A stretch of 64,000 nucleotides of DNA. Origin: Planctomyces sp. (GTDB lineage: Bacteria > Planctomycetota > Planctomycetia > Planctomycetales > Planctomycetaceae). Where the stretch lies: contig JAHBXW010000024.1 in NCBI GenBank assembly GCA_019636235.1, positions 1 to 64,000 of the forward strand, written 5' to 3'. This document shows, one piece after another, positions 1 through 64,000 of this stretch; within the stretch, counting starts at the first letter, position 1, and each line of letters starts with the position of its first letter. A model generated the notes under the pieces. That model ran no database searches, had not been told where the DNA came from, and saw nothing but the letters and a program-made list of their open reading frames with translations. The position numbers and the translations under genes were made by a program.

Positions 1-2423
1 TCGACCGGTTCGGAAACGTCGTGTATGAGAGCGGCGAGGGGGGCAACCTGTATCGCTTCCGACCGGACGGCACGGAGTTCACCCTGTTCGCGTCCGGCAC
101 GTGGAACCCGCACGCCTCGTGCTTCGACGCGTTCGGGCATCTGTTCACGGTCGACAACGATCCGGACAGCCGGCCCCCCTGCCGGCTGCTGCATGTCATT
201 GAAGGGGGCGATTTCGGCTATCGGTTCTCGAACGGCCGCAAGGGGCTGCACCCGTTCACGAGCTGGGACGGCGAGGCGTTCGGGACGCTGCCGATGGTCG
301 CGGGGACGGGGGAGGCGCCGTCGGGCGTTCTGGCGGTCGAGCATGAGTCGCTGCCGGCGGAGCTGCAGGGGGACCTGCTGGTCACGTCATGGGGCGATCA
401 TCGAATCGACCGGTTCCGGCTGCAGCGGCGGGGCGCGACGTTTGTGTCGCTGCCGGAGCCGCTGATCGTCGGGGCCGAGGAGTTTCGTCCGGTCGGGCTG
501 GCGCTGGCTCCGGATGGAAGCCTGTACTGCACCGACTGGGTGCGGCGGGATTACGAACTGCACGGGCAGGGGCGGATCTGGCGCATCGCTCCGGACGGCG
601 CGGGCCCGCCCGTTCCTTCGGATGCGCCGCTGGCGAATGTCGTGGACGCGGAGGCGCTGGTTGCGGCCGTCTCCTCGGGGAGCCTGCTGGAGCGGCGGAC
701 AGCTGCGCGGCGACTGGCGGAGTCGAACGGCAATCGGCTGCTGGGCCTGGTTTCCAATGGAGCGCTGCCGGAGCGGGCCCGATTCGAGGCGCTGGCGGCC
801 TTGGTCGGCCAGCACGCGCCGGATCACGTGCGGGTGCTGAAGGAGCAGGCGCCCCGGTCGACGCCGCCGTTCGACTCGGTGCAGGCGCTGTTGGCGCTGC
901 ACTTCGACGAACGCCCCTCGGTGACGCGCACTCTGGAACTGCTGGAAGATCCGCAGGGATCGGACCCGGATTACCTGCTGCTGGGGATCGACAGTCTGAC
1001 GCCGATGTTCCGTTCGATCTCGCGGCATCCGACTGAGCGGCTGGTCGCGATCGCAAATGGCTGCGTGGCGAATGCGGACGCCTTCGCGCGGTCGCGGCTG
1101 ATCGCCGGACTTTCAGAAGCGCTCGATGCCGCGGCGCTGGATACGTTGGTGACGACCGAATTGCCGCTGAGCCTGGAGGTGCGGTTGTGCGCGTTGCTGG
1201 CCGCGCGGCGCAGCGATCCGGGGAACGTCGACATCCCCCGAGCGGCCCTGCAGCGCGCCGAACCCGGTCTGCGAAGGGCGGCGGCGCAGTGGGTGGGAGA
1301 ACAGGGAATGGCGGACCTGCGCGGGGACGTCGAGGAGTCGCTGGCCCGCGAGCCGATGACGTCGGACCTGTTCCTGGCGACGCTGGCGGCGCTCGACCTG
1401 CTGGAGGGCCGGCCGGCCCGCGAATTCGATCAGTTGCCGTCATCAAAGGCGGCGGTGCGGCTGCTGCAACGGGGCGACCTGCCGCCGCTGGTGCAGGCGA
1501 CGGCGTTGTCGATCGCCGATCCGAACGATCCCGGTCTGACGCCCGAGCTGTTGGCGCGGTGCGCGTCGTCCGGGGAGCTGGTGGTTCGCCGGGAGGCCAT
1601 CCGGACTCTGGCGGGGTGCGGTTCCGAGGCGTCGCTCGACATTCTGCTGTCGCTGGACGAGGCGCCGGAGTTGAGCCGCGAGATCGAACTGGCGCTGGCG
1701 GAACGGTTGTCGCGGGCCGCGGATCATGAGGGGCTTCGCGCCCGCCTGCGGGATCGTCCGCTGACGGAGGATGCGGTGCGCGCGGGGCGGCTGCTGCTGA
1801 CGGTGGATGACGCGTGGCGGGAGCGGGTGCTGGGCGAGGCGCTGGACCTCGTGGAGCGTGATCCGGTTCTGGCGGGCGCGCTGGCGGATCAGTTGCTGGT
1901 GGCGATTGGGGCCGATGCGGTTCCCGAGACGCTGCGATCGGCGGCGACTTCGCGACCTGCGGACGTCGCGGGCTGGACGGCAGCGGCGGAAGCGGCGGAC
2001 GCGGATCCGGAGCAGGGTCGGATGGTGTTCTTTCATCCGCAGGGTCCGGGGTGCGCGCGGTGCCACTCGGTCGGCGGGCGGGGCGGGCGCGTGGGGCCGG
2101 ACCTGTCGGGGGTCGGCCGGACGCAATCGCGCGAGAAGTTGCTGCAGTCGATTCTCGAGCCGAGCGTGGAGGTCGCGCCGCAGTTCACGACCTGGCAGAT
2201 GGTCACGACAGACGGCCGCGTGCACACGGGGATGATCGTCCATGAGAACGAGGGGCGGACGATCCTGGGGGATGTCGAGGGGAACACGACGCTGCTCGCG
2301 ACGCACGACCTCGTCGAACGGCGGCCGCAACGGACATCCGTGATGCCGGAGAAGCTGACGGACCGGATGACGCCGCGCGAGTTCGCGGACCTGCTGGCGT
2401 ATCTGGAATCGCTGCGGGACTGA
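1..2423 (+). CDS. PVC-type haem-binding membrane-bound dehydrogenase, 5' truncated
   Basis: The reading frame is open from base 3, so the N-terminus lies outside the window; the GTG at 21 is only the first in-frame start codon. What remains is about 805 residues. The first 190 residues resemble the blades of an NHL or sorbosone/glucose-dehydrogenase-like beta-propeller (repeated GxLY and DRFR-type strands). A helical, HEAT-like middle part follows (about residues 200-640 counted from base 21), and then a C-terminal cytochrome c domain with CARCH (C678, C681, H682) and a distal Met in SVMPEKL. This order matches the planctomycete and verrucomicrobial PVC haem-binding dehydrogenase family. Such proteins are thought to be exported and to oxidise sugars or alcohols, but the substrate cannot be read from sequence. 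The next gene lies 478 bp downstream. Confidence 0.85.
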   Translation, partial: DRFGNVVYESGEGGNLYRFRPDGTEFTLFASGTWNPHASCFDAFGHLFTVDNDPDSRPPCRLLHVIEGGDFGYRFSNGRKGLHPFTSWDGEAFGTLPMVAGTGEAPSGVLAVEHESLPAELQGDLLVTSWGDHRIDRFRLQRRGATFVSLPEPLIVGAEEFRPVGLALAPDGSLYCTDWVRRDYELHGQGRIWRIAPDGAGPPVPSDAPLANVVDAEALVAAVSSGSLLERRTAARRLAESNGNRLLGLVSNGALPERARFEALAALVGQHAPDHVRVLKEQAPRSTPPFDSVQALLALHFDERPSVTRTLELLEDPQGSDPDYLLLGIDSLTPMFRSISRHPTERLVAIANGCVANADAFARSRLIAGLSEALDAAALDTLVTTELPLSLEVRLCALLAARRSDPGNVDIPRAALQRAEPGLRRAAAQWVGEQGMADLRGDVEESLAREPMTSDLFLATLAALDLLEGRPAREFDQLPSSKAAVRLLQRGDLPPLVQATALSIADPNDPGLTPELLARCASSGELVVRREAIRTLAGCGSEASLDILLSLDEAPELSREIELALAERLSRAADHEGLRARLRDRPLTEDAVRAGRLLLTVDDAWRERVLGEALDLVERDPVLAGALADQLLVAIGADAVPETLRSAATSRPADVAGWTAAAEAADADPEQGRMVFFHPQGPGCARCHSVGGRGGRVGPDLSGVGRTQSREKLLQSILEPSVEVAPQFTTWQMVTTDGRVHTGMIVHENEGRTILGDVEGNTTLLATHDLVERRPQRTSVMPEKLTDRMTPREFADLLAYLESLRD

Positions 2424-2569
2424 ACAGCGCGCAGACCGGGGCCGGGGATCGCGGAGTCGGCTGGAATTGGCCGGGCGGGTCGGCTGATGTGTAAGGGCAG
2501 AGCCTTCGGTCTGGTTGGGGGCGAGTTCGGGGATGGCGGTCGAGTCTGGGAATTTGGTCCGGACGCGAG

Positions 2570-2597
2570 TTGACCCGGACGGGGCGCGACCTATGTT
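2570..2597 (+). promoter_or_regulatory. Candidate sigma-70-type promoter in the gap after the haem dehydrogenase
   Basis: TTGACC at 2570-2575 and TATGTT at 2592-2597 are separated by 16 bp. Transcription would begin near 2604 and meet the strong terminator at 2689-2740 about 135 nt later, before the secretin gene at 2902. The -35 box is 5/6 and the -10 box 4/6 to consensus, which is suggestive in a high-GC background but not decisive. Confidence 0.3.
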
Positions 2598-2603
2598 TGC
2601 CGG

Positions 2604-2740
2604 AGTCGCGGGCCGCTGGCCGCTGACGGCCCCGGGGCGTCAATCGCCCGGCGAGGACGTTGGCGGCAGGCAATTTCATCGCGAGAACAGGCGCGGCAAG
2701 GAAAGCTGGGAGCTTTGAGGGGACCTTGCCGCGCCTTTTT
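2604..2740 (+). ncRNA. Candidate small RNA or terminated leader RNA
   Basis: This is inferred from a promoter-like site ending at 2597 and an intrinsic terminator at 2689-2740, with no convincing coding frame between. The stretch also holds a short hairpin GGGCG-TCAAT-CGCCC near 2635-2650. It matches no RNA family I recognise (no SRP GGAA loop region, no tmRNA or 6S features). It could be an independent sRNA or an attenuated leader of the downstream secretin gene. Confidence 0.25.
2689..2740 (+). terminator. Intrinsic terminator with long stem and T-tract
   Basis: AGGCGCGGCAAGG (2689-2701) pairs perfectly with CCTTGCCGCGCCT (2724-2736) and is followed by TTTT (2737-2740). The 22-nt loop carries a second small stem, AAAGCT with AGCTTT. 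The T-tract is only on the plus-strand side, so the direction is unambiguous. It ends transcription from the haem dehydrogenase gene, from the promoter-like site at 2570, or both. Confidence 0.8.
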
Positions 2741-2901
2741 CTGCTCTCGGGCCAGTACGCAGTCGGGCAGGCTGCGCAAGCTTTTCGGAAAACGCCGGTT
2801 TTGACGGAACCGCTCTTTCCGCCGCCGCCGATATAGGCGGGTGGGCTCAGACCTGACTGGTTCAGGACGCGGTAGGTCTGCGCCTGGAGGTTGGAGCGGC
2901 C

Positions 2902-4989
2902 ATGAAGGGTGGACCCTTCCGGATTGCGGCAGCCGGACTGTGCACGGCGTTCCTGTGGAGCGTCGTCGCCGGCATTACGCATTTCCGGAGCGAAGGTCCG
3001 CGGCTGGCAGCCGCGACCGCCCCTCCGCCGGCCATTCGCTCCGATCTTCCCGCCGACGATTCCGGCGCTCCCGACCACGCGAGCGGCGCGGTCGTGCTGG
3101 CCGACAGCGGCGCGTCGCATGTCGAGTCCGTTCCACTGGTCCGGACGCCCGACATCAGGCCGCAGCCTCCGCGATTGCGGCGGGACGAACGCACCGCGTC
3201 GCTGGACCCCGATCCTTCGATCCGACTGGATGCGCCGGTCCGCGAATTCACTCCGACGCGCAGCCCGGAGTTCTGCGAGCTGCCGCCTCCGCCCGACCTC
3301 GACGTCCTCGTCATCGACGTGCCGCCCGTTCCACCATCGGCCGTCGCTGCGATGCCGTTCAATTCCGAGCTGCCCGCTCCACTGGTTCTCGCCGAACTCT
3401 CGTCGATGCGGCGCGATCTGGACCGCTTCCTGGAACGCCAGCATCTGGAACGTCTGCAGGACCAGGAGCAGCGGCGTCGCGAACTTGTGGAACGTCAGCT
3501 CGAACTGGCTCTGGCCGACCTGCGGACGTCCGTAGAGGCGCTGCGGGACGAACAGCAGAAGGCGGTCGCGGCGCCCGGGCTGCAGGGTGATCCGGAAATC
3601 GCCGCCCCGGTAGGATCGAACGCGGTCCCCCCGCCCGTTGATTTCGGAACGCCCGAGCCCGAGCCATCGCCCGGCAAACCCAACCGGGACCCCGTCCCCG
3701 AGGAACAACCCGCCAAGGCGGCTTCGGCGGACGAGCCGCCGCTGAAAATCAGCATCACGGCCCGCCGCGAACGCGGACGATTTGACTTCGAGATCGACGG
3801 CGCGGAACTGCAGGCCGTCCTCGCGGCCATCGGGCAGCTCGGCGGATCCAACATCATCGCCAGCCCGGAGGTCTCGGGCACGGTGACGGCCGTCTGGCAG
3901 AACACGACGCCGCCGGAAGTGCTGGACGCGCTGGCGGCGGCCCATCGGCTGGTCGTGGAACGCCAGGCGCGTTTTGTCGTCGTCTCGACGGCGGCGCAAT
4001 CGGAGGCGCGGCAACAGGCGCCGCGCACGACGCTGGTGCGACTGTACCGACCGATCTACGTGGCCGCGCACGAGTTGACGCCGCTGCTCGAACCGCTGCT
4101 GACGCCGGGAATTGGCCACCTGGGCGTGACGCTGCCCTCGGGCAACTCCGGGGGATCGACGGGGGGCGACTCCCGCGCCCAGCCTGATGCGATCCTGGTG
4201 GTCGACTATCCGGAGGTGATCGAGATCGTGGGCCGCACGATTCTGGAACTCGACGTTCCGGCTCCGCAGATCGAACTCGAGGCGACGATCCTGGACGTGC
4301 AGTTCACGGAATCGGCCCGGGGCGGCGTGAGCCGTCTGCTGCGCCCCGCGGCGCTGCGGTTCGACGACGACGGCGCGATGTGTGAGACGGACGACATCAG
4401 TTGCCAGTGCCTGCCCGATGACTGCGGCGGCATTGTTGAGGAGCTGCGGCGGACGGCGACGGTGCGTGTCGTCTCGAGCGCGCGGCTGTGCGTGCTGAAT
4501 CGCCAGCCGGCGGAACTGTGCGTGGGAGACGCGCTGGTCTGGCGGCGGCGGACGGGCGCGGGAGGCGCGAGCGACTTCAACGTCGTTGAAGGGGGGGCGC
4601 GGCTGCGGGTGCGGCCGTTCGTCTCGGCCGACCACCTGGTGCGGCTGGAGGTTTCCCCGGAAGTGGCGACAGGCGCGCCGGGCCGGCTGCGGTCGGCGTG
4701 GCAGGCGTTCGCGTCCGTCAGCACGAATGTCACCGTGCCGAACTGCGGGACGCTGGTGATCGCCGGACTGAACATCGAAGAGGACATTCCGGACAGTCGC
4801 GGCCGGTTTAATCCGCTGGGCAAGCTGGCAGCGCGGCTGCGTCGGGACCGGGTGACGCATCGCGAACTGGTGGTGATGATCTCGCCGCGGATCGTCTCGG
4901 AGGCGGCTCCGCAGGAGGTCGATCTGCAGCCGGCGGCCGCGGAAGCGTATCTGGCTCCGCCACTGCGGCTGCCGCTGATTGACCGCTGA
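2902..4989 (+). CDS. Secretin-like outer-membrane protein (GspD/PilQ superfamily), orphan
   Basis: 695 residues; the ATG follows GGAGGTTGGAG. An N-terminal hydrophobic segment (about residues 8-25) suggests export. A Pro-rich linker and a charged coiled-coil (about 165-220, many QERR-type residues) precede an STN/N0-like domain (about 281-365), an N1-like domain (about 372-455, with IxVxDYPEVIE) and the secretin core (about 455-680) ending in the typical VMISPRIV strand. Secretins oligomerise into gated outer-membrane channels for type II secretion or type IV pili. No GspE, GspF or pilin-assembly gene is beside it, so its partner machinery is elsewhere. The long coiled-coil and acidic/Pro-rich N-terminal third are more elaborate than in standard GspD. 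It is convergent with the next gene, with a 18-bp gap. Confidence 0.85.
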   Translation: MKGGPFRIAAAGLCTAFLWSVVAGITHFRSEGPRLAAATAPPPAIRSDLPADDSGAPDHASGAVVLADSGASHVESVPLVRTPDIRPQPPRLRRDERTASLDPDPSIRLDAPVREFTPTRSPEFCELPPPPDLDVLVIDVPPVPPSAVAAMPFNSELPAPLVLAELSSMRRDLDRFLERQHLERLQDQEQRRRELVERQLELALADLRTSVEALRDEQQKAVAAPGLQGDPEIAAPVGSNAVPPPVDFGTPEPEPSPGKPNRDPVPEEQPAKAASADEPPLKISITARRERGRFDFEIDGAELQAVLAAIGQLGGSNIIASPEVSGTVTAVWQNTTPPEVLDALAAAHRLVVERQARFVVVSTAAQSEARQQAPRTTLVRLYRPIYVAAHELTPLLEPLLTPGIGHLGVTLPSGNSGGSTGGDSRAQPDAILVVDYPEVIEIVGRTILELDVPAPQIELEATILDVQFTESARGGVSRLLRPAALRFDDDGAMCETDDISCQCLPDDCGGIVEELRRTATVRVVSSARLCVLNRQPAELCVGDALVWRRRTGAGGASDFNVVEGGARLRVRPFVSADHLVRLEVSPEVATGAPGRLRSAWQAFASVSTNVTVPNCGTLVIAGLNIEEDIPDSRGRFNPLGKLAARLRRDRVTHRELVVMISPRIVSEAAPQEVDLQPAAAEAYLAPPLRLPLIDR

Positions 4990-5007
4990 CCGACGCGGCG
5001 GAAACGC

Positions 5008-7470
5008 TCAGCGGGAATGGGGCGTTTCGGGGAGTTCCGCGGCCGAGATGCCCGGGAGCATGCGCGTCGAGCGGAGCGCGGTCGTGGAAACGAGTTCGCT
5101 GTCTGCGGCGTCCTCGAACCGGCGTCCGCGGTAGACGACTTCTCCCGACAGCAGTCCATCGGCATCCAGCAGGGACTCGTCGAGCGGCGCGTCCAACCCG
5201 CTGAGCGCGACGAGCGAGGCCCCCGGCGACAGGACCGATTCGACGCCGCCGATCGCCAGCGTCCGCTGCCAGTCGGGGGGCGACGCGTCGGCGTCGAGCC
5301 GCAGCAGCGACGCGCCTTCCGCAAGATCGAAGACGCAGGCGTTGGCGAGGACCTCGATTCGCATGCCCGCGGCGCGGGCGGCGGGAGTCCACTCGATCAG
5401 GGGACCCGATTCGCGGAGCGTCGAGCGCGCGATCCGCACGCGCAGCTGCCGCTGCGGCCGGCCGGCGGCGCCGAGTTTCAGCCAGGGTCCGCCGCCCGTC
5501 TTGAGGCAGTTCGTCAGGCTGACAGCGCCCGGCCGAACCGGACAGTGCATGCCGGTCGGCCCGAAGTGCACGTTCTGCAGGGTGAGGCTCGTTGCGACAG
5601 CGGACGCGGGGTCTTTCGGCTCCCAGCGAATCCACACGGGAGCGGCGTCGCCGAACCGGGGCGCGACGACATCGAACCGCGACCGGACGATCTCCAGCGA
5701 GCGCGCCCGAATGCTTACGGCTGGCTCGGGCGCCGGCTGTCGTTCAAAGCGGATCGACACGTTCTCGAGCCGCAGCGAGTCGGCGGCGACCTGCCAGGGT
5801 TCGCCCTGAACGACGATCGTCGCCAGTCCCGAGTCCGGGGCGCGAATGATGAGCGTCCCGCCGGCGTGCACGTCCCGGGCGAGGTATGTCGCGCCGGGCG
5901 TCAGCCACAGAGTTCCGTCAGGATCGGGATCGGGCAGCGCGGCGGTTCCCGCAGCGGCGCGGATCTCGGCGGAGGGGACGCGGTCGTTCGAGGGGCGGGT
6001 CGCGTCCGGGGTCGCACTGACGCCGGCGATGGCCGTCTCCGGCGCAGTGGGGGAAACCTGAGTCGTGTCGGCGGCGGCGGCGCTGCGGCGACCCGACTTC
6101 GCGGCCCCGGCCGTCGCGGGGGCAGGATCTCCGCCGATCTGCAGGAGTTCGGTGTGAAACCCGGTGCGGGCCAGGAGCACGCCCAGCACGCCGAGGACGA
6201 CGATCGTCGCCGCAGTCGGCAGCAGGCGCCGAACCAGCGACGGCCCCTCTGCGGTCCGCGCGGGCGCCTCTCCCTGAAACGATTTCAGAAACCGGCGCAA
6301 CCGACGTTCATCCCGCGCGCCCGGGGGGCCGATTCGCCGCAACAGCCGCTCGAACCCGGCTTCCCGTTGCGCGGGATCAGGCCGCGTCGCGATGCCGATG
6401 ACCTCCGCGAGTTCGCGCGGAGTTGCAGGAGCGATGTCCCGGATGTCAGGAATTCCGCGCGTCCGATGCGCCGCCAGTTTCGCCAGCGGATCGCCGGTGG
6501 GAAACGGCGGCCGGCCCGCGAGGAGCTGCCACAGCACGCAGCCGCCGGCGTACTGGTCCGAAGCCGACGTGGGGGCGCGCGGCTGGGCGGCCAGTTCCGG
6601 GGCGACGCCGTCGAACGCGTCGAGCGGCAGCCGCGTCGCCAGCGACAGGTCCGGCTCGATCGCGGGCAGCACTCCAGGGAACAGCACGTTCAATCGCCCG
6701 TCGGCGCTGATCCGAATGTTCTTGAGCCGCACGTCGCCGTGGGCGACGCCGCGATGCTCCAGCAGCGCGAGCGCGGCGAGGAGCTGGCGGGCGATCGCGA
6801 GGACGGCGTCGGGGGGGAAGCGGCCCCGGCGGACGAGGAGTTCCTTCAGCGACGGGCCTTCGACGTCTCGGGAGCGGAGGAGGATGCGGTCGCGGTCGAT
6901 GTCGATGCTGGTCGGCGCCGCGAGGGCCGAGTCGGCGAGTCCGTGCAGGCGGTCGAGCGCGAGCGACAACCGGTCGGCCGCGCGCGGCAGCGCGTCCGGG
7001 TGCAGCGGATGGATGGCGACGAGCCCCGGTTCTCCGGCGACGATCCGCCGCGCGCGATACACGCCGCGCCAGGCGTCTTGCTCGATCCGATCGACGAGCA
7101 GGAATGGTCCGGCGCGGAGCTGTTCGGGAGCAGCGGCGTCAAGCACGCGGCCCTGGAAGGGGGTCAGCGCGCGATGGCGGACGAGAGCGTCGATCCACAG
7201 CGAATCGAAGGCTGGGAGATCGCGCGACATGCGTCGGACGTCCGACCGGCAGCGCGCAATGTCGGCCGGCTCGCAGAGGCCCCATTCGGCCAGACGCTGA
7301 ACCAGCTCGCGCGACGGCCAATCCACCCGTACGGCTCCTTCCCCCACCGGCCGATCCATCCCCCGGGGCGCACTGTCCCCCTGGCCGGGCGCGGGTTTAT
7401 CCCAGATCGGATCGCAGCCAGCAAGACGGGTCGCGCGAACGGTCGGATGGCGAGCTTCAGCGGACGACAT
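5008..7470 (-). CDS. Membrane pseudokinase with C-terminal beta-helix-like domain
   Basis: 820 residues from the ATG at 7470; a longer frame runs to 7692 but would overlap the neighbouring gene. Residues about 100-400 form a Ser/Thr-kinase-like fold: an APE-type VAPEL motif, SDQYAGG (the DxYxxG helix) and RPPFPTGDP. Catalytic residues are altered. The VAIK lysine is His154, HRD reads HGD (D246 kept), the following lysine is Arg248, N251 is kept and the DFG aspartate is Phe264 (FPG). A membrane segment near residues 420-440 is followed by about 350 residues of short strand-rich repeats (IIRAP, VSIRAR, EIVRSRF) typical of a parallel beta-helix outside the membrane. Planctomycetes carry many kinases of the cytosolic kinase/TM/extracytoplasmic sensor type; this one is probably a non-catalytic scaffold or nucleotide sensor. 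Confidence 0.75.
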   Translation of the reverse strand: MSSAEARHPTVRATRLAGCDPIWDKPAPGQGDSAPRGMDRPVGEGAVRVDWPSRELVQRLAEWGLCEPADIARCRSDVRRMSRDLPAFDSLWIDALVRHRALTPFQGRVLDAAAPEQLRAGPFLLVDRIEQDAWRGVYRARRIVAGEPGLVAIHPLHPDALPRAADRLSLALDRLHGLADSALAAPTSIDIDRDRILLRSRDVEGPSLKELLVRRGRFPPDAVLAIARQLLAALALLEHRGVAHGDVRLKNIRISADGRLNVLFPGVLPAIEPDLSLATRLPLDAFDGVAPELAAQPRAPTSASDQYAGGCVLWQLLAGRPPFPTGDPLAKLAAHRTRGIPDIRDIAPATPRELAEVIGIATRPDPAQREAGFERLLRRIGPPGARDERRLRRFLKSFQGEAPARTAEGPSLVRRLLPTAATIVVLGVLGVLLARTGFHTELLQIGGDPAPATAGAAKSGRRSAAAADTTQVSPTAPETAIAGVSATPDATRPSNDRVPSAEIRAAAGTAALPDPDPDGTLWLTPGATYLARDVHAGGTLIIRAPDSGLATIVVQGEPWQVAADSLRLENVSIRFERQPAPEPAVSIRARSLEIVRSRFDVVAPRFGDAAPVWIRWEPKDPASAVATSLTLQNVHFGPTGMHCPVRPGAVSLTNCLKTGGGPWLKLGAAGRPQRQLRVRIARSTLRESGPLIEWTPAARAAGMRIEVLANACVFDLAEGASLLRLDADASPPDWQRTLAIGGVESVLSPGASLVALSGLDAPLDESLLDADGLLSGEVVYRGRRFEDAADSELVSTTALRSTRMLPGISAAELPETPHSR

Positions 7471-7507
7471 CGTTCGGGGCGTCGGCGCGCCGACGAGCAG
7501 CGATTCG

Positions 7508-8116
7508 TCAGTCCGGGAGCGGCGGCGGGGCAGAGCGCAGCAGCGGGGCCGAAATCTCCAGCAGATCGACGGCCGGGCGGCGGTTGCAGAAGATCGTCGC
7601 CAGCCGGCCGTAGGTCTCCGCGCCGACCGGGCAGCCGAAGATGTCGGACAGCGCCGGGCCGATCTCAATTCGGAGCACCGCGCCCAGATCAATGTGCCGC
7701 AGGACGTTGTGATCGATCAGCACCTGCCCGAGCGGGGTCTGCTCGGCGAGGATGGCCTCGCGGACGTCCTGGGTGACGAACTCGAAATTGAATCGGATCG
7801 CCCCGAACTGGACGACCCGTTCGCCCGGAAACTGCGGCGTGGACTCGCTGTGCGTCCGGCGGGGAGTGGATTCGGGAACGGTCAGCAGGCTGGTCCGGTG
7901 GTAGCCTTCCTCGTCGGTGTTCCGATCCAGGACGTGCACGCGGACGGGATTTCCATGAAAGTCCTCCATGGCCAGCGTCATGTGGTGGTCGTGGACGAGC
8001 AGCGCCCGATAGGGTTCGGGAGTGACGGCGGCCGGGACGTGTTCGGCCAGCTGAAACAGCCGCTCGTGCCGGAGGTGCGCCGGAACGAGCCGATCCAATT
8101 CATCGAGCGGATTCAC
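7508..8116 (-). CDS. Chorismate-lyase-like (UbiC/UTRA fold) protein
   Basis: 202 residues, no signal peptide. The order of motifs recalls the UbiC/DUF98 fold: an Arg-containing strand (RALLVHD), QTPLGQVLIDH in the centre and TYGRLATIFCNRRPAVDLLEIS near the C-terminus, the counterpart of the UbiC segment running from an aromatic-Gly-Arg to the final strand. UbiC releases pyruvate from chorismate to give 4-hydroxybenzoate. Planctomycetes usually make menaquinone, so the substrate here may differ; I would not call it ubiC. It is divergent from the toroid-repeat gene at 8253 and lies 37 bp upstream of the pseudokinase on the same strand. Confidence 0.55.
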   Translation of the reverse strand: MNPLDELDRLVPAHLRHERLFQLAEHVPAAVTPEPYRALLVHDHHMTLAMEDFHGNPVRVHVLDRNTDEEGYHRTSLLTVPESTPRRTHSESTPQFPGERVVQFGAIRFNFEFVTQDVREAILAEQTPLGQVLIDHNVLRHIDLGAVLRIEIGPALSDIFGCPVGAETYGRLATIFCNRRPAVDLLEISAPLLRSAPPPLPD

Positions 8117-8252
8117 AGTGTCATGCTCCCGTGCCTTACAATCGTGTAGCGGTTTCGGGCGGCTTCGTAAATGCGGAGCGACATCCCGTTCCGCAGCGAG
8201 TGAACGGGGTGCAGTTGTGTGTGCACAGTCTCAACGTCGCGGGCGCCGACGC

Positions 8253-9314
8253 ATGACGCCGAACGAACCTTCAATCAGTCGCCGCGCGGCGGTCGGGGCC
8301 TGTCTGGCCGCAGTGGTCGCGCCGCTGCTGCCCTCAACCTCCCGGGCGGATGAAGTCCAGCAGCAACGGGTCGATGCGGCGATCAGCCGTGCGCTTGAGT
8401 ATCTCGCGCAGGAGCAGACGCCGGACGGCTCGTGGCGGCTGGACGGCTATGGCGAGGACACGTCGGGGACATCGCTGGCGGTGATGTCGTTTCTGGCGGC
8501 CGGGCATGTTCCCGACGAGGGGCCGTATGGCGTGCAGATCACGCGCGGCATCCGCTGGGTCTGCGCTCACCAGGAATCGAACGGCATGCTGGTGCACCAC
8601 CGCAGCCACGGGCCGATGTACAGCCACGGCATCAGCACGCTGATGCTGGCGGAATCGCTGGGGATGGTCGGCGAGCACGATGCGCCGGTCGTCCGCCGCG
8701 CTCTGGAACGGGGCATCATGCTGATCCTCGATGCGCAGGCCGTCCGGAAAGAGGCCCGGCACGCCGGGGGCTGGCGGTATCAGGTCGACAGCCGGGACAG
8801 CGACCTGTCGGTGACGGGCTGGCAGGCGCTGTCGCTGCGCGCGGCGAAAGACGCCGGCTGCGACGTGCCGGCCGAGGCGATCGACCGCGCCATCCAGTAC
8901 GTCAAGAACTGCAGCGTGCGGGACAACCGTGGATTCGGGTACGAGCCCGGGCACGGGCAGACGCCCGTCCTGACCGGCACGGGCATCACGTGCCTGGAGG
9001 TCTGCGGCGAACACCGGGCCGAGGAATCGATCGGCGGCGCGGACTGGCTGCTCGCGAACCCCTTGCGGTACGACAGCAACTACTTCTTCTACGGCGTGTA
9101 TTACACCGGAATCGGCATGTCGAAGCTGGGCGGCCATTACGCCGAACGCACGCAGGAGCGCCTGCGGGAATTGCTGCTTCCCGCACAGCAGGCGGACGGC
9201 TGCTGGGAGCCCAAGCACGGAAGCGAACACGGCGCGGGGCGGGTGTACGCGACGAGCCTGGCCGTGCTGGCGCTGACGGTCGAGTACCGCTATCTGCCGA
9301 TCTATCAGCGGTGA
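8253..9314 (+). CDS. Exported terpene-cyclase/prenyltransferase-like toroid-repeat protein
   Basis: 353 residues from the ATG at 8253. The leader contains SRRAAVG followed by a hydrophobic stretch and an SRA-like cleavage region, consistent with Tat or Sec export. The body is built from repeated alpha/alpha-toroid units with QEQTPDGSW, HAGGWRY and QQADGCWEPKHG, the QW-type repeats of the squalene-hopene cyclase and prenyltransferase superfamily. It lacks an evident cyclase DxDD motif, so a catalytic terpene role is unlikely. Related single-domain exported proteins are common in planctomycetes and have no firm function; a binding role at the cell surface is possible. Confidence 0.7.
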   Translation: MTPNEPSISRRAAVGACLAAVVAPLLPSTSRADEVQQQRVDAAISRALEYLAQEQTPDGSWRLDGYGEDTSGTSLAVMSFLAAGHVPDEGPYGVQITRGIRWVCAHQESNGMLVHHRSHGPMYSHGISTLMLAESLGMVGEHDAPVVRRALERGIMLILDAQAVRKEARHAGGWRYQVDSRDSDLSVTGWQALSLRAAKDAGCDVPAEAIDRAIQYVKNCSVRDNRGFGYEPGHGQTPVLTGTGITCLEVCGEHRAEESIGGADWLLANPLRYDSNYFFYGVYYTGIGMSKLGGHYAERTQERLRELLLPAQQADGCWEPKHGSEHGAGRVYATSLAVLALTVEYRYLPIYQR

Positions 9315-9326
9315 ACGGGCGTCCGC

Positions 9327-10529
9327 TCAACCGGAATCGCGAACGTTCCAGGGCGGATAGGATTCGAGCGCCACCCGCTCCAGGCCCAGGAGTCGTTTGA
9401 ACGACACGAATCGCTCGCGCCAGGCCGCCTGCGCGGTGGAGGATGGCTGCTCCCGCAGCACGCCGCGGATCAGCAGGTTCTTCGCCGTGTGCTCGTGTTC
9501 GATGAACTCCAGGACCTGCGTGCGATAGCCGGCGGCTTCGAGCGCCGCGGCGCGGAGCGCGTCGGTCGCCAGGGCGGCGAACCGCTCCTTGAGGATGCCG
9601 TGCGCCTCGATGAGATCCAGCGCGGGGGCTGACATCGACTGGGCGACTTCGTGCTGACAGCAGGGCGCGGCCAGGATGACGCGGGCCTGCCAGCCGACGG
9701 CGCGGGCCAGGGCGGCATCGGTGGCGGTGTCGCAGGCATGCAGCGCGACGGCCAGATCGACGCGGCCCGATGCCGCGACGTCGCCGATCTCGCTGGACTG
9801 GAACGTCAGTCCGCACAGCCCCAGCCGATCAGCGATTGCCTGCGATGCGGCGACCACTTCCGAGGAACGGTCGATCCCCAGAATCTCGACGTCGCGGCCG
9901 TGCACGACGGTCAGCAGGTGATGAATGGCCAGCGTCAGATAGCTCTTGCCGCAGCCGTAATCGACAACCCGCAGCACGCCCTCGGCGGGCAGATCGCGGT
10001 AAATGTCGTCGACGAGTTCCAGGAACCGGTTGATCTGCCGGAACTTGTGAGCCATTGCGGCCCGCACCCGACCGTCGGGCGTCATAATGCCGGCCGCGTG
10101 CAGGAAGGGACAGGGGCGGCCCTCGGGAATCAGATAGCGGCGGGCGACATTGTGTTCTGTCGCTGGCGGCTCGGGACGCGACGGCTTGCGGCGGCGTCCG
10201 CGAGTCTGTCCGGAAGGGAGCGCTGCGAATTCGAAGTCGGCCTCCGTCGTTTGCAGGTTCAACTGCCGGAACCGACCGGGGAACTCCCGTTCCAGGCGGT
10301 CCGCGCTCGCGGCGGCGCTGAGATTCTGATGCAGCTCCTTCGGGCCGCGGCGCTCCGCCCATTGGAACTGCAGCTCCCCGCGGAGCGCGACCGGCCGCAG
10401 CGTGATCTTGCTGACGGCGCTGTCGGGTTCAGCGGGCCGGCTGAGAACGCCGCGGACGAGCGTGCCGCTGGCGAATGCCGCGCGGCATTCCGCGAGCCAG
10501 TCGAGGGACGGAGCGGGTTTTCGGTTCAC
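9327..10529 (-). CDS. Class I SAM-dependent methyltransferase (Methyltransf_32-like)
   Basis: 400 residues. The SAM-binding domain occupies the C-terminal half: VVDYGCGKSY (motif I), ILGIDRS (motif II) and VALHACDTATD, followed by APCCQHEV, the Cys-rich motif of the METTL25/Methyltransf_32-type enzymes. The N-terminal 150 residues are not conserved in any family I recognise, and a basic linker (GRRRKPSR) precedes HNVARRYLI. The substrate, possibly RNA or protein, cannot be deduced. It is convergent with the toroid gene (12-bp gap) and divergent from lutB. Confidence 0.75.
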   Translation of the reverse strand: MNRKPAPSLDWLAECRAAFASGTLVRGVLSRPAEPDSAVSKITLRPVALRGELQFQWAERRGPKELHQNLSAAASADRLEREFPGRFRQLNLQTTEADFEFAALPSGQTRGRRRKPSRPEPPATEHNVARRYLIPEGRPCPFLHAAGIMTPDGRVRAAMAHKFRQINRFLELVDDIYRDLPAEGVLRVVDYGCGKSYLTLAIHHLLTVVHGRDVEILGIDRSSEVVAASQAIADRLGLCGLTFQSSEIGDVAASGRVDLAVALHACDTATDAALARAVGWQARVILAAPCCQHEVAQSMSAPALDLIEAHGILKERFAALATDALRAAALEAAGYRTQVLEFIEHEHTAKNLLIRGVLREQPSSTAQAAWRERFVSFKRLLGLERVALESYPPWNVRDSG

Positions 10530-10662
10530 ACGTTGCTCGGAGGGACCGCGGCGGGAGACGACATTGAAGGCAAAGGCGTACGGCGGGGTTGCGGCCCGCG
10601 AGGCGCCGGGGATTGTACGCGGAACGGCGCTGCGGGTTCAGTCGCGGGAGGCCGGCGGCGGC

Positions 10663-10690
10663 GCGGGCCTGCCGTCGCGGGCCTGCCGTC
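10663..10690. repeat. Tandem 14-bp duplication upstream of lutB
   Basis: GCGGGCCTGCCGTC occurs twice head to tail (10663-10676 and 10677-10690) and is followed by a partial third copy, GCGG. It lies just upstream of the -10-like TATACT at 10720. It could be a slipped-strand duplication or a repeated protein-binding site. Confidence 0.7.
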
Positions 10691-10719
10691 GCGGTTTCGT
10701 GGCCGGCGTGGAAACCGTC

Positions 10720-10725
10720 TATACT
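10720..10725 (+). promoter_or_regulatory. Candidate -10 box for lutB
   Basis: TATACT lies 62 bp before the lutB start. The matching -35 region (TTCGTG at 10696-10701, 18-bp spacing) is poor, so an activator may be needed. The 14-bp tandem repeat sits immediately upstream, where an activator site would be expected. Confidence 0.3.
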
Positions 10726-10787
10726 CGCGTGAGCGATTCGTCTCGCCATCCTTTGCATCCGTCCCGCCGCTGTTCCCCACGCTCCGC

Positions 10788-12179
10788 ATGTCCGCGCCTG
10801 CTCCCGTCAGTCATCCCGTCGCCGCGGACCGGTTCATTGCCGACCGCGCCCGTGCTCACTGGCACGATCAGGCGCTGTGGTTCGTCCGCGCGAAACGGGA
10901 CCGCGCCGCCGCCGCCTTGACCGAATGGGAGCAGCTCCGGGAGGCGGCGTCGCAGATCAAGCAGCACACGCTGTCGCGGCTGGCCGATTATCTGGAGGAG
11001 TTCGAGCGGAACGCGACGGCCCGCGGCGCGGTCGTACACTTCGCGAAGGACGCCGCCGAGCACAACGAGATCGTGCTGGGCATCCTTCAGCGGCAGGGCG
11101 CGCGGCGGATCGTCAAAAGCAAATCGATGCTGACGGAGGAGTGCCATCTCAATCCGTTTCTGGAGCGGCACGGCGTCGAGGTCGTGGACACCGATCTCGG
11201 CGAATGGATCGTGCAGTTGCGGGAGGAGCCGCCGAGCCACATCGTGCTGCCGGCGATCCACACCCGGCGGGAGGAGATCGGGGAGCTGTTTCACGAGAAG
11301 ATCGGCACGGAGGCGGGCGCGACCGATCCGGCGTATCTGACGCACGCGGCGCGGCTGCACCTGCGGCAGAAGTTTCTGAGCGCGGAGGCTGGCATCACGG
11401 GCGTGAATTTCGCGATCGCGGAGACCGGCGGGTTTGTGGTCTGCACGAACGAAGGGAACGCGGACCTGGGGACGTCGTTGCCCCCGGTGCACATCGCCTG
11501 CATGGGCATCGAAAAGCTGATTCCCCGCGCGCAGGACCTGCCCGTGTTCCTGCGGCTGCTGGCGCGGTCGGCCACAGGTCAGCCCATCACCACCTATTCA
11601 ACGCATTTCTGCGGCCCCCGAGCGGCGGGCTGTGTGCAACACATCGTGATCGTCGACAACGGGCGCAGCGCGATCCTCGCCGACCCGGACTTTCGGCGTT
11701 CGCTGAACTGCATCCGCTGCGGGGCCTGCATGAACACCTGCCCGGTGTATCGCCGCAGCGGCGGGCACAGTTACCAGGCGGTCGTTCCCGGCCCGATCGG
11801 TTCGATTCTGGCGCCGTCTCAGGATCCCGCGCGGCATGCCAGCCTGCCGCATGCCTGCTCGCTGTGCGGGTCGTGCAGCGACGTCTGCCCGGTGAAGATC
11901 GATCTGCACCTGCAGCTCTACACGTGGCGGAATCGGCTGGTGCTGAAGGGACTGTTGCCGCGGACGAAGCGCTGGTCAATGCGGGCGGCGTCGGTCGTGC
12001 TGAGGAGTCCGCGGTTGTTTTCCGTCGCGGGGGGGATGGCGCGGTTCTGGCTGCGGCATCTTCCGCGAGCGCTGGTCTACAACCGGTGGAATCCCTGGGG
12101 ACGGCAGCGGGAATTGCCAGAGGCGCCCGCGCGAAGTTTCCGACAGTTGTACGCGGAACGGCAGCGGAAGGACTCGTAG
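10788..12179 (+). CDS. lutB: Iron-sulfur lactate-utilisation protein LutB (LldF/YkgF family)
   Basis: 463 residues from the ATG at 10788. The N-terminal LUD domain has KSKSMLTEE and ETGGFVVCTNEGNADLGTSLP. The C-terminal part carries two 4Fe-4S motifs, CIRCGACMNTCP (from C308) and CSLCGSCSDVCP (about 356-367). LutB works with LutA and LutC in the L-lactate oxidase complex that gives pyruvate. Neither partner is adjacent; the neighbours are a methyltransferase and a glycosyltransferase. In planctomycetes lutB and lutC can be unlinked or divergent. The PEP synthase gene 2.4 kb away would suit a lactate-to-pyruvate-to-PEP route, but that is only proximity. Confidence 0.9.
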   Translation: MSAPAPVSHPVAADRFIADRARAHWHDQALWFVRAKRDRAAAALTEWEQLREAASQIKQHTLSRLADYLEEFERNATARGAVVHFAKDAAEHNEIVLGILQRQGARRIVKSKSMLTEECHLNPFLERHGVEVVDTDLGEWIVQLREEPPSHIVLPAIHTRREEIGELFHEKIGTEAGATDPAYLTHAARLHLRQKFLSAEAGITGVNFAIAETGGFVVCTNEGNADLGTSLPPVHIACMGIEKLIPRAQDLPVFLRLLARSATGQPITTYSTHFCGPRAAGCVQHIVIVDNGRSAILADPDFRRSLNCIRCGACMNTCPVYRRSGGHSYQAVVPGPIGSILAPSQDPARHASLPHACSLCGSCSDVCPVKIDLHLQLYTWRNRLVLKGLLPRTKRWSMRAASVVLRSPRLFSVAGGMARFWLRHLPRALVYNRWNPWGRQRELPEAPARSFRQLYAERQRKDS

Positions 12180-12190
12180 CGAACGGCGAC

Positions 12191-13486
12191 TCAGGCCGCG
12201 GTCCGGGACGAAAGCATGCGTTCGAGAATCAGCACGGTTTGCCGGGCGAGCGCCGCGGGAGAATGACGTTCGCGTACGGCCGCGTAACCGCGCCGACCGG
12301 CCTCACGGCGCTGGTCCGGCTGTTCCAGGACCCGCTGCAGCTGCTCGGCCAGTGCGCCCGGATTGCGGGGTTCGACGAGCCAGCCCCCCTCGGTGCTTTC
12401 AATGAGTTCCGGGAACGAGCCATGCGCCGGCTGGACGACGGGGACGCCGTTCGCGAGCGATTCGAGGACGTACAGACCCTTGGGTTCGAGGAACTCGGTC
12501 GGGACGGAGACGACGTCGCAGCGGCGGAAGAAATCGACCTTTCCGGCGAGCGTGTCCGGGCTGCCGACGTGCTGGAATCCGTCTCCCCAATTGCGGACTG
12601 TCTCGCGGATGCTGTCGAAGTATTCGGAGTGCTGACGCCCCAGGTAACCTCCGACGAGCAGCCGCACATCGGGCCGTCGCAGGCGGAGGATGTCGACAGC
12701 GTCGACGAGGTTTCGCAGACCTTTCTCGGGCGCGATCCGGGCGAAGTAGCCAATCGTCGGCGGCTGGCCCGTTTCGTCGCGCGGCCGTCCGCCGTGCTCC
12801 GAGGCGTCGATCGACAGCGGCAGCGTCTCAAATGCCTCCAGCGGCAGGGACAGGTACTTTGCCATGTAGTCACGATAGAAGTGCGTATGGGTGAGGCAGG
12901 CGTCGAATTGCCGGGCCCTCATGCCTGTCGCCGTGATGGCCGCCTGTTTGTGTGAAGGGGGCAAACCGTCGAGGAACACGTCGTCCCCCTGCAGCACGAC
13001 GAGGACGGGGCCGGAGAAGGACTGTCGGAGCGCGCCGACCGCGCCTCCGAGGAGCGCGTTGCTGAAGATGACGATGTCGGGCCGGAGCTGCTCCCCGAGG
13101 AACGCGGCCAGTTCCTGAACGGCGGCGGCATGCGGTCCGGCATCCCCGTCGAGCATGCCCAGGGTCAGGTCGCCGAGCTGGGCGGCATCGTTGCTGCCGG
13201 ACATCCGGGAGAGGAGGTTGAGGATGCCGGGCCGGTCGAGCCAGCGTTTCAGAGGCCGGGGGATGGCGCGCCAGATGCGGGACGTCGCGTTCAGGTAGAC
13301 GTTCAACCCGCCGAAGAAAACGCGCGAGCCGGAGGCGTTCGGCTCATCGACGCGGATGGGCGTGTACGTCGGAACGAGAGAGACCTCGTGTCCGGCGGCG
13401 TGCAGCGCCCGCGCCCAGGAATTGTCGTGCATGCACGACCCGCAGAACATCCCCGCGCCGCCGGCCGTCACGATCGCGATGTGCAT
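12191..13486 (-). CDS. Glycosyltransferase family 4 protein
   Basis: 431 residues from the ATG at 13486; an in-frame ATG at 13528 would add 14 residues that look unrelated. The N-terminal acceptor domain begins MHIAIVTAGG and has GMFCGSCMHDN. The C-terminal GT-B half has IGYFARIAPEKGL, the donor-site segment EFLEPKGLYVLESLANGVPVV (an E-x7-E motif) and PAHGSFPELIE. Enzymes of this type transfer sugars from nucleotide donors with retention, usually in surface glycan synthesis. No other glycan genes are adjacent. It is convergent with lutB, 11 bp apart. Confidence 0.85.
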   Translation of the reverse strand: MHIAIVTAGGAGMFCGSCMHDNSWARALHAAGHEVSLVPTYTPIRVDEPNASGSRVFFGGLNVYLNATSRIWRAIPRPLKRWLDRPGILNLLSRMSGSNDAAQLGDLTLGMLDGDAGPHAAAVQELAAFLGEQLRPDIVIFSNALLGGAVGALRQSFSGPVLVVLQGDDVFLDGLPPSHKQAAITATGMRARQFDACLTHTHFYRDYMAKYLSLPLEAFETLPLSIDASEHGGRPRDETGQPPTIGYFARIAPEKGLRNLVDAVDILRLRRPDVRLLVGGYLGRQHSEYFDSIRETVRNWGDGFQHVGSPDTLAGKVDFFRRCDVVSVPTEFLEPKGLYVLESLANGVPVVQPAHGSFPELIESTEGGWLVEPRNPGALAEQLQRVLEQPDQRREAGRRGYAAVRERHSPAALARQTVLILERMLSSRTAA

Positions 13487-13614
13487 GTTGGCAGGAACGG
13501 AGGATTGACGGGGCGGCGGACGACGCATCCAACCCTATCGCGGGCGCTGGAAACGTCAACGTTCGATCCCTTCGGCGGATTTGTCGTTTCGTCGTCGAGA
13601 GGGCGAAACTGGCC

Positions 13615-13645
13615 GTGACATCCGTCCCGGCGGATACGTTATTAT
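13615..13645 (+). promoter_or_regulatory. Candidate promoter for the HDOD gene
   Basis: GTGACA (13615-13620) and TATTAT (13640-13645) are separated by 19 bp, 64 bp before the HDOD start codon. Each hexamer matches the sigma-70 consensus at 5/6; the spacing is long. Confidence 0.3.
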
Positions 13646-13708
13646 CCCCGCGCAGCTCGCGGGCATTGGGGGGGCGAGCGTCAATGCGGCCTTGACGGAG
13701 TCCGATCC

Positions 13709-14602
13709 ATGGGCGAACAGGAATTTGAAACGCCGGTTCCGGCGGACCTCATTCAGCGATTGCGGCGGAAAGTCTACAACCTGCAGATGCTTCCGGCGGT
13801 GGCCATGCAGGCGCTCGAGCTGGCGCAGGACCCGGATTGCTCGATCGCCGAGCTGACGCGGATCGTCGAGCAGGACCTCAAACTGAGCACGTTCGTACTG
13901 CGGGTGGCCAACAGCGCCCTGTATGCGGGCCCCACGGCGGTGGCGAGCCTGCCGCAGGCGATTTCCTGGCTGGGGCTGCGGCAATGCCGGGAGTTCATCC
14001 TGTCGGCGGGGATGGACAGCCTGAGCGCCCGGCTGACGGGGGACCTGCGATCCAGACGCGAGCTGCTGACGCGTCACGGACTGTTGACCGGTCTGATCGC
14101 GGCGCGGATCAATCGTCAGTTGTCGCTGGGCTTCGAAGGGGAGGAGTTTACGGCGGGTCTGCTGCACGACATGGGCCGGACGCTGCTGGCGATCGCCGTG
14201 CCGGAGCGGTTCCGTTCGATCGATCCGCTGGACTTTCATGAGGCGGACGACATCGAGCGCCGTGAGCACTCAATGATCGGGACGTCGCACACGAATTTCG
14301 GCGAGTGGTTCGCGCAGTGGAATGAGTTGCCGGAGGCGCTGGTCGTGGCGATCCGGCATCACCATTCGCCGGGCCGGGCGCCGGCCCACACACGGCTCGC
14401 GGCGCTGACGGCCGTAGCCGACCAGATCGCCAATCACATCCAGCGGGCCGAACCGGCCGACGCCGTCGACTGGGGCACGAACTCCGCGTTGCGGCTGCTG
14501 GAAGAGTCCGGCGCCGCGCACGCCGTCCTCCGCGTGCGACAGGCGATGGAGACGCTGACTGTGGAATGTCCGAACGCCGCGGATTCGATCCTGGCGGCGT
14601 GA
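13709..14602 (+). CDS. HDOD-domain protein
   Basis: 297 residues. The HDOD domain covers about residues 20-220: LPAVAMQALELAQD, the segment VEQDLKLSTFVLRVANSALY and a later ELL-HGLLTGLIAARI helix. GLLHDMGRTLL resembles the HD motif but the phosphodiesterase metal set is incomplete, as usual for HDOD proteins. The family is linked to signal transduction, often with two-component or cyclic-di-GMP systems; no receiver or GGDEF domain is present. It is convergent with ppsA, 24 bp apart. Confidence 0.85.
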   Translation: MGEQEFETPVPADLIQRLRRKVYNLQMLPAVAMQALELAQDPDCSIAELTRIVEQDLKLSTFVLRVANSALYAGPTAVASLPQAISWLGLRQCREFILSAGMDSLSARLTGDLRSRRELLTRHGLLTGLIAARINRQLSLGFEGEEFTAGLLHDMGRTLLAIAVPERFRSIDPLDFHEADDIERREHSMIGTSHTNFGEWFAQWNELPEALVVAIRHHHSPGRAPAHTRLAALTAVADQIANHIQRAEPADAVDWGTNSALRLLEESGAAHAVLRVRQAMETLTVECPNAADSILAA

Positions 14603-14626
14603 CGCCCAGCGAGCCCTCAGGACAAG

Positions 14627-17062
14627 TCAACCGGCCGACGTTCCGACCGTTGCCGAATGGATGCCAGCCTCCGCGGCAAGGACCCGCGCGGTCGTCTTCA
14701 GCACGGCATCGGGGTTCAGCGAAATGCTGTCGATGCCCTCGTGGACAAGAAACTCCGCGAATTCGGGATAGTCGCTGGGAGCTTGACCGCAGATGCCGAT
14801 CTTCCGGCCCTTGCTGCGGGCCGCGCGGATCACCTGCGCGATCATGCCCGTCACCGCTGGATTCCGTTCGTCGAACACATGCGCGACGATCTCGGAATCG
14901 CGGTCCACGCCCAGGATGAGCTGCGTCAGGTCGTTCGAGCCGATGGAGAATCCGTCGAAGATCTCGGCGAACTGGTCCGCCAGGATCACATTGCTGGGAA
15001 TTTCGCACATCACATACAGCTCGAGTCCGCGTTCCCCCTGGACGAGTCCATTCTCGCGCAGGACTGCGATCACCTTGCGCCCTTCCTCGACGGTCCGGCA
15101 GAACGGCACCATGAGTTTGACGTTCTCAAGGCCGATCTCTTCGCGCACCTTCCGCATCGCCCGGCATTCGAGGTCGAACCCTGCGCGGTATCGCGAGTCG
15201 TAATAGCGCGATGCCCCGCGGAAGCCCAGCATCGGATTCTCCTCCTCCGGTTCGAAATCCCGGCCGCCGATCAGGTTGGCGTATTCGTTGGTCTTGAAAT
15301 CGCTGAGGCGGACGATGACGTCCCGGGGGTGGAACGCCGCGGCGATGGTGGCGACGCCCTCGGCCAGCCGGTCCACGAAGAATTGCGGCTTGTCTGGGCT
15401 GCCAACAGTCAGGCGGGCGATCTGCGCGCGGACTTCCGGATCGGTCAGCCGATCGAAGTTCACCAGCGCAAGCGGGTGTATGCGGACCGACGTGTTGATG
15501 ATGAACTCGAGGCGAGCGAGCCCCACGCCGTCGTTCGGAAGTTGCGACAGGCGGAAAGCCTCCTCCGGGTTTCCGACATTCATCATGATCTTCGTCCGCG
15601 GCCGGCGCTGATCGGTCAGGTCGATCCGCTCGACGTCGAACGCCAGGCGGCCGTCGTAGACGCGTCCCTGCTCCCCTTCGGCGCAGCTGACGGTGACGGG
15701 AATGCCGTCGTGGAGCCGCTGCGTCGCATGATCGGCCCCGATGACCGCGGGCAGCCCGAGTTCGCGGCTGACGATGGCGGCGTGGCAGGTGCGTCCTCCC
15801 CGATTGGTGACCAGCGCCGCGGCGCGCTTCATGGTCGGTTCCCAGTCGGGATCGGTCTTGTCGCTGACGAGCACCTCGCCGGGCCGAAACTCGCTAAGCT
15901 GCGAGACGGATTCGATAACTCGCACCGGCCCCGCGGCGATCTTCTCGCCGATGCTGCGCCCGCTGACGAGCACGTTTCCCGATTCGCGAAGCCGGTAGAT
16001 CTCGATCGACTTGGGACTGCGGCCGGACTGCACCGTCTCGGGACGCGCCTGCAGGATGAACAGCTCTCCGGTGCGGCCATCGCGAGCCCATTCCAGGTCC
16101 ATTGGCGAAGGCTGGCCGCGCTTGCGCGAATAGTGTTCTTCAATCAGGCAGGCCCAGCGCGCGAGAGCCAGGACGTCGTCGTCGCCAATCGAAAAACGAG
16201 CCCGGTCAGCCGCCGGGACCGGGACGTTCCGCGTCATGCGGCCGCCCCCTTCGTCGTACACCAGCTGGAACTCCTTGCTGCCCAGCCGGCGCTTCAGGAT
16301 CGGCCGCAGGCCTTCGCGAAGCATGGGCTTGAACACGGTGAATTCATCGGGGTTCACCGACCCCTGGACGATGTTCTCGCCCAGGCCGTAGGAGGAGTTG
16401 ATGAGCACGACGTCCGGGAAGCCCGTCTCGGTGTCGATCGTGAACATCACGCCGGACGATCCCAGATCGCTGCGCACCATCTGCTGGACGCCAATCGACA
16501 GCGCTACGCGGAAGTGATCGAAACCCTTGTCGACGCGGTATGAGATCGCGCGGTCTGTGAACAGCGACGCGAAGCATCTTCGGCAGGCGTCAAGCAATGG
16601 GCCGCGGCCCCGGACGTTCAGGTACGATTCCTGCTGCCCGGCAAAGCTCGCGTCCGGCAGATCCTCGGCGGTGGCGCTGCTCCGCACGGCGACATCGAGC
16701 GGCCCGCCATGCGGAGCGCTCAGTCGCTCATAGGCTTCGCTGATGGCCCGTTCGAGATCTCCCGGCAGCGGCACGGACAGGATCGCTTCCCGCACTCTGC
16801 GGCCCCGCGACTGGAGATTCTCGATGTCGTGCGTGTCGAGGCCGCGCAGCATGTCTGGAATTCTGCGATCGAGCTCCGTCGAACGCAGCAGATGCCGGTA
16901 GGCCTCAGCCGTGATCGCGAATCCCGGAGGCACCCTGACCCCCGCCGACGACAGTTCGCGCAGCATCTCTCCCAGCGATGCGTTCTTGCCTCCCACGAGG
17001 GGCACGTCCTCGATGCGGAGAGTCGCGAAGTCGCGGACAAAGGGCGATGGTGCAGGAGTCAT
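14627..17062 (-). CDS. ppsA: Phosphoenolpyruvate synthase
   Basis: 811 residues from the ATG at 17062, close to the size of characterised PpsA (about 790); a longer frame to 17200 adds a low-complexity tail. Order: pyruvate/ATP-binding domain (PLVGGKNASLGEML at about residue 20, VRSSATAEDLPDASFAGQQ-type region), mobile phosphohistidine domain with GGRTCHAAIVSREL (His about 426), and PEP-binding TIM barrel with FEINTSV-like and SIGSNDLTQ motifs and the active-site Cys in ICGQAPSD. It converts pyruvate, ATP and water to PEP, AMP and phosphate, the entry to gluconeogenesis from C3 acids. PpdK (pyruvate phosphate dikinase) is excluded by length and by the SND motif context. Confidence 0.95.
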   Translation of the reverse strand: MTPAPSPFVRDFATLRIEDVPLVGGKNASLGEMLRELSSAGVRVPPGFAITAEAYRHLLRSTELDRRIPDMLRGLDTHDIENLQSRGRRVREAILSVPLPGDLERAISEAYERLSAPHGGPLDVAVRSSATAEDLPDASFAGQQESYLNVRGRGPLLDACRRCFASLFTDRAISYRVDKGFDHFRVALSIGVQQMVRSDLGSSGVMFTIDTETGFPDVVLINSSYGLGENIVQGSVNPDEFTVFKPMLREGLRPILKRRLGSKEFQLVYDEGGGRMTRNVPVPAADRARFSIGDDDVLALARWACLIEEHYSRKRGQPSPMDLEWARDGRTGELFILQARPETVQSGRSPKSIEIYRLRESGNVLVSGRSIGEKIAAGPVRVIESVSQLSEFRPGEVLVSDKTDPDWEPTMKRAAALVTNRGGRTCHAAIVSRELGLPAVIGADHATQRLHDGIPVTVSCAEGEQGRVYDGRLAFDVERIDLTDQRRPRTKIMMNVGNPEEAFRLSQLPNDGVGLARLEFIINTSVRIHPLALVNFDRLTDPEVRAQIARLTVGSPDKPQFFVDRLAEGVATIAAAFHPRDVIVRLSDFKTNEYANLIGGRDFEPEEENPMLGFRGASRYYDSRYRAGFDLECRAMRKVREEIGLENVKLMVPFCRTVEEGRKVIAVLRENGLVQGERGLELYVMCEIPSNVILADQFAEIFDGFSIGSNDLTQLILGVDRDSEIVAHVFDERNPAVTGMIAQVIRAARSKGRKIGICGQAPSDYPEFAEFLVHEGIDSISLNPDAVLKTTARVLAAEAGIHSATVGTSAG

Positions 17063-17429
17063 GACTCGGGTCGCTCCTGGCGGCGGTCGCGCTTTGCGGA
17101 CAACCGCCGCCCGATCGTGTGGCGGCGAACGTGCCGCGCTCAGGCGGCGCTGGGTCCGAGTTGCAGGCTGCGTGCCGGGGGACGACGTTCGTCGGATCAT
17201 TGCGTCGGCCTGCGCGGACGTTCATTCCACGGGTGACCGGCGTGCGGTTCCGCACAGGTCACGTGCGATGTTCGCACAGTCCGCGCGAAGCGGCAGGCGC
17301 GGAGGCGGGTCGGGAGGCTGCATTCGGTCCGCCCAACCGGGTTGGCTCTCAGGCATAGCAATTGCCCGATCTACTGGAGGAACGCAACGCGGCCTGTTCC
17401 GCGAGCGATTTCCGAGTTCATTCAAAGCC
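17063..17429. other. Divergent intergenic region between ppsA and the thioredoxin-CcdA gene
   Basis: 367 bp without a credible gene. It must hold the promoters of both divergent genes. The only ordered structure I see is the pair of palindromes at 17242-17277, listed separately. Confidence 0.6.
17242..17277. promoter_or_regulatory. Two similar palindromes spaced by two helical turns
   Basis: GTGCGG-TT-CCGCAC (17242-17255) and GTGCGA-TGT-TCGCAC (17263-17277) share the half-site GTGCGR/YCGCAC. Their starts are 21 bp apart, so both would face the same side of the helix. They lie about 150 bp upstream of the thioredoxin-CcdA gene and 180 bp upstream of ppsA. The form fits a dimeric repressor or activator binding cooperatively; the regulator is unknown. 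Confidence 0.45.
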
Positions 17430-19130
17430 ATGTTCACACGTCTGACTCGCATCGCCATGTCCCGCGTGACCGTCCGGTTCGTCGCCTTCGCGCTGGCCGC
17501 CGCAATGGCGCTGCCGATGCCTGCTGACGAGCGCCGGCCAGCGCCGGCCGAGGCCCGCTGCGCAACGATGGAAGTCTTCGTGACGGGGGACGCGGAGTTG
17601 TCCCGCGCGGCGCGGGAAGCGATCACAACGGATTACGCCGACCGCAAAGGGCTGCGAGTGACGTTCCATGACGTGGCCGCCAGCGAACAGGCACTGGACC
17701 GCTATTGGGAGCTGATCGATCACTACAAGGTCGCCAAGCCCGGCCTGCCCGCGGTGCATGTCAGCGGGCAGTTCGAGGTCGGATGGGATTCGAAGCGCAC
17801 GCCCGAGCGGCTTAAGCAGGCGTTGACGGTGGAAGTGTTTACGCGTCAGGGCTGCCCGCGTTGCCGCGACGCCCATCCCGTGCTGTTCGAACGGCTGGCG
17901 GCGCGCTACCCGGCCTATGAATTCGTGGAGCGGGACACGGCCCGGTCCGCCGAGGCCGCGAAACGGTTTCAGGAGGTCGCGCAGCAGCACCGCGTGCAGG
18001 CCGCCTCAGTGCCCGCCGTCCATATGTGCCGCAAGTTTCTGGTTGGGTTCCAGAATGCGGAGACGAGTTTCCGTCAGTGGGACGCGGTGCTCAAGGAGGC
18101 GACGATCGAATGCCCGCCGGAACCTGCTCCGGGAAAGGAGACGTCAGGCCAGCGAACGTCCCGGTCCGATTCGAGATCGTCGACATGGACGCCGCCGCTG
18201 CTCTGGGCCGTTGGCCTGGCGATCGCCCAGTCGGAAACGGGTGCAGAGCCCCCCGTCGATCTCGAGCGCGCCACCCCTGTGTCAGAGCCGGAGAGCGACG
18301 CTCCGCCTCCCCGGAGACGCCCTCCACCGGAAACAGCCGGCGACTCGGAGCGCCAGGAGGCCCGCGCGCCGACTTCCGCCGACGCACCGGATGTCGTCAC
18401 AGTCCCCTGGCTGGGCGACATCCGCTGGCGCGACTGGGGGATGCCGGCCTTCACGCTGGCGGTCGGGCTGATTGACGGCTTCAACCCGTGCGCAATGTGG
18501 GTGCTGCTGTTTCTGCTGTCGGTCCTGGTGAACCTTCGCGACCGATGGAAGATCCTGGCGGTGGCGGGCACGTTCGTGGTGATCAGCGGGCTGGCGTACC
18601 TCGCCTTCATGGCCGCCTGGCTGAACCTGTTCCAGTTGGTGAGCCTGGTTCGGCCGGCGCAGATCGCGTTGGGACTGTTGGGGATCGGGATCGGGTCGAT
18701 CCACATCAAGGACTTCTTTGCGTTTCACAAAGGCGTGTCGCTGTCGATTCCCGAATCGGCCAAGCCGCGATTGTACGAGCGCGTGCGTCGAATCGTCGGC
18801 GCGCGGACGTTGTGGGCGGCCATTCTGGGAGCCTCGGTCCTGGCCGTGCTCGTCAACATTGTGGAACTCCTGTGCACCGCGGGCCTGCCAGCGATGTACA
18901 CGGGCATCCTGACGTTGCAGGACTATCCGGTCTGGAAGAACTACGCGTTCCTGCTGCTGTACATCCTCGGGTACATGTTCGACGACGCGCTGATGGTGTC
19001 CGTGGTCGTCGTGACGCTGGGTCGCCACAAGCTGCAGGAGCGCGGAGGGCGAATCCTGAAGCTGATCAGCGGCGGGGTCATTCTGACGCTGGGCGTGCTG
19101 ATGCTGTTCAAGCCGGAGTGGCTGGTCTGA
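17430..19130 (+). CDS. Thioredoxin-fold plus CcdA/DsbD-type transmembrane thiol-redox fusion
   Basis: 566 residues from the ATG at 17430 (ATG at 17457 is an alternative). An N-terminal hydrophobic leader is followed by an exported part with a degenerate thioredoxin-like half and a glutaredoxin-like half containing CPRC (C142, C145). An acidic/Pro-rich linker (about residues 245-330) joins it to a 6-7-helix membrane domain. That domain has FNPCAMW (C354) and ELLCTAG (C482), the paired membrane cysteines of CcdA/DsbD. The protein would carry reducing equivalents across the membrane to its own exported disulfide domain, in the manner of DsbD but with the domains in reverse order. It may serve cytochrome c maturation, which this cytochrome-rich genome needs, or stress repair. 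Confidence 0.8.
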   Translation: MFTRLTRIAMSRVTVRFVAFALAAAMALPMPADERRPAPAEARCATMEVFVTGDAELSRAAREAITTDYADRKGLRVTFHDVAASEQALDRYWELIDHYKVAKPGLPAVHVSGQFEVGWDSKRTPERLKQALTVEVFTRQGCPRCRDAHPVLFERLAARYPAYEFVERDTARSAEAAKRFQEVAQQHRVQAASVPAVHMCRKFLVGFQNAETSFRQWDAVLKEATIECPPEPAPGKETSGQRTSRSDSRSSTWTPPLLWAVGLAIAQSETGAEPPVDLERATPVSEPESDAPPPRRRPPPETAGDSERQEARAPTSADAPDVVTVPWLGDIRWRDWGMPAFTLAVGLIDGFNPCAMWVLLFLLSVLVNLRDRWKILAVAGTFVVISGLAYLAFMAAWLNLFQLVSLVRPAQIALGLLGIGIGSIHIKDFFAFHKGVSLSIPESAKPRLYERVRRIVGARTLWAAILGASVLAVLVNIVELLCTAGLPAMYTGILTLQDYPVWKNYAFLLLYILGYMFDDALMVSVVVVTLGRHKLQERGGRILKLISGGVILTLGVLMLFKPEWLV

Positions 19131-19488
19131 CGAATCGTCGGGCCGCGGGGTTGGCTTGCGGCGCTACATGGGCGGTCCGTACGCCTCCGGAAGCGTGCCT
19201 GAACGTCTCACGTGTGCGGGATGGCGCGCGGGATTCTGTTCGCATGGCCTTCGCGGAATCGTGGAACGGCGCAAGGGGCAGCGCCGATCCAACGTCGTCG
19301 CGGCAGGTTCCGGCAATCCGCCCGTCGGAAGCGCCGACGGCAATCGCGCCGGCACGCTGGTTGCCATTGCAATCGCCTGTCGTGAGGCGAGCAACGGTTG
19401 ACCGGACACGATGCGGCCGGCCGGGCTCATTGTGAGAGGGCGGGCTTGGCTCCGCCCAAGCCGCGCGCTGGAGAACAGGAGGAGAGCC
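19131..19488. other. Intergenic region upstream of the small heat-shock gene
   Basis: 358 bp with no supported gene. Two hairpins can be drawn on the plus strand: TCGCCT-GTCGTG-AGGCGA (19373-19390, extended by an outer GTTGC/GCAAC pair) and GGCTTGG-CTCCGC-CCAAGCC (19443-19462). The second lies in the probable 5' UTR. No CIRCE element is present. Confidence 0.5.
19443..19462 (+). promoter_or_regulatory. 5' UTR hairpin ahead of the small heat-shock gene
   Basis: A perfect 7-bp stem GGCTTGG/CCAAGCC with a 6-nt loop ends 14 bp before the AGGAGG ribosome-binding site. It does not itself cover the ribosome-binding site, so it is not a classical RNA thermometer, but it could stabilise or gate the leader. 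Confidence 0.35.
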
Positions 19489-19959
19489 ATGAAGACGAAT
19501 CTGCCAGGTCGAGTGTCGAGCGGGTTTGCCGGGTTGATGAACCGCGATCCGGTGCGCGCGCTGCGGAGCGAAATGAACGAGTTGTTCGGTCGGTTCTCGG
19601 ACGACTGGGGGGACGGCGGCTGGATGACGGAGTTCCGAGCGCCGTCGATGGACCTCGCGGAGACCGACAAGGAGATTGAGGTCAAAGTCGATGTGCCCGG
19701 CCTCAAGCCCGAGGAGATCAACGTCGAAGTCCAGAACAATGTCCTGGTGATCAGCGGCGAGCACCGGGAAGAGAAGGAAGAGCAGGGGAAGACGTTCCAT
19801 CGGATTGAACGCCGCAGCGGAAGCCTGCAGCGGTCGATCACGCTGCCCTGCGCCGTGCAGGAGAACAAGATCGTCGCGCAGTGCCGCGATGGCGTGCTGA
19901 CGATCACGCTGCCCAAGGCGGAGGAAGCCTGTCGCAGGAAGATTCCGGTCAAGGGTTGA
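19489..19959 (+). CDS. Small heat-shock protein, HSP20/alpha-crystallin family
   Basis: 156 residues; the ATG follows an excellent AGGAGG at 6-bp spacing. The alpha-crystallin domain runs from about residue 50 (MDLAETDKEIEVKVDVPG) through VLVISGEHREE to the C-terminal GVLTITLPKAEE, followed by the short KIPVKG tail that serves as the I-x-V-type anchor. It is an ATP-independent holdase for unfolded cytosolic proteins. It sits with a DUF2892 gene and faces the hydrogenase operon, a grouping common in stress or low-oxygen gene sets. Confidence 0.95.
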   Translation: MKTNLPGRVSSGFAGLMNRDPVRALRSEMNELFGRFSDDWGDGGWMTEFRAPSMDLAETDKEIEVKVDVPGLKPEEINVEVQNNVLVISGEHREEKEEQGKTFHRIERRSGSLQRSITLPCAVQENKIVAQCRDGVLTITLPKAEEACRRKIPVKG

Positions 19960-20054
19960 GCGTGGTTGTGCCTGGGGTGAGTCTCGCCGCCGCGGCGGCA
20001 CGTGGGCTGGTCGCCGCGGTGGGCGAGGACTCCCCAACCAAAGGAACCCGCACG

Positions 20055-20297
20055 ATGATGACCCTCGAACGCCAGGCGCGGATCGTCATCGGCGGGTGCC
20101 TTGTCTTGAGCGCCATGGTCGCCTGGTTCCACTGGGCGGGGCTCGCGGCGCTCATCGTGCTGGGACTGGGGCTGATCGTCACCGGGCTGATGGACCGTTG
20201 CGCAACAATCGCCCTGCTGCGACCGATGCCATGGAATCGCCGGCCGTCGGACACGGCGCCCGCGTGCTCAGCAGATGCGCGGCAGCAGGGCGCCTGA
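20055..20297 (+). CDS. DUF2892 (YgaP-like) inner-membrane protein
   Basis: 80 residues from the ATG at 20055, with AAGGAA upstream. LERQARIVIGG is followed by two membrane helices (about residues 14-30 and 32-48) and a LLRPMPWN segment, the layout of DUF2892 proteins that are often attached to rhodaneses. The usual CPLY cysteine motif is replaced by CATIALL. Its last 30 bp overlap the end of hypE on the other strand. It probably follows hsp20 in one transcript (95-bp gap). Confidence 0.6.
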   Translation: MMTLERQARIVIGGCLVLSAMVAWFHWAGLAALIVLGLGLIVTGLMDRCATIALLRPMPWNRRPSDTAPACSADARQQGA

Positions 20298-21278
20298 GGG
20301 GAGGTCCAGCACGCGGTTGATGCCGAGTGTGCTGTGGAGAATCACGGGCGTCCCGCGCTCGGATTCCGCGCGGCCGATGACGGCCGCCTCCAGGCCGGCG
20401 TTGCAGCTGCGCAGCGCGGCCAGCGCTGCCGGCGCTTGCTCGTCGGGTGTCGCGAGGACCAGCACCCCCTCGTTGGCGATGTGGATCGGGTCCAGGCCCA
20501 GCAGTTCGCAGGCGCCGCGCACGTCGTCCCGAATGGGCAGCCGCGCTTCGTCGACCGTCAGCGACAGGCCGCTCGCGGCCGCCCACTCATGGAGTACGGC
20601 CGCCACGCCGCCGCGCGTTGCATCCCGCATCGCGCGGATCATCACCTTCGCGCCGCGCAGCGCGTCCGCCAGCGGCAGCAGCGATCGGCAGTCGCTGGCC
20701 AATGGCGGCTCGAAACCGAGAGACTCCCGCGCGGCGAGAATCGCCACGCCGTGCCGGCCAATCGAGCTGGACACGATCAGCACGTCTCCCGGTTGGATCG
20801 CCGCGGGTCCGGGGGGCGGGGGATCGATGAGAACGCCGATGCCCGCGGTGGTCAGAAACATGCGGTCGGCCGCGCCGCGCGGCACGACTTTGGTGTCGCC
20901 CGTCACGACCAGGACGTTTGCGATTCGCGCCGCCTCCGCGACGTCGTCCAGCACGCGCTCCAGGACCGAGCGTTCGAGTCCCTCCTCGAGAATCAGCGAC
21001 AGGCTCAACCACTCCGGCCGCGCGCCGGCGACCGCCAGATCGTTGACGGTTCCGAACACGGCCAGCCGCCCGATGCTGCCCCCGGGGAAAAACAGCGGCG
21101 TGACGACGAACGCATCCGTCGTGAAGGTCAGCCGCGATGCGGGGGCGGGCAGGAGGGCCGCGTCCCCCAGCGGCGCCAGGAGCGGATTCCCCAGACGCGG
21201 CGAGATCACGTCTTCAATGAGCCGCCGGGACAGCGATCCCCCCTCGCCGTGCGCCAGTTGAATGCGATCCTCGAACAT
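20268..21278 (-). CDS. hypE: Hydrogenase expression/formation protein HypE
   Basis: 336 residues, the normal size. It has the AIR-synthase-related fold with FTTDAFVVTPLFFPGG and GDTKVVPRG, and ends in the characteristic PRIC, whose terminal Cys is carbamoylated by HypF and dehydrated to the thiocyanate used for the CN ligands. It is the last gene of the hydrogenase cluster, 6 bp after hypD. Confidence 0.95.
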   Translation of the reverse strand: MFEDRIQLAHGEGGSLSRRLIEDVISPRLGNPLLAPLGDAALLPAPASRLTFTTDAFVVTPLFFPGGSIGRLAVFGTVNDLAVAGARPEWLSLSLILEEGLERSVLERVLDDVAEAARIANVLVVTGDTKVVPRGAADRMFLTTAGIGVLIDPPPPGPAAIQPGDVLIVSSSIGRHGVAILAARESLGFEPPLASDCRSLLPLADALRGAKVMIRAMRDATRGGVAAVLHEWAAASGLSLTVDEARLPIRDDVRGACELLGLDPIHIANEGVLVLATPDEQAPAALAALRSCNAGLEAAVIGRAESERGTPVILHSTLGINRVLDLPSGALLPRIC

Positions 21279-21284
21279 GCCGGC

Positions 21285-22406
21285 TCACCGGGGCAACGGA
21301 CAGGCGAGAGGCGGGCGCCGCGTTGAGTAGCGGTAATACGCCGCGCAGGCGCCCTCGGACGAGACCATCGGAGCTCCAAGGGGCATCTCAGGCGTGCAGG
21401 CGACGCCGTAGCTCGGGCACTCATGCGGACGGATGCGTCCGGACAGGACATCGCCGCTGCGACAGTCGCCATCATCGAGCACCGGCAGCGTCGGGGCCGG
21501 ATCGGGATATCGTCGCCGCGCGTCGAAGGCGTGAAAGTCCGGGCGGAACTCGAAGCCGCCCCGCGGCACCGTTCCCAGGCCTCGCCAGGGCCGATCAGCG
21601 ATCGCGAACACGCGGTTGATGTGACCCTGAGCAGCGGGATTGCCCTCGCGGCGGACGCTGCGCTCGTAGCGGTTCGAGACGTCGCAGCGCCCCTGTTCGA
21701 GTTGCGTGACGCACTCGAGAATCCCTTCCAGCAGGTCGACGGGTTCGAAGCCGGCGACGGCGATCGGGACGCGGCAGCGGCGCGCGAGATCCCGGTAATC
21801 GTCGTAGCCGGTGATCGTGCAGACGTGCCCGGCCGCGAGAAACCCCTGCACGCGGTTGTCGGGCGCGTCGACAATCGCCTCCATCGCCGGGAGGACGCGG
21901 ACATGCGCCTGCAGTACGGAGAAATTCGCCAGGCCGCGCGCCTCCGCCTGCAGGACCGCGAGCGCCGTCGCGGGCAGCGTCGTTTCGAACCCGACGGCGA
22001 AGAACACAATCTGGCGTTGCGAGTCGGCCGCCGCCAACTCGACAGCATCGAGCGGCGAGTAGACGATCCGCACCGATCCCCCCTGCGAACGCGCGTCGTT
22101 CAGACTGCCGACGCCCCCGGGCACGCGAAGCATGTCGCCGAATGAGGCCAGCACGGTGTTCGGGCGCAGCGACAGGCGGCAGGCAAAGTCGATCGCCTCC
22201 GCGGGCGTCACGCACACGGGACACCCCGGGCCATGAATCAGCTCCACAACTCCGGCCAGCGCTTCGTCGAGCCCATGCCGCAGCAGGCCATGCGTCTGGC
22301 CGCCGCAGACTTCCATCAGCACCCAGGGGCGCGTGGCCGTGCGCCGGATGCGATCGATCAGCCGTCGGGCCAGGCCAGCATCCCGGAACTCATCGAGATA
22401 TTTCAC
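21285..22406 (-). CDS. hypD: Hydrogenase maturation protein HypD
   Basis: 373 residues. Conserved segments include MEVCGGQTH, HGPGCPVCVTP, FFAVGFETT and the C-terminal Cys set (GRIRPHECPSYG and nearby). HypD binds one 4Fe-4S cluster and, with HypC, forms the scaffold on which the Fe(CN)2CO unit is built. Its start overlaps the hypC stop by 4 bp (ATGA), which implies coupled translation. Confidence 0.95.
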   Translation of the reverse strand: MKYLDEFRDAGLARRLIDRIRRTATRPWVLMEVCGGQTHGLLRHGLDEALAGVVELIHGPGCPVCVTPAEAIDFACRLSLRPNTVLASFGDMLRVPGGVGSLNDARSQGGSVRIVYSPLDAVELAAADSQRQIVFFAVGFETTLPATALAVLQAEARGLANFSVLQAHVRVLPAMEAIVDAPDNRVQGFLAAGHVCTITGYDDYRDLARRCRVPIAVAGFEPVDLLEGILECVTQLEQGRCDVSNRYERSVRREGNPAAQGHINRVFAIADRPWRGLGTVPRGGFEFRPDFHAFDARRRYPDPAPTLPVLDDGDCRSGDVLSGRIRPHECPSYGVACTPEMPLGAPMVSSEGACAAYYRYSTRRPPLACPLPR

Positions 22407-22660
22407 GATTCTCCTTCGAGTTCCTGGATCGGGGTTTCGTCGAGGCTGGCGAGATCGGCCAGCGTGCGCAGCGCGGCCGCCTCGTCAATCCGGCTGATCG
22501 CGACGCCGGCATGCACGATGACGTACTGGCCCACCTCGGCTTCCGGGACGCAGGCCATGCCGCAGGCTCTCCGCACTCCCGCGAACTCGACCTCCGCGGA
22601 GGCGAAGAGCGGGTCGCGGTTCAACCAGCGGATGACTTGCCCCGGGACGCCCAGACACAT
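22403..22660 (-). CDS. hypC: Hydrogenase maturation chaperone HypC
   Basis: 85 residues, beginning MCLGVPGQV, whose Cys2 is the iron-binding residue. It carries the Fe(CN)2CO precursor between HypD and the large subunit. It follows hypB after 24 bp and overlaps hypD by 4 bp. Confidence 0.95.
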   Translation of the reverse strand: MCLGVPGQVIRWLNRDPLFASAEVEFAGVRRACGMACVPEAEVGQYVIVHAGVAISRIDEAAALRTLADLASLDETPIQELEGES

Positions 22661-22684
22661 GACGGCATTCTCCCTGCGTTCCGA

Positions 22685-23368
22685 TCACTTGGCGGCGGCC
22701 GGCGACAGCGCCAGCATGCGCGACCGGGCGGCCTCCAGCAGCTCGCACCACGCGGCGACCCCCTCGCCGCGATGCGCCGCCACTGTCACCGTCGCCAGTT
22801 CCGGTTGGATCCGGCGGGCATCCTCCACCGCCCGCGACGCATCAAACGGCACATACGGCAGCAGGTCGCCCTTGCTGATGACGAGCGCCTGCGACGTTCT
22901 AAACATTTTCGGATATTTTCCCGGCTTGTCATCCCCTTCCGTCGTGCTCAGCAGGACGACTCGCAGATGTTCGGCGAGGTCGTGCGACGCGGGGCAGACG
23001 AGATTGCCGATGTTTTCGATGAACAGGAACTCCAGGTTCGGGAGATTCAGGTCGGCCAGACCCCGCTGCACGAGCGGCAGTTCCAGATGGCAGGCGCCGC
23101 CGGTCGTCAACTGCCGGACGGGAACCCAGGGCGCCAGGCGCTCCGCATCCCGATCGGTGGCGATGTCCCCGACCAGCACGGCGATTCGCCGCCGTCCCCC
23201 CCAGTGCTTCGCCGTGGCCTCCAGCAGCGTGGTCTTGCCCGCGCCGGGCGAGGACACAATGTTGACCACCAGCGTCCCTTGGCGGCGGAACTCGTCGCGC
23301 ATGCGTGCGGCCTGCTCCCGCAGCGAGGCGTCGACCGGCCGGTTCACGGGGATTGTCACGCTGGGCAT
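22685..23368 (-). CDS. hypB: Hydrogenase nickel-incorporation GTPase HypB
   Basis: 227 residues. The P-loop is SSPGAGKTT, switch residues lie in LVGDIATDRDAER, the metal site in ENIGNLVCPASHDL and base recognition in ISKGDL. There is no His-rich nickel-storage N-terminus, so it is the plain form of HypB. It works with HypA to insert nickel. Its start overlaps hypA by 13 bp. Confidence 0.95.
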   Translation of the reverse strand: MPSVTIPVNRPVDASLREQAARMRDEFRRQGTLVVNIVSSPGAGKTTLLEATAKHWGGRRRIAVLVGDIATDRDAERLAPWVPVRQLTTGGACHLELPLVQRGLADLNLPNLEFLFIENIGNLVCPASHDLAEHLRVVLLSTTEGDDKPGKYPKMFRTSQALVISKGDLLPYVPFDASRAVEDARRIQPELATVTVAAHRGEGVAAWCELLEAARSRMLALSPAAAK

Positions 23369-23763
23369 GTCGGCTTCTCCGAGTCGGCGGTCAACGGGGC
23401 GGTCGCAGCTGCATCGTCGTCGGCGACAATCGTCACGTCGATCAGCCGAAATTCATCGCCGCTGACAATCCGCGTGCCGAGCGATCCGCAGGCCGGACAG
23501 GCGAATCGCAGGACCGACGCGTCAAACTCGTGTGCGCAATCCCGACAGCGGACGACCAGCGGCGGCGTCTCGCACAGCAGCTCCGCGCCGCGACAGGGGG
23601 TGTCATCCACGAGACGTTCGAACGCGGTCTCCACCAGCAGCCGCTCGACTCCCGACAGCGGACCGACTTCGACGCGCAGCGACAGCACGCGCACACCGCC
23701 AGCGTTCTTCAGGACGTCGGAGGCCGCGTTCAGCAGCGCGCGAACCAGCGATTCCTCATGCAT
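23356..23763 (-). CDS. hypA: Hydrogenase nickel metallochaperone HypA
   Basis: 135 residues. It begins MHEESLV, giving the nickel-binding His2, and has the zinc-binding pair CRDC and CPAC. It is slightly longer than typical HypA (about 115) because of a C-terminal tail. The start overlaps the endopeptidase stop by 8 bp. Confidence 0.95.
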   Translation of the reverse strand: MHEESLVRALLNAASDVLKNAGGVRVLSLRVEVGPLSGVERLLVETAFERLVDDTPCRGAELLCETPPLVVRCRDCAHEFDASVLRFACPACGSLGTRIVSGDEFRLIDVTIVADDDAAATAPLTADSEKPTCPA

Positions 23764-24286
23764 CGACGGGACCTCCCGATGACGGTACGCAGATGTCCTG
23801 CATCAGAATCCGATCGGCAACGTCCGGAACGGCGCTGAGCAAAGCCTCCGCCAGTTCCGATTGCGGTGCGAAGTTCCGCGCGGAGACGCCCCAGACCACG
23901 ACCTCCGGCGGCAGACCGCCGATCCGCTCCGCGAGCGCCAACGACTCCGGCAGGCCGATGGCGTGCGTGCCGCTGGCGCGGAGCAGGCGAATCTCAGGCG
24001 CGGGCCAGGTCCAGCGCCGGGCCGCGCCGATCGGGTCGGACATCCGGCAGGCGTCGATGATCACGACCCGCTCGAAGCCCTGCATCTCGGTGCACACATC
24101 CACCGGCAGCGTCAGGCAGCGGACCGCGACATCGTCTCGCGTGCGACGGGCGATCTCCTCCGCGACCAGCCAGCCGATGCGGTCGTCGCCGTGCGGGCTG
24201 CCCAGGCCGACGACCAGCGTCCCCGTGCGCACAGCCGACGGGGGCGGTCCCGCCTCCGCTTCCCGGCGATGGACGTCCAGCCTCAT
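23756..24286 (-). CDS. [NiFe]-hydrogenase maturation endopeptidase (HyaD/HycI family)
   Basis: 176 residues from the ATG at 24286, which overlaps the large-subunit stop by 4 bp; a longer frame to 24364 lies inside that gene. VVGLGSPHGDDRIGW carries the first metal-binding Asp, IIDACRM the second, and GTHAIGLPESL the His. It removes the C-terminal peptide of the large subunit once nickel is in place. It should act on the adjacent large subunit, which keeps its extension. Confidence 0.9.
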   Translation of the reverse strand: MRLDVHRREAEAGPPPSAVRTGTLVVGLGSPHGDDRIGWLVAEEIARRTRDDVAVRCLTLPVDVCTEMQGFERVVIIDACRMSDPIGAARRWTWPAPEIRLLRASGTHAIGLPESLALAERIGGLPPEVVVWGVSARNFAPQSELAEALLSAVPDVADRILMQDICVPSSGGPVDA

Positions 24287-25587
24287 GTGCGCTCCACCTG
24301 CAGCTTGAGGAAATGCGTCGAGCAACTGATGCAGGGGTCGTAGTTGCGGATCAGTTTCTCGCATTCGAGGGCGGCGGCCTCATCATCCCCGTTGAGGACG
24401 GTCGGCAGAAAGCCCCGCAGGTCCGCTTCGATCTGCCGCTGATTCTGCGACGTCGGAGGAATGATGTTCGCCTCCGCGACCGTGCCGTCCGCCCGCACGC
24501 GGTACCGATGAAAGATCAGGCCCCGGGGCGCTTCGGTCGCCGCGCAGCCTTCGCCGTCGCGATCGACCAGCGGCACGCGCGACGGCCGCGCCTGAGACGC
24601 GGCGCGGAGGATCTCGAGCGCTTCTTCGAAGGCGTGAGTCAGCTCCAGCCCGCGGGCGACGATCGAGTGGAACATGTTCTGCGACGGCCACTCGATGCCG
24701 ACCTCGTCCGCCAGCCGACGGGCCTTCGGCGACAGTCGGTCGAGGTTCAGACCGACCCGCGCCAGGGGACCCACCAGGTAGGGCGTCCGCGCGGGCAGCC
24801 GCTCCGACTGCAGGGCCGTGGAATGCGCCGCGTGCACCTCGGCGAACTCGCGGTCGTAATCGTCGACCTCGATCGACAATCCCCGGCTGGAGACGATCCG
24901 GCCTTCGTTCATCGGGTATTCATCCGGATGGCTCAACGAAACGAGTTCGTAGTTCTGCGTGAACTCGGGGAATGTGAACCCCGCCGCCCAGCGCGTCGCT
25001 TCGATGGCCGCCTCCAGCCCCCATTCGAAGTCCGGGACCAGTTCGGCGAACTGCTCCAGCTTCGGGGCGCGATAGAAGCCGCCCACGGCGACGTTCACGG
25101 GGTGAATGGCCCGACCGCCCAGCACCTCCAGCAACCGGTTGCCCTGCTTCTTCAGCCGCAGCCCGCGCGTTACGGCTTCCGGGTGCTGCTCGGCGAGTGC
25201 GATGCCGCTGGGGAGATTGAAGAAGTCGGGGGCATGCAGCAGATGCATGTGCAGGCCGTGGCTTTCGATCCACTCGCCGCAATACAGCAGTCGTCGCAGG
25301 CGCCGGATTTCGGGGGTGATGGCCGCGCCCAGCGCGCGCTCGATCGCGTGCACGGCCGTCATTTGATAGGCGACGGGACAGATGCCGCAGATCCTGGCGA
25401 CGATGTCCGGAACCTCGCGCAGCGGCCGTCCGCGGAGGAAGGCTTCGAAGAATCGCGGCGGCTCGTAAATCCGCAACTGCACATCCTCGATCGCGCCGTC
25501 GCTGAGGCGCACGCTCAACCCGCCCTCCCCCTCGACGCGAGTCAGGGCTTCGATGGTGATCGTGCGGGCGGCTTTGCGGCGATCCAT
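24283..25587 (-). CDS. hydA: [NiFe]-hydrogenase large (alpha) subunit, group 3b type
   Basis: 434 residues from the ATG at 25587; the open frame upstream to 26130 is spurious overlap with the small-subunit gene. Nickel ligands are in RICGICP (C67, C70) and DPCISCSTH (C419, C422). Cleavage after H425 would remove nine residues. ITIEALTRVEGEGG is the conserved N-terminal motif. Length and partners (two-domain flavoprotein and ferredoxin-type subunits) point to the bidirectional NAD(P)-linked group 3b (sulfhydrogenase) class, soluble in the cytoplasm. The subgroup is inferred from operon make-up, not from a tree. Confidence 0.92.
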   Translation of the reverse strand: MDRRKAARTITIEALTRVEGEGGLSVRLSDGAIEDVQLRIYEPPRFFEAFLRGRPLREVPDIVARICGICPVAYQMTAVHAIERALGAAITPEIRRLRRLLYCGEWIESHGLHMHLLHAPDFFNLPSGIALAEQHPEAVTRGLRLKKQGNRLLEVLGGRAIHPVNVAVGGFYRAPKLEQFAELVPDFEWGLEAAIEATRWAAGFTFPEFTQNYELVSLSHPDEYPMNEGRIVSSRGLSIEVDDYDREFAEVHAAHSTALQSERLPARTPYLVGPLARVGLNLDRLSPKARRLADEVGIEWPSQNMFHSIVARGLELTHAFEEALEILRAASQARPSRVPLVDRDGEGCAATEAPRGLIFHRYRVRADGTVAEANIIPPTSQNQRQIEADLRGFLPTVLNGDDEAAALECEKLIRNYDPCISCSTHFLKLQVERT

Positions 25588-25720
25588 GATCGTTCGGCGG
25601 TCAATGGCAACAGGGTTCAAAGGCCGCGGCGCGCGAGTCCGCGGACATCCAAGCGGCGGGACGCTTGCCCGCGGGACATTTCGAGGTCGGCCGCGGGACG
25701 CGGATCGGATGAAGCATCGT

Positions 25721-26512
25721 TCAATCTCCCGCGCCCGCCAGGCGTTCGATTCGCTCGCTCTCCTCCCGGAAGGCGGTCGCGGCGGCGTTGTAATTTCGCA
25801 GCAGCGGCAGGAGCTGCGCGGGTCCATGCCCCGTCGCAAGATACTGGTCCGACAGGCTGCGCGGGTTCGCCTGCAGCGCCGGTCCGAAGCAGCCGTAGCA
25901 GCCGCGGTCGCAGCCCGGACAGAGCGCGCCGCATCCGGATTGCGTGATCGGCCCCAGGCAGGCGAGGCCCTGCGCGACGGCGACGCAGACCGTGCCGTTC
26001 CGTTTGCAGTCCAGGCAGACCGCGTGCCGCGCGACGCGCGGCGTTCGCCCCTGCAGCAGCGCGCCGACCACCTCCAGCAACTGGAACTGGTTGATCGGAC
26101 AGCCGCGCAGCTCGAAGTCGACCCGCACATGGTCGGCGATGGCGGTCGACGTCGCGAGCGTCGAGATGTACTGCGGAGAGGCGTAGACGGCCTGCAGGAA
26201 CTCGTCCGTGTCGGCCCAGTTGCGGAGCGCCTGGATGCCGCCGGACGTCGCGCACGCGCCGATCGTGATCAACGTTCGACACTGGGCGCGGATGTCCTGG
26301 ATCCGCTGCGCGTCGTGCGCAGTCGTAATCGAACCTTCCACGAGCCCGATGTCGTACGGTCCCGGAGCGATCGCGCTCGTCGCCTCCAGAAAGTAGGCGA
26401 TCTCGACGGCGCCGGCGAATTCCAGCAATTCATCCTCGGCGTCCAGCAGCGACAACTGGCAGCCATCGCAGGATGCGAATTTGAACACCGCGAGTCGGGG
26501 ACGGGTCGCCAT
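25721..26512 (-). CDS. hydD: [NiFe]-hydrogenase small (delta) subunit
   Basis: 263 residues with no Tat leader, so it is cytoplasmic. The proximal cluster uses FASCDGCQ, IGACATSGG and RGCPIN. A C-terminal Cys-rich segment (CLDCKRNGTVC, then SGCGALCPGCDRGCYGCFG) holds the further 4Fe-4S clusters of the group 3 type. The start is joined to the hydG stop as TAATG. A 133-bp gap with no clear structure separates it from the large subunit, unusual in such a compact cluster. Confidence 0.92.
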   Translation of the reverse strand: MATRPRLAVFKFASCDGCQLSLLDAEDELLEFAGAVEIAYFLEATSAIAPGPYDIGLVEGSITTAHDAQRIQDIRAQCRTLITIGACATSGGIQALRNWADTDEFLQAVYASPQYISTLATSTAIADHVRVDFELRGCPINQFQLLEVVGALLQGRTPRVARHAVCLDCKRNGTVCVAVAQGLACLGPITQSGCGALCPGCDRGCYGCFGPALQANPRSLSDQYLATGHGPAQLLPLLRNYNAAATAFREESERIERLAGAGD

Positions 26513-27375
26513 TACAACCCCCTGACCGGAAGAAACGGAGCGACGCGATCATACCGCAGCACCGGGCCGTCCTTGCACAGGAAGCTGGGCCCGAATTGAC
26601 AATGCCCGCACAACCCGATCGCGCAGTTCATGTTCCGCTCCATCGAGATCCACACGTTCTGCGCGGGGATCCGCTGCCGAAACGCGCTGAGCGCCGTGTA
26701 GTGCATCATGACCTCCGGGCCGCAGCACAACACGTGCGTGTTTGCGGGATCGGACAGGGGCAGCCGATCGAGCAGCAGCGTGACGACGCCCACGTAGCCG
26801 GCCCAGCGCGGATCGGCGCGGTCGACCGTCACCTGCACCCGCAGGCCGTCCGCGATCCAGTCGCGGTACTCCCCCTCGTACAACAGGCCATCCGGGGTTC
26901 GCGCGCCATACAGCAGCGCCACGTCGCCGTAGTCCTCCCGGTGGTCGAGAACGTGGTAGATGGCCGGCCGCAGCGGGGCCAGTCCGATGCCCCCCGTAAT
27001 GAAAATGATGTGCTGGCCCCGCAGCTCCTCCAGCGGCCAGCAGCTTCCGAAAGGCCCGCGCAGTCCGAACGTGTCGCCCACCCGCATCCGCTCAAGCGCG
27101 CCGGTCACATTGCCCACCGTCCGGATCGTGTGCAACAAAGGCGATCCCGATCGCGAGCGGCTGCTGATCGAAATCGCCGCTTCGCCCGCCCCCGGCACGT
27201 ACAGCATGTTGAACTGGCCGGGGCGGAACGCATACCGCGCCGCCTGTCGCGCGTCGTCGAACGCGACGTGATACGTCCGTGTGTCGTCGGTGTCCTGCAC
27301 GACGTCCACGATCCGCACGGCATGCGGCGTCCAGATGTCCCCCTGCGGCGGGGCGAGGGCGGGGCTCACGGGCAT
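26512..27375 (-). CDS. hydG: Hydrogenase gamma subunit, FAD/NAD(P)-binding reductase
   Basis: 287 residues. The FAD domain has RPGQFNMLYVPG, the NAD(P) domain ITGGIGLAPLRP and VLCCGPEVMM, and the C-terminal MERNMNCAIGLCGHC plus FLCKDGP supplies the cysteines of a 2Fe-2S cluster as in dihydroorotate-dehydrogenase electron-transfer subunits. It passes electrons between the Fe-S chain and NAD(P). It overlaps the beta-subunit gene by 10 bp. Confidence 0.92.
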   Translation of the reverse strand: MPVSPALAPPQGDIWTPHAVRIVDVVQDTDDTRTYHVAFDDARQAARYAFRPGQFNMLYVPGAGEAAISISSRSRSGSPLLHTIRTVGNVTGALERMRVGDTFGLRGPFGSCWPLEELRGQHIIFITGGIGLAPLRPAIYHVLDHREDYGDVALLYGARTPDGLLYEGEYRDWIADGLRVQVTVDRADPRWAGYVGVVTLLLDRLPLSDPANTHVLCCGPEVMMHYTALSAFRQRIPAQNVWISMERNMNCAIGLCGHCQFGPSFLCKDGPVLRYDRVAPFLPVRGL

Positions 27376-28505
27376 GCGGGCTTCTCCCGCAGAGCCGCGA
27401 CCTCTTCGGTCAGATCAATCCCCACCGGACACCAGGTGATGCACCGCCCGCAGCCCACACAGCCCGATGTCCCGAACTGGTCCTGCCACGAGGCCAGCTT
27501 GTGCGTCAGCCACTGCCGGTAACGCGAGCGGATGTCATTCCGCACCAGCCCGCCATGCACGTAGCTGAACTCCGGATTGAAGCAGGAGTCCCAGCGCCGC
27601 TGCCGTTCCACATGCTCGGTCTTCAGATCGGCGACTTCTTCGACCGTGCTGCAGAAACACGTCGGGCAGACCATCGTGCAGTTCGTGCAGGACAGGCAGC
27701 GTTCTCCCGTTTCCTGCCAGCGCGGATGTTCGAGCTGGGTGAGCAGCACGTTGCGGATGTCGGTCGTGTCCATCCGGCGGGTAATCTGGTCGACCGCCTG
27801 CTGGCGGGCCGCTTCCGCGGCGGCCAGCGTCCGGGCGGAACAGGCGTCCGTCGTGAGCCGCGCGAGCAACGTTCCGCCGCGGTCGCTGCCGACTTCGATC
27901 ACGAACTCCCCCGGGAGTTCCGTCAGCGCCAGGTCGAAGCCAGTACAGCAGCGGGGACCGGTCCGCATCGAGGTGCAGAAACAGGTGCTTGCCGCCTGCG
28001 TGCAGTTGACGGCGATCAGGAACGCGCTCTGCCGGCGGCCGCTGTAGATCGGATCGACATACGGCCCCCCGGCGAACACGCGATCCTGCACGGCGATGGC
28101 CGCCAGTTCGCAGGCCCGCACCCCCAGGAACGCATACTTCGGAGGCGCCTCCTCGACGCGCCGCATCTCCCAGCCCTGCTCGGTGCGGTCGGCGGCGCTC
28201 AGCGTGCTCAGCGGGGGAAACAGATACTTCTTCCAGGAATGCGGACCGACGACGTACCCGAACAGCGCGTCATCCTCACGGCGTGCGAGGCGGTACGTCC
28301 CTGGCCCCTGCTCATCGGTCCACCCGCGGGGGAGCTGGTCAACCGACGTGACCTCATCGTAGACGATCGCCTCCTGGTCGACGGTCGGTCCCACGACGGA
28401 GTAGTCGTCCTGACGAAGCAGATCGATCAGGTCCTGCAGCCGGTCGGAGGGAATCCGCCGCTCGCCGCCGATGGGAATCAGGCCCGGGTCTGCGGTCACA
28501 GTCAT
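27366..28505 (-). CDS. hydB: Hydrogenase beta subunit, 4Fe-4S protein
   Basis: 379 residues. Two ferredoxin motifs are seen: CLSCTNCTMVCPTCFC and CVGCGRCITWCPVG. Further Cys residues occur in NCTQAASTCFCTSM. The layout matches sulfhydrogenase beta and anaerobic sulfite-reductase subunit A proteins. It probably bridges electrons from the small subunit to the flavoprotein. It is the first structural gene, 42 bp after the cyclic-nucleotide-binding-fold gene. Confidence 0.9.
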   Translation of the reverse strand: MTVTADPGLIPIGGERRIPSDRLQDLIDLLRQDDYSVVGPTVDQEAIVYDEVTSVDQLPRGWTDEQGPGTYRLARREDDALFGYVVGPHSWKKYLFPPLSTLSAADRTEQGWEMRRVEEAPPKYAFLGVRACELAAIAVQDRVFAGGPYVDPIYSGRRQSAFLIAVNCTQAASTCFCTSMRTGPRCCTGFDLALTELPGEFVIEVGSDRGGTLLARLTTDACSARTLAAAEAARQQAVDQITRRMDTTDIRNVLLTQLEHPRWQETGERCLSCTNCTMVCPTCFCSTVEEVADLKTEHVERQRRWDSCFNPEFSYVHGGLVRNDIRSRYRQWLTHKLASWQDQFGTSGCVGCGRCITWCPVGIDLTEEVAALREKPACP

Positions 28506-28547
28506 CTCCGTCGGGAAGGGTTCACAGTCAGTCGGGCCGCAAGATCG

Positions 28548-29039
28548 TCAGGCGCGCTTCGCGGGATCGACCGGCGGCGGCTGCGAGGCGAACAGGTCCA
28601 AAAGCTGCAGGCGCGTGGCGAGAAGCCGCCGCGAAAGCGCGCTGGCCACGCGGCTCATCAGGTGAAACCCGACCTCATGATCGGCTTCGCAGAGACGCCG
28701 CAGTTCCGGCCCCTGAAACGTCAGCAACTGGACATCGCTGACGGCCTGGGCGCTGGACGTCATGCGACCGTGCGCGAGCAGCGCCGACCAGGCAAGGATG
28801 TCTCCGGTGCTCAGGGACAGAATCGGCAGGTCCCCGCGGGCCGGGACATTCATCCGCAGGCTGACGTGCCCATCGGCGATGATTGAGAACTCGTCATGAG
28901 TCTCACCTTCGCGGAACAGGGTTGTTCCCGCCGGCGCGACGCGCATCGCACAGACTTCCGCCAATCCGCGGATCACCGGTTCGGGAAGCGAGGCAGTGAA
29001 GGACAGTGCCCGCAACGTCTCATCAACCGTCATCGCCAT
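28548..29039 (-). CDS. Cyclic-nucleotide-binding-fold protein without DNA-binding domain
   Basis: 163 residues, only a CNB beta-roll (about 10-130) and a C-terminal helix; no helix-turn-helix is present, so it is not a full Crp/Fnr regulator. The phosphate-binding cassette reads GDILAWSALLAHGRMT: the expected Glu is Trp and the Arg is shifted, so cAMP binding is doubtful. Single-domain proteins of this kind recur directly before group 3 hydrogenase genes, which suggests a role tied to the enzyme, either sensory or structural. It follows the small membrane protein by 54 bp. Confidence 0.8.
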   Translation of the reverse strand: MAMTVDETLRALSFTASLPEPVIRGLAEVCAMRVAPAGTTLFREGETHDEFSIIADGHVSLRMNVPARGDLPILSLSTGDILAWSALLAHGRMTSSAQAVSDVQLLTFQGPELRRLCEADHEVGFHLMSRVASALSRRLLATRLQLLDLFASQPPPVDPAKRA

Positions 29040-29093
29040 CAGGAACTCCCGGTCGGGGCGACATCGTTCCGCGGCTCGTCCGCACGGGCAGGC

Positions 29094-29387
29094 TCACACC
29101 TCCCGCGGCAGGCTTCCGGAGGACGCGGGTCCGGAAGCCGCCGCCTTCATCGCGGCCGCGTGCGCCAACCCCGCCGACGCCGCGGCAAGGAACAGCAGCA
29201 CGTAGTGGATGTTTTCCGACAGCGCGCTGCCGCCGTAAAGCCAGGCGACGACCGCCAGCGCGATCACGGCCAAAAAATTCAGAACCGCGAGCGATCGCGC
29301 GCCGAGACGCCACAGTCCCGCTCCGGGCAGGATGAAGTTCAGGGCGGCCGCCACTCCGGGACGGATCGTCAGCGGATGCGCGTGCAT
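29094..29387 (-). CDS. Small membrane protein of the hydrogenase cluster
   Basis: 97 residues from the ATG at 29387, preceded by GGAG; an in-frame TTG at 29405 overlaps the CBS stop. Three hydrophobic segments are visible (around VAAALNFILPGAGL, LAVLNFLAVIALAVVAWLY and YVLLFLAAASAGLA). The G-A-G-L-W-R-L-G segment resembles the turn of TM2-type small membrane proteins. I do not recognise a family with confidence. Its position between the CBS and CNB genes suggests the same transcript. Confidence 0.6.
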   Translation of the reverse strand: MHAHPLTIRPGVAAALNFILPGAGLWRLGARSLAVLNFLAVIALAVVAWLYGGSALSENIHYVLLFLAAASAGLAHAAAMKAAASGPASSGSLPREV

Positions 29388-29401
29388 GGGCGCTCCAGTT
29401 C

Positions 29402-29839
29402 TCAACCGGCGGCCAGACTCGAGGGCGTCTCCTGCGAGATCAGTCGGCGAACCTCGTTGAGTTCCTCGCCCAACAGACCCAGGACGTCGTCGAGGCTGAG
29501 CAGACCGACGAGACGGTCGTCGTTGTCGACAACGGCGACGCGGCGAAACGGTCCGCGGCGCATCGTAGCGAGCGCCTCTTCGATGGGAGTGTCCTCCCAG
29601 ACGCTGCGCGGGCTGGGCGACATGATTTCGCCGACGCTGGTTGTATTCGGATCGAGACCCTCGGCGACGACGCGGACGGCGAGATCACGATCGGTCAGGA
29701 TGCCGATGGGTCGACGGTCGGGATCCAGAACCATCAGGGTGCCGACTTTGCGGGCGTGCATGCGCTGAGCCGCGGCCTGGACCGGCTCTTCGAACGACGC
29801 CAGGTCCACTTCGCGTGTGCAGATTCGTCCGGCTGACAT
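29402..29839 (-). CDS. CBS-domain pair protein
   Basis: 145 residues from the ATG at 29839, preceded by GAGGGAGAA; a longer frame to 30049 has no support. Two CBS motifs are present: KVGTLMVLDPDRRPIGILTD (about 30-50) with DRDLAVRVV, and the second with FRRVAVVDNDDRLVGLLS (about 95-115). Stand-alone CBS pairs bind adenine nucleotides and are often induced in hypoxia or stationary phase alongside small heat-shock and hydrogenase genes. It is probably the first gene of the hydrogenase transcript. Confidence 0.88.
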   Translation of the reverse strand: MSAGRICTREVDLASFEEPVQAAAQRMHARKVGTLMVLDPDRRPIGILTDRDLAVRVVAEGLDPNTTSVGEIMSPSPRSVWEDTPIEEALATMRRGPFRRVAVVDNDDRLVGLLSLDDVLGLLGEELNEVRRLISQETPSSLAAG

Positions 29840-30319
29840 GTTGCGTTCTCCCTCGCTTCGATGCCCGGGGGCGTGCCATTGCTTGATAGGGTCAAAGGGG
29901 CAAAATCCGTACCTCGTGGCCACGATCGAAACGGGGATTTGCAGCGAGATTTCGCCGCGTCCCCAACTTCGGAGCTGCGGAGAGGATCGAGCAAACTGAC
30001 GTTGGACGTCAGCGAATGTTGGTCGCCGCAGAGTGTGACCTGGCCGCACAGAGTGGGTCGCTGGGGCGCGCCTGTTTCAGCCCGGCCCGCGCCGCCGGCC
30101 GCACTACGCCAGCACGTCGCGGACGACTTGCCCGTGCACATCGGTCAGCCGGAAATCGCGTCCGGCATGCCGATAGGTCAGGCGTTCACGGTCGAAGGTG
30201 AAGTGCATTTTATGTCGCAGCGATTGACAGATGGACTTCCGATTGCCATCCTCCTCGGTCATGGACGTTGGGTAGCGAGCCTCCCTTTTGTTCGAACACT
30301 TGAAGCCGAAAGTGCGACG
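29840..30319. other. Intergenic region holding a DUF1501 gene remnant
   Basis: 480 bp. It carries the promoter side of the CBS gene and, at 30104-30262 on the minus strand, the tail of a decayed DUF1501 gene (listed separately). The rest shows no coding signal or repeat I can support. Confidence 0.5.
30104..30262 (-). pseudogene. Decayed C-terminus of a DUF1501 protein
   Basis: On the minus strand a frame ending in TAG at 30104-30106 encodes [18 protein letters not shown] and then QVVRDVLA. This is the usual last segment of planctomycete DUF1501 proteins (compare the H-x-KF-x-x-x-FQGLDSRLTGVE end of the intact copy at 40118). Only about 25-30 residues are recognisable; upstream the frame reads unrelated sequence and stops near 30330. 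It is most likely the stump of a deleted gene. The short open frame from the ATG at 30262 (52 residues) could in principle be expressed. Confidence 0.5.
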
Positions 30320-31525
30320 ATGGCCGCATACGCCTCAAGGTTGTCGTCAGGTGGGTCACGGGCATGTTGGAATGAGCTGGACGAATGTGCCACGTTGGCG
30401 CAGGCACTGAGGCGATGTCGTCGGATTCATTGGGGCACATTTGCTGTTCGGTCGACGGTCGCTTGTCGACGCTGGCTCTGGGCGTTCGGAATTGTCCCAC
30501 TTGTTATCGTTGTGGGCGCCCACTGTTGCGTTGGAGGGGATCGACTTGAAGAGCGGCAGGCCAGTGATACCCTTTCTGCGATTCGCAGCGCTTGGACGGC
30601 GCGCGAGGCCCGGCATCAGAGTTTCGTCGTCGAGTGGAACACTAGTCGTGACCGGAAGCAGGCGCTGGGCAAAGAGGCTGGTCCGTTTTCAGCGTCGGGC
30701 GCATGTCGAATGCTGGTTCAGGGCGACAAGTTTCGGTTCGACACGCCGGAATTGCTGGTGCAGTCAGCGGACAAGGCTTCCACAGTGCGAAAGTCCCGCG
30801 CATTCGTGGAGGGCGTTCATCGCACCTATGCCAGTGGGGCGGACGGCGGGCCCGGGACGCTGACATTGGCGAGCAGTCAGCCTGAGTGGAAGTTGCTTCA
30901 GCTTTATCCGCTGCCCCTGTACTGCCGTTTTTCAAAACTGGATCTACCGGAGTTGGAATCGAGAAACTACAAGGTTGAGTCGTCTTCACACGAGGGGCGG
31001 GACTGCTGGCTGCTAACAACCATTGCCGCTCCGCCGCGCAGCAGCGATCCTCGCATCATCCACTTTAACGTCGTGCGATCATTCTGGGTGGATGTGGAAA
31101 CATTGTGCGTCCTGAGGATGGAAACGACTCAGTCGGGCGAATCGACGGTTTCCATGTACGTCCATTACTCGTCGCATCCTGAGCTGGAGACTGTTCCATC
31201 AGAGTGGATTGTCGAGTCTCGAAGCGGGTCAGCCTTTGTGGACATCTCGCGATGGGAGCTGGACCCCCGGGTTGACGGTTCGGACTTTGAAATCGAGATT
31301 CCTCCGGGCACGTTCGTGGTTGATGCCCGCGACCGGGCGAAGGTCGATTATTACAGCGTGCATGCCGATGGCGCTTGGCTGCCATCCGACGAGTACCGAA
31401 CCGTCGCTGCGGCCCCTTCCGTGAGGAGATGGAATGGCGGTCGATGGATTTGGGCATGCGTCGCGACGCTGCTCCTCGTGGCGGCGGGCGCCGCAGTGCG
31501 AATTCAGCGTGGCAAGCAGCAATAG
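30320..31525 (+). CDS. Hypothetical exported, C-terminally anchored protein
   Basis: 401 residues from the ATG at 30320; the start is uncertain because no ribosome-binding site is evident and the export signal ([16 protein letters not shown]) lies about 55 residues in. After the signal comes an Arg/Glu-rich segment, then a beta-rich domain ([36 protein letters not shown]) that recalls the LolA/RseB half-barrel described in planctomycete outer-membrane-lipoprotein-sorting-like proteins. A membrane helix near the C-terminus ([17 protein letters not shown]) is followed by RIQRGKQQ. Codon use is less GC-biased than in the neighbours. The function is unknown. Confidence 0.6.
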
Positions 31526-31573
31526 TGAGTGGCAGGCAACCTTGTGCTCATTACAAACAAAAGGAGGATCCTC

Positions 31574-31975
31574 ATGAGATATCTTCCGGGGTCAGTCTGG
31601 GTCTCGCTCGGAATCGCGGCCATCATGTTGTTCGCAGCCACTCACGCGCAAAGGATCGCGCGCGGTTCTTGTAGCGTGCATGAGTGCGATATGGCGTCGA
31701 TGTATTCGATGACGACGTCGGACGGCGTTGTGTATACAGCGATCGCTCTCAGCGAGAACTTCGGGCTCGAATGCCGGTCTTTGCATCCGGTCAAGGGAAG
31801 TCGAAACAGTCTTCCTTACAATATCGAGTGCACTGAATACGAGAATCTGTCGACCGTCTTTACCGAGTGCATACCTCCTCTTGCAGCGTCATCATGGCAT
31901 AGGACGACGTTTATCGCTGGCGACATTTGGGACACGTATGATGTCCCTAAGTTTTATTGCACAGGGGGCACGTGA
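31574..31975 (+). CDS. Small secreted Cys-rich hypothetical protein
   Basis: 133 residues; AAGGAGG lies 7 bp before the ATG, a strong start. The signal peptide is about residues 1-25 (VSLGIAAIMLFAATHA). The mature part is about 105 residues with six cysteines (GSCSVHEC, LEC, IEC, TEC, FYC), enough for three disulfides. I know no family. It lies 48 bp after the preceding anchored protein, likely on one transcript, and shares its AT-richer composition. Confidence 0.7.
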   Translation: MRYLPGSVWVSLGIAAIMLFAATHAQRIARGSCSVHECDMASMYSMTTSDGVVYTAIALSENFGLECRSLHPVKGSRNSLPYNIECTEYENLSTVFTECIPPLAASSWHRTTFIAGDIWDTYDVPKFYCTGGT

Positions 31976-32017
31976 ATCGAGTTCGCGTTTGTTCATGTGG
32001 CCTGAGGAACTGGGCCG

Positions 32018-33847
32018 ATGCGGCAAATTCCGATCGGGATCTGCGTCCTGCACGCCTCGTTGCTGGCTTGGCTGTCGGCGGCGCAGGCCCCCGTCTATGA
32101 CGAACCAGCGCATCTCGCTGCCGGCATCAGCCACTGGCAGTTCGGACGCTTCGACCTGTATAGCGCCAATCCGCCTCTCGTCAGAATGTGCGCCGCGATT
32201 CCGGTCCTCCTCGCCAGGCCCGAGACCGAATGGGCGCAATGGTCCGACGCGCCCGGAACACGGCACGAGTTCCCGGTCGGCGCCACGTTCGTCCGGGTCA
32301 ACGGCGAACGAACGTTCCACCTGTTCGCACTGGCCCGCTGGGCCTGCATTCCGTTTAGCCTGTTGGGCGCGGGGATCTGCTACCGCTGGGCGCGCGAGCT
32401 ATATGGCCCCGCAGCCGGTACGACGGCGCTCACGCTGTGGTGCTTCTCTCCGGAAATCCTCGCGAACGGGTCGCTCATCACCCCGGATCTCGGGGCCGCG
32501 GCGTTCGGAGTTTTGGCGGCGTACTGCTTTCGGCGATTTCTGGTCCAGCCCGGGCTCGCCACCGCTTATTCCGCCGGGCTGACGCTGGGACTGGCGCTGC
32601 TCGCCAAGCTGACCTGGGTGTTCCTGTTCCTGCTGTGGCCGATGATCTGGATTGGCTGGCGGCTGCTTGATCGCGGGCGATCGGGAGCGTCGACCTCCTG
32701 GCGGCGGGAGGGCGGGCTTCTGGCCGGAGTGCTGGCGATGGGCCTGCTGGTGGTCAATGTCGGATACGCTTTCAATGGGACAGGGACTCGGTTGGGGGAT
32801 TTCGAGTTCGTGAGCCGGCGGCTGGCAGGCCCTCGGAGCGACTGGGACTCGCCCCGCTCGGGCAATGTGTATCAAGCCACGCCCCTGGCCATCATCCCCG
32901 TGCTTTTGCCGAAAGATTACGTCCTTGGCCTGGACATCGTGAAGGCGGACATCGAAGGGGGCCGCCAGGTGTTTCTGGGGGGCGAGTTTCGTTCGGATGG
33001 CTGGTGGCACTATTACTTGTACGCGGCCGTGGTGAAGATTCCCTTGGGAACGTGGCTGGTGGGGTTGATGGCCGTGTGGCTGGCGATGACGAGGTGCATC
33101 GGCCGATTGCCGGCGAGGGAGAATCTGTTTCTCGTGGCCATGCCGGTGTTCCTGCTGGTGCTGCTGAGCATGAACCCGGGCATCAACGGCTATTTTCGCT
33201 ATGCGTTGCCGATGTTTCCGTTCGCCTTCATCTGGATGAGTCGGGCGATGCAGGCGTTCTCGGTGCGCGCGTGGCCGGCCGCATCCGCCGTGGCGCTGGG
33301 GATGGCGTGGACGATCGTCGGAAGCCTGTGGCATCTCCCCTACAGCGGCTCCTATTTCAATGAACTGGCAGGGGGGCCGAGGAACGGACATGCGCACCTG
33401 TTGTCCAGCAACATCGACTGGGGACAAGACCTGCTGCATCTTCGGGATTGGCTGCGTCGCCATCCCGAGGTCCGTCCGCTGGGACTCGCCTTTTTTGGGG
33501 GATTCGATCCGGCGGCTGCGGGGATCGAGTACCATTTGCCGCCCGTGGGGCCGTCGCGGCTGCCCAACGGCGCGTTCGACGTGTCCTCGCGGGGACCGTC
33601 GCAATACGGACCGCAACCCGGCTGGCATGCCATCAGTGTGCACATCCTGCGAGGCACGCCGGCGTGGCCGTTCAACGGGCGGGGACGGCGGGAGTTTGTT
33701 CCATTCCAGGCATATGCCTACTTCCTGGAGTTCGAGCCGGTCGCCATGGCGGGCTATTCAATTTACGTGTATCATATCACGTTGGAAGACGCGAACCGTG
33801 TCCGGCAAGCGATGGGACTTCCGTTGCTGGGCGCCCCGGACGCCTGA
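32018..33847 (+). CDS. GT39-like membrane glycosyltransferase (protein mannosyltransferase/ArnT superfamily)
   Basis: 609 residues, GAGGAA before the ATG. YDEPAHLAAG contains the acidic pair (DE) of the first extracytoplasmic loop that is the catalytic signature of PMT/GT-C enzymes. About ten hydrophobic segments follow, for example around FSLLGAGICY, LLAGVLAMGLLVVNVGY and VGLMAVWLAM. The C-terminal third is exported and hydrophilic. Such enzymes move a sugar from a polyprenyl-phosphate donor to protein or lipid. The GT2 gene 1 kb downstream looks like the donor-making enzyme, which supports a mannose or hexose donor. The acceptor is unknown. Confidence 0.8.
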   Translation: MRQIPIGICVLHASLLAWLSAAQAPVYDEPAHLAAGISHWQFGRFDLYSANPPLVRMCAAIPVLLARPETEWAQWSDAPGTRHEFPVGATFVRVNGERTFHLFALARWACIPFSLLGAGICYRWARELYGPAAGTTALTLWCFSPEILANGSLITPDLGAAAFGVLAAYCFRRFLVQPGLATAYSAGLTLGLALLAKLTWVFLFLLWPMIWIGWRLLDRGRSGASTSWRREGGLLAGVLAMGLLVVNVGYAFNGTGTRLGDFEFVSRRLAGPRSDWDSPRSGNVYQATPLAIIPVLLPKDYVLGLDIVKADIEGGRQVFLGGEFRSDGWWHYYLYAAVVKIPLGTWLVGLMAVWLAMTRCIGRLPARENLFLVAMPVFLLVLLSMNPGINGYFRYALPMFPFAFIWMSRAMQAFSVRAWPAASAVALGMAWTIVGSLWHLPYSGSYFNELAGGPRNGHAHLLSSNIDWGQDLLHLRDWLRRHPEVRPLGLAFFGGFDPAAAGIEYHLPPVGPSRLPNGAFDVSSRGPSQYGPQPGWHAISVHILRGTPAWPFNGRGRREFVPFQAYAYFLEFEPVAMAGYSIYVYHITLEDANRVRQAMGLPLLGAPDA

Positions 33848-33869
33848 GCCAGATCGGCGGAAAGGCTTT

Positions 33870-34814
33870 ATGATGTCGACGGCGACCGTCAATCCGCGTT
33901 GCAGAGGGTTCACGCTGGTCGAACTGCTGGTGGTGCTGGCCGTGATCGGCATTCTGGCGGCGCTGATTCTCCCGGCCGTTCAAAGTGCGCGGGAGACGGC
34001 CCGCCGCACGCAGTGCAAAAGCCAGTTGAAACAGTTAGGTCTCGCGCTGCATAACTATATCGACGCCCACCGGATGCATCCGATCAGTTGGGGCATTCGG
34101 CGCACCGTGGCTGACACGCGCAACGCGTCCTGGCTGGCGATGATCCTTCCCTATCTCGACCAGCAGCCGCTGTACGCGTCGATCGACTTTTCGGCCCCGC
34201 TGAACCCGAACAATCTGGCGCCCGCGGCGACGCCCGTCGTCACATTCCTGTGTCCCTCGGACAGCACTGACGCCGTGCGTCGTGACCGAGCGCTGGCCCA
34301 GGAGTTTCCGGCCGAATTTCCGGCGGCCGTGACGAGCTACCGGGGCGTCGGCGGCAGCAACTGGCTGGCCGGCGTTTTCAAGAGGAGCGAGCCGCAGGGA
34401 CGGCATGCTGAAGAAGTCAATGCCTTTGGGTATGGCAATGGCATTTTCTCCGGTGGCAACCTCGACCCGAACTTCTGGGGGCCGCCGACGCCGACGCGGC
34501 TTCGCGATATTCGCGATGGCAGTTCGAATACGATCGCCGTGGGCGAGTCCGTCGCCGACTGGTGCCCCTACTCGTGGTGGTTCTGGCACAACTGGCCGAA
34601 CGGGACGACGGCCATCCCGTTGAACTACTGCGCCAAGGATCCGACCTGTGCCGGAGATTGGACGATGAACCTGGGCTTTCACAGCCGGCATGCGGGGGGC
34701 GGCCATTTCCTGTTTGCGGACGGCAGCGTTTCATTCCTCAACGAGTCGGTCGACCGTGGCGTCTATCACGCCCTGGCGACAATCGATGGGGGAGAGGTCG
34801 TGCAACTTCCATGA
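33870..34814 (+). CDS. DUF1559 pseudopilin-like protein
   Basis: 314 residues. The N-terminus has the type IV prepilin signal: RCRG13-FTLVE18 with a hydrophobic helix (LLVVLAVIGILAALILP) after it, so cleavage after G13 by a prepilin peptidase would leave Phe1 and Glu5. The rest is the DUF1559 domain, ending in FHSRHAGGGHF and LFADGSVSFL. Planctomycetes encode many of these; they are thought to be surface pseudopilins. This one is unusual in sitting inside a glycosyltransferase operon, between the GT39 gene (22 bp before) and the GT2 gene (4-bp overlap after). Confidence 0.88.
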   Translation: MMSTATVNPRCRGFTLVELLVVLAVIGILAALILPAVQSARETARRTQCKSQLKQLGLALHNYIDAHRMHPISWGIRRTVADTRNASWLAMILPYLDQQPLYASIDFSAPLNPNNLAPAATPVVTFLCPSDSTDAVRRDRALAQEFPAEFPAAVTSYRGVGGSNWLAGVFKRSEPQGRHAEEVNAFGYGNGIFSGGNLDPNFWGPPTPTRLRDIRDGSSNTIAVGESVADWCPYSWWFWHNWPNGTTAIPLNYCAKDPTCAGDWTMNLGFHSRHAGGGHFLFADGSVSFLNESVDRGVYHALATIDGGEVVQLP

Positions 34815-36043
34815 TTCGAGTTCCCGGGCATCCCGTCGACAAAAGCGCCGACCTGGCATTTTTACCGAACTTTCCGGATCAATCGCCTTCGGGCGATGTG
34901 GAATTGACGGTGGTGATGCCGTGCCTGAATGAGGGCGAGACAGTCGCTTTCTGCGTCACCGAGGCCATCGAGGCGATCTCCGCCAATGGAATTCGCGGCG
35001 AGGTGCTGGTCGCTGACAATGGCAGCAAGGATGGTTCCGCTGATGCGGCGCGGGGGGCCGGCGCGCGAGTGGTGCATGTCGAACAGCGTGGATATGGCTG
35101 CGCCATTCAGGGAGGCGTTGCCGCGGCGTCTGGAAAGTTTGTGATTCTGGGAGATGCGGACGGCAGTTATGACTTCGGAGAGATTCCCCGGCTGTTGGAC
35201 AGGTTGCGCCGGGGCGAGGATCTCGTCATGGGCTGCCGGCTGCCGGGAGGCGGGGGGCGAATCGAAGCGGGGGCCATGCCCGCTCTTCATCAGCACATCG
35301 GAAACCCGTTGTTGTCGTGGGCGGCGAGACTGCTGTGTGGCGCTCCCGTGCATGACATCTACTGCGGCTTGAGGGGCTTCCGTCGTCGTCTCTTGGAGGA
35401 AACTCGCGTGCGGAGCTCCGGAATGGAGTTCGCTGCTGAGATGGTTGTGAAGGCTTCGATATTCGGGCATAGAATCGGCGAAGTGCCGGTGACATTGCGA
35501 GCGGATCGTCGAGTGACAGGCCGGTCGCACCTCCGGACATTCCGCGACGGCTGGTCGGGCCTCGCACTGTTCCTGATGCACTCGCCGAACTGGCTGTTCC
35601 TGGTTCCAGGCGTGTTGCTGATGCTGTTGGGGGCGGCCGGGTATGCGCTGGCGATGCCCGGGGTGCGCCTGTTTGGCGCGGTCCTTGACGCGCATACGCT
35701 CCTGGTGTCGACGCTGGCGTTGCTCGTGGGTTACCAGTCGATGCTCTTCGGAGCGTTCGTCAAATGGTACGGAGCGGACATTGGTTTGCTGCCGACATCG
35801 AAAGCGTCCCAGGGGCCGTGGCTGTCGCCCAACCAGGCGTCGGGACTGGGAGGATTGCTGATGGTCGCCGGAATCGCGCTATTGGGAGCAGGATTTCTGG
35901 ATTGGAAGGCCGCAGGGTTCGGGCAGCTCGATTACGCCTATGAGATGCGAAAGGTGATTCCTGGCGTGCTATTGGCATCACTCGGATTCCAGACGGTGCT
36001 TGCCGGATTCTTCGCGGGCATTTTGCGCCTGGGGCGTCAATGA
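34811..36043 (+). CDS. GT2 glycosyltransferase, polyprenyl-phosphate mannose synthase-like
   Basis: 410 residues from the ATG at 34811, overlapping the DUF1559 stop as ATGA. The catalytic GT-A domain (about 30-240) has VVMPCLNEGE, VADNGSKDGS and the metal-binding GDADGSYDF, then DIYCGLRGFRR, all typical of dolichyl/undecaprenyl-phosphate hexose synthases. Four C-terminal membrane helices (about 265-410) anchor it. It would make the lipid-linked sugar used by the GT39 enzyme. Confidence 0.88.
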   Translation: MIRVPGHPVDKSADLAFLPNFPDQSPSGDVELTVVMPCLNEGETVAFCVTEAIEAISANGIRGEVLVADNGSKDGSADAARGAGARVVHVEQRGYGCAIQGGVAAASGKFVILGDADGSYDFGEIPRLLDRLRRGEDLVMGCRLPGGGGRIEAGAMPALHQHIGNPLLSWAARLLCGAPVHDIYCGLRGFRRRLLEETRVRSSGMEFAAEMVVKASIFGHRIGEVPVTLRADRRVTGRSHLRTFRDGWSGLALFLMHSPNWLFLVPGVLLMLLGAAGYALAMPGVRLFGAVLDAHTLLVSTLALLVGYQSMLFGAFVKWYGADIGLLPTSKASQGPWLSPNQASGLGGLLMVAGIALLGAGFLDWKAAGFGQLDYAYEMRKVIPGVLLASLGFQTVLAGFFAGILRLGRQ

Positions 36044-36738
36044 CCGCTCAGCAATGGCCGCGTCGAGGATTGGATCAGGCCGCCGCAGCGGACGGGAGAG
36101 CGCGGGCGTGGGAAAGCGCGTATTGCCGCTTTGAAACTCCACAACAGGAGGTGCGCAAGTTTCAGCGGCGGCTGAAATGGTTTGGAGCGGCAGGCTGGAG
36201 CAGGGAGTTGCGGGTGATCGAACTTTTCTGCGGCCGGGGGAATGGCCTGGCGGCGTGGGAATCGCTGGGGTTCTCCCACATCGAGGGCGTCGACCGTTCG
36301 CCGCGACTCCTGTCGGAGTATCGGGGAAATGCAATGTGCTCTGTCGCCGATTGCCGGGAAATTCCCGTGGCCAGTTCCTCCAGGGACGTGGCTGCAATTC
36401 ACGGAGGACTGCACCATTTGGAACGCCTTCCGCAGGACTTGGAGGACGTCGTTGGTGAGGTGCGCCGAATCTTGAAACCAGGCGGCCGGTTGTTAATTGT
36501 CGAACCCTGGCAGACGCCGTTCCTCGCACTTGTCCACGAATGCTGTCGGCGCCGAGTCGTCCGCAAACTGTGGCGCAAGCTGGATGCGCTGGCGGAAATG
36601 ACGGAGTTGGAAGCATCGACGTACTTTTCGTGGCTGGCGCAGCCGGAGGTTGTGCTGGAGAGCATCCATCGCGCCTTCGAGCCGGTCCGAATGCGGATTG
36701 CGTTCGGCAAGCTGTTCCTGCTGGCTCAACCTCGTTGA
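36040..36738 (+). CDS. Class I SAM-dependent methyltransferase
   Basis: 232 residues; its ATG overlaps the GT2 stop as ATGA, so translation is coupled. VIELFCGRGNGL is motif I, EGVDRS motif II, and RRILKPGGRLLIVEPW is the post-motif III strand of Methyltransf_11-type enzymes. HGGLHHLERLP lies between. The protein may methylate a sugar or lipid intermediate made by the preceding enzymes; this rests on gene order only. Confidence 0.85.
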   Translation: MTAQQWPRRGLDQAAAADGRARAWESAYCRFETPQQEVRKFQRRLKWFGAAGWSRELRVIELFCGRGNGLAAWESLGFSHIEGVDRSPRLLSEYRGNAMCSVADCREIPVASSSRDVAAIHGGLHHLERLPQDLEDVVGEVRRILKPGGRLLIVEPWQTPFLALVHECCRRRVVRKLWRKLDALAEMTELEASTYFSWLAQPEVVLESIHRAFEPVRMRIAFGKLFLLAQPR

Positions 36739-36762
36739 GGCGTCTTCCGGTCCGTCCGCCGC

Positions 36763-36793
36763 CATCGGCCGGATCAATCGATCCCGGCCGATG
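36763..36793 (+). terminator. Strong hairpin after the glycosylation operon
   Basis: CATCGGCCGG (36763-36772) pairs perfectly with CCGGCCGATG (36784-36793) over an 11-nt loop, 24 bp after the methyltransferase stop. No T-tract follows, so it would be a U-less terminator or a 3'-end stabilising hairpin. Confidence 0.4.
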
Positions 36794-36920
36794 GGTTCCC
36801 ACCGGGCGAGGTTCTTCCGATGATGGAGGGCGGCGTCCGTTCCCCGTGAGCGGGACGCTCCCGCCGTCACTGTCCCGCCGCAGGTCGAGCCCCGCGCTCG
36901 CCAAGAACGCCCTGACGCCC

Positions 36921-39900
36921 ATGACGCTCCGTCTCTCCCGCGCGATCGGCCTCGGAATCCTGGCCGCCCTGTCCACCTCCGCCCTCGCGGCCGAGGCCCC
37001 GGACGCCGGCCGTTCGCAAGTCGAGTTCAATCGCGACATCCGGCCGCTGCTGTCGGACCGCTGTTTCGCCTGCCACGGCCCCGACAAGAACACTCGCGAG
37101 GCCGATCTGCGGCTCGACACCGAAGACGGGCTGCGCGGCGAGGCGGGCGAGGGCGGGGCCGTGACGCCAGGCCGCCCGGACGACAGCGAGTTGATCCGTC
37201 GGATCGAGTCCGACGATCCGGACGAGCGCATGCCGCCGCCAGCGTTCGGGAAGGATCTCACTCCCGAGGAGCGCGGCCTGCTGCGACGCTGGGTCGAACA
37301 GGGCGCCGAGTGGCAGGGGCACTGGGCGTTTCAGCCGATCCAGCGGGCGCGGCCCCCCGAGGTCTCCGATGCCGACTGGTCCCGTCACCCGATCGACCGG
37401 TTCGTCCTGGCGGCCATTGAACAGGAAGGACTGAGGCCGTCGCAGCTCGCCGATCCGCGGACGCTCGTGCGGCGGCTCAGCTTTGACCTGACGGGGCTGC
37501 CCCCGGCCCCGGACGTGGTGGAACGTTTCGCCAGCGACCCGTCCGAGGCCGCGTATGAACGGCTCGTCGACGAACTGCTGGCCAGCCCGCACTATGGCGA
37601 GCGGATGGCCATGTGGTGGCTGGACCTCGTGCGCTACGCGGACAGCGTCGGGTATCACGGCGATCAGTATGTCAGCGTGTCGCCGTATCGCGATTACGTG
37701 ATCCGAGCGTTCAACCGGAATATGCCGTTTGACGAATTCACCATCGAGCAATTGGCTGGCGACCTGCTGCCGGAGCCGACGCTCGAGCAGCGTGTGGCCT
37801 CGGGCTACAACCGGCTGGGCATGATGAGCGCGGAAGGGGGCGTGCAGCCCAAGGAGTATCTGTCGAAGTACATCGCTGAACGGGTGCGGAACGTCAGCGG
37901 GGCCTGGCTGGGCGTCACGCTCGGCTGTTGCGAATGCCACGACCACAAGTTCGACCCGTTCACGGCGAAGGATTTCTATCAATTCGAGGCGTTCTTCGCC
38001 GACATCCAGGAGCAGGGGTTGTACGGCGGGTCCGACGTCACGGGCCGCTGGGGCACGATGCTGCCCGTGCCGACGGCGGAGCAGAGCCGGCAACAGCGCG
38101 AACTCAACGAGCAGATGGCCGCTGTGCAGGCGCTGCTGGAAACGCCCACCGAAGCGCTGGCCCGCGAGCAGGTCGCCTGGGAGTCGGGACTCCGGGAATG
38201 GGCCGTGCTTCGTCCCGAAGCGCTGGAATCGTCCGGCGGCGCGACTCTGACTCTGCTGGAGGACGGTTCGATCCTGGCGTCCGGTGATAGTCCAGCGACA
38301 GACACGTACACGCTGGTCGTTTCCGCGCCGTCCGCTGCGGCGACGGCGCTGCGGCTGGAGGCCCTGCCGGATGACTCGCTGCCGCAGAAGGGCCCCGGTC
38401 GGGCCGGCAACGGCAACTTCGTGCTCAGCGAACTGGAGGTGGACTGGCTGCCCGCGGACGGCGGCGAACCGCAGCGCATCGCGCTCGAGAACGCGACCGC
38501 GACGTATGAACAGACGGGCGCGGCCGACGCCAATCCGTACAAGAAGTGGGCTGTCGCCGCGGCCATCGACGGAGACGCGCAGGGGCCGACCTGGGGTTGG
38601 GCCGTCATGGAGCAGGTGGGACGGCCGAACTCCGCGATCTTCGAGATCGCCGCCGGCACGCCGCTGGAACCGGGACAATTGCGGATCGTCCTCAAACAGA
38701 ATCTCGACAACCCGCAGCACACGCTGGGCCGATTCCGCCTCTCGACGACCTCAGCGGCGAAGCCGGTGCGCGCGGGCGACCTGCCCCCTGCGGACATCGA
38801 GGCGATTCTCCGCGTCGCCGGCGAAGCGCGTACCGAGGCGCAGCGGAACCAGTTGGCCGCACACTACCGGTCGATCGCCCCCAGCCTGCTGCCGCAGCGG
38901 CAGGAACTGGCCCGGCTCGAAGCGCGGAAGAAGGCTCTCGACGCGGCCATCACGCTGACGGTTGTCACCGAACGGACGGAGCCGCGCATGATCCGCGTCC
39001 TGAAGCGCGGCAACTGGATGGACGAGACGGGGGACGTCGTCGAGCCGGCGATTCCGGAATGGCTGGGCGCCGATCCTGTTCCCGGGGATCGGCGGCTGAC
39101 GCGACTCGATCTCGCGCAATGGATCGTTTCGCCGCGGAACCCGCTGACGGCGCGGGCCACGGTCAACCGTCTCTGGAAGCTGCTGTTCGGCGCGGGCCTG
39201 TCTCCGAAACTCGACGATCTGGGCGCGCAGGGGGAATGGCCCAGCCATCCGGAACTGCTGGACGCCCTGGCCGCCGAGTTCATGGATTCCGGCTGGGATT
39301 TCAAGCGGCTGATGAAACGGATCGTCATGTCGCGGGCCTATCGGCAGTCGTCGCTGGCGGCCGCGGAGCAGTCGGAGGCCGACCCTTACAACCGCTGGCT
39401 GTCTCGGCAGGGGCGTTGGCGGCTCGAGGCGGAGATGGTGCGCGACAACGCGCTGCAAGTCAGCGGTCTGATGGCGCCGATGGTCGGCGGCAAGAGCGTG
39501 CATCCGTATCAGCCGCGCGGCTACTGGTCCTATCTGAACTTCCCGATGCGGGAGTGGCAGAACGGGCAGGGGAACGAGCTGTATCGCCGCGGCGTGTACA
39601 CCCACTGGCAGCGGCAGTATCTGCATCCGGCGCTGCTGGCGTTCGACGCGCCCGGCCGCGAGGAATGCACGGCGGACCGGCCCCGCTCCAATACGCCGCT
39701 GCAGGCGCTCGTCCTGCTGAATGATCCCAGCTACGTCGAGGCGGCCCGCGCCTTCGCGCAGCGGGCCCTCGAACTGGGAGGCGACAGCGATGACGCCCGC
39801 CTCGCCTGGCTGATCCGCGAAGCGCTGGCTCGCGAGCCGCGCCCCGAGGAAACGGCCGTCCTGCTGGACCTCCTGAACCGGCACCGGCAGGAGTACGGCG

Positions 39901-40040
39901 GCGATTCCGCGGCCGTCGACGCCCTGCTGAAGATCGGCGACCTGCCCGTCCCCGCAGCGCTGCACCGCGCCGACCTCGCCGCGTGGATCAGCGTGACCCG
40001 CGCAATCCTGAACCTGCACGAAACCATCACGCGCAACTGA
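36921..40040 (+). CDS. PSCyt1 / DUF1549 / DUF1553 (PSD1) planctomycete cytochrome protein
   Basis: 1039 residues from the ATG at 36921, which has a clear signal peptide (LGILAALSTSALAAEA); the frame is open further upstream but lacks support. A planctomycete cytochrome c domain with CFACHGP (C48, C51, H52) is followed by DUF1549 (about 130-340, HPIDRFVLAAIE, SFDLTGLPPAP), a middle insertion (about 400-620) that may be a carbohydrate-binding-like beta domain, and DUF1553 (about 690-1000, RATVNRLWKLLFG, PREECTADRPRSNTPLQAL-type end). Function is unproven; such proteins are exported and always paired with DUF1501 partners, as here. Confidence 0.9.
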   Translation: MTLRLSRAIGLGILAALSTSALAAEAPDAGRSQVEFNRDIRPLLSDRCFACHGPDKNTREADLRLDTEDGLRGEAGEGGAVTPGRPDDSELIRRIESDDPDERMPPPAFGKDLTPEERGLLRRWVEQGAEWQGHWAFQPIQRARPPEVSDADWSRHPIDRFVLAAIEQEGLRPSQLADPRTLVRRLSFDLTGLPPAPDVVERFASDPSEAAYERLVDELLASPHYGERMAMWWLDLVRYADSVGYHGDQYVSVSPYRDYVIRAFNRNMPFDEFTIEQLAGDLLPEPTLEQRVASGYNRLGMMSAEGGVQPKEYLSKYIAERVRNVSGAWLGVTLGCCECHDHKFDPFTAKDFYQFEAFFADIQEQGLYGGSDVTGRWGTMLPVPTAEQSRQQRELNEQMAAVQALLETPTEALAREQVAWESGLREWAVLRPEALESSGGATLTLLEDGSILASGDSPATDTYTLVVSAPSAAATALRLEALPDDSLPQKGPGRAGNGNFVLSELEVDWLPADGGEPQRIALENATATYEQTGAADANPYKKWAVAAAIDGDAQGPTWGWAVMEQVGRPNSAIFEIAAGTPLEPGQLRIVLKQNLDNPQHTLGRFRLSTTSAAKPVRAGDLPPADIEAILRVAGEARTEAQRNQLAAHYRSIAPSLLPQRQELARLEARKKALDAAITLTVVTERTEPRMIRVLKRGNWMDETGDVVEPAIPEWLGADPVPGDRRLTRLDLAQWIVSPRNPLTARATVNRLWKLLFGAGLSPKLDDLGAQGEWPSHPELLDALAAEFMDSGWDFKRLMKRIVMSRAYRQSSLAAAEQSEADPYNRWLSRQGRWRLEAEMVRDNALQVSGLMAPMVGGKSVHPYQPRGYWSYLNFPMREWQNGQGNELYRRGVYTHWQRQYLHPALLAFDAPGREECTADRPRSNTPLQALVLLNDPSYVEAARAFAQRALELGGDSDDARLAWLIREALAREPRPEETAVLLDLLNRHRQEYGGDSAAVDALLKIGDLPVPAALHRADLAAWISVTRAILNLHETITRN

Positions 40041-40117
40041 CCGCGCCCGCCACCTTCGCCGCGCGGCACACGCCCGACCGCGGCCGTTGAACACAGATCC
40101 CGACCCAGTCACCCGCC

Positions 40118-41569
40118 ATGCACAATCCCATCTCGATTGCGACTTCGCTGCCCCCCCTGCCGTCGCCCATCGCCCGCCGGACGTTCCTCCGCCGCAGCGG
40201 CGTCAGCGTCGGCTCGATGGCGCTGGGCAGCCTCCTCGCGCGGGACGCCCGCGCCCAGGACGCGTCCGACTTAAAGGGCGTCATCCAGCCGCTCCACTTC
40301 GCCCCCCGCGCCAAACGGGTCATCTGGCTGTACATGGCCGGCGGCATGAGCCATCTCGACACGTTCGACCATAAACCCAAGCTGGCGGAACTCGATGGCC
40401 AGCCGATGCCCGAATCGTTCACCAAGGGGCAGCAGATCGCCCAGCTCCAGGGCGCCAAGCTGAACTGCTTCGCCCCTCAGCACCCGTTCCAGCAATGGGG
40501 CGCCTCGGGGCAGGAGATCAGCGCCATCTGGCCCGAACTCGCCAGCCGCTGCGCCGACGACATGTGCATCGTCCGCTCGCTGTTCACGGAGGCCATCAAT
40601 CACGACCCGGCCCACACGTTCATGAACACCGGGTCGATGATCTCCGGCCGGCCGGCGATGGGGTCGTGGCTGCTGTACGGCCTCGGCGCCGATACCCAGG
40701 AGCTGCCCGGATTCGTCGTCATGGTCTCCACCGGCAACTACGGGCAGAAGCAACCCATCGCCGCGCGGCAGTGGCACAGCGGGTTTCTCCCCAGCCGGTT
40801 TCAGGGAGTCGAGTTCCGCAGCACGGGGGATCCGGTGCTCTATGTCCGCCGGCCGGGCGGCGTTGATGAAGGCCGACAGCGGGACGTCGTGGAGGCCGTC
40901 GCCGCGCTGAACCGCCTCGAAGAAGCCGAGACGGCCGATCCCGAGATCGCCACGCGGATCAGCCAGTACGAAATGGCGTTTCGCATGCAGACCAGCGTCC
41001 CCGAGCTGATGGACGTCCGCAACGAGCCGCAGCACATCCTGGACCTGTACGGTTCGCAGCCGGGGGATGGCAGCTTCGCGTCGAACTGCCTGTTGGCGCG
41101 GCGGCTGGCCGAGCGCGGCGTCCGGTTCATCCAGCTCTACCACCGCGACTGGGACCATCACGGGGCGATCAAAGACCACATCGCCGGTTCGGCGGCGGAG
41201 GTCGATCGCGGCGCGGCGGCGCTCATCACCGATCTCAAGCAGCGCGGCATGCTGGACGACACGATCGTCGTGTTCGGATCGGAGTTCGGCCGCACGCCGA
41301 TGGCGCAGGGGAACGGCCGCGACCACCACCTGGCCGGCTTCACGATGTGGCTGGCCGGCGGCGGTTTCAAGCCGGGCTTCAACTATGGCGCGACCGACGA
41401 ACTCGGCTACCACGCCGTCGAGAACCGCGTCTCGGTCCACGACCTGCATGCGACGATGCTGCATCAGCTCGGCATCGACCACATGAAGTTCAGCGTCAAG
41501 TTTCAGGGTCTGGACAGCCGGCTGACGGGCGTCGAGCCGGCGCGGATCGTGACGGACCTGCTGGTCTGA
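40118..41569 (+). CDS. DUF1501 protein (Tat-exported sulfatase-like fold)
   Basis: 483 residues. The leader has RRTFLRRSG, a twin-arginine motif, followed by a hydrophobic stretch and DARAQD. The DUF1501 domain resembles the alkaline-phosphatase/sulfatase fold: WLYMAGGMSHLDTFD at the start, GSEFGRTPMAQG and DLHATMLHQLG near the end. The nucleophile position has no Cys/Ser sulfatase signature, so activity is not assured. It lies 77 bp after the PSD1 gene, the usual operon partner. Confidence 0.9.
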   Translation: MHNPISIATSLPPLPSPIARRTFLRRSGVSVGSMALGSLLARDARAQDASDLKGVIQPLHFAPRAKRVIWLYMAGGMSHLDTFDHKPKLAELDGQPMPESFTKGQQIAQLQGAKLNCFAPQHPFQQWGASGQEISAIWPELASRCADDMCIVRSLFTEAINHDPAHTFMNTGSMISGRPAMGSWLLYGLGADTQELPGFVVMVSTGNYGQKQPIAARQWHSGFLPSRFQGVEFRSTGDPVLYVRRPGGVDEGRQRDVVEAVAALNRLEEAETADPEIATRISQYEMAFRMQTSVPELMDVRNEPQHILDLYGSQPGDGSFASNCLLARRLAERGVRFIQLYHRDWDHHGAIKDHIAGSAAEVDRGAAALITDLKQRGMLDDTIVVFGSEFGRTPMAQGNGRDHHLAGFTMWLAGGGFKPGFNYGATDELGYHAVENRVSVHDLHATMLHQLGIDHMKFSVKFQGLDSRLTGVEPARIVTDLLV

Positions 41570-41597
41570 TCCGTCAGAAGGCTTGGGGAGCGTGCGC

Positions 41598-42638
41598 ATG
41601 CCCGACGATCGCGTCTGGACCGAATGGGCTTGCTCACGGCGGTCGTTGCTCGCCCTGGGCCTCGGATTGGCGGCGCCGTCGCTGCTGAGGGGAGATGACG
41701 TCTCTCGAAACGATGCGCCGACGCCGCGGTTTCTGAAGGCCTGGGGAGAGCCGGGCAGCGGACCGGGACAGTTTCATTCTCCCATCGGCATCGCCATGAC
41801 GGCCGGCGATGAACTGCTCGTCAGCGACCTGCACAACCATCGCGTCCAGAGATTCACGGCCGCGGGAGAATTTCTGTCCGAATTCCCGGTCCCGCGCCAC
41901 CCGGATCCGAATGGCATCTCCGGGGGCGGCATCGCCGTCGGCCCGCAAGGAGCCATTTACGTGTCGCTGATGACGCAGCACCAGATCGCCGCCTTCTCGC
42001 CGCAGGGAGAACTGGTGCGCATCTGGGGACGGCTCGGCGCCGGCGAACGAGAGCTCCACGATCCCGGAGGCCTGGCTGTTGGACCCGACGGCAACTTGTA
42101 TGTCGCGGACCAGGCGAATCATCGGGTCCAGGCCTTCACGCCGGAGGGCGAGTTCGTGCGAACCTTCGGCGTCTTTGGGGCCGAACCGGGCCAGTTTGGC
42201 GACGGACCGGAAAAGGACATCAGTCGGGCCCGATTCGGCGGACCGCATTGGGTGGCTTTCAACAGCCGCGGCGAACTGCTGACGACCGAAGGCACGATGC
42301 GACGGGTGCAGCGCCTGACGACGTTGGGCGTTCCATTGGCCCAGTGGGGGGACGATGCTCTCGAACCGCCTGGATTCGGCGGGCCTGACACCATGCTTCC
42401 CGGTCCAATCGCAGTCTGTGTCGACCGCCGCGACCGGGTCTGGGTCGGCGGCACGTTTCATCGCGTTCAGCTGTATCACGACGACGGACGATTCCTGACG
42501 CACCTCGGAGCGGAAGAAGGCGATGCTCCGGGACGGTTCAGTTTTCCGCACGGACTGGCCATCGACTCGCAGGGCTGCCTGTACGTGGCGGACTCCGGCA
42601 ATCAGCGAATCCAGAAATTCGCGATCGACGAAGCCTGA
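41598..42638 (+). CDS. Tat-exported NHL-repeat beta-propeller protein
   Basis: 346 residues from the ATG at 41598, chosen because GGGGAG lies 7 bp before it; an in-frame codon at 41583 would add five residues. SRRSLLALGLGLAAP looks like a Tat leader. Six NHL-type blades follow (repeats of GQF-x-x-PIGIAM, LLVSDLHNHRVQRF, LYVADQANHRVQAF, LYVADSGNQRIQKF). NHL propellers usually bind ligands or polysaccharide. It ends the DUF1549-DUF1501 operon, 28 bp after DUF1501. Confidence 0.85.
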   Translation: MPDDRVWTEWACSRRSLLALGLGLAAPSLLRGDDVSRNDAPTPRFLKAWGEPGSGPGQFHSPIGIAMTAGDELLVSDLHNHRVQRFTAAGEFLSEFPVPRHPDPNGISGGGIAVGPQGAIYVSLMTQHQIAAFSPQGELVRIWGRLGAGERELHDPGGLAVGPDGNLYVADQANHRVQAFTPEGEFVRTFGVFGAEPGQFGDGPEKDISRARFGGPHWVAFNSRGELLTTEGTMRRVQRLTTLGVPLAQWGDDALEPPGFGGPDTMLPGPIAVCVDRRDRVWVGGTFHRVQLYHDDGRFLTHLGAEEGDAPGRFSFPHGLAIDSQGCLYVADSGNQRIQKFAIDEA

Positions 42639-42657
42639 CTCGAGTCGCGGCCGCTGG

Positions 42658-43131
42658 TCATGGCGCGCCCGGCTGCACGAACTCTTCCGGCAGCCGGATG
42701 TCCTCGGGCCGTTCCCGCGCGATCCGCACCCACTCGTCGACGCAGGGCGGACAGCAGAACAGATACTCGCGGCCGCCGACAATCCACGCGCATGCCGGAT
42801 TCGCTTTGGTGCCGGTGATCGGACACAGCGGGTCGCCGGGCTGCGGATTGCGATCGTGCTTCGCCTGGAAGCCGGCGAACGCCTCCGAACTGGTGCGGCC
42901 GCCGTTGGCGGCGATGTCCGCCGCTGTGTACAGACCGCCCGGCGTGAGAAACAGTTCCCCCTCCTGCTCCATGTCGACCTTCGGCGGCATCGCCACGTCC
43001 GACGACGATGCCCGGAACCGTGTGTCGATCCACAGGCCGAGAATCGCTGCGATCAGCAACGGACCGATCCAGCGATCCCAGCGCCGCGCCCACGCGCGGG
43101 CCCCCGCGAATGATGTCGTGTTCTGGTTCAT
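42658..43131 (-). CDS. Membrane-anchored YHS-like Cys-rich protein of the cytochrome oxidase cluster
   Basis: 157 residues from the ATG at 43131, overlapping the ctaG stop by 4 bp. One N-terminal membrane helix (WIGPLLIAAILGLWI) precedes an exported part. LCPITGTKANPACAW and YLFCCPPCVDEW form a YHS/TRASH-like metal-binding arrangement of Cys residues. Next to a CtaG copper-insertion gene this suggests copper handling for the CuA or CuB site. I know no named family member of this exact architecture. Confidence 0.65.
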   Translation of the reverse strand: MNQNTTSFAGARAWARRWDRWIGPLLIAAILGLWIDTRFRASSSDVAMPPKVDMEQEGELFLTPGGLYTAADIAANGGRTSSEAFAGFQAKHDRNPQPGDPLCPITGTKANPACAWIVGGREYLFCCPPCVDEWVRIARERPEDIRLPEEFVQPGAP

Positions 43132-44114
43132 CCCGACCCTCCCCGCAGCGCCGGCCGCATCGGCATCGAAACCGCCGGCGATTCCCGGGACAGCGAGCGG
43201 CCCAGCAGCACGGCGGCCGCCAACAGATACGGCACACACGCCGGCATCCACATGATGAGGCCAGCCAGCTGCTGGTCTTCCAGCGGCGTCAGGCCCCACC
43301 AGCCGGTCCGCCCCTCGAAATCGCCATACCACGGCACGGGCGCCAGCGTCATGAACGCTCCCAGAATCGTCGAGTGCAGCGTCGTCCCGAACAGCGACAG
43401 CGCCGCCGCCGAGCCGGACAGTCGAAAGCGGCTGACCGGATCGAGGAGACTCCTCCAGTACAGGCAGCCCGCCCCAAAGAAACTGAGATGCTGGAGATCA
43501 TGAACCGCCGGCGTTCGCACGGCGGCTGAGTACAGCGCCGGCAAATGCCAGGCCCACAGCGTCAAGGCGAACAGCAGCCACCCCGTCCGGGGGCTTCGCC
43601 AATGTGACCACGGCAGGCGTCGCAGGCGCAGGCGCGTCCAGATCCTGGCGAGGTCCCGGCGCGAGGCGTCCGGCAGCCCCCACAGGCAAACCAGTCCCGG
43701 CGCCCCCAGCACAACGAGCGGCGCGGCGACCGCCGCCAGCAGCATGTGCTGAACCATGTGCGCTGCGGCGAGTTGATCGCTGGCGGCGTCCACTGGCGAG
43801 AGCAGCGCCAGCGCGATGCTCGCCAGTCCCCCGGCGAACGCGGCCGCATGCCACGGGCCGATTTCGCGCCCCCCGAGAAGCCAGTATCGCGCCAGTCCAC
43901 GCACGTAAGTCCACGCGGCCAGCGTCAACGTCAGCAGCAGCACCGGGTCCGCATGCCAGTCGGTCCACTCCGCGCGACGCGACAGCTCCGCGACGTCAGC
44001 GTGTGCGAAGCTCGCCGGCAGCACCCCGAAAGCCGTCGCCAACGCGCGCAGCCCGGCCCGCCCCGCGCGGCGCGGACGTCGAACGCGTCGGACTTTTGGC
44101 TGGCCGCCTGACAC
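43128..44114 (-). CDS. ctaG: Cytochrome c oxidase assembly protein, CtaG (caa3 type)
   Basis: 328 residues, GTG start, directly adjoining the previous stop. Seven or so membrane helices. Conserved His-bearing helices are visible: AAAHMVQHMLLAAVAAPL, LTLWAWHLPALY and LQHLSFFGAGCLYW. This is the Bacillus-type CtaG_caa3 family needed to assemble the caa3 oxidase, different from Cox11-type CtaG. Confidence 0.88.
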   Translation of the reverse strand: MSGGQPKVRRVRRPRRAGRAGLRALATAFGVLPASFAHADVAELSRRAEWTDWHADPVLLLTLTLAAWTYVRGLARYWLLGGREIGPWHAAAFAGGLASIALALLSPVDAASDQLAAAHMVQHMLLAAVAAPLVVLGAPGLVCLWGLPDASRRDLARIWTRLRLRRLPWSHWRSPRTGWLLFALTLWAWHLPALYSAAVRTPAVHDLQHLSFFGAGCLYWRSLLDPVSRFRLSGSAAALSLFGTTLHSTILGAFMTLAPVPWYGDFEGRTGWWGLTPLEDQQLAGLIMWMPACVPYLLAAAVLLGRSLSRESPAVSMPMRPALRGGSG

Positions 44115-44516
44115 TCAGCACCCCCTCAGGAAAAAGACAATCGGGATGCTCTGCGCGACGATGATGAACAGGAACAGCCCGCTGGCAATCACCCCCGCCT
44201 TCGCCAGAAACGCCTCGCTGGAGTCGTACGGCGAATCCACGCTCCCGGGGCCGCCGTCCGTTCGCCAGCGGGCGTGGAGCCTCGCCGCAACGACCGTCGC
44301 GACGGCCGCCAGCGCCGCCATCGCCAGGCTCACGCCGATCAGCAGCCAGGTGATCATCATCAAGCCTCCCACGTGACGGTCGCCCAGGCCCGAGAAGCAA
44401 CCCCACTCGGAAATGAACGACGCCGCGATGAGCTGCCCCGTCCAGGCGATGCCCCCCCCCAGCAGGCCGAACCACAGCCGCCTCTGTTCGATCCCTGTCC
44501 GGTCATGTGCGGTCAT
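44115..44516 (-). CDS. Small membrane protein of the caa3 oxidase cluster
   Basis: 133 residues from the ATG at 44516; a longer frame upstream overlaps coxI. Three membrane helices (LLGGGIAWTGQLIAASFI, MMITWLLIGVSLAMAALAAVATVV, GLFLFIIVAQSIPIVFFL). Position 15 bp after the COX I-III gene and directly before ctaG suggests a small oxidase subunit. I cannot match it to subunit IV with confidence. Confidence 0.65.
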   Translation of the reverse strand: MTAHDRTGIEQRRLWFGLLGGGIAWTGQLIAASFISEWGCFSGLGDRHVGGLMMITWLLIGVSLAMAALAAVATVVAARLHARWRTDGGPGSVDSPYDSSEAFLAKAGVIASGLFLFIIVAQSIPIVFFLRGC

Positions 44517-44530
44517 CGGCGTTTCCCGGC

Positions 44531-47038
44531 TCACAGGATGCGGGGGGACAGATACAGGGTGGCATACAGCGCCAGTCCCGCCGCCGCCGCGAACGTCCAG
44601 TACAGCGCGGCGATCTCCAGTTGCAGCGTCGCCTCCGGCAGCGCCTCGTCGGCAATCCGCCACAACCGGATCTGCACCGCCAGGTGCAGCGCCCATCCCG
44701 TCGCCGCCAGCAGCAGCGCTGCGACGTTCAACACGTAGAACAGCGATGCGTACGCCGACTCCGACGGGCTGAACCCCAGCCGGCTGAGCTCCACAAGCTG
44801 CAATACGACATACGCTCCGCCGCCGACCAGCCCGGCGCTGAACCCCGCCTTCGTTGGCCACCTCCGGCCCCGTCGCAATTGCCGCAAACCCCAGCCGACC
44901 GCCGGGACGCTCGTGGTCAAAAGTCCGATCGCCAGCGTCGCCAGCCGCCAGTCGGGAAGGCCGATCCCCCCCTGCGGCCACTGCTCCGAAAACAGCCGGA
45001 TGTAGAAGTACGAGTACAACAGCGCGCCGACCGACGAACCTGCGATCGTCGTCAGCCCCAGCGTCCCCCACCACGCCGTTGAAAGCGTCCCCGTCGGGAA
45101 CACCGTCAACCCGGTGCGCTCAGCGAGTCCGCTTCGTCGAAGCAGCCGCACGATCCGCTGCTTCGGACGCAGCCACAGGACCAGGGCGATGATCGTCGCC
45201 GCCCCGCCGAACGCCGAGAGAATGTAGGCCCGGCTGAGGATGCCGATCGCCGCCGTCATGCTGGCGACCGCCGTCCAGAACGGCAGGTAGGTCGACCCGG
45301 GGAGATACTGGATTGCCTGCGGCGAGGCGTCGACGGCATCGGTGACGAGCGTGGCCCGCCAGTCGCGCGGCTCGCCGGCGAGCTCCTCCACGATCCGCTT
45401 CGTACGCTCGTCCGCGGCGTCGTCCGAAGGCGCCCACGCAGGCGTCCGGCTGGCAACGATCGGAAATGTGTGGTGCGTGTACGGCGGAGGCGGCGAGGTC
45501 ACTGTCCATTCCAGGGAGTCCCCGCCCCACGGGCTGTCCCCCGCCAGCCGACCCCGGCGCCGCGAGATGACGACGTCGATCAGCAGCAGCAGCGAGCCCA
45601 GACCCAGCACGAACGCGCCCGCTGTCGAGACCAGGTTGTAACCGTCCAGCTGCAGGTCCCGCTGATACGTGTAGACCCTGCGCGGCAGCCCCAGAAAGCC
45701 CATGATGTGCATCGGGAAGAACGTCGCGTTGAATCCGAGGAACGTCAGCCCCCAGCTCCACAGCCCCAGTCGTCGGCTCAACAGCCGGCCCGTCACTTTT
45801 GGATACCAGTAGCAGATGCCCCCCAGGATCGGGAACAGCACGCCGCCGATCAGCACGTAATGGAAATGCGCCACGATGAAGTAGCTGTCGTGCACCTGCA
45901 GGTCGAACGGCACGACCGCCACCATCACGCCCGTCAAACCGCCCAGCACGAACAGGAACAGGAACCCCAGCACGTACAGCAGCGGCGTCGCCAGCCGCGG
46001 CCCGCTGCCCCACAGCGTCGCGATCCACGCGAACACCTGGACTCCGCTGGCGATGGCGATCATCAGGCTCGAGGCCGTGAAGAAGCTCTTGGACAGTGAT
46101 GGCAGCCCCGCGGTGAACATGTGATGCACCCACAGCCCGAAGCTGACGAAGCCCGTCACCATGAGCGCCACGACGATCAGCGAATAGCCCACGGCCGGCC
46201 GCCGGGCGAACGTCGGGACGATCATCGAAATGATGCCCGTCGCCGGCAGGAACATGATGTACACCTCGGGATGGCCGAAGAACCAGAACAGGTGCTGCCA
46301 CAGCAGATTGCTGCCCCCGCGGTCGGCGTCGAAGAAACGCGTCTCCAGCGCCCGATCGCATTCCAGAAGCAGCGTGGCCGTCAGCAGCACCGTGAACGCG
46401 AACAGGATCATGATCCCCACGATCAACAGCGCCCACGCGAACAGCGGCATCCGGGCCAGCGTCATCCCCGGCGCCCGAAACTTCAGAATCGTGACCACGA
46501 TCTCCACGCCGGCCGTCAGCCCGGCCACCTCGACCAGGCTCAAGCCCAGCAGCCAGAAATCGGTCGACACCCCCGTGAATCGCTGCGTCGACAAGGGCGT
46601 GTAACCGAACCAGCCCGCATCCGGGACCGCGCCGATCAGATAGCTGGCGTAAAACACCAGCCCCCCGAACACGTACACCCAGTACCCGTACGCCGTCAGC
46701 CGCGGAAAGGCCACGTCCCGCGCGCCGATCATCATCGGCAGCACGTACAGCGCCAGACCCTCCAGAAACGGCACCGCGAACAGGAACATCATCGTCGAGC
46801 CGTGCATCGTGAACAGCTCGTTGAACGCCTGCGGACCCAGAAACGTGTTCTCGGAAACCGCCAGCTGCACGCGCATCAAGATCGCCAGCACCCCGCCGAT
46901 CAGAAAGAAGGTCAGCGCCGTCAGCATGTACCGCCGCCCCAGCGGCTGGTTGTTCACCTCCGCCAGCACATTCGGGAACCCCCGCGCCGGACTCCACGTC
47001 CGTTCGAGCCTTTCCAGGGCGTCCCATGCGCTCGCCAC
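44531..47038 (-). CDS. ctaD: Cytochrome c oxidase subunit I-III fusion (caa3 type)
   Basis: 835 residues. The first 560 are subunit I with 12 helices: FTMHGSTMMFLF (haem a His), WFFGHPEVYIMFLP (CuB His240-type with the crosslinking Tyr, and the Glu of an A1-type D channel), WVHHMF and AHFHYVLIGG. The C-terminal 250 residues are five subunit III helices joined after a hydrophilic linker (SRTPAWAP). It transfers electrons from CuA to O2 and pumps protons. It starts 9 bp after the subunit II gene. Confidence 0.93.
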   Translation of the reverse strand: MASAWDALERLERTWSPARGFPNVLAEVNNQPLGRRYMLTALTFFLIGGVLAILMRVQLAVSENTFLGPQAFNELFTMHGSTMMFLFAVPFLEGLALYVLPMMIGARDVAFPRLTAYGYWVYVFGGLVFYASYLIGAVPDAGWFGYTPLSTQRFTGVSTDFWLLGLSLVEVAGLTAGVEIVVTILKFRAPGMTLARMPLFAWALLIVGIMILFAFTVLLTATLLLECDRALETRFFDADRGGSNLLWQHLFWFFGHPEVYIMFLPATGIISMIVPTFARRPAVGYSLIVVALMVTGFVSFGLWVHHMFTAGLPSLSKSFFTASSLMIAIASGVQVFAWIATLWGSGPRLATPLLYVLGFLFLFVLGGLTGVMVAVVPFDLQVHDSYFIVAHFHYVLIGGVLFPILGGICYWYPKVTGRLLSRRLGLWSWGLTFLGFNATFFPMHIMGFLGLPRRVYTYQRDLQLDGYNLVSTAGAFVLGLGSLLLLIDVVISRRRGRLAGDSPWGGDSLEWTVTSPPPPYTHHTFPIVASRTPAWAPSDDAADERTKRIVEELAGEPRDWRATLVTDAVDASPQAIQYLPGSTYLPFWTAVASMTAAIGILSRAYILSAFGGAATIIALVLWLRPKQRIVRLLRRSGLAERTGLTVFPTGTLSTAWWGTLGLTTIAGSSVGALLYSYFYIRLFSEQWPQGGIGLPDWRLATLAIGLLTTSVPAVGWGLRQLRRGRRWPTKAGFSAGLVGGGAYVVLQLVELSRLGFSPSESAYASLFYVLNVAALLLAATGWALHLAVQIRLWRIADEALPEATLQLEIAALYWTFAAAAGLALYATLYLSPRIL

Positions 47039-47047
47039 TCCGTCCTC

Positions 47048-48196
47048 CTAGTCCAGGCTCATCAGGTAGTCGACCAGCGCGTCCAGCTCATCACGCGTCA
47101 GTTCCGTGTGCGGCATCAGGTTGCCCGGCTTCATCCCCTGCGGGTTTGCGATCCACTCCCGCAGGTTCTCGGGAGTGTTCGGGACCACGCCGGCGGCGAT
47201 CGTCAGCCGGCTGCCGAAATGCGTCAGGTCCGGACCGCGCCGGCCGGTCGCCGCGGTGTGGGCGATCGCATGGCAGTTGTGGCAACCCGTCCGGAAGTAG
47301 ACGTCCCGCCCCCGCCGCTGCGGCTCCGTCGCCGGTTCCGGATCGGACGCCTGGCTGGTCTCGCTCCAGGCGTCGTATTCGTCGCGGGGCAGCGCGACGA
47401 TCCGCAGCGCCATCAGCGCATGCTGCACGCCGCAATACTCGGCGCACTGCGCGCGGTAGACTCCGGGGGAATCGGACTCCAGCCAGGCGATGTTCACCTT
47501 GTCCGGCAGCAGGTCTGTTTTGCCGTTGAGATTCGGGGCCCACAGGCTGTGAATGACGTCCGCCGCGGACAGTTCGAGTCGCACCGGCTCGCCGGCCGGA
47601 ATGATCAGTTCGTTGGCCGTCACGATTCCGGTCTCGGGGTACTCGACCTCCCACCAGAACTGATGTCCCACGACGCGGATCGTGATGTCCGACTCCGGCG
47701 GCGCCAGCGCCACCTGGGCCTTCACCGACAGCACCAGAATGACGGTCAGAATGAGTGCGGGAATCACGGCCCCCGCCACGATGATGAAACCCGCCCCCAG
47801 CGGAGAGACGGGCGATGCGGGCGGGGGCTTCCGCGACTCGGAATCCGCCGCGGATTCCGCAGACTCCCCGGCGTCCGCGGTTTCCGACCGCCGCCACACC
47901 GCCGCGGCCGTCAACGCCATCACTGCCACGAACACGCCGCCGCAAACCGCGATCAGAAACCACGTCAGCCAGGCGATCTCGGCCGCCGCGCTCCCGCCAG
48001 GATGCAGCATCGACTGCCGGTTGTCCGCATGACACCCGGCCGCGAGGATAGCCAGCCCAGCCAGCCCCGAGAATCCCCTCGCACGCAGGCCGCGCGCGGC
48101 GATTCCGTGGCGGCGACCGCTGGTCGGCGTCGCAGACTGTGCCGGCGATCCGCGTTCGCTCCGTTCAGAGCCGGCGGGGAAACGTCTGTGCCACAT
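47048..48196 (-). CDS. ctaC: Cytochrome c oxidase subunit II fused to cytochrome c
   Basis: 382 residues. An N-terminal segment with LAILAAGC resembles a lipobox, so it may be a lipoprotein. Two membrane helices are followed by the cupredoxin domain, with the CuA ligands in DVIHSLW and CAEYCGVQHALM, and then a C-terminal cytochrome c (CHNCH, axial Met in NLMPHTEL). This is the caa3 form in which the electron-donating cytochrome is covalent. Its start lies 32 bp inside the cytochrome b gene end. The long basic leader before the lipobox (about 45 residues) makes the exact start uncertain. Confidence 0.9.
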   Translation of the reverse strand: MWHRRFPAGSERSERGSPAQSATPTSGRRHGIAARGLRARGFSGLAGLAILAAGCHADNRQSMLHPGGSAAAEIAWLTWFLIAVCGGVFVAVMALTAAAVWRRSETADAGESAESAADSESRKPPPASPVSPLGAGFIIVAGAVIPALILTVILVLSVKAQVALAPPESDITIRVVGHQFWWEVEYPETGIVTANELIIPAGEPVRLELSAADVIHSLWAPNLNGKTDLLPDKVNIAWLESDSPGVYRAQCAEYCGVQHALMALRIVALPRDEYDAWSETSQASDPEPATEPQRRGRDVYFRTGCHNCHAIAHTAATGRRGPDLTHFGSRLTIAAGVVPNTPENLREWIANPQGMKPGNLMPHTELTRDELDALVDYLMSLD

Positions 48197-49574
48197 GGCA
48201 GAACTCCACGACGTCGCTCAGGTCCTCCTCCGAGATCCGGCCCGCATAGGCCGGCATCGCCGCCTCGACTGGCGGTTGCAACACGTACTGTTCGATCTGC
48301 AGCCGCGAGCGCGGCGGCGTGAGCCGCGCCAGGTCCGGTCCGACCGTTCGCCCTCTTCCCGACACCGGATGGCAACTGTTGCAGCCCAGGTCCGCGAACG
48401 CGACGCGGCCACGCTCCGCGGCCTCCGTCAGTTCCACTCCGATCGGTATCGGCGGCGGAGCCGGATCCGGCCAGCCCGTGAACGGCGAACGCCGACGATA
48501 ATCCGTCAGTGCCAGCAGCGCGACAATCAGCAGAATCACGCCGAACGCCCAGCCCGGACGATGCTTCACCCCCCGCGACGGCCCCCGGTCCACAAACGGC
48601 AACAGGATCAGCACCGTGAAGGCGACGATCGGGACCAGCACCACGAACCAGGGCGCGATCGACGGCGGCAGCAGCGCGATCAGCCCGCTGAACCACCAGA
48701 ACCACCACTCCTCCGCCGGCAGCGACGACTCCACCAGGTTCCCCTCGGGGAACAGTCGCGGCGCGCCGACGAACATCGTCAGCGCGATGGCCGCCGTCAG
48801 GACCAGCGTCGCCATCAGCCCCGACTTGAAGGCCGTCTCCGGAAAGAAATGCTCTCCTCCTCGGACCGACGTCTTCTCCGTTCGATACAGCTCCCGCTGA
48901 TGCTCGGCCGTCTCGACAGGCTGATGTCGCTCCGCCCGCGTGATCGTCCCCCGCTGGACGATCAGATACAGGTGGTAGCCCGTCAGGCCGACGATCAGCA
49001 GCGGCAGAATGACGACGTGCAGGCCATACAGCTGGCTGAGCGTTTGCGGCCCCAGCTCCGGGCCCCGCTGCGCGATCAACGTCAGCGACTCTCCCACCAT
49101 CGGCACGCGCGACAGCATGTGCAGCGTCACACGCACGCCATGCACGGCCCGCTCGTCCCAGCGCAGCAGGTACCCTGTGTAGGACATCAGCAGCACCGCG
49201 AAGAACAGCAGCACGCCGATCAGCCAGGTTCCCTCCCGCGGCGCCTTGTAGCCCGCCAGCAGAATCTGGCGGAACAGATGGTAGAACAGCATCACCACCA
49301 TCAGCCCGGCCGACCAGTAGTGCAGGCCGCGCACGAACCAGCCCAGCACCTGGGCTTCGGTGATGTGTTCCACGCTCGCATACGCGGAGTCCGCCGCCGG
49401 CGAGTACGTCAGCGACAGCGCGGCGCCGGTCAGAATCTGCACGCCCAGGAGCAGCATCAGCGCCGCGCCATCCCCCGCGTACCAGGGGGAGCGCGGCACC
49501 CGCCGGTCCAGCAGACGATCGTAGATCGGGCGCAACGCGAACCGGTCGACGATCCAATCTCGGGCGCTGTTCAT
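48165..49574 (-). CDS. Cytochrome b fused to C-terminal cytochrome c (bc complex)
   Basis: 469 residues from the ATG at 49574. The N-terminal half is the four-helix cytochrome b part with two His pairs 14 apart: HYWSAGLMVVMLFYH and LHVVILPLLIVGLTGYH. APREGTWLIGV follows the first. The next helices are subunit IV-like; the Qo motif is AEEWWFWW in place of PEWY. The last 110 residues are a cytochrome c domain, GCNSCH with axial Met in AAMPAY. The fusion combines b, subunit IV and c, and fits the quinol:cytochrome c reductase of a bcc-caa3 chain. The Rieske gene lies 67 bp upstream. Confidence 0.88.
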   Translation of the reverse strand: MNSARDWIVDRFALRPIYDRLLDRRVPRSPWYAGDGAALMLLLGVQILTGAALSLTYSPAADSAYASVEHITEAQVLGWFVRGLHYWSAGLMVVMLFYHLFRQILLAGYKAPREGTWLIGVLLFFAVLLMSYTGYLLRWDERAVHGVRVTLHMLSRVPMVGESLTLIAQRGPELGPQTLSQLYGLHVVILPLLIVGLTGYHLYLIVQRGTITRAERHQPVETAEHQRELYRTEKTSVRGGEHFFPETAFKSGLMATLVLTAAIALTMFVGAPRLFPEGNLVESSLPAEEWWFWWFSGLIALLPPSIAPWFVVLVPIVAFTVLILLPFVDRGPSRGVKHRPGWAFGVILLIVALLALTDYRRRSPFTGWPDPAPPPIPIGVELTEAAERGRVAFADLGCNSCHPVSGRGRTVGPDLARLTPPRSRLQIEQYVLQPPVEAAMPAYAGRISEEDLSDVVEFCHVAQTFPRRL

Positions 49575-49641
49575 CACGGGTTTGTCGTCGCCTTGTGCGC
49601 GGCTGCGCGTTCCGACAGGTGCAGGGTCCAGTCGCAATTCC

Positions 49642-50487
49642 TCAGGTCACGGAAGGCAGGGACGCCAAGTCCAGTTCGAGATTCCCGCCACGCACGCGAA
49701 TCGCGTAGCGATACAGAGGAACCCGGGGAGGCCCGGCCAGTGGACGTCCGTCCTGCGCGAAAATTCCGCCGTGGCAGGGGCAATAGAAACACGCGCTGCC
49801 CCGGTCGTACGTCACCGGGCAGCTCAGATCGGTGCAGTTCCGCGAATAGACGACGAAGTCCTCGTCGCCGGTCCCCCGCCGCCACACGTAAACAGCCTTT
49901 TCCTCAAGTGATCGCGACCAGTCTCCGCGCCCCACTGGAATGACGGCCTTCGTGACGTCGCCGTGTGGAAACGCATCCGCTCGACCGACGCGCCTCCACT
50001 GTGGTCCGGTCCGTCGTCGGATCGCCGGCGAGATCGCCGCCACCAGCGTGGGAATCGCCACCACGCCGGACAGCGTCGCTCCCAACAGGCCCAGCAACCC
50101 TTTGAGCAGCAGCCGTCGCGTGCGATGCCCCGGCTCCATCTCCTCCGGCGCGGCGAACGCATTCACTTTCAGAAACGGCCGCAGGCGGTCGACCGCGTCC
50201 TTCAATCGCAATTGTGCCGCCGGCTCCGCGGGCCGGGGCAGCGCCTCCACGTCCTGCAGGCAATCATCCAGCAGCGCGATGCCGTCGGCCGTGCCGGGCG
50301 CGGGACGCCCTTCGGCTGGCAGCATGTCGGCTTGGAATTCACGGAACCGGCGGACCGCGGTCTGCACGCTGGCGTCGGCGTCATGCGCCAACCCGGCGAT
50401 GACCCCTTCCACAGCGTTGGCGAGAACTCCCGCACCCCTCTTCGCTTTGGCTTCGGGATCAACTGCGCGATCGCTGTCGTCAGTCAT
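49642..50487 (-). CDS. Rieske 2Fe-2S protein with Asp in place of the first ligand His
   Basis: 281 residues. About 130 residues of hydrophilic, partly helical N-terminus precede the membrane helix (LLKGLLGLLGATLSGVVAIP). The Rieske domain has NCTDLSC (C218, D220, C223) and FYCPCHGG (C236, C238, H239). The usual first motif is CTH-x-GC, so the first His ligand is Asp here; the codon is GAT on the minus strand at 49828-49830. The disulfide cysteines and second Cys/His pair are kept. The long N-terminus is also unusual. First gene of the bc-caa3 unit. Confidence 0.85.
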   Translation of the reverse strand: MTDDSDRAVDPEAKAKRGAGVLANAVEGVIAGLAHDADASVQTAVRRFREFQADMLPAEGRPAPGTADGIALLDDCLQDVEALPRPAEPAAQLRLKDAVDRLRPFLKVNAFAAPEEMEPGHRTRRLLLKGLLGLLGATLSGVVAIPTLVAAISPAIRRRTGPQWRRVGRADAFPHGDVTKAVIPVGRGDWSRSLEEKAVYVWRRGTGDEDFVVYSRNCTDLSCPVTYDRGSACFYCPCHGGIFAQDGRPLAGPPRVPLYRYAIRVRGGNLELDLASLPSVT

Positions 50488-50860
50488 CGGTTGCCTCCGC
50501 AGGTCTGCTGATCAGAACATACGACAGCGGTTCGGCAGACGCGGCGCGCCCGCGAGCCGCGCACAACCCGATGGGCGGAGCAGGCGCAGCATCCTCCCTC
50601 GTTCGCGTAAGCAACTCCTGCGCCGAACGCCCTTCGTGGCCGTCGCGCGACGTTTTGAGCATGCATCCGCGGGGGCTGGCCGATTGCTCGTGACCTGCGG
50701 CGCGCCACGCTGATCGACCGCCGGGCACGCGCTGGATGCCTCTCCCTCTTGCAATCGCCCGAGCATCCTCAAACCATAGAAGTTCCGCCCCGGCGGATGA
50801 GCGTTCTCCTCTGACACGACCTCCTGCGGGACACGTCCCGCGCCGACCTCGGGACGACGA
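50488..50860. other. Divergent intergenic region between the Rieske and tricorn-protease genes
   Basis: 373 bp. Short frames on the minus strand here are low-complexity and unsupported. It should hold the divergent promoters of the bc-caa3 operon and the protease gene. One perfect palindrome is found at 50826-50841. Confidence 0.55.
50826..50841. promoter_or_regulatory. Perfect 16-bp palindrome before the tricorn-protease gene
   Basis: GCGGGAC-AC-GTCCCGC ends 19 bp before the ATG at 50861. A further GGGAC half-site follows at about 50850. It may be an operator, or a leader hairpin that limits ribosome access. Confidence 0.4.
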
Positions 50861-53800
50861 ATGAAGATTGCGATCGCGGGACTACTTCTGGCGTTGTCGG
50901 CCGCCGCCGCTCAGGCCGGCAGCCTGGGCTATTATCGGACTCCCGCCGTCGGCGAAGCCATCATCGTGTTCGCCGCCGAGGGAGACTTGTGGAAGGTTGG
51001 CATCGACGGCGGAACCGCCACGCGGCTGACCAGCCATCCGGGCGAGGAGACGACGCCGGCCATCTCTCCGGATGGCGCCACGCTGGCCTTCACGGCCGCC
51101 TACGAGGGCGTCGTCGAGGTCTACACGATGCCCCTCTCCGGCGGACTCCCCACACGCCGCACGTTTGAGAACGGTCGCGCCAGCGTCTGCGGCTGGACCC
51201 CCGACGGCAAAGTCCTTTACGCCACGGATCACGACTCCACGCTGCCCAATCAGCAACTCTTCACCATCCATCCGGGGACCGGCGCCCGCGAGGCGATTCC
51301 CCTCTCCCAGGCCAGCTACGGAGCGTACGACGCCGAAGGCCAGACGCTGGTCTTCACCCGACTGCCCTTCAACGGCAGCCACACGAAGCGCTATCGCGGC
51401 GGCACGGTCCAGAATCTCTGGAAGTTCCAGGCCGGCGCCGGCGAGGCCGTGTCCCTGACTGCCGATCATCCCGGGACCAGCAAAGACCCCATGTGGTGGG
51501 AGGGACGCATCTACTTCGCCGCCGATCGCGACGGCGTCATGAATCTCTGGTCGATGGACGCCGACGGCCAGGACCTCCGGCAACACACGCACCACGCCGA
51601 CTACGACATCCAGTCCCCCGCACTTGGACACGGCCGGGTCGTCTATCAGCTTGGGGCCGAACTCCGGCGGCTGGACATCGCCAGCGGCGAGGACCGGGCG
51701 TTGTCGATTGAACTGGAATCCGATCTCGACCAGACGCGGGAGCAATGGATCCGCAAGCCGATGGACTTCCTGAGCGCGGCGCATCCATCGCCGGATGGCG
51801 ACCGCGTCGTGCTGACTGCCCGCGGCCGCGTGTTTGTCGCACCGCACCGGCAGGGGCGCGTGGTGGAAGCCGCGCGGAAGCCGGGAGTGCGGTATCGCCG
51901 CGCGCGGTTCCTCCCGGACGGCAAGTCGCTTGTCGCGCTGTCTGATGAATCAGGAGAGATCGAACTCTGGAAACTCCCCGCCGACGGCATCGGCGACCCG
52001 GTCCAGCTCTCACAAAACGGCGATGTGCTGCGGTGGGACTCGCTCCCCTCGCCGGACGGCCGCTATATCGCCCATCACGACAAGAACTACCGACTGTGGC
52101 TGCTCGACCTCCGCGACAACTCCGACCAGAAGATCGACGAGAGTGCCATCGACAGCTTCGCTGACCTGGCCTGGTCGCCGGACAGCCGATTCCTCGCCTA
52201 CACGGCGCATGCCGCGAACGCCTATCGCCAGGTCCGCATTTTTCGCGTCGAGCAGAAGGCCGCGACGACCATCACCAGCGACCGGTTCGAAAGCCACAGT
52301 CCGGCCTGGAGCCCCGACGGCAAATGGTTGTATCTGCTCAGCGACCGCAACCTGGAATCGGCCGTTGGCAGCCCCTGGGGCGCCAATCAGCCCGAGCCAT
52401 TCTTCGACCGCCCCACCAAGGTCTATCACATCGCGTTGAAAGAGGGTCTTCGCTCCCCGTTCCAGCCGCAGGACGAACTCGCCCCTGCGGACGACAAACC
52501 GGCCGACGCGGCGAAGAAGGACCAGCCCGACGACAAACCAGCGGAGAAATCCGCGTCCGCCAGCGACGGAGAGCAGGCCGACGGCGACTCCTCAAAGAAC
52601 GCGAATGCGGGCGACAATCCGGACAAGCCGGCCGAGAAGCCGCCCACGCCCGTGCAGATCGAGTTCGCCGGAATCGAATCGCGCCTGCAGGAGGTTCCGG
52701 TCCCGCCCGGCAACTATCGCGACCTGACCGTCACGCCCAAGGCGCTGTTTTTCACCAACGTCGATCGACGCAGCGGGGATTCGAAACGTCGTCTCGAGGG
52801 CGTCGAGATCAAGAACGAGAACGTCGAGGTCAAGACGGTGCTCGCGGACATAAAGAGCTACGAACTGTCCGCTGACCGCAAGAAACTGCTGATCCACAAG
52901 AACGATTCGCTGTTTCTGGTGGACGCGGAGCCCAAGCCCGCCGACACGGACAAGAAGGACGTCGTGTTGCGGAACCTGACTCTGTCGGTGATCCCGCGCG
53001 AGGAATGGCGCCAGATGTTCACGGAGGCCTGGCGACTGGAGCGGGATTACTTCTACGACCGCAATCTGCACGGCGTCGACTGGCCGGCGATGCTGGAGAA
53101 ATACAGCCCGCTGGTGGACCGGGTGACGACGCGGGCGGAGCTGTCCGACCTGATCGCCCAGATGGTCGGCGAGCTGTCGGCGCTGCATACGTTCGTCCGC
53201 GGCGGCGACCTGCGCGAGGGTCCAGACAAGGTGGGCCTCGGCTTCCTCGGCGCCCGGCTGCGACGCGCCGACAATCTGGGGGGCTACAAGGTCGAACATG
53301 TGTTCCGACACGACCCCGACATGCCGGAACGGGCCAGCCCGCTGTCGCGGCCGGGAGTTTCGGTCGTCGCGGGGGACGTCCTGGAGGCGATCAACGGCCA
53401 GCCCACGCTGTCGGTCCCGGACTTCGCGATGCTGCTCAGGAACCAGGCCGGCGCGCAGGTGCGGCTGCGGGTGAAGCCGGGCGACGGGGGAGACGCGCGG
53501 GACGTGATCGTCGTGCCGCTGACCCTGTCCGCCGTCGAGGACCTGCGCTATCACGAATGGGAGCACACCCGACGGCTGCGCGTCGAGGAGCTGTCGGGCG
53601 GTCGGATCGGCTACGTCCATCTGCGGGCCATGCGGGGCGTCGACTTCACCGACTGGGCCCGCGGGTATTATCCGGTGTTCAATCGGGAAGGGTTGATCAT
53701 CGACGTCCGGCACAACCGCGGCGGCAACATCGACTCCTGGATTCTCGGCCGACTGTTGCGGAAGGTCTGGTTCTACTGGAACGACCGCGCCGGGAATCCG

Positions 53801-54217
53801 CCGGTGTGGAACATGCAGCAGGCCTTCCGGGGCCACATGGCGGCAATCTGCAACGAGCGCACAGCCAGCGACGGCGAGGCGTTCGCCGAAGGCTTCAAAC
53901 GGCTGGGGCTCGGCAAGCTGTTCGGAACCCGCACCTGGGGCGGCGAGATCTGGCTGAGCGCCAACAACTTCCTGGTCGACAACGGCATCGCCACCGCCGC
54001 GGAGAACGGCGTCTTCGGACCCGAAGGGGAATGGCTCATTGAAGGGCATGGCGTCGAGCCGGATGTCGTCGTCGACAATCTGCCCCACGCCACGTTCCTC
54101 GGCGAGGACGCCCAACTCGACGCTGCCGTGAAGCATCTTCTGCAGCAGATCGAGGAGCACCCGATTCCGCCGGTGCAGCCTCCCGCCTCGCCGAACAAGT
54201 CCCTCGTCCCGCGCTGA
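50861..54217 (+). CDS. Tricorn-like S41 protease with beta-propeller and PDZ domains
   Basis: 1118 residues with a signal peptide (IAGLLLALSAAAAQAG). A TolB/DPP-like propeller region covers about 30-530, with ISPDGATLAF, PSPDGDRVV and WSPDSRFLAY blades. A Lys/Asp/Pro-rich insert (about 535-605) separates it from the rest. A C1 helical domain (about 700-780) contains His776 in SALHTFV, PDZ is about 800-890, and the C2 catalytic domain contains ERTASDGEAFAEG with the nucleophile Ser1003. The family degrades peptides; the leader suggests a periplasmic enzyme, unlike archaeal tricorn. Starts downstream of the palindrome. Confidence 0.9.
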   Translation: MKIAIAGLLLALSAAAAQAGSLGYYRTPAVGEAIIVFAAEGDLWKVGIDGGTATRLTSHPGEETTPAISPDGATLAFTAAYEGVVEVYTMPLSGGLPTRRTFENGRASVCGWTPDGKVLYATDHDSTLPNQQLFTIHPGTGAREAIPLSQASYGAYDAEGQTLVFTRLPFNGSHTKRYRGGTVQNLWKFQAGAGEAVSLTADHPGTSKDPMWWEGRIYFAADRDGVMNLWSMDADGQDLRQHTHHADYDIQSPALGHGRVVYQLGAELRRLDIASGEDRALSIELESDLDQTREQWIRKPMDFLSAAHPSPDGDRVVLTARGRVFVAPHRQGRVVEAARKPGVRYRRARFLPDGKSLVALSDESGEIELWKLPADGIGDPVQLSQNGDVLRWDSLPSPDGRYIAHHDKNYRLWLLDLRDNSDQKIDESAIDSFADLAWSPDSRFLAYTAHAANAYRQVRIFRVEQKAATTITSDRFESHSPAWSPDGKWLYLLSDRNLESAVGSPWGANQPEPFFDRPTKVYHIALKEGLRSPFQPQDELAPADDKPADAAKKDQPDDKPAEKSASASDGEQADGDSSKNANAGDNPDKPAEKPPTPVQIEFAGIESRLQEVPVPPGNYRDLTVTPKALFFTNVDRRSGDSKRRLEGVEIKNENVEVKTVLADIKSYELSADRKKLLIHKNDSLFLVDAEPKPADTDKKDVVLRNLTLSVIPREEWRQMFTEAWRLERDYFYDRNLHGVDWPAMLEKYSPLVDRVTTRAELSDLIAQMVGELSALHTFVRGGDLREGPDKVGLGFLGARLRRADNLGGYKVEHVFRHDPDMPERASPLSRPGVSVVAGDVLEAINGQPTLSVPDFAMLLRNQAGAQVRLRVKPGDGGDARDVIVVPLTLSAVEDLRYHEWEHTRRLRVEELSGGRIGYVHLRAMRGVDFTDWARGYYPVFNREGLIIDVRHNRGGNIDSWILGRLLRKVWFYWNDRAGNPPVWNMQQAFRGHMAAICNERTASDGEAFAEGFKRLGLGKLFGTRTWGGEIWLSANNFLVDNGIATAAENGVFGPEGEWLIEGHGVEPDVVVDNLPHATFLGEDAQLDAAVKHLLQQIEEHPIPPVQPPASPNKSLVPR

Positions 54218-54267
54218 AACCGGCCGCCTGGCCCCCTTTGGCCGGCAGCGCCCCTGCGAGGCCCGCG

Positions 54268-54840
54268 ATGACCTCCCTCAACCTGATCCGACGATTGCAT
54301 CAGCATCGGATGTGGGCGATCGGCCGCCTGCTGTACGCCGTTCAGGATTTGACGGAGGAGGAGCTGCAGCGTCCGCTGCCGATCGGCCAGGGTTCGGTGT
54401 GGCGGACGCTGACGCATCTCATCGCAGCCGACTTCGCCTGGATCGAGGCGCTGGAAGGGAATCCCGAGCCGCTGTTTCCCGGGGATGTCCCGGGACGACT
54501 GCCCGGGAACCAGGCCGGGTCGGGCACGCTGCGGAACCTCGCCGAGCTGAGGACGCGCTGGGCCGAGATCGACGCCCACTGGGAGCGCTCCCTGCAGGGG
54601 CTCGCCGAAGAGTCGCTGACCGACCTGGTGGAGAAGGTCAGCACGAGTTCCGCCGCGGGCAAGCGGTTCTCCGTCCGCCGCAGCGACATCCTGATGCATG
54701 TCTGCCTGCATTCGCAGTACACGGTCGCGCAGCTGGTGAACATGCTGCGGCAGTTGGGTCGGTCGCCGGCGCCGGACGTCATGCTGATCACGCTGGCGCG
54801 CAGCGAGCTTGCGGATGCGGGTCCGCCGGGCGGGGCATGA
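54268..54840 (+). CDS. DinB-like protein
   Basis: 190 residues from the ATG at 54268; an in-frame TTG at 54238 would add ten residues. RRLHQHRMWAIGRLL and VWRTLTHLIAADFAWIEAL near the N-terminus and ILMHVCLHSQYTVAQLVNMLRQLG near the C-terminus give three His-bearing helices of the DinB four-helix fold, usually a metal site (here H in HLIA, H in MHVCLH and S-x-Y replacing one). Functions in the family vary (thiol-dependent transferases). It may share a transcript with the protease gene (50-bp gap). Confidence 0.75.
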   Translation: MTSLNLIRRLHQHRMWAIGRLLYAVQDLTEEELQRPLPIGQGSVWRTLTHLIAADFAWIEALEGNPEPLFPGDVPGRLPGNQAGSGTLRNLAELRTRWAEIDAHWERSLQGLAEESLTDLVEKVSTSSAAGKRFSVRRSDILMHVCLHSQYTVAQLVNMLRQLGRSPAPDVMLITLARSELADAGPPGGA

Positions 54841-55016
54841 ATTCCCGCCCCGGCCGTGCAATCCCGGCGTCGATTCGGAACACTCTCTCCCGACCAGCGG
54901 GACGGCTCCGGATTCGGCCGCTTGAAGCGCGGATTCGTCCCGCCTGGCCAGCGACCGATGCGTAACACATTCAGCCGCTGAGAACTTTCAACCACAAATC
55001 GAAGGAGCGCCCGGAC

Positions 55017-55574
55017 ATGTGGTTCACCGAAGCCGCCTGGCCGCCGATTCTGATCCTTGCCGCGATCGCTGGCGTCGCGCTCATCCTGGCCTGGGAACGC
55101 CGGCAGAGCCGCTTCACCATGATCGCCGCTGGCTGCGTGTTGGCCGCGGTGGCTGTCTGGTTCATCGAACGCGCCATCGTCACGGAACGTGAACGCGTCG
55201 AGCAGCACCTCGTGGAACTGGTGCGCGATTTCGAAGCCGGCCGCAGCGAGGCGGTCCTTGATGCGATCACCACCCAGTCGCCGGAACTCCGCGCCCTGGC
55301 CGCATTGGCGCTGTCGACCGTCACAGTCCGCGATCTGCGGCTCACCGACGTGACGGTGGAACTCAGCCCCGGAACCGACACGCGGGCCCGGTCGCACTTC
55401 CGCGTGAATGGCTCGGCCGTGTTGAATTCCACGCACGACGTCGGGCATCAGCCGACCCGCTGGATCGCCCGGTGGCAGCGCGAAACCGATCGCTGGCGCA
55501 TCGTGGAGATCGAGCAGCTCGATCCGATCACCGGAGAGCCGACGCGGCAGGTCCTGCGAAATCTTCGCCGCTGA
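55017..55574 (+). CDS. Hypothetical membrane protein with NTF2-like exported domain
   Basis: 185 residues, start after AAGGAGCG. Two membrane helices (about 8-23 and 35-50) precede a soluble part of about 130 residues beginning ERERVEQHLVELV, with strands TVRDLRLTDVTVEL, SHFRVNGSAVL and WRIVEIEQLD, a pattern of NTF2/SnoaL-like folds. Conserved residues for an enzyme are not evident. Convergent with the next gene, 22 bp apart. Confidence 0.65.
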   Translation: MWFTEAAWPPILILAAIAGVALILAWERRQSRFTMIAAGCVLAAVAVWFIERAIVTERERVEQHLVELVRDFEAGRSEAVLDAITTQSPELRALAALALSTVTVRDLRLTDVTVELSPGTDTRARSHFRVNGSAVLNSTHDVGHQPTRWIARWQRETDRWRIVEIEQLDPITGEPTRQVLRNLRR

Positions 55575-55596
55575 TGGCGAACCCGCGGGCCGGCGA

Positions 55597-57678
55597 TCAG
55601 CGATTCACGAGGAACTCGGTCGAGTTCAGGTAGGCCCAGTAGGCGTCCGCGAGGCTCTCGCTCGTCGCCGATTGAACGGCCGCCCCGCGCATCCGCGTCG
55701 CCTGCCGCACCGCCTGACGAAACGCCGCCAGCTCCAGCGGCGTCGGCTCGCGCGACAACGTCGACAGGCACAGCCGACGCAGCTTCTCCGTCTCGGAAAC
55801 GCTGGCCGACAGCACTGCATTCAGGTACGTCCCCGGCCGACCGCTGACCGCCTCCTGCACCAGCTCGCCGTTCATCATCACCAGCGCCTGCGGCAGAGAA
55901 CCATCGAACGTCGACGTCTCCCCGTTCTCCTCGTTGTCCAGCACCGAGTAGAACTGCGACAGCCAGTGCTTCCGCCGTTCGACGACCTCCGACCAGCTGC
56001 CGACCCCCGACCGATCCGCCGTCGTCGTCGCCAGCAGGGAATCGAACAGTTGCTCGGCCGTCAGCGGCTTCACGTACATCCGGGCGAACAGCGGACGCTC
56101 GCCGCGGTCCGGCGCATCGGCCTCGTTGTCCGGGATGATTCGACTCGACAAGTGGTACAGCCGCGTCGAGCACAATTGCCGCACAAGCGCCCGGATGTCG
56201 TAATCCGACTGCACGAATTCCTCGGTCAGCGCGTCCAGAATCTCCGGATGCGTCGGCGGGTTGTGCGGGCCCATGTCGTCCACCGGAGCTGTGAAGCCCC
56301 GGCCGAAGAGCTGCGCCCACAGCCGGTTCACGAACGCCGCCGCCAGTTGCGGCCGATCCCCCGAACTCATCAGCCGGGCCAGCTCGCGACGCCGGTTCAC
56401 TTCGGGGCCTTCCTCGATCGCCTGCCCTTCGAACTTCGGCCAGGCGACGCGCATTACGCCCCCCAGCGTCTCGTAGTAGCTCGGATCGCCCACCGGCCGG
56501 CTGACAAGTTCCCTGACCATCCGCGAACCGCCGTCCGCGTCCCGGCCTTCCCGTTCGACGACGTCCGTCTGTTGAAAGAACGCATTGAGCTGCCAGAACT
56601 TCTCCTGGCCCCAGTCCTTCACGACGGGGTGCACATGGCACTGCGAGCATTGCACCTGCTGGCAGAGCAGAATCCGGAACGTGACGGCCGTCGCCGGCAC
56701 GGCCTCGTTGTTGAGATGGGCCAGCAGGAAATTGGCGGCGCCGTTCTCGTGATCGGCCCCCTCGGCCGCCACGAGTTCACCCACCGTCTCCGACCACGGC
56801 CGATTCCGATGGAACTGGTCCCGGAGAAACTGCACCAGCGCATCCCGGTCGATGTCCCGCTCCGGCGCCCGGCCGACCAGCAGGTTCGACCACACCGTCG
56901 CGAAATGCGTCGCAAACGTCGGCTCGTTCAACAGCCGCTCGACCACTGCGGCGCGCTTGCGCGGATTCTTATCCTGCAGAAAGGCTTCGACCGTCGCCGC
57001 GTCCGGAATCCGGCCGGCCAGATCCAGATGCACGCGCCGCAGCCACTCGCTGTCCGCGGCTTCTGGAGACGGCTGGACGCCAGCCTCCGTCCACGCCGCC
57101 GCGAGTCGGTCGTCAATGAACGCGACCAGGTCGCCCCTCGGCACGGCTGGCCCGGGCGCGGGATCATCGCCGGTCGTTGACGCGATGCCCGTCGCCGCCG
57201 GATCGCGCAGCCGCACGCGCGGCAGCGCCGAATCGTCGTCCGCATCGCCCCCCGGCGGGGCCTCGAGCTCGTTCGCCCCCTCCGGGCGGCCCTCCGGCGG
57301 CCCGGCCAATTGCTGCGGACCTTCGCCATTTCGCAGCCACAGCGCGCACGCCGCCAACAGGGCACAGGCGACGCCGGCGAACGCCCATCGGCGACGGCCT
57401 GGCGCCCGGCCCGACGCAACTGGCGCCGGCAGCGCAGGACGCGACAGGGCCGAATCGTCCTGCAGGGCCGCGAGCGTTCCCGGGAGGGCGACCGCTCCGC
57501 CTTCCACGGCGTCCCAGTGCAGGCAGCCATGCAGCAGCAGATAGTCGATGTACAGCGTTCGCGCCTCGCCATCCGTGGCCACGCGCTCTTCGAGCTGCGC
57601 ATGCCCGGCCTCATCGAGGCGTTCGTCGCAGAGCGCGTCGAGCAGGGTCAGAAAATGTTCGCGGTCGCGGGGGGTCAT
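55597..57678 (-). CDS. Anti-sigma-like domain fused to DUF1549/DUF1553
   Basis: 693 residues or so from the ATG at 57678, overlapping the ECF sigma stop as ATGA. Residues 1-60 (LLDALCDERLDEAGHAQLE and LYIDYLLLHGCLHWD) match the N-terminal domain of anti-sigma/FecR-like proteins encoded after planctomycete ECF sigma genes. A membrane helix at about 98-116 follows, then an acidic linker, DUF1549 (about 180-390, with CSQCH) and DUF1553 (about 430-690). It is the paralogue of the protein at 59702-61348 with an added cytosolic domain. I infer an anti-sigma factor whose exported sensor is a DUF1549/1553 unit. Confidence 0.82.
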   Translation of the reverse strand: MTPRDREHFLTLLDALCDERLDEAGHAQLEERVATDGEARTLYIDYLLLHGCLHWDAVEGGAVALPGTLAALQDDSALSRPALPAPVASGRAPGRRRWAFAGVACALLAACALWLRNGEGPQQLAGPPEGRPEGANELEAPPGGDADDDSALPRVRLRDPAATGIASTTGDDPAPGPAVPRGDLVAFIDDRLAAAWTEAGVQPSPEAADSEWLRRVHLDLAGRIPDAATVEAFLQDKNPRKRAAVVERLLNEPTFATHFATVWSNLLVGRAPERDIDRDALVQFLRDQFHRNRPWSETVGELVAAEGADHENGAANFLLAHLNNEAVPATAVTFRILLCQQVQCSQCHVHPVVKDWGQEKFWQLNAFFQQTDVVEREGRDADGGSRMVRELVSRPVGDPSYYETLGGVMRVAWPKFEGQAIEEGPEVNRRRELARLMSSGDRPQLAAAFVNRLWAQLFGRGFTAPVDDMGPHNPPTHPEILDALTEEFVQSDYDIRALVRQLCSTRLYHLSSRIIPDNEADAPDRGERPLFARMYVKPLTAEQLFDSLLATTTADRSGVGSWSEVVERRKHWLSQFYSVLDNEENGETSTFDGSLPQALVMMNGELVQEAVSGRPGTYLNAVLSASVSETEKLRRLCLSTLSREPTPLELAAFRQAVRQATRMRGAAVQSATSESLADAYWAYLNSTEFLVNR

Positions 57679-58241
57679 GACTGAGGCTGCGCGGCCAGTT
57701 GCCGCCGGATGCACTCCAGGAGCGTCCGCCGGATCCTGCCGATGGACTGGTACACGGAATTCGCGGGCCGCCCGAGGTGTTCGGCCTCCATCCGGCCGAC
57801 GGCCCCGGGGCGGTACCGCTTCTCAATGAGCTGTCGATCCTTGTCCCGCAGTTTCGCGAGGCACTGCCGAAGCGCCGCGCGCCGCAGGTCCAAGTCGTCC
57901 AGGGGCGCCTGGACGTCCTCCGTCGTCGCCTGCAGGAACTCCTCCTGAAACCGCAGCCGGTCGCGGCGCTTGCGCTGCCGGGATTTCAACACCTCGTAAT
58001 GCGCGATCTGCGCCGCCCAGGCGAAGAAGTTGGTCCCGGGAACGAACTGCTGATGCTTGGCCAGCATCACGACGTTCGTTTCCTGGAGCGCCTCTTCGGC
58101 ATCCTGACTGCGTCCCAGCTGCGCCAGGATGAACAGGTACAGTCGTCGCTGATGGCGTGTGAACAGCTGCACGAAATCGTCGCTGGGCGCCGTGGAGGCG
58201 CCGTCGCGTCCGGATGGAGCAGTCGCTGGCGGCTGAGTCAT
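57675..58241 (-). CDS. ECF RNA polymerase sigma factor (Rhodopirellula/Verrucomicrobium type)
   Basis: 188 residues. Region 2 (about 25-95) has QRRLYLFILAQLG, QDAEEALQETNVVMLAK and FFAWAAQIAHYEVLKSRQRKRR. Region 4 (about 115-175) has LRDKDRQLIEKRY and the helix-turn-helix SVYQSIGRIRRTLLECI. This is the family that reads planctomycete surface or stress regulons. Its coupled downstream gene encodes the probable anti-sigma. Confidence 0.92.
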   Translation of the reverse strand: MTQPPATAPSGRDGASTAPSDDFVQLFTRHQRRLYLFILAQLGRSQDAEEALQETNVVMLAKHQQFVPGTNFFAWAAQIAHYEVLKSRQRKRRDRLRFQEEFLQATTEDVQAPLDDLDLRRAALRQCLAKLRDKDRQLIEKRYRPGAVGRMEAEHLGRPANSVYQSIGRIRRTLLECIRRQLAAQPQS

Positions 58242-58338
58242 TCCAACAGGGGGCCGATGGGGCGCGGGGGAGGGACGACCGGGGCGGACCGCGCCAACCG
58301 GCGCCGCATTCGCCCCGAATCCCGAACCGGACGACGCC

Positions 58339-59616
58339 TCAGGAAATCAGGTCCTTGATCGGCGTGCCGCCGTTCGCGATCCGCATCGGCCGGCCGTTCT
58401 TCGACTGGTGCACCGTGTCCAGCGGAATCCGCAGGGCATGCGCCACTGTCGCCCACAGGTCGTTCGGCAGATAGCTGTCGCTCTCGATGCGGATGCCGTC
58501 AGCGTCGGTCTTGCCGATCGCCCGGCCGCCCGCCAGGCCGCCGCCGCCGATCAGCACCGACCAGCTCTGCGCCCAGTGGTCCCGGCCGACGTTCTGGTTG
58601 ATTCGCGGCGTCCGGCCGAACTCGCCCATGCAGACCACGACCGTGTTCTCGAACAGGCCGTGCGCCTTGAGATCGTTCACCAACCCGGCGATGCCCTTGT
58701 CCAGCTGCGGAAGGTGCGTCGTCCGCAAGCTGTCGAACACGTCGTTGTGCAGGTCCCAGCCGTTCGGATTGCGGACCTCGACGAAGGGCACGCCCGTCTG
58801 CACCAGCCGCCGGGCCATGATCAGCATGTTGCCGAACCCCGTGCTGCCGTAAGCCTGCCGCACTTCGGGCCGCTCCTGCTCGACGCGGAACGCCGCCATT
58901 TGCTCGGACGTCATCAGCTCGCGGGCCTTCTGGTAGACCTCCTTGTGGGCCTTGCCGATGTCGCCCCGGTTCGAACGGATGAAGCTGTCTTCGACGGCTT
59001 CCAGCATCTGCAGCCGCTGGTTCAGCCGCGCCAGGTCGCTGCCCATGTCGGCGTTCTGAATCCGGCCCTGGGCGTCGACGACAAACGGGGCATGCGCCAT
59101 GCCCAGGAAGCCCGGGTCCATGCCCCCGCCGCCGATCGAAATGAACGCCGGGATCTCCAGCTCCTTGCGCTTCGGCGCCAGTTCGTAGCTGACGACCGAG
59201 CCAAACGTCGGGTGCACGACGGTCGGGTTCGGCACGTAGGCCGTGTGCATGAAATAGGTGCCGCGGTTGTGGTCGGCCTCGCGGGTGCTCATCGAACGGA
59301 CCACGGACATGTTGTCCATGACCTTGGCCAGCTCCGGCAGGTGTTCGCAGATCTGCAGGTCGCGGTCGCCGGCGGTGGCGATCGGCTTGAATTCGCCGCC
59401 GTTCTTGGAGCCGGGTTTGAGATCCCACATGTCGATCGTGGGGGCGCCCCCCCCCAGCCAGATCAGGATGCAGGCCTTCTGCGCCTTCTGGACGTCGGCC
59501 GCGTGGGCCTCCAGGTGCGACAGAAAGCTCGTCGCCCCCAGCGCCGCAGCGCCGCCGGCGCTGACGTGGCTGAGGAAATGCCGCCGCGACATGCCGCTGG
59601 GAATTCGGAGTGACAT
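58339..59616 (-). CDS. DUF1501 protein
   Basis: 425 residues. The leader contains [11 protein letters not shown], a Tat motif, followed by [11 protein letters not shown]. The domain has [21 protein letters not shown] near the start and [18 protein letters not shown] and the terminal KNGRPM region. It is the second DUF1501 copy in the window, about 15 kb from the first and distinctly different in sequence. It lies 85 bp after the DUF1549/1553 gene at 59702-61348 and 97 bp before the sigma gene. Confidence 0.9.
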
Positions 59617-59701
59617 TGCTGCATCCTTCTCGTCGGAGTGGAAAGCGTGGAGGCCTCGATCCGCCGCGCGGCCTGTCGGCGGCGCCGGAGGATCAGGATG
59701 A

Positions 59702-61348
59702 TCAGTGGTTCAATACAAACTCATTCGAATTCAACAGCGCCCAGTACAGGTCCTGGTAGGCCGCCGCCCGGTTGGGATTCAGCTTCATCACCTTCTCAAT
59801 CTTGCCATACTCCACCCGGGAGGGAATCCGGCCCAGAGCCGACACGTACAACGCCTGCACCCGGGCCGCGTCCGACTTGAACCGCGGGCTGTTCAACACC
59901 GCGGCCAGAAATCCCCCCGACTCCACCGAGGTCGCCTGACGCACCAGATCGCCGTTCATCAGCAGCAGCGCCTGCGGAATCGTCCCGCTGAACAGCGTCG
60001 GCTCGTCGTCGTCATTGCCTCCGAAAATCCGCATGAAGTCCCGCGTCCATTCTCGACGCTGACGCTGCGCCTCCTCATATCCCACCTGGCCGGACTGCTC
60101 GGCGTTCGTCGCAATCAGCAGAGATTCGTACAACTGCTCGACCGTCAGCGTCTTCACGTACATCCGGCTGAACAGCGGCGTCTCTCCCACCGAGGGATTG
60201 TCGATCTCGTTCCCGGGGTTGAACTGGCTCGTCAGGTTGTACGCCTCCGAGTTCGTGATCCAGCGAGTCAGCTGCTTGATGTCGTACCCGCTGCGGACGA
60301 ACTCCTCGGTCAGCCAGTCCAGAAGCTCGGGATGGCTGGGCGGGTTGTGCGGTCCCATGTCGTCCACCGGCCGCGTGAAGCCGTACCCGAAGTAGTGCCC
60401 CCACATGCGGTTCACGAACGCCCGCGCCACCTGGTGGTTGGGGTCGTTCTTCGCCATCAGGTCGGCCAGTTGCTGGCGGCGGTCCGTCTGGCCGCGCGAT
60501 TCCAGCTCCTGCTCGAAGTACTTCGGATAGGCCACCTTCATCAGACCCTGCCGCGTTTCGAAATACACCGGCCCCTGGTAGTCCCGGCGGACCAGCTCCG
60601 AGTAGTCGTCCACCATCTGGCCGCTGGCGGCGTCATAGCGATCGACGTCCCGGCGGCGCACCTGCCGCAGGAAGCTGTTGAACTCCCAGAACTGGTTCTG
60701 CTTCCAGTCGTTGAACGGATGATCGTGGCACTGCGTGCACTGCACCTGCATGCCCAGCAGGATCCGCGTCGCGCGGGCCGTCGCCTCGACCGCGTATTCC
60801 TCGTCGTTCGGATTGCCCTGCAACTGGCCCAGCAGGAAGTTGACCGCCCCGTTCTCCTCGAAGTGCCCCTCGGCCGTCATCAGGTCGAAGACGATCTCGT
60901 TCCAGGGACGGTTCCGCGCGAAGCTCTCGCGCAGGAACTTCTCGAGGCCGGGCCGGCTCGTTCGATCCGGCGCGTTGCGCCCCACCAGAATGTTCGCCCA
61001 GACTGTGGTCTGGTTGCGGACATGCCGCGGGTCCTCCAGCAGCCGCTCGATCAGCGCCGAGCGTTTCGCCGGATCCTTGTCCGCCAGAAACGCCTCCACC
61101 GTCGCCGAATCGGGGATCTGCCCGACCAGGTCCAGCGAGACCCGCCGCAGCCATTCCGCATCGTCCGCGACCGGGCTGGGGCGAACCTCGTTCTCCTCCC
61201 AACCGGTGCGGATGAACTCGTTGATCTTCTGGATGACCGGGTCATTCGAACCGGTCGTGAACGTCGACGACTTCTGCGCGGCGCCGGCGCTGGAAACCAG
61301 CAGCGCCGCCGCAATCATCGCTCGAACTGGTGTCGCGACTGTCCTCAT
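59702..61348 (-). CDS. DUF1549/DUF1553 protein
   Basis: 548 residues with a signal peptide ([15 protein letters not shown]). There is no PSCyt1 domain; a single CTQCHDH motif lies in DUF1549 ([13 protein letters not shown]). DUF1549 (about 45-255) has [12 protein letters not shown], and DUF1553 covers about 290-540 ([28 protein letters not shown]). Paralogous to residues 180-690 of the protein at 55597. A CTGAGA/TCTCAG and GGGAGC hairpin sits in its leader at 61378-61416. Confidence 0.9.
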
Positions 61349-61377
61349 GCCCTCGAGCTCCGGTGAGTCTCAATTCG

Positions 61378-61416
61378 CTGAGAGGGATTCCGGGAGCCGA
61401 AGCTCCCGCGTCTCAG
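61378..61416 (-). promoter_or_regulatory. Nested hairpin in the leader of the DUF1549/DUF1553 gene
   Basis: CGGGAGC-CGAA-GCTCCCG (61391-61408) is a 7-bp stem with a tetraloop, enclosed by CTGAGA (61378-61383) and TCTCAG (61411-61416). It lies 30 bp upstream of the start at 61348, where it could act as an RNA leader structure, an operator or an upstream terminator. Confidence 0.4.
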
Positions 61417-61607
61417 ATTCCGGCCGGCACAGGACATCCGTCCGGCCGCCTTCATCATCTTACCGCCCGGACCCGGGGGACGTTCGCCGGATTCCGGCCC
61501 TTTTTTCGGCCCGGCCGCCCGACGGAAGTCCCTGCTGCGCAGCCCTTTGAGCCGAATGAATCGATCCTGACGCGCCGCTGCCGATTCGAAACGCCCACGC
61601 TGACCGC

Positions 61608-62039
61608 CTACGTCGCCGGATCGTTCCCTTCGAACTCCGGCGAGTCCACATCGCTGAACCCCTCCGCCAGCCGCCGCCGGGCCGACTCCGCCAACCGCTC
61701 GTAGCGACGGCGGATCAACTCCAACTCCCGGTCCTCCAGCTCCTCCAGATCAAGGAGCGCGTTATGCGCCCCCTCCAGCGACCGGATGATCTCATCCAGC
61801 TTGATCTGCACCGCCGCGCTGTCGCGGTTCTGAGAGTTCTGAATCAGAAACACCATCAGGAACGTGACGATCGTCGTCCCCGTGTTGATCACCAGCTGCC
61901 AGGTGTCCCCGAAGCCGAACAGCGGGCCCGTCAGCACCCACACGACGACAATCCCCATCGACACCAGAAACGCCAGCGGATGACCCGTCCAGCGCGCCGT
62001 CAGCTTCGCAAACCGGTTGAACCACGATCGCTGCGCCAT
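61608..62039 (-). CDS. Low-affinity iron permease family (PF04120) membrane protein
   Basis: 143 residues from the ATG at 62039, with GGAGGGCG just upstream; a longer frame to 62090 enters bioA. The N-terminus is WFNRFAKLTARWTGHP, followed by two helices (LAFLVSMGIVVVWVLTGPL and LVINTGTTIVTFLMVFLIQNSQNRD) and a coiled-coil tail rich in Glu/Arg. FLIQNSQNRD-x-AA-x-Q-x-KLDE is the family signature. Bacterial members are named after yeast Fet4 but lack its size, so iron transport is not shown. Follows bioA by 25 bp. Confidence 0.8.
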   Translation of the reverse strand: MAQRSWFNRFAKLTARWTGHPLAFLVSMGIVVVWVLTGPLFGFGDTWQLVINTGTTIVTFLMVFLIQNSQNRDSAAVQIKLDEIIRSLEGAHNALLDLEELEDRELELIRRRYERLAESARRRLAEGFSDVDSPEFEGNDPAT

Positions 62040-62064
62040 CGCCCGCCCTCCCGGATTCCGCACG

Positions 62065-63432
62065 TCACTGGGAACCTGTCGCTTCGTCAATCGACTCCAG
62101 CACCGCGTCGCACAACTGGTCCAGAAGCTCCACCGGCATCGCCGGCGCCGGCATCAGCACCACCACATCTCCCAGCGGGCGGACAATCACTCCCCGCCGC
62201 CGCGCGGCCAGCGTCGCCAGGTGCCCCGTCCGCCGCTCCGTGGGAAACGCCGCCAGCGTCTCCCGGTCCTGCACCAGTTCGATCCCCGCCATGATCCCCG
62301 CCCGTCGCACCTCACCGACGTGCGGATGCCCCTCCAGAACCGACAGCCGTTCTCCCAGCCGCGCCGACAGCGCCCGCACGTTGCCCAGCACGTTCGCCGT
62401 CTGGAACCGCTCCAGCGATGCCAGCGCCGCCGCGCAGCCCAGCGGGTTCCCCGTATAAGTGTGACCGTGAAAAAACGTCCGCCCCAGATGCGGCTCGCCC
62501 AGAAAGGCCTCGTAGATCGGCTCCGTCGTCAGCGTCGCCGCCAGCGGCAGATAACCCCCCGTCAGGCCCTTCGCCAGACACAGGATGTCCGGCGACACCG
62601 CCTCCTGCTCGCAGGCGAACATCGTCCCCGTCCGACCAAATCCGACCGCCACTTCGTCGGCGATCAGCGGCACATCGTACTGCCGCGTCAGCCGCCGCAG
62701 ATGCCGCAGGTAGCCCCGCGGATGCACCAGGATTCCCGCGGCCCCCTGCACCAGCGGCTCCACGACCACGGCCGCCAGCTCCGTGTGCTGTTCGCGGATG
62801 ATCCGTTCCGCCTCGTCAAAGCAGTGCTTCAGCCAGGCGGCGCGAGAATAGAACCCCGGCGGCGAACGCAGGCCGGCCGGCGTCGGCAACTCGATCGATG
62901 AGAACAGCAGCGGACCGTACACCTCGTGGAACACCGGGACGTGCCCCAGGCTGACGGCACCGATCGTGTCCCCGTGATACGCGTTGCCCAGCGTCGCGAA
63001 CCGCGTCCGCGATTGCGGCCCCAGCGGCTTCTGACGGTGGTACTGCCAGGCGATCTTGAGCGCCGCCTCGACGGCCGTCGCCCCGCTGTCCGAATAGAAC
63101 ACCTTTGTCAGCCCGGGGGGCGCCAGCGACGCCAGCTTGCGCGCCAGCTCGATCGACGGCCGGCTGCTGAGCCCCAATAGCGTCGTGTGCGCGACGCGGT
63201 CCAACTGGTCGCGGATCGCGGCGTCGATCTCCGGAACCCGGTGGCCGTGAACGTTGCACCACAACGAGGAGATGCCGTCCAGCCAGCGGCGCCCCTGCAC
63301 GTCGATCAGATGGAAGCCCTCCGCCGACTCGATGATCGGCGAATCCTCCATGCGGTACGACAGCATGGGCGTGAAGGGATGCCAGACATGATCCTGGTCC
63401 CAGCCGCGGAGCGTCAGCGGATCCGCCGCCAT
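62065..63432 (-). CDS. bioA: Adenosylmethionine-8-amino-7-oxononanoate transaminase BioA
   Basis: 455 residues, slightly longer than typical (about 430). [33 protein letters not shown], the PLP-associated [11 protein letters not shown] and the Lys in [12 protein letters not shown] are the class III aminotransferase marks with BioA-specific W-x-PFTQ-like start. It makes 7,8-diaminopelargonate for biotin synthesis. No other biotin gene is in view; the gene upstream is a Cys/Met enzyme, 3 bp away. Confidence 0.92.
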
Positions 63433-63435
63433 GGT

Positions 63436-64000
63436 TCAGGCCTCAAGCGCCTGACGCAGGTCCGCCAGCAGGTCGTCGACATGCTCGATCCCCACCGACA
63501 CCCGGACCGTCCGTTCGGAGATCCCCGCAGCCCGACGCGATTCCTCCGTCATCGACGCGTGGCTCATCGTGTCCGGGTACGCCACCAGAGACTCCACGCC
63601 TCCCAGCGACTCCGCCAGCCGGAACAGCTTCAGCCGCGTCATGACCCGCTCGGCCCGGGCCCGGTCCCCTTTCACGTCGAACGTCACCATCGCACCGAAG
63701 CCCTTCTGCTGCTTCTTCGCCAGCGCGTGGTGCGGATGCGACTCCAGGCCCGGGTAATACACCCGCTCGACCGCCGCGTGGCCGTCCAGCATCCGGGCGA
63801 TCGCCGCCGCATTCCGCTGATGCGCCTCCATCCGCGGACCCAGCGTCTTGATGCCCCGCAGCACCAGCCAGGCGTCGAACGGCGAGCAGCCCTGCCCCAA
63901 TGCGTTCACCAGATAGCCGATCTTGTCGGCCTGCTCCTTCCGGGCGGAGACGATCGCGCCTCCCACTACGTCCGAGTGCCCGTTGAGATACTTCGTCGTC
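63436..64000 (-). CDS. Cys/Met-metabolism PLP enzyme (cystathionine gamma-synthase/beta-lyase-like), N-terminus outside window
   Basis: The C-terminal 187 residues are present; the frame stays open to base 64000. At the window edge the codons read TKYLNGHSD, whose Lys is the PLP-binding residue of the family. GGAIVSARK, FDAWLVLRGIKTL and AESLGGVESLVAYP follow. The family includes cystathionine gamma-synthase, beta-lyase and methionine gamma-lyase; the fragment cannot separate these. Confidence 0.88.
   Translation of the reverse strand, partial: TTKYLNGHSDVVGGAIVSARKEQADKIGYLVNALGQGCSPFDAWLVLRGIKTLGPRMEAHQRNAAAIARMLDGHAAVERVYYPGLESHPHHALAKKQQKGFGAMVTFDVKGDRARAERVMTRLKLFRLAESLGGVESLVAYPDTMSHASMTEESRRAAGISERTVRVSVGIEHVDDLLADLRQALEA

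Follow-up and report, generated by a model that had tools for sequence, protein, structure and literature searches.

A planctomycete ECF sigma factor operon encoding a probable membrane-spanning anti-sigma factor with an exported DUF1549/DUF1553 unit

In the window studied here, a 64,000-nucleotide stretch of Planctomyces sp. DNA, the gene of an ECF sigma factor and the ATGA-overlapping gene of a fused DUF1549/DUF1553 protein form the second half of a four-gene operon on the minus strand. We consider it fairly probable that this fused protein works as an anti-sigma factor across the membrane, sensing at its exported CxxCH motif and controlling its own operon. We infer that the cytoplasmic N-terminal helices would hold, and thereby inhibit, the sigma factor encoded just upstream, with an exported duplicate of the operon's DUF1549/DUF1553 protein serving as the sensor: a change in redox or ligand state at the CxxCH site, which most likely carries covalent haem, would be relayed by the membrane helix and the linker and would release the sigma factor, probably via proteolysis in the long linker or in the membrane. 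The free sigma factor would then transcribe its own operon from the motif CGAAYRT-N15-GGTWA, yielding more of the DUF1549/DUF1553 and DUF1501 pair and of the switch itself.

Results

The operon comprises, in this order and all on the minus strand, an unfused DUF1549/DUF1553 gene, a DUF1501 gene, the ECF sigma gene and the gene of the fused sensor. The first encodes an exported protein of 548 residues (P0003; 59702..61348; Pfam PSCyt2 7e-45, PSD1 1.4e-37) and the second a DUF1501 protein of 425 residues with a Tat-type signal (58339..59616; Pfam 9.4e-94; TAT signal match). The sigma factor of 188 residues (P0002; 57675..58241) belongs to the NCBIfam group TIGR02989, which it matches with 140.3 bits against a curated cut-off of 124.55. 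Its stop codon overlaps the start of the sensor gene by ATGA (57675..57678), as read directly from the sequence, and the sensor itself, a protein of 693 residues (P0001; 55597..57678), starts at the ATG of position 57678. The original prediction had placed a sigma gene, the ATGA overlap and a protein composed of an N-terminal domain, a membrane helix and a DUF1549/DUF1553 unit at this locus, and TIGR02989, Pfam and an AlphaFold model bear it out. The two upstream genes (59702..61348 and 58339..59616) lie beyond what it described, as do the operon promoter, the second version of the circuit in other families and the descent of the exported part, all of which are taken up below.

DUF1549, DUF1553 and DUF1501 are families of unknown function, the first of which has 41 matches in the source genome. 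For the DUF1501 protein, the predicted structure (model pLDDT only 63) yields a best match of Z 14.9 (4.5 Å, 226 residues), and the 50 matches listed are sulfatases, phosphodiesterases, phosphatases and LtaS/YejM-type proteins, which we take to be members of the alkaline-phosphatase/sulfatase superfamily. DUF1501 is predicted on this basis to have the fold of that superfamily, so that the regulated pair may consist of a hydrolase and a haem-type partner.

The fused sensor carries both the PSCyt2 and the PSD1 domain above the Pfam cut-off (DUF1549 8.7e-40, 137.3 bits, from about residue 188-189; DUF1553 4.1e-37, 128.3 bits), together with a CxxCH motif of the form CSQCH (residues 344-348; 56635..56649). 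No Pfam or NCBIfam family covers its N-terminus before DUF1549, and FecR (PF04773) does not match P0001 at E ≤ 1. In the AlphaFold model (mean pLDDT 81), helices 3-17, 23-35 and 37-51 make up a three-helix anti-sigma-type domain (residues 1-60; 57499..57678), and a helix at 101-116 coincides with the hydrophobic stretch 98-116, which is predicted to be the single membrane helix (about residues 98-118 by hydropathy; 57325..57387). Residues 118-181 are modelled with low confidence, and the exported linker at 119-180 (57139..57324; pLDDT below 50) is probably disordered; beyond it the exported DUF1549/DUF1553 sensor unit (residues 181-693; 55600..57138) is a confidently modelled, globular and mostly helical part. 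According to the positive-inside rule for membrane helices, the three arginines preceding the helix place the N-terminus inside and the CxxCH motif outside. The matches listed for the whole model among known structures include neither a cytochrome c chain nor any other clear fold for DUF1549/DUF1553, matches to phycobilisome linkers being weak (Z below 5) and discarded, and a sequence search of the PDB returned nothing useful for the fused protein, its N-terminus or DUF1501. The nearest paralogue of the sensor in its own genome is the first gene of the operon (49% identity; the next one reaches 34%); judged by sequence identity, the exported part is thus a paralogue of the operon's own DUF1549/DUF1553 protein.

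A profile of 23 N-terminal domains from the family was run over 99 genomes of the phylum and matched 20 of them at E ≤ 0.001. All 30 loci fetched have an ECF sigma gene as their immediate upstream neighbour in the same orientation; five of the 30 are the operon studied here, and some come from close genome pairs. Of ten further carriers of the module that were scanned, nine show FecR behind a membrane helix at E ≤ 0.001 (six over the Pfam cut-off), in some cases accompanied by LamG, a serpin or a carbohydrate module; the remaining one shows a weak RskA_N match. Among known structures, residues 3-60 match RsiW (Z 6.3; 3.0 Å, 56 residues) and MucA (Z 5.7; 2.6 Å, 52 residues; and 5.3; 24-25% identity), which together provide three of the four best matches; this likeness is weak on its own because an unrelated AP-2 chain reaches Z 5.9, all values stay below 8 and such a helical bundle may be common. 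With two lone cysteines (17 and 52), the domain has no CxxC zinc motif. The constant sigma neighbour and the FecR context elsewhere make it very likely that this N-terminal module functions as an anti-sigma domain. Its first 60 residues had been said to match the anti-sigma or FecR-type partner of such sigma factors, which agrees with the finding that this sigma-linked module precedes FecR domains elsewhere; nor is the domain absent from orthologues, being present in one frame with the sensor in 24 of 25 family members.

Within the family, a wide stretch was read in 29 of 37 genomes, the source window included. Sigma gene and fused sensor are found in 25 of the 29, which means that the combination of sigma factor, N-terminal domain and exported unit is shared by 24 further genomes (23 other genera); in the remaining four (G009, G019, G024 and G032) the stretch read contains the DUF1549-DUF1501 pair alone. 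DUF1501 adjoins the sigma gene in 25/25 of these first-type loci, and the unfused copy is present in 23/25 (missing in L042 and L060). One sensor (L044) has a TAG inside and its N-terminal domain on a separate frame, and another locus (L063) is cut by a contig end. The four-base overlap of sigma and sensor genes occurs in 9 of 23 other loci, with starts assigned by script (that of L044 is an artefact, and L049 has no assigned start); both of these loci were left out of sets A1 and A4, and A1, which holds 12 of the 23 unfused copies, also lacks L054 and L063. Identity to the window proteins is 61-82% for DUF1501, 45-67% for the sigma factor and 35-54% for the sensor. The operon is likewise frequent among the nearest DUF1501 relatives, namely the best 80 of at least 586 confirmed loci, several of them on the same contigs as the family loci and two (L172 and L252) from one genome: a sigma gene follows DUF1501 in 46 of these best 80, with a sensor visible in 44 of the 46 (the other two end within 1 kb), 26 hold the pair or DUF1501 without an adjoining sigma gene, and 24 are first-type loci. 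A chance co-occurrence of sigma gene and DUF1549 fusion is ruled out by the 25 of 29 family genomes and the 30 of 30 module loci.

Upstream of the operon, about 110 nt before the first gene, lies the sequence CGAACGT-N15-GGTAA (61460..61486, minus strand), a motif conserved in other genera. After near-copies and short regions had been dropped from 34 upstream regions, CGAAC-N17-GGTA was present in 10 of the 31 left, while in 20 shuffled sets no pair was found in more than four regions. A leave-one-out matrix placed 26 of the 31 over the 95% shuffle level and 24 over the 99% level. Among the 21 control regions (6 from pairs of the same kind without an adjacent sigma gene and 15 from other groups), only one, that of the sigma-less pair L061, exceeded the 99% level (Fisher p 1e-7 against all 21 controls and p 0.009 against the 6 sigma-less pairs alone); this motif and that of the second type described below were counted on the sets used for their discovery, and the control sets were separate. 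We infer that the conserved bipartite motif is the promoter recognised by this sigma factor, which predicts autoregulation. The strict pattern CGAAYRT-N15-GGTWA has one exact match in the 5.6-Mb genome, at 61486..61460, and so has a reversed control pattern; in the congener G001 the single strict match falls away from the operon, and the site before the operon, ending in GGTAG, is off at the last base. Over 61 genomes, 186 matches stand against 148 for the reversed control, which gives no sign of a large regulon. Given that the strict pattern scarcely outnumbers its reversed control across genomes, good support is confined to the operon as a target, and other targets of this sigma factor may exist.

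The same circuit is found in other planctomycete families, mostly labelled Pirellulaceae, with another sigma factor, another N-terminus and another putative promoter. Here too, DUF1549 comes first, followed by DUF1501, sigma and sensor (e.g. in L170, L176 and L276; L276 is from Rhodopirellula europaea 6C, and its sensor has no Pfam match). The second-type sigma factor is more distant from TIGR02989 (79-85 bits in the three scanned, against the cut-off of 124.55), and its partner's N-terminus carries a motif like LLxxLLgxxxPPDLtaRIL. A profile of this N-terminus found 14 loci, 12 of them with an adjoining sigma gene; in L197, with a von Willebrand A-type domain, the sigma gene lies about 0.9 kb upstream, and in L200, a weak match, none is in view. 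DUF1549 fusions make up nine of the 14, several of which had built the profile. Comparison of the two N-terminal modules by hhalign gave a probability of 3.6% (E 0.012); we hence treat them as different, bearing in mind that short helices may hide a distant link. Upstream of the second-type operons, GTAC-N16-CGTT occurs in 13 of 24 regions (two of the 24, L203 and L226, without an adjacent sigma gene), compared with a shuffle maximum of five. The scored form GRGTAC-N16-CGTT was found in 15 of 22 operons (24 rows minus L209 and L210, which are first-type operons truncated where their contigs end) versus 2 of 29 pairs without a visible sigma gene (L226 and L263), five of which (L217, L233, L237, L242 and L271) lie on contigs ending soon after DUF1501; among first-type operons it was seen in 1 of 31, and among shuffles in 2 of 480 (Fisher p 8e-6).

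In phylogenetic trees, fused and unfused copies of the first family group together (98.8% SH-aLRT), and in a separate tree the second-type fused copies group with their own unfused kin (99%). A single origin of both fused forms is rejected by the AU test (p 0.0003) on a quick tree from which six long-branch or outgroup rows had been dropped beforehand and L044 and L063 left out. The same sensor design thus appears, from the trees, to have arisen twice. Neither fused group is well supported as one clade (70 and 32), and one second-type sensor (L154) falls among unfused copies in one tree, so that each lineage may hold one fusion or several.

The CxxCH motif is present in 25/25 family sensors, and the second histidine of CxxCHxH in 24/25. 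A second set of 47 sensors, which overlaps with the first and draws 45 from the best 80 of at least 586 DUF1501 loci and the other two from L168 and L169, has it in 44, the others (L202, L208 and L265) being truncated at contig ends. Particularly telling are 19 diverged second-type sensors, which score 0-219 bits with the DUF1549 profile (L187, added by hand, scores 61 against the window's unfused protein) and share a median pairwise identity of 20% (13-70%; 15 clusters at 40%). The 48 unfused copies share 101 positions with an invariance of 95% or more; the diverged sensors retain a median of 10.5% of these, and yet the two cysteines and the histidine of CxxCH are retained in 19/19, along with one Trp and the start Met; three further Trp are kept in 79-95%. 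The N-terminal profile picked out twelve of the 19, and L187 was part of the alignment behind it. The other six were picked up via the DUF1549 profile only, with a possible bias towards CxxCH; since a sensor lies behind each of the 20 second-type sigma genes among the best 80 of at least 586 DUF1501 loci, this filter lost no sensor. Such retention shows CxxCH to be under strong selection in the fused proteins.

Other histidines follow the type of sensor. His 321 of the window protein (56716..56718) is typical of the family's fused copies (His in 91% of 23 sensors and 4% of 48 unfused copies). The second histidine of CxxCHxH is lost in 18 of the 19 diverged sensors, and another one (residue 637 of L276) is present in 19/19 of these, in 12 of 15 intact second-type sensors (two of the 15 from one genome) and in 17% of unfused copies. 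Both His 321 and the histidine of the L276-637 type are candidate axial ligands. CxxCH lies on the predicted exported side, and the source genome encodes a maturation protein, a frame of 1345 aa whose match to the cytochrome c assembly family PF01578 exceeds the cut-off. CxxCH is probably the sensing element and a putative covalent haem site; the earlier idea that the protein senses at this motif gains support from its 19/19 retention beside a median of 10.5% elsewhere.

Discussion

That the diverged sensors have eroded so strongly favours sensing of redox state or a small molecule at CxxCH rather than of a protein partner, and it speaks against a distinctly less probable reading, in which the exported copy would read DUF1501 or a shared substrate by titration, CxxCH would be a structural or metal site only, and the sigma factor would be freed when DUF1501 is missing or substrate is bound. 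Such a reading would fit with the sensor being a paralogue of the operon's DUF1549/DUF1553 protein, which presumably reads DUF1501 or the substrate as well, with the presence of DUF1501 beside the sigma gene in 25/25 and of the unfused copy in 23/25 first-type loci, with the higher conservation of DUF1501 (61-82%) than of sigma factor (45-67%) or sensor (35-54%), and with two loci (L068 and L182; 14-18 kb read) in which the sensor directly precedes DUF1501 and an unfused copy is not in view. Against it, the 19 second-type sensors lost most conserved positions and kept CxxCH, with the unfused copies remaining well conserved; a surface conserved for binding a partner would not be expected to erode in this way.

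The sign of regulation could also be reversed, since the first 59 residues of E. coli FecR are reported to be essential for sigma activity (PMC7406223). The N-terminal domain of the window protein would then be needed by its sigma factor, either stabilising it or aiding polymerase binding, under the gate of the exported part, and the occurrence of the same module before FecR-like domains in other planctomycetes agrees with this. We regard such co-activation as improbable given that the window protein has no FecR match and that its modelled N-terminus resembles the inhibitors RsiW and MucA. Least credible by far, and very improbable in our view, is that a membrane-anchored DUF1549/DUF1553 enzyme merely adjoins a sigma gene; the N-terminus indeed has no curated family, but adjacency in 25/29 family genomes, frequent gene overlap, a sigma gene beside the module in 30/30 loci and a second fusion of separate origin all speak against it. 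Returning to an anti-sigma factor that senses at CxxCH, we tentatively, and with somewhat less than even confidence, extend this proposal to both versions of the circuit: a covalent c-type haem would be the anti-sigma input, built twice independently from the operon's DUF1549/DUF1553 copy and two different sigma-binding modules, with one copy eroded mainly to CxxCH, a few Trp and an extra invariant His as candidate axial ligand. If CxxCH carries haem, this would constitute a haem-c input to an ECF sigma factor, of which there is none among the literature matches listed.

The planctomycete FecR-type anti-sigma factors share with the window protein (i) a sigma gene directly upstream, (ii) a short cytoplasmic helical domain, (iii) one membrane helix and (iv) an exported part. 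However, their exported part is FecR, to which some add LamG, a serpin or a carbohydrate module, where the window protein has DUF1549/DUF1553, and the operon described here has two further genes upstream. RsiW and MucA may share the predicted fold of residues 3-60, but the window protein differs from them in having DUF1549/DUF1553 as its exported part and no CxxC zinc motif in its N-terminal domain. For planctomycete ECF sigma factors in general, PMC8103513 cites Jogler 2012 and Wiegand 2020.

A link between a sigma factor and DUF1549/DUF1553 is made, among the literature matches listed, by PMC2754498 alone. According to that paper, heat, cold and salt induce the Rhodopirellula baltica ECF sigma factor RB10049, which is described, citing Studholme et al., as the regulator of RB10051, a PSD1 and PSC2 protein. 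As in the operon studied here, an ECF sigma factor is thus proposed to regulate a DUF1549/DUF1553 protein, whereas an anti-sigma domain is not mentioned in the passages of PMC2754498 covered here. Since R. europaea 6C possesses a second-type operon (L276), RB10049/RB10051 may be a relative of the second version. The literature passages covered contain no mention of the anti-sigma fusion, the promoters, the double origin or the retention of CxxCH, though this architecture may have been described earlier.

Finally, the planctomycete PSCyt2/PSD1 and DUF1501 pairs correspond to the first two genes of the operon, and the exported domain of the sensor is of the same family; the pair differs here in being followed by its own sigma and sensor genes. 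As the operon places such a pair under a dedicated sigma switch with a predicted promoter, its signal may be screened for by a reporter and need not be guessed.

Variant loci and genes neighbouring the operon

Among the loci of the second type, i.e. those of other planctomycetes with a more distant sigma factor and a different sensor N-terminus, the sensor directly precedes the DUF1501 gene in L068 and L182 as well as in L146–L149, and an unfused DUF1549 copy was not seen when the stretch of each of these loci was read. At L061 (genome G019), a strong promoter motif of the first type, that of the window-like circuits of Planctomycetaceae, is located at a DUF1549–DUF1501 pair; neither sigma factor nor sensor was seen beside this pair on reading the stretch, and a profile search of the genome yielded four weaker sigma-factor matches elsewhere. 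In L044 (G010; 8594..10729), a TAG stop separates the anti-sigma domain from the exported unit within the sensor frame, which reflects either a broken sensor or a sequencing error.

The anti-sigma-type N-terminus of the window sensor, along with a borderline FecR match, is fused to a serpin domain in L114 (G121; 3..1707, minus strand), possibly constituting a protease-sensing anti-sigma factor. In L197 (G191), the second-type N-terminus and a von Willebrand A-type domain (PF12450) are combined in one protein.

In the window itself, a gene for a member of the low-affinity iron permease family (61608..62090, minus strand) lies directly upstream of the operon's predicted promoter, and the gene at 50861..54217 (plus strand) encodes a tricorn-like protease that combines a propeller with PDZ and S41 domains. 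Besides the operon's own, a further PSCyt2/PSD1 and DUF1501 pair is present at 36540..41569 (plus strand): its first gene encodes a large protein of 1166 aa with PSCyt1, PSCyt2 and PSD1 domains, and its second a DUF1501 protein of 483 aa.
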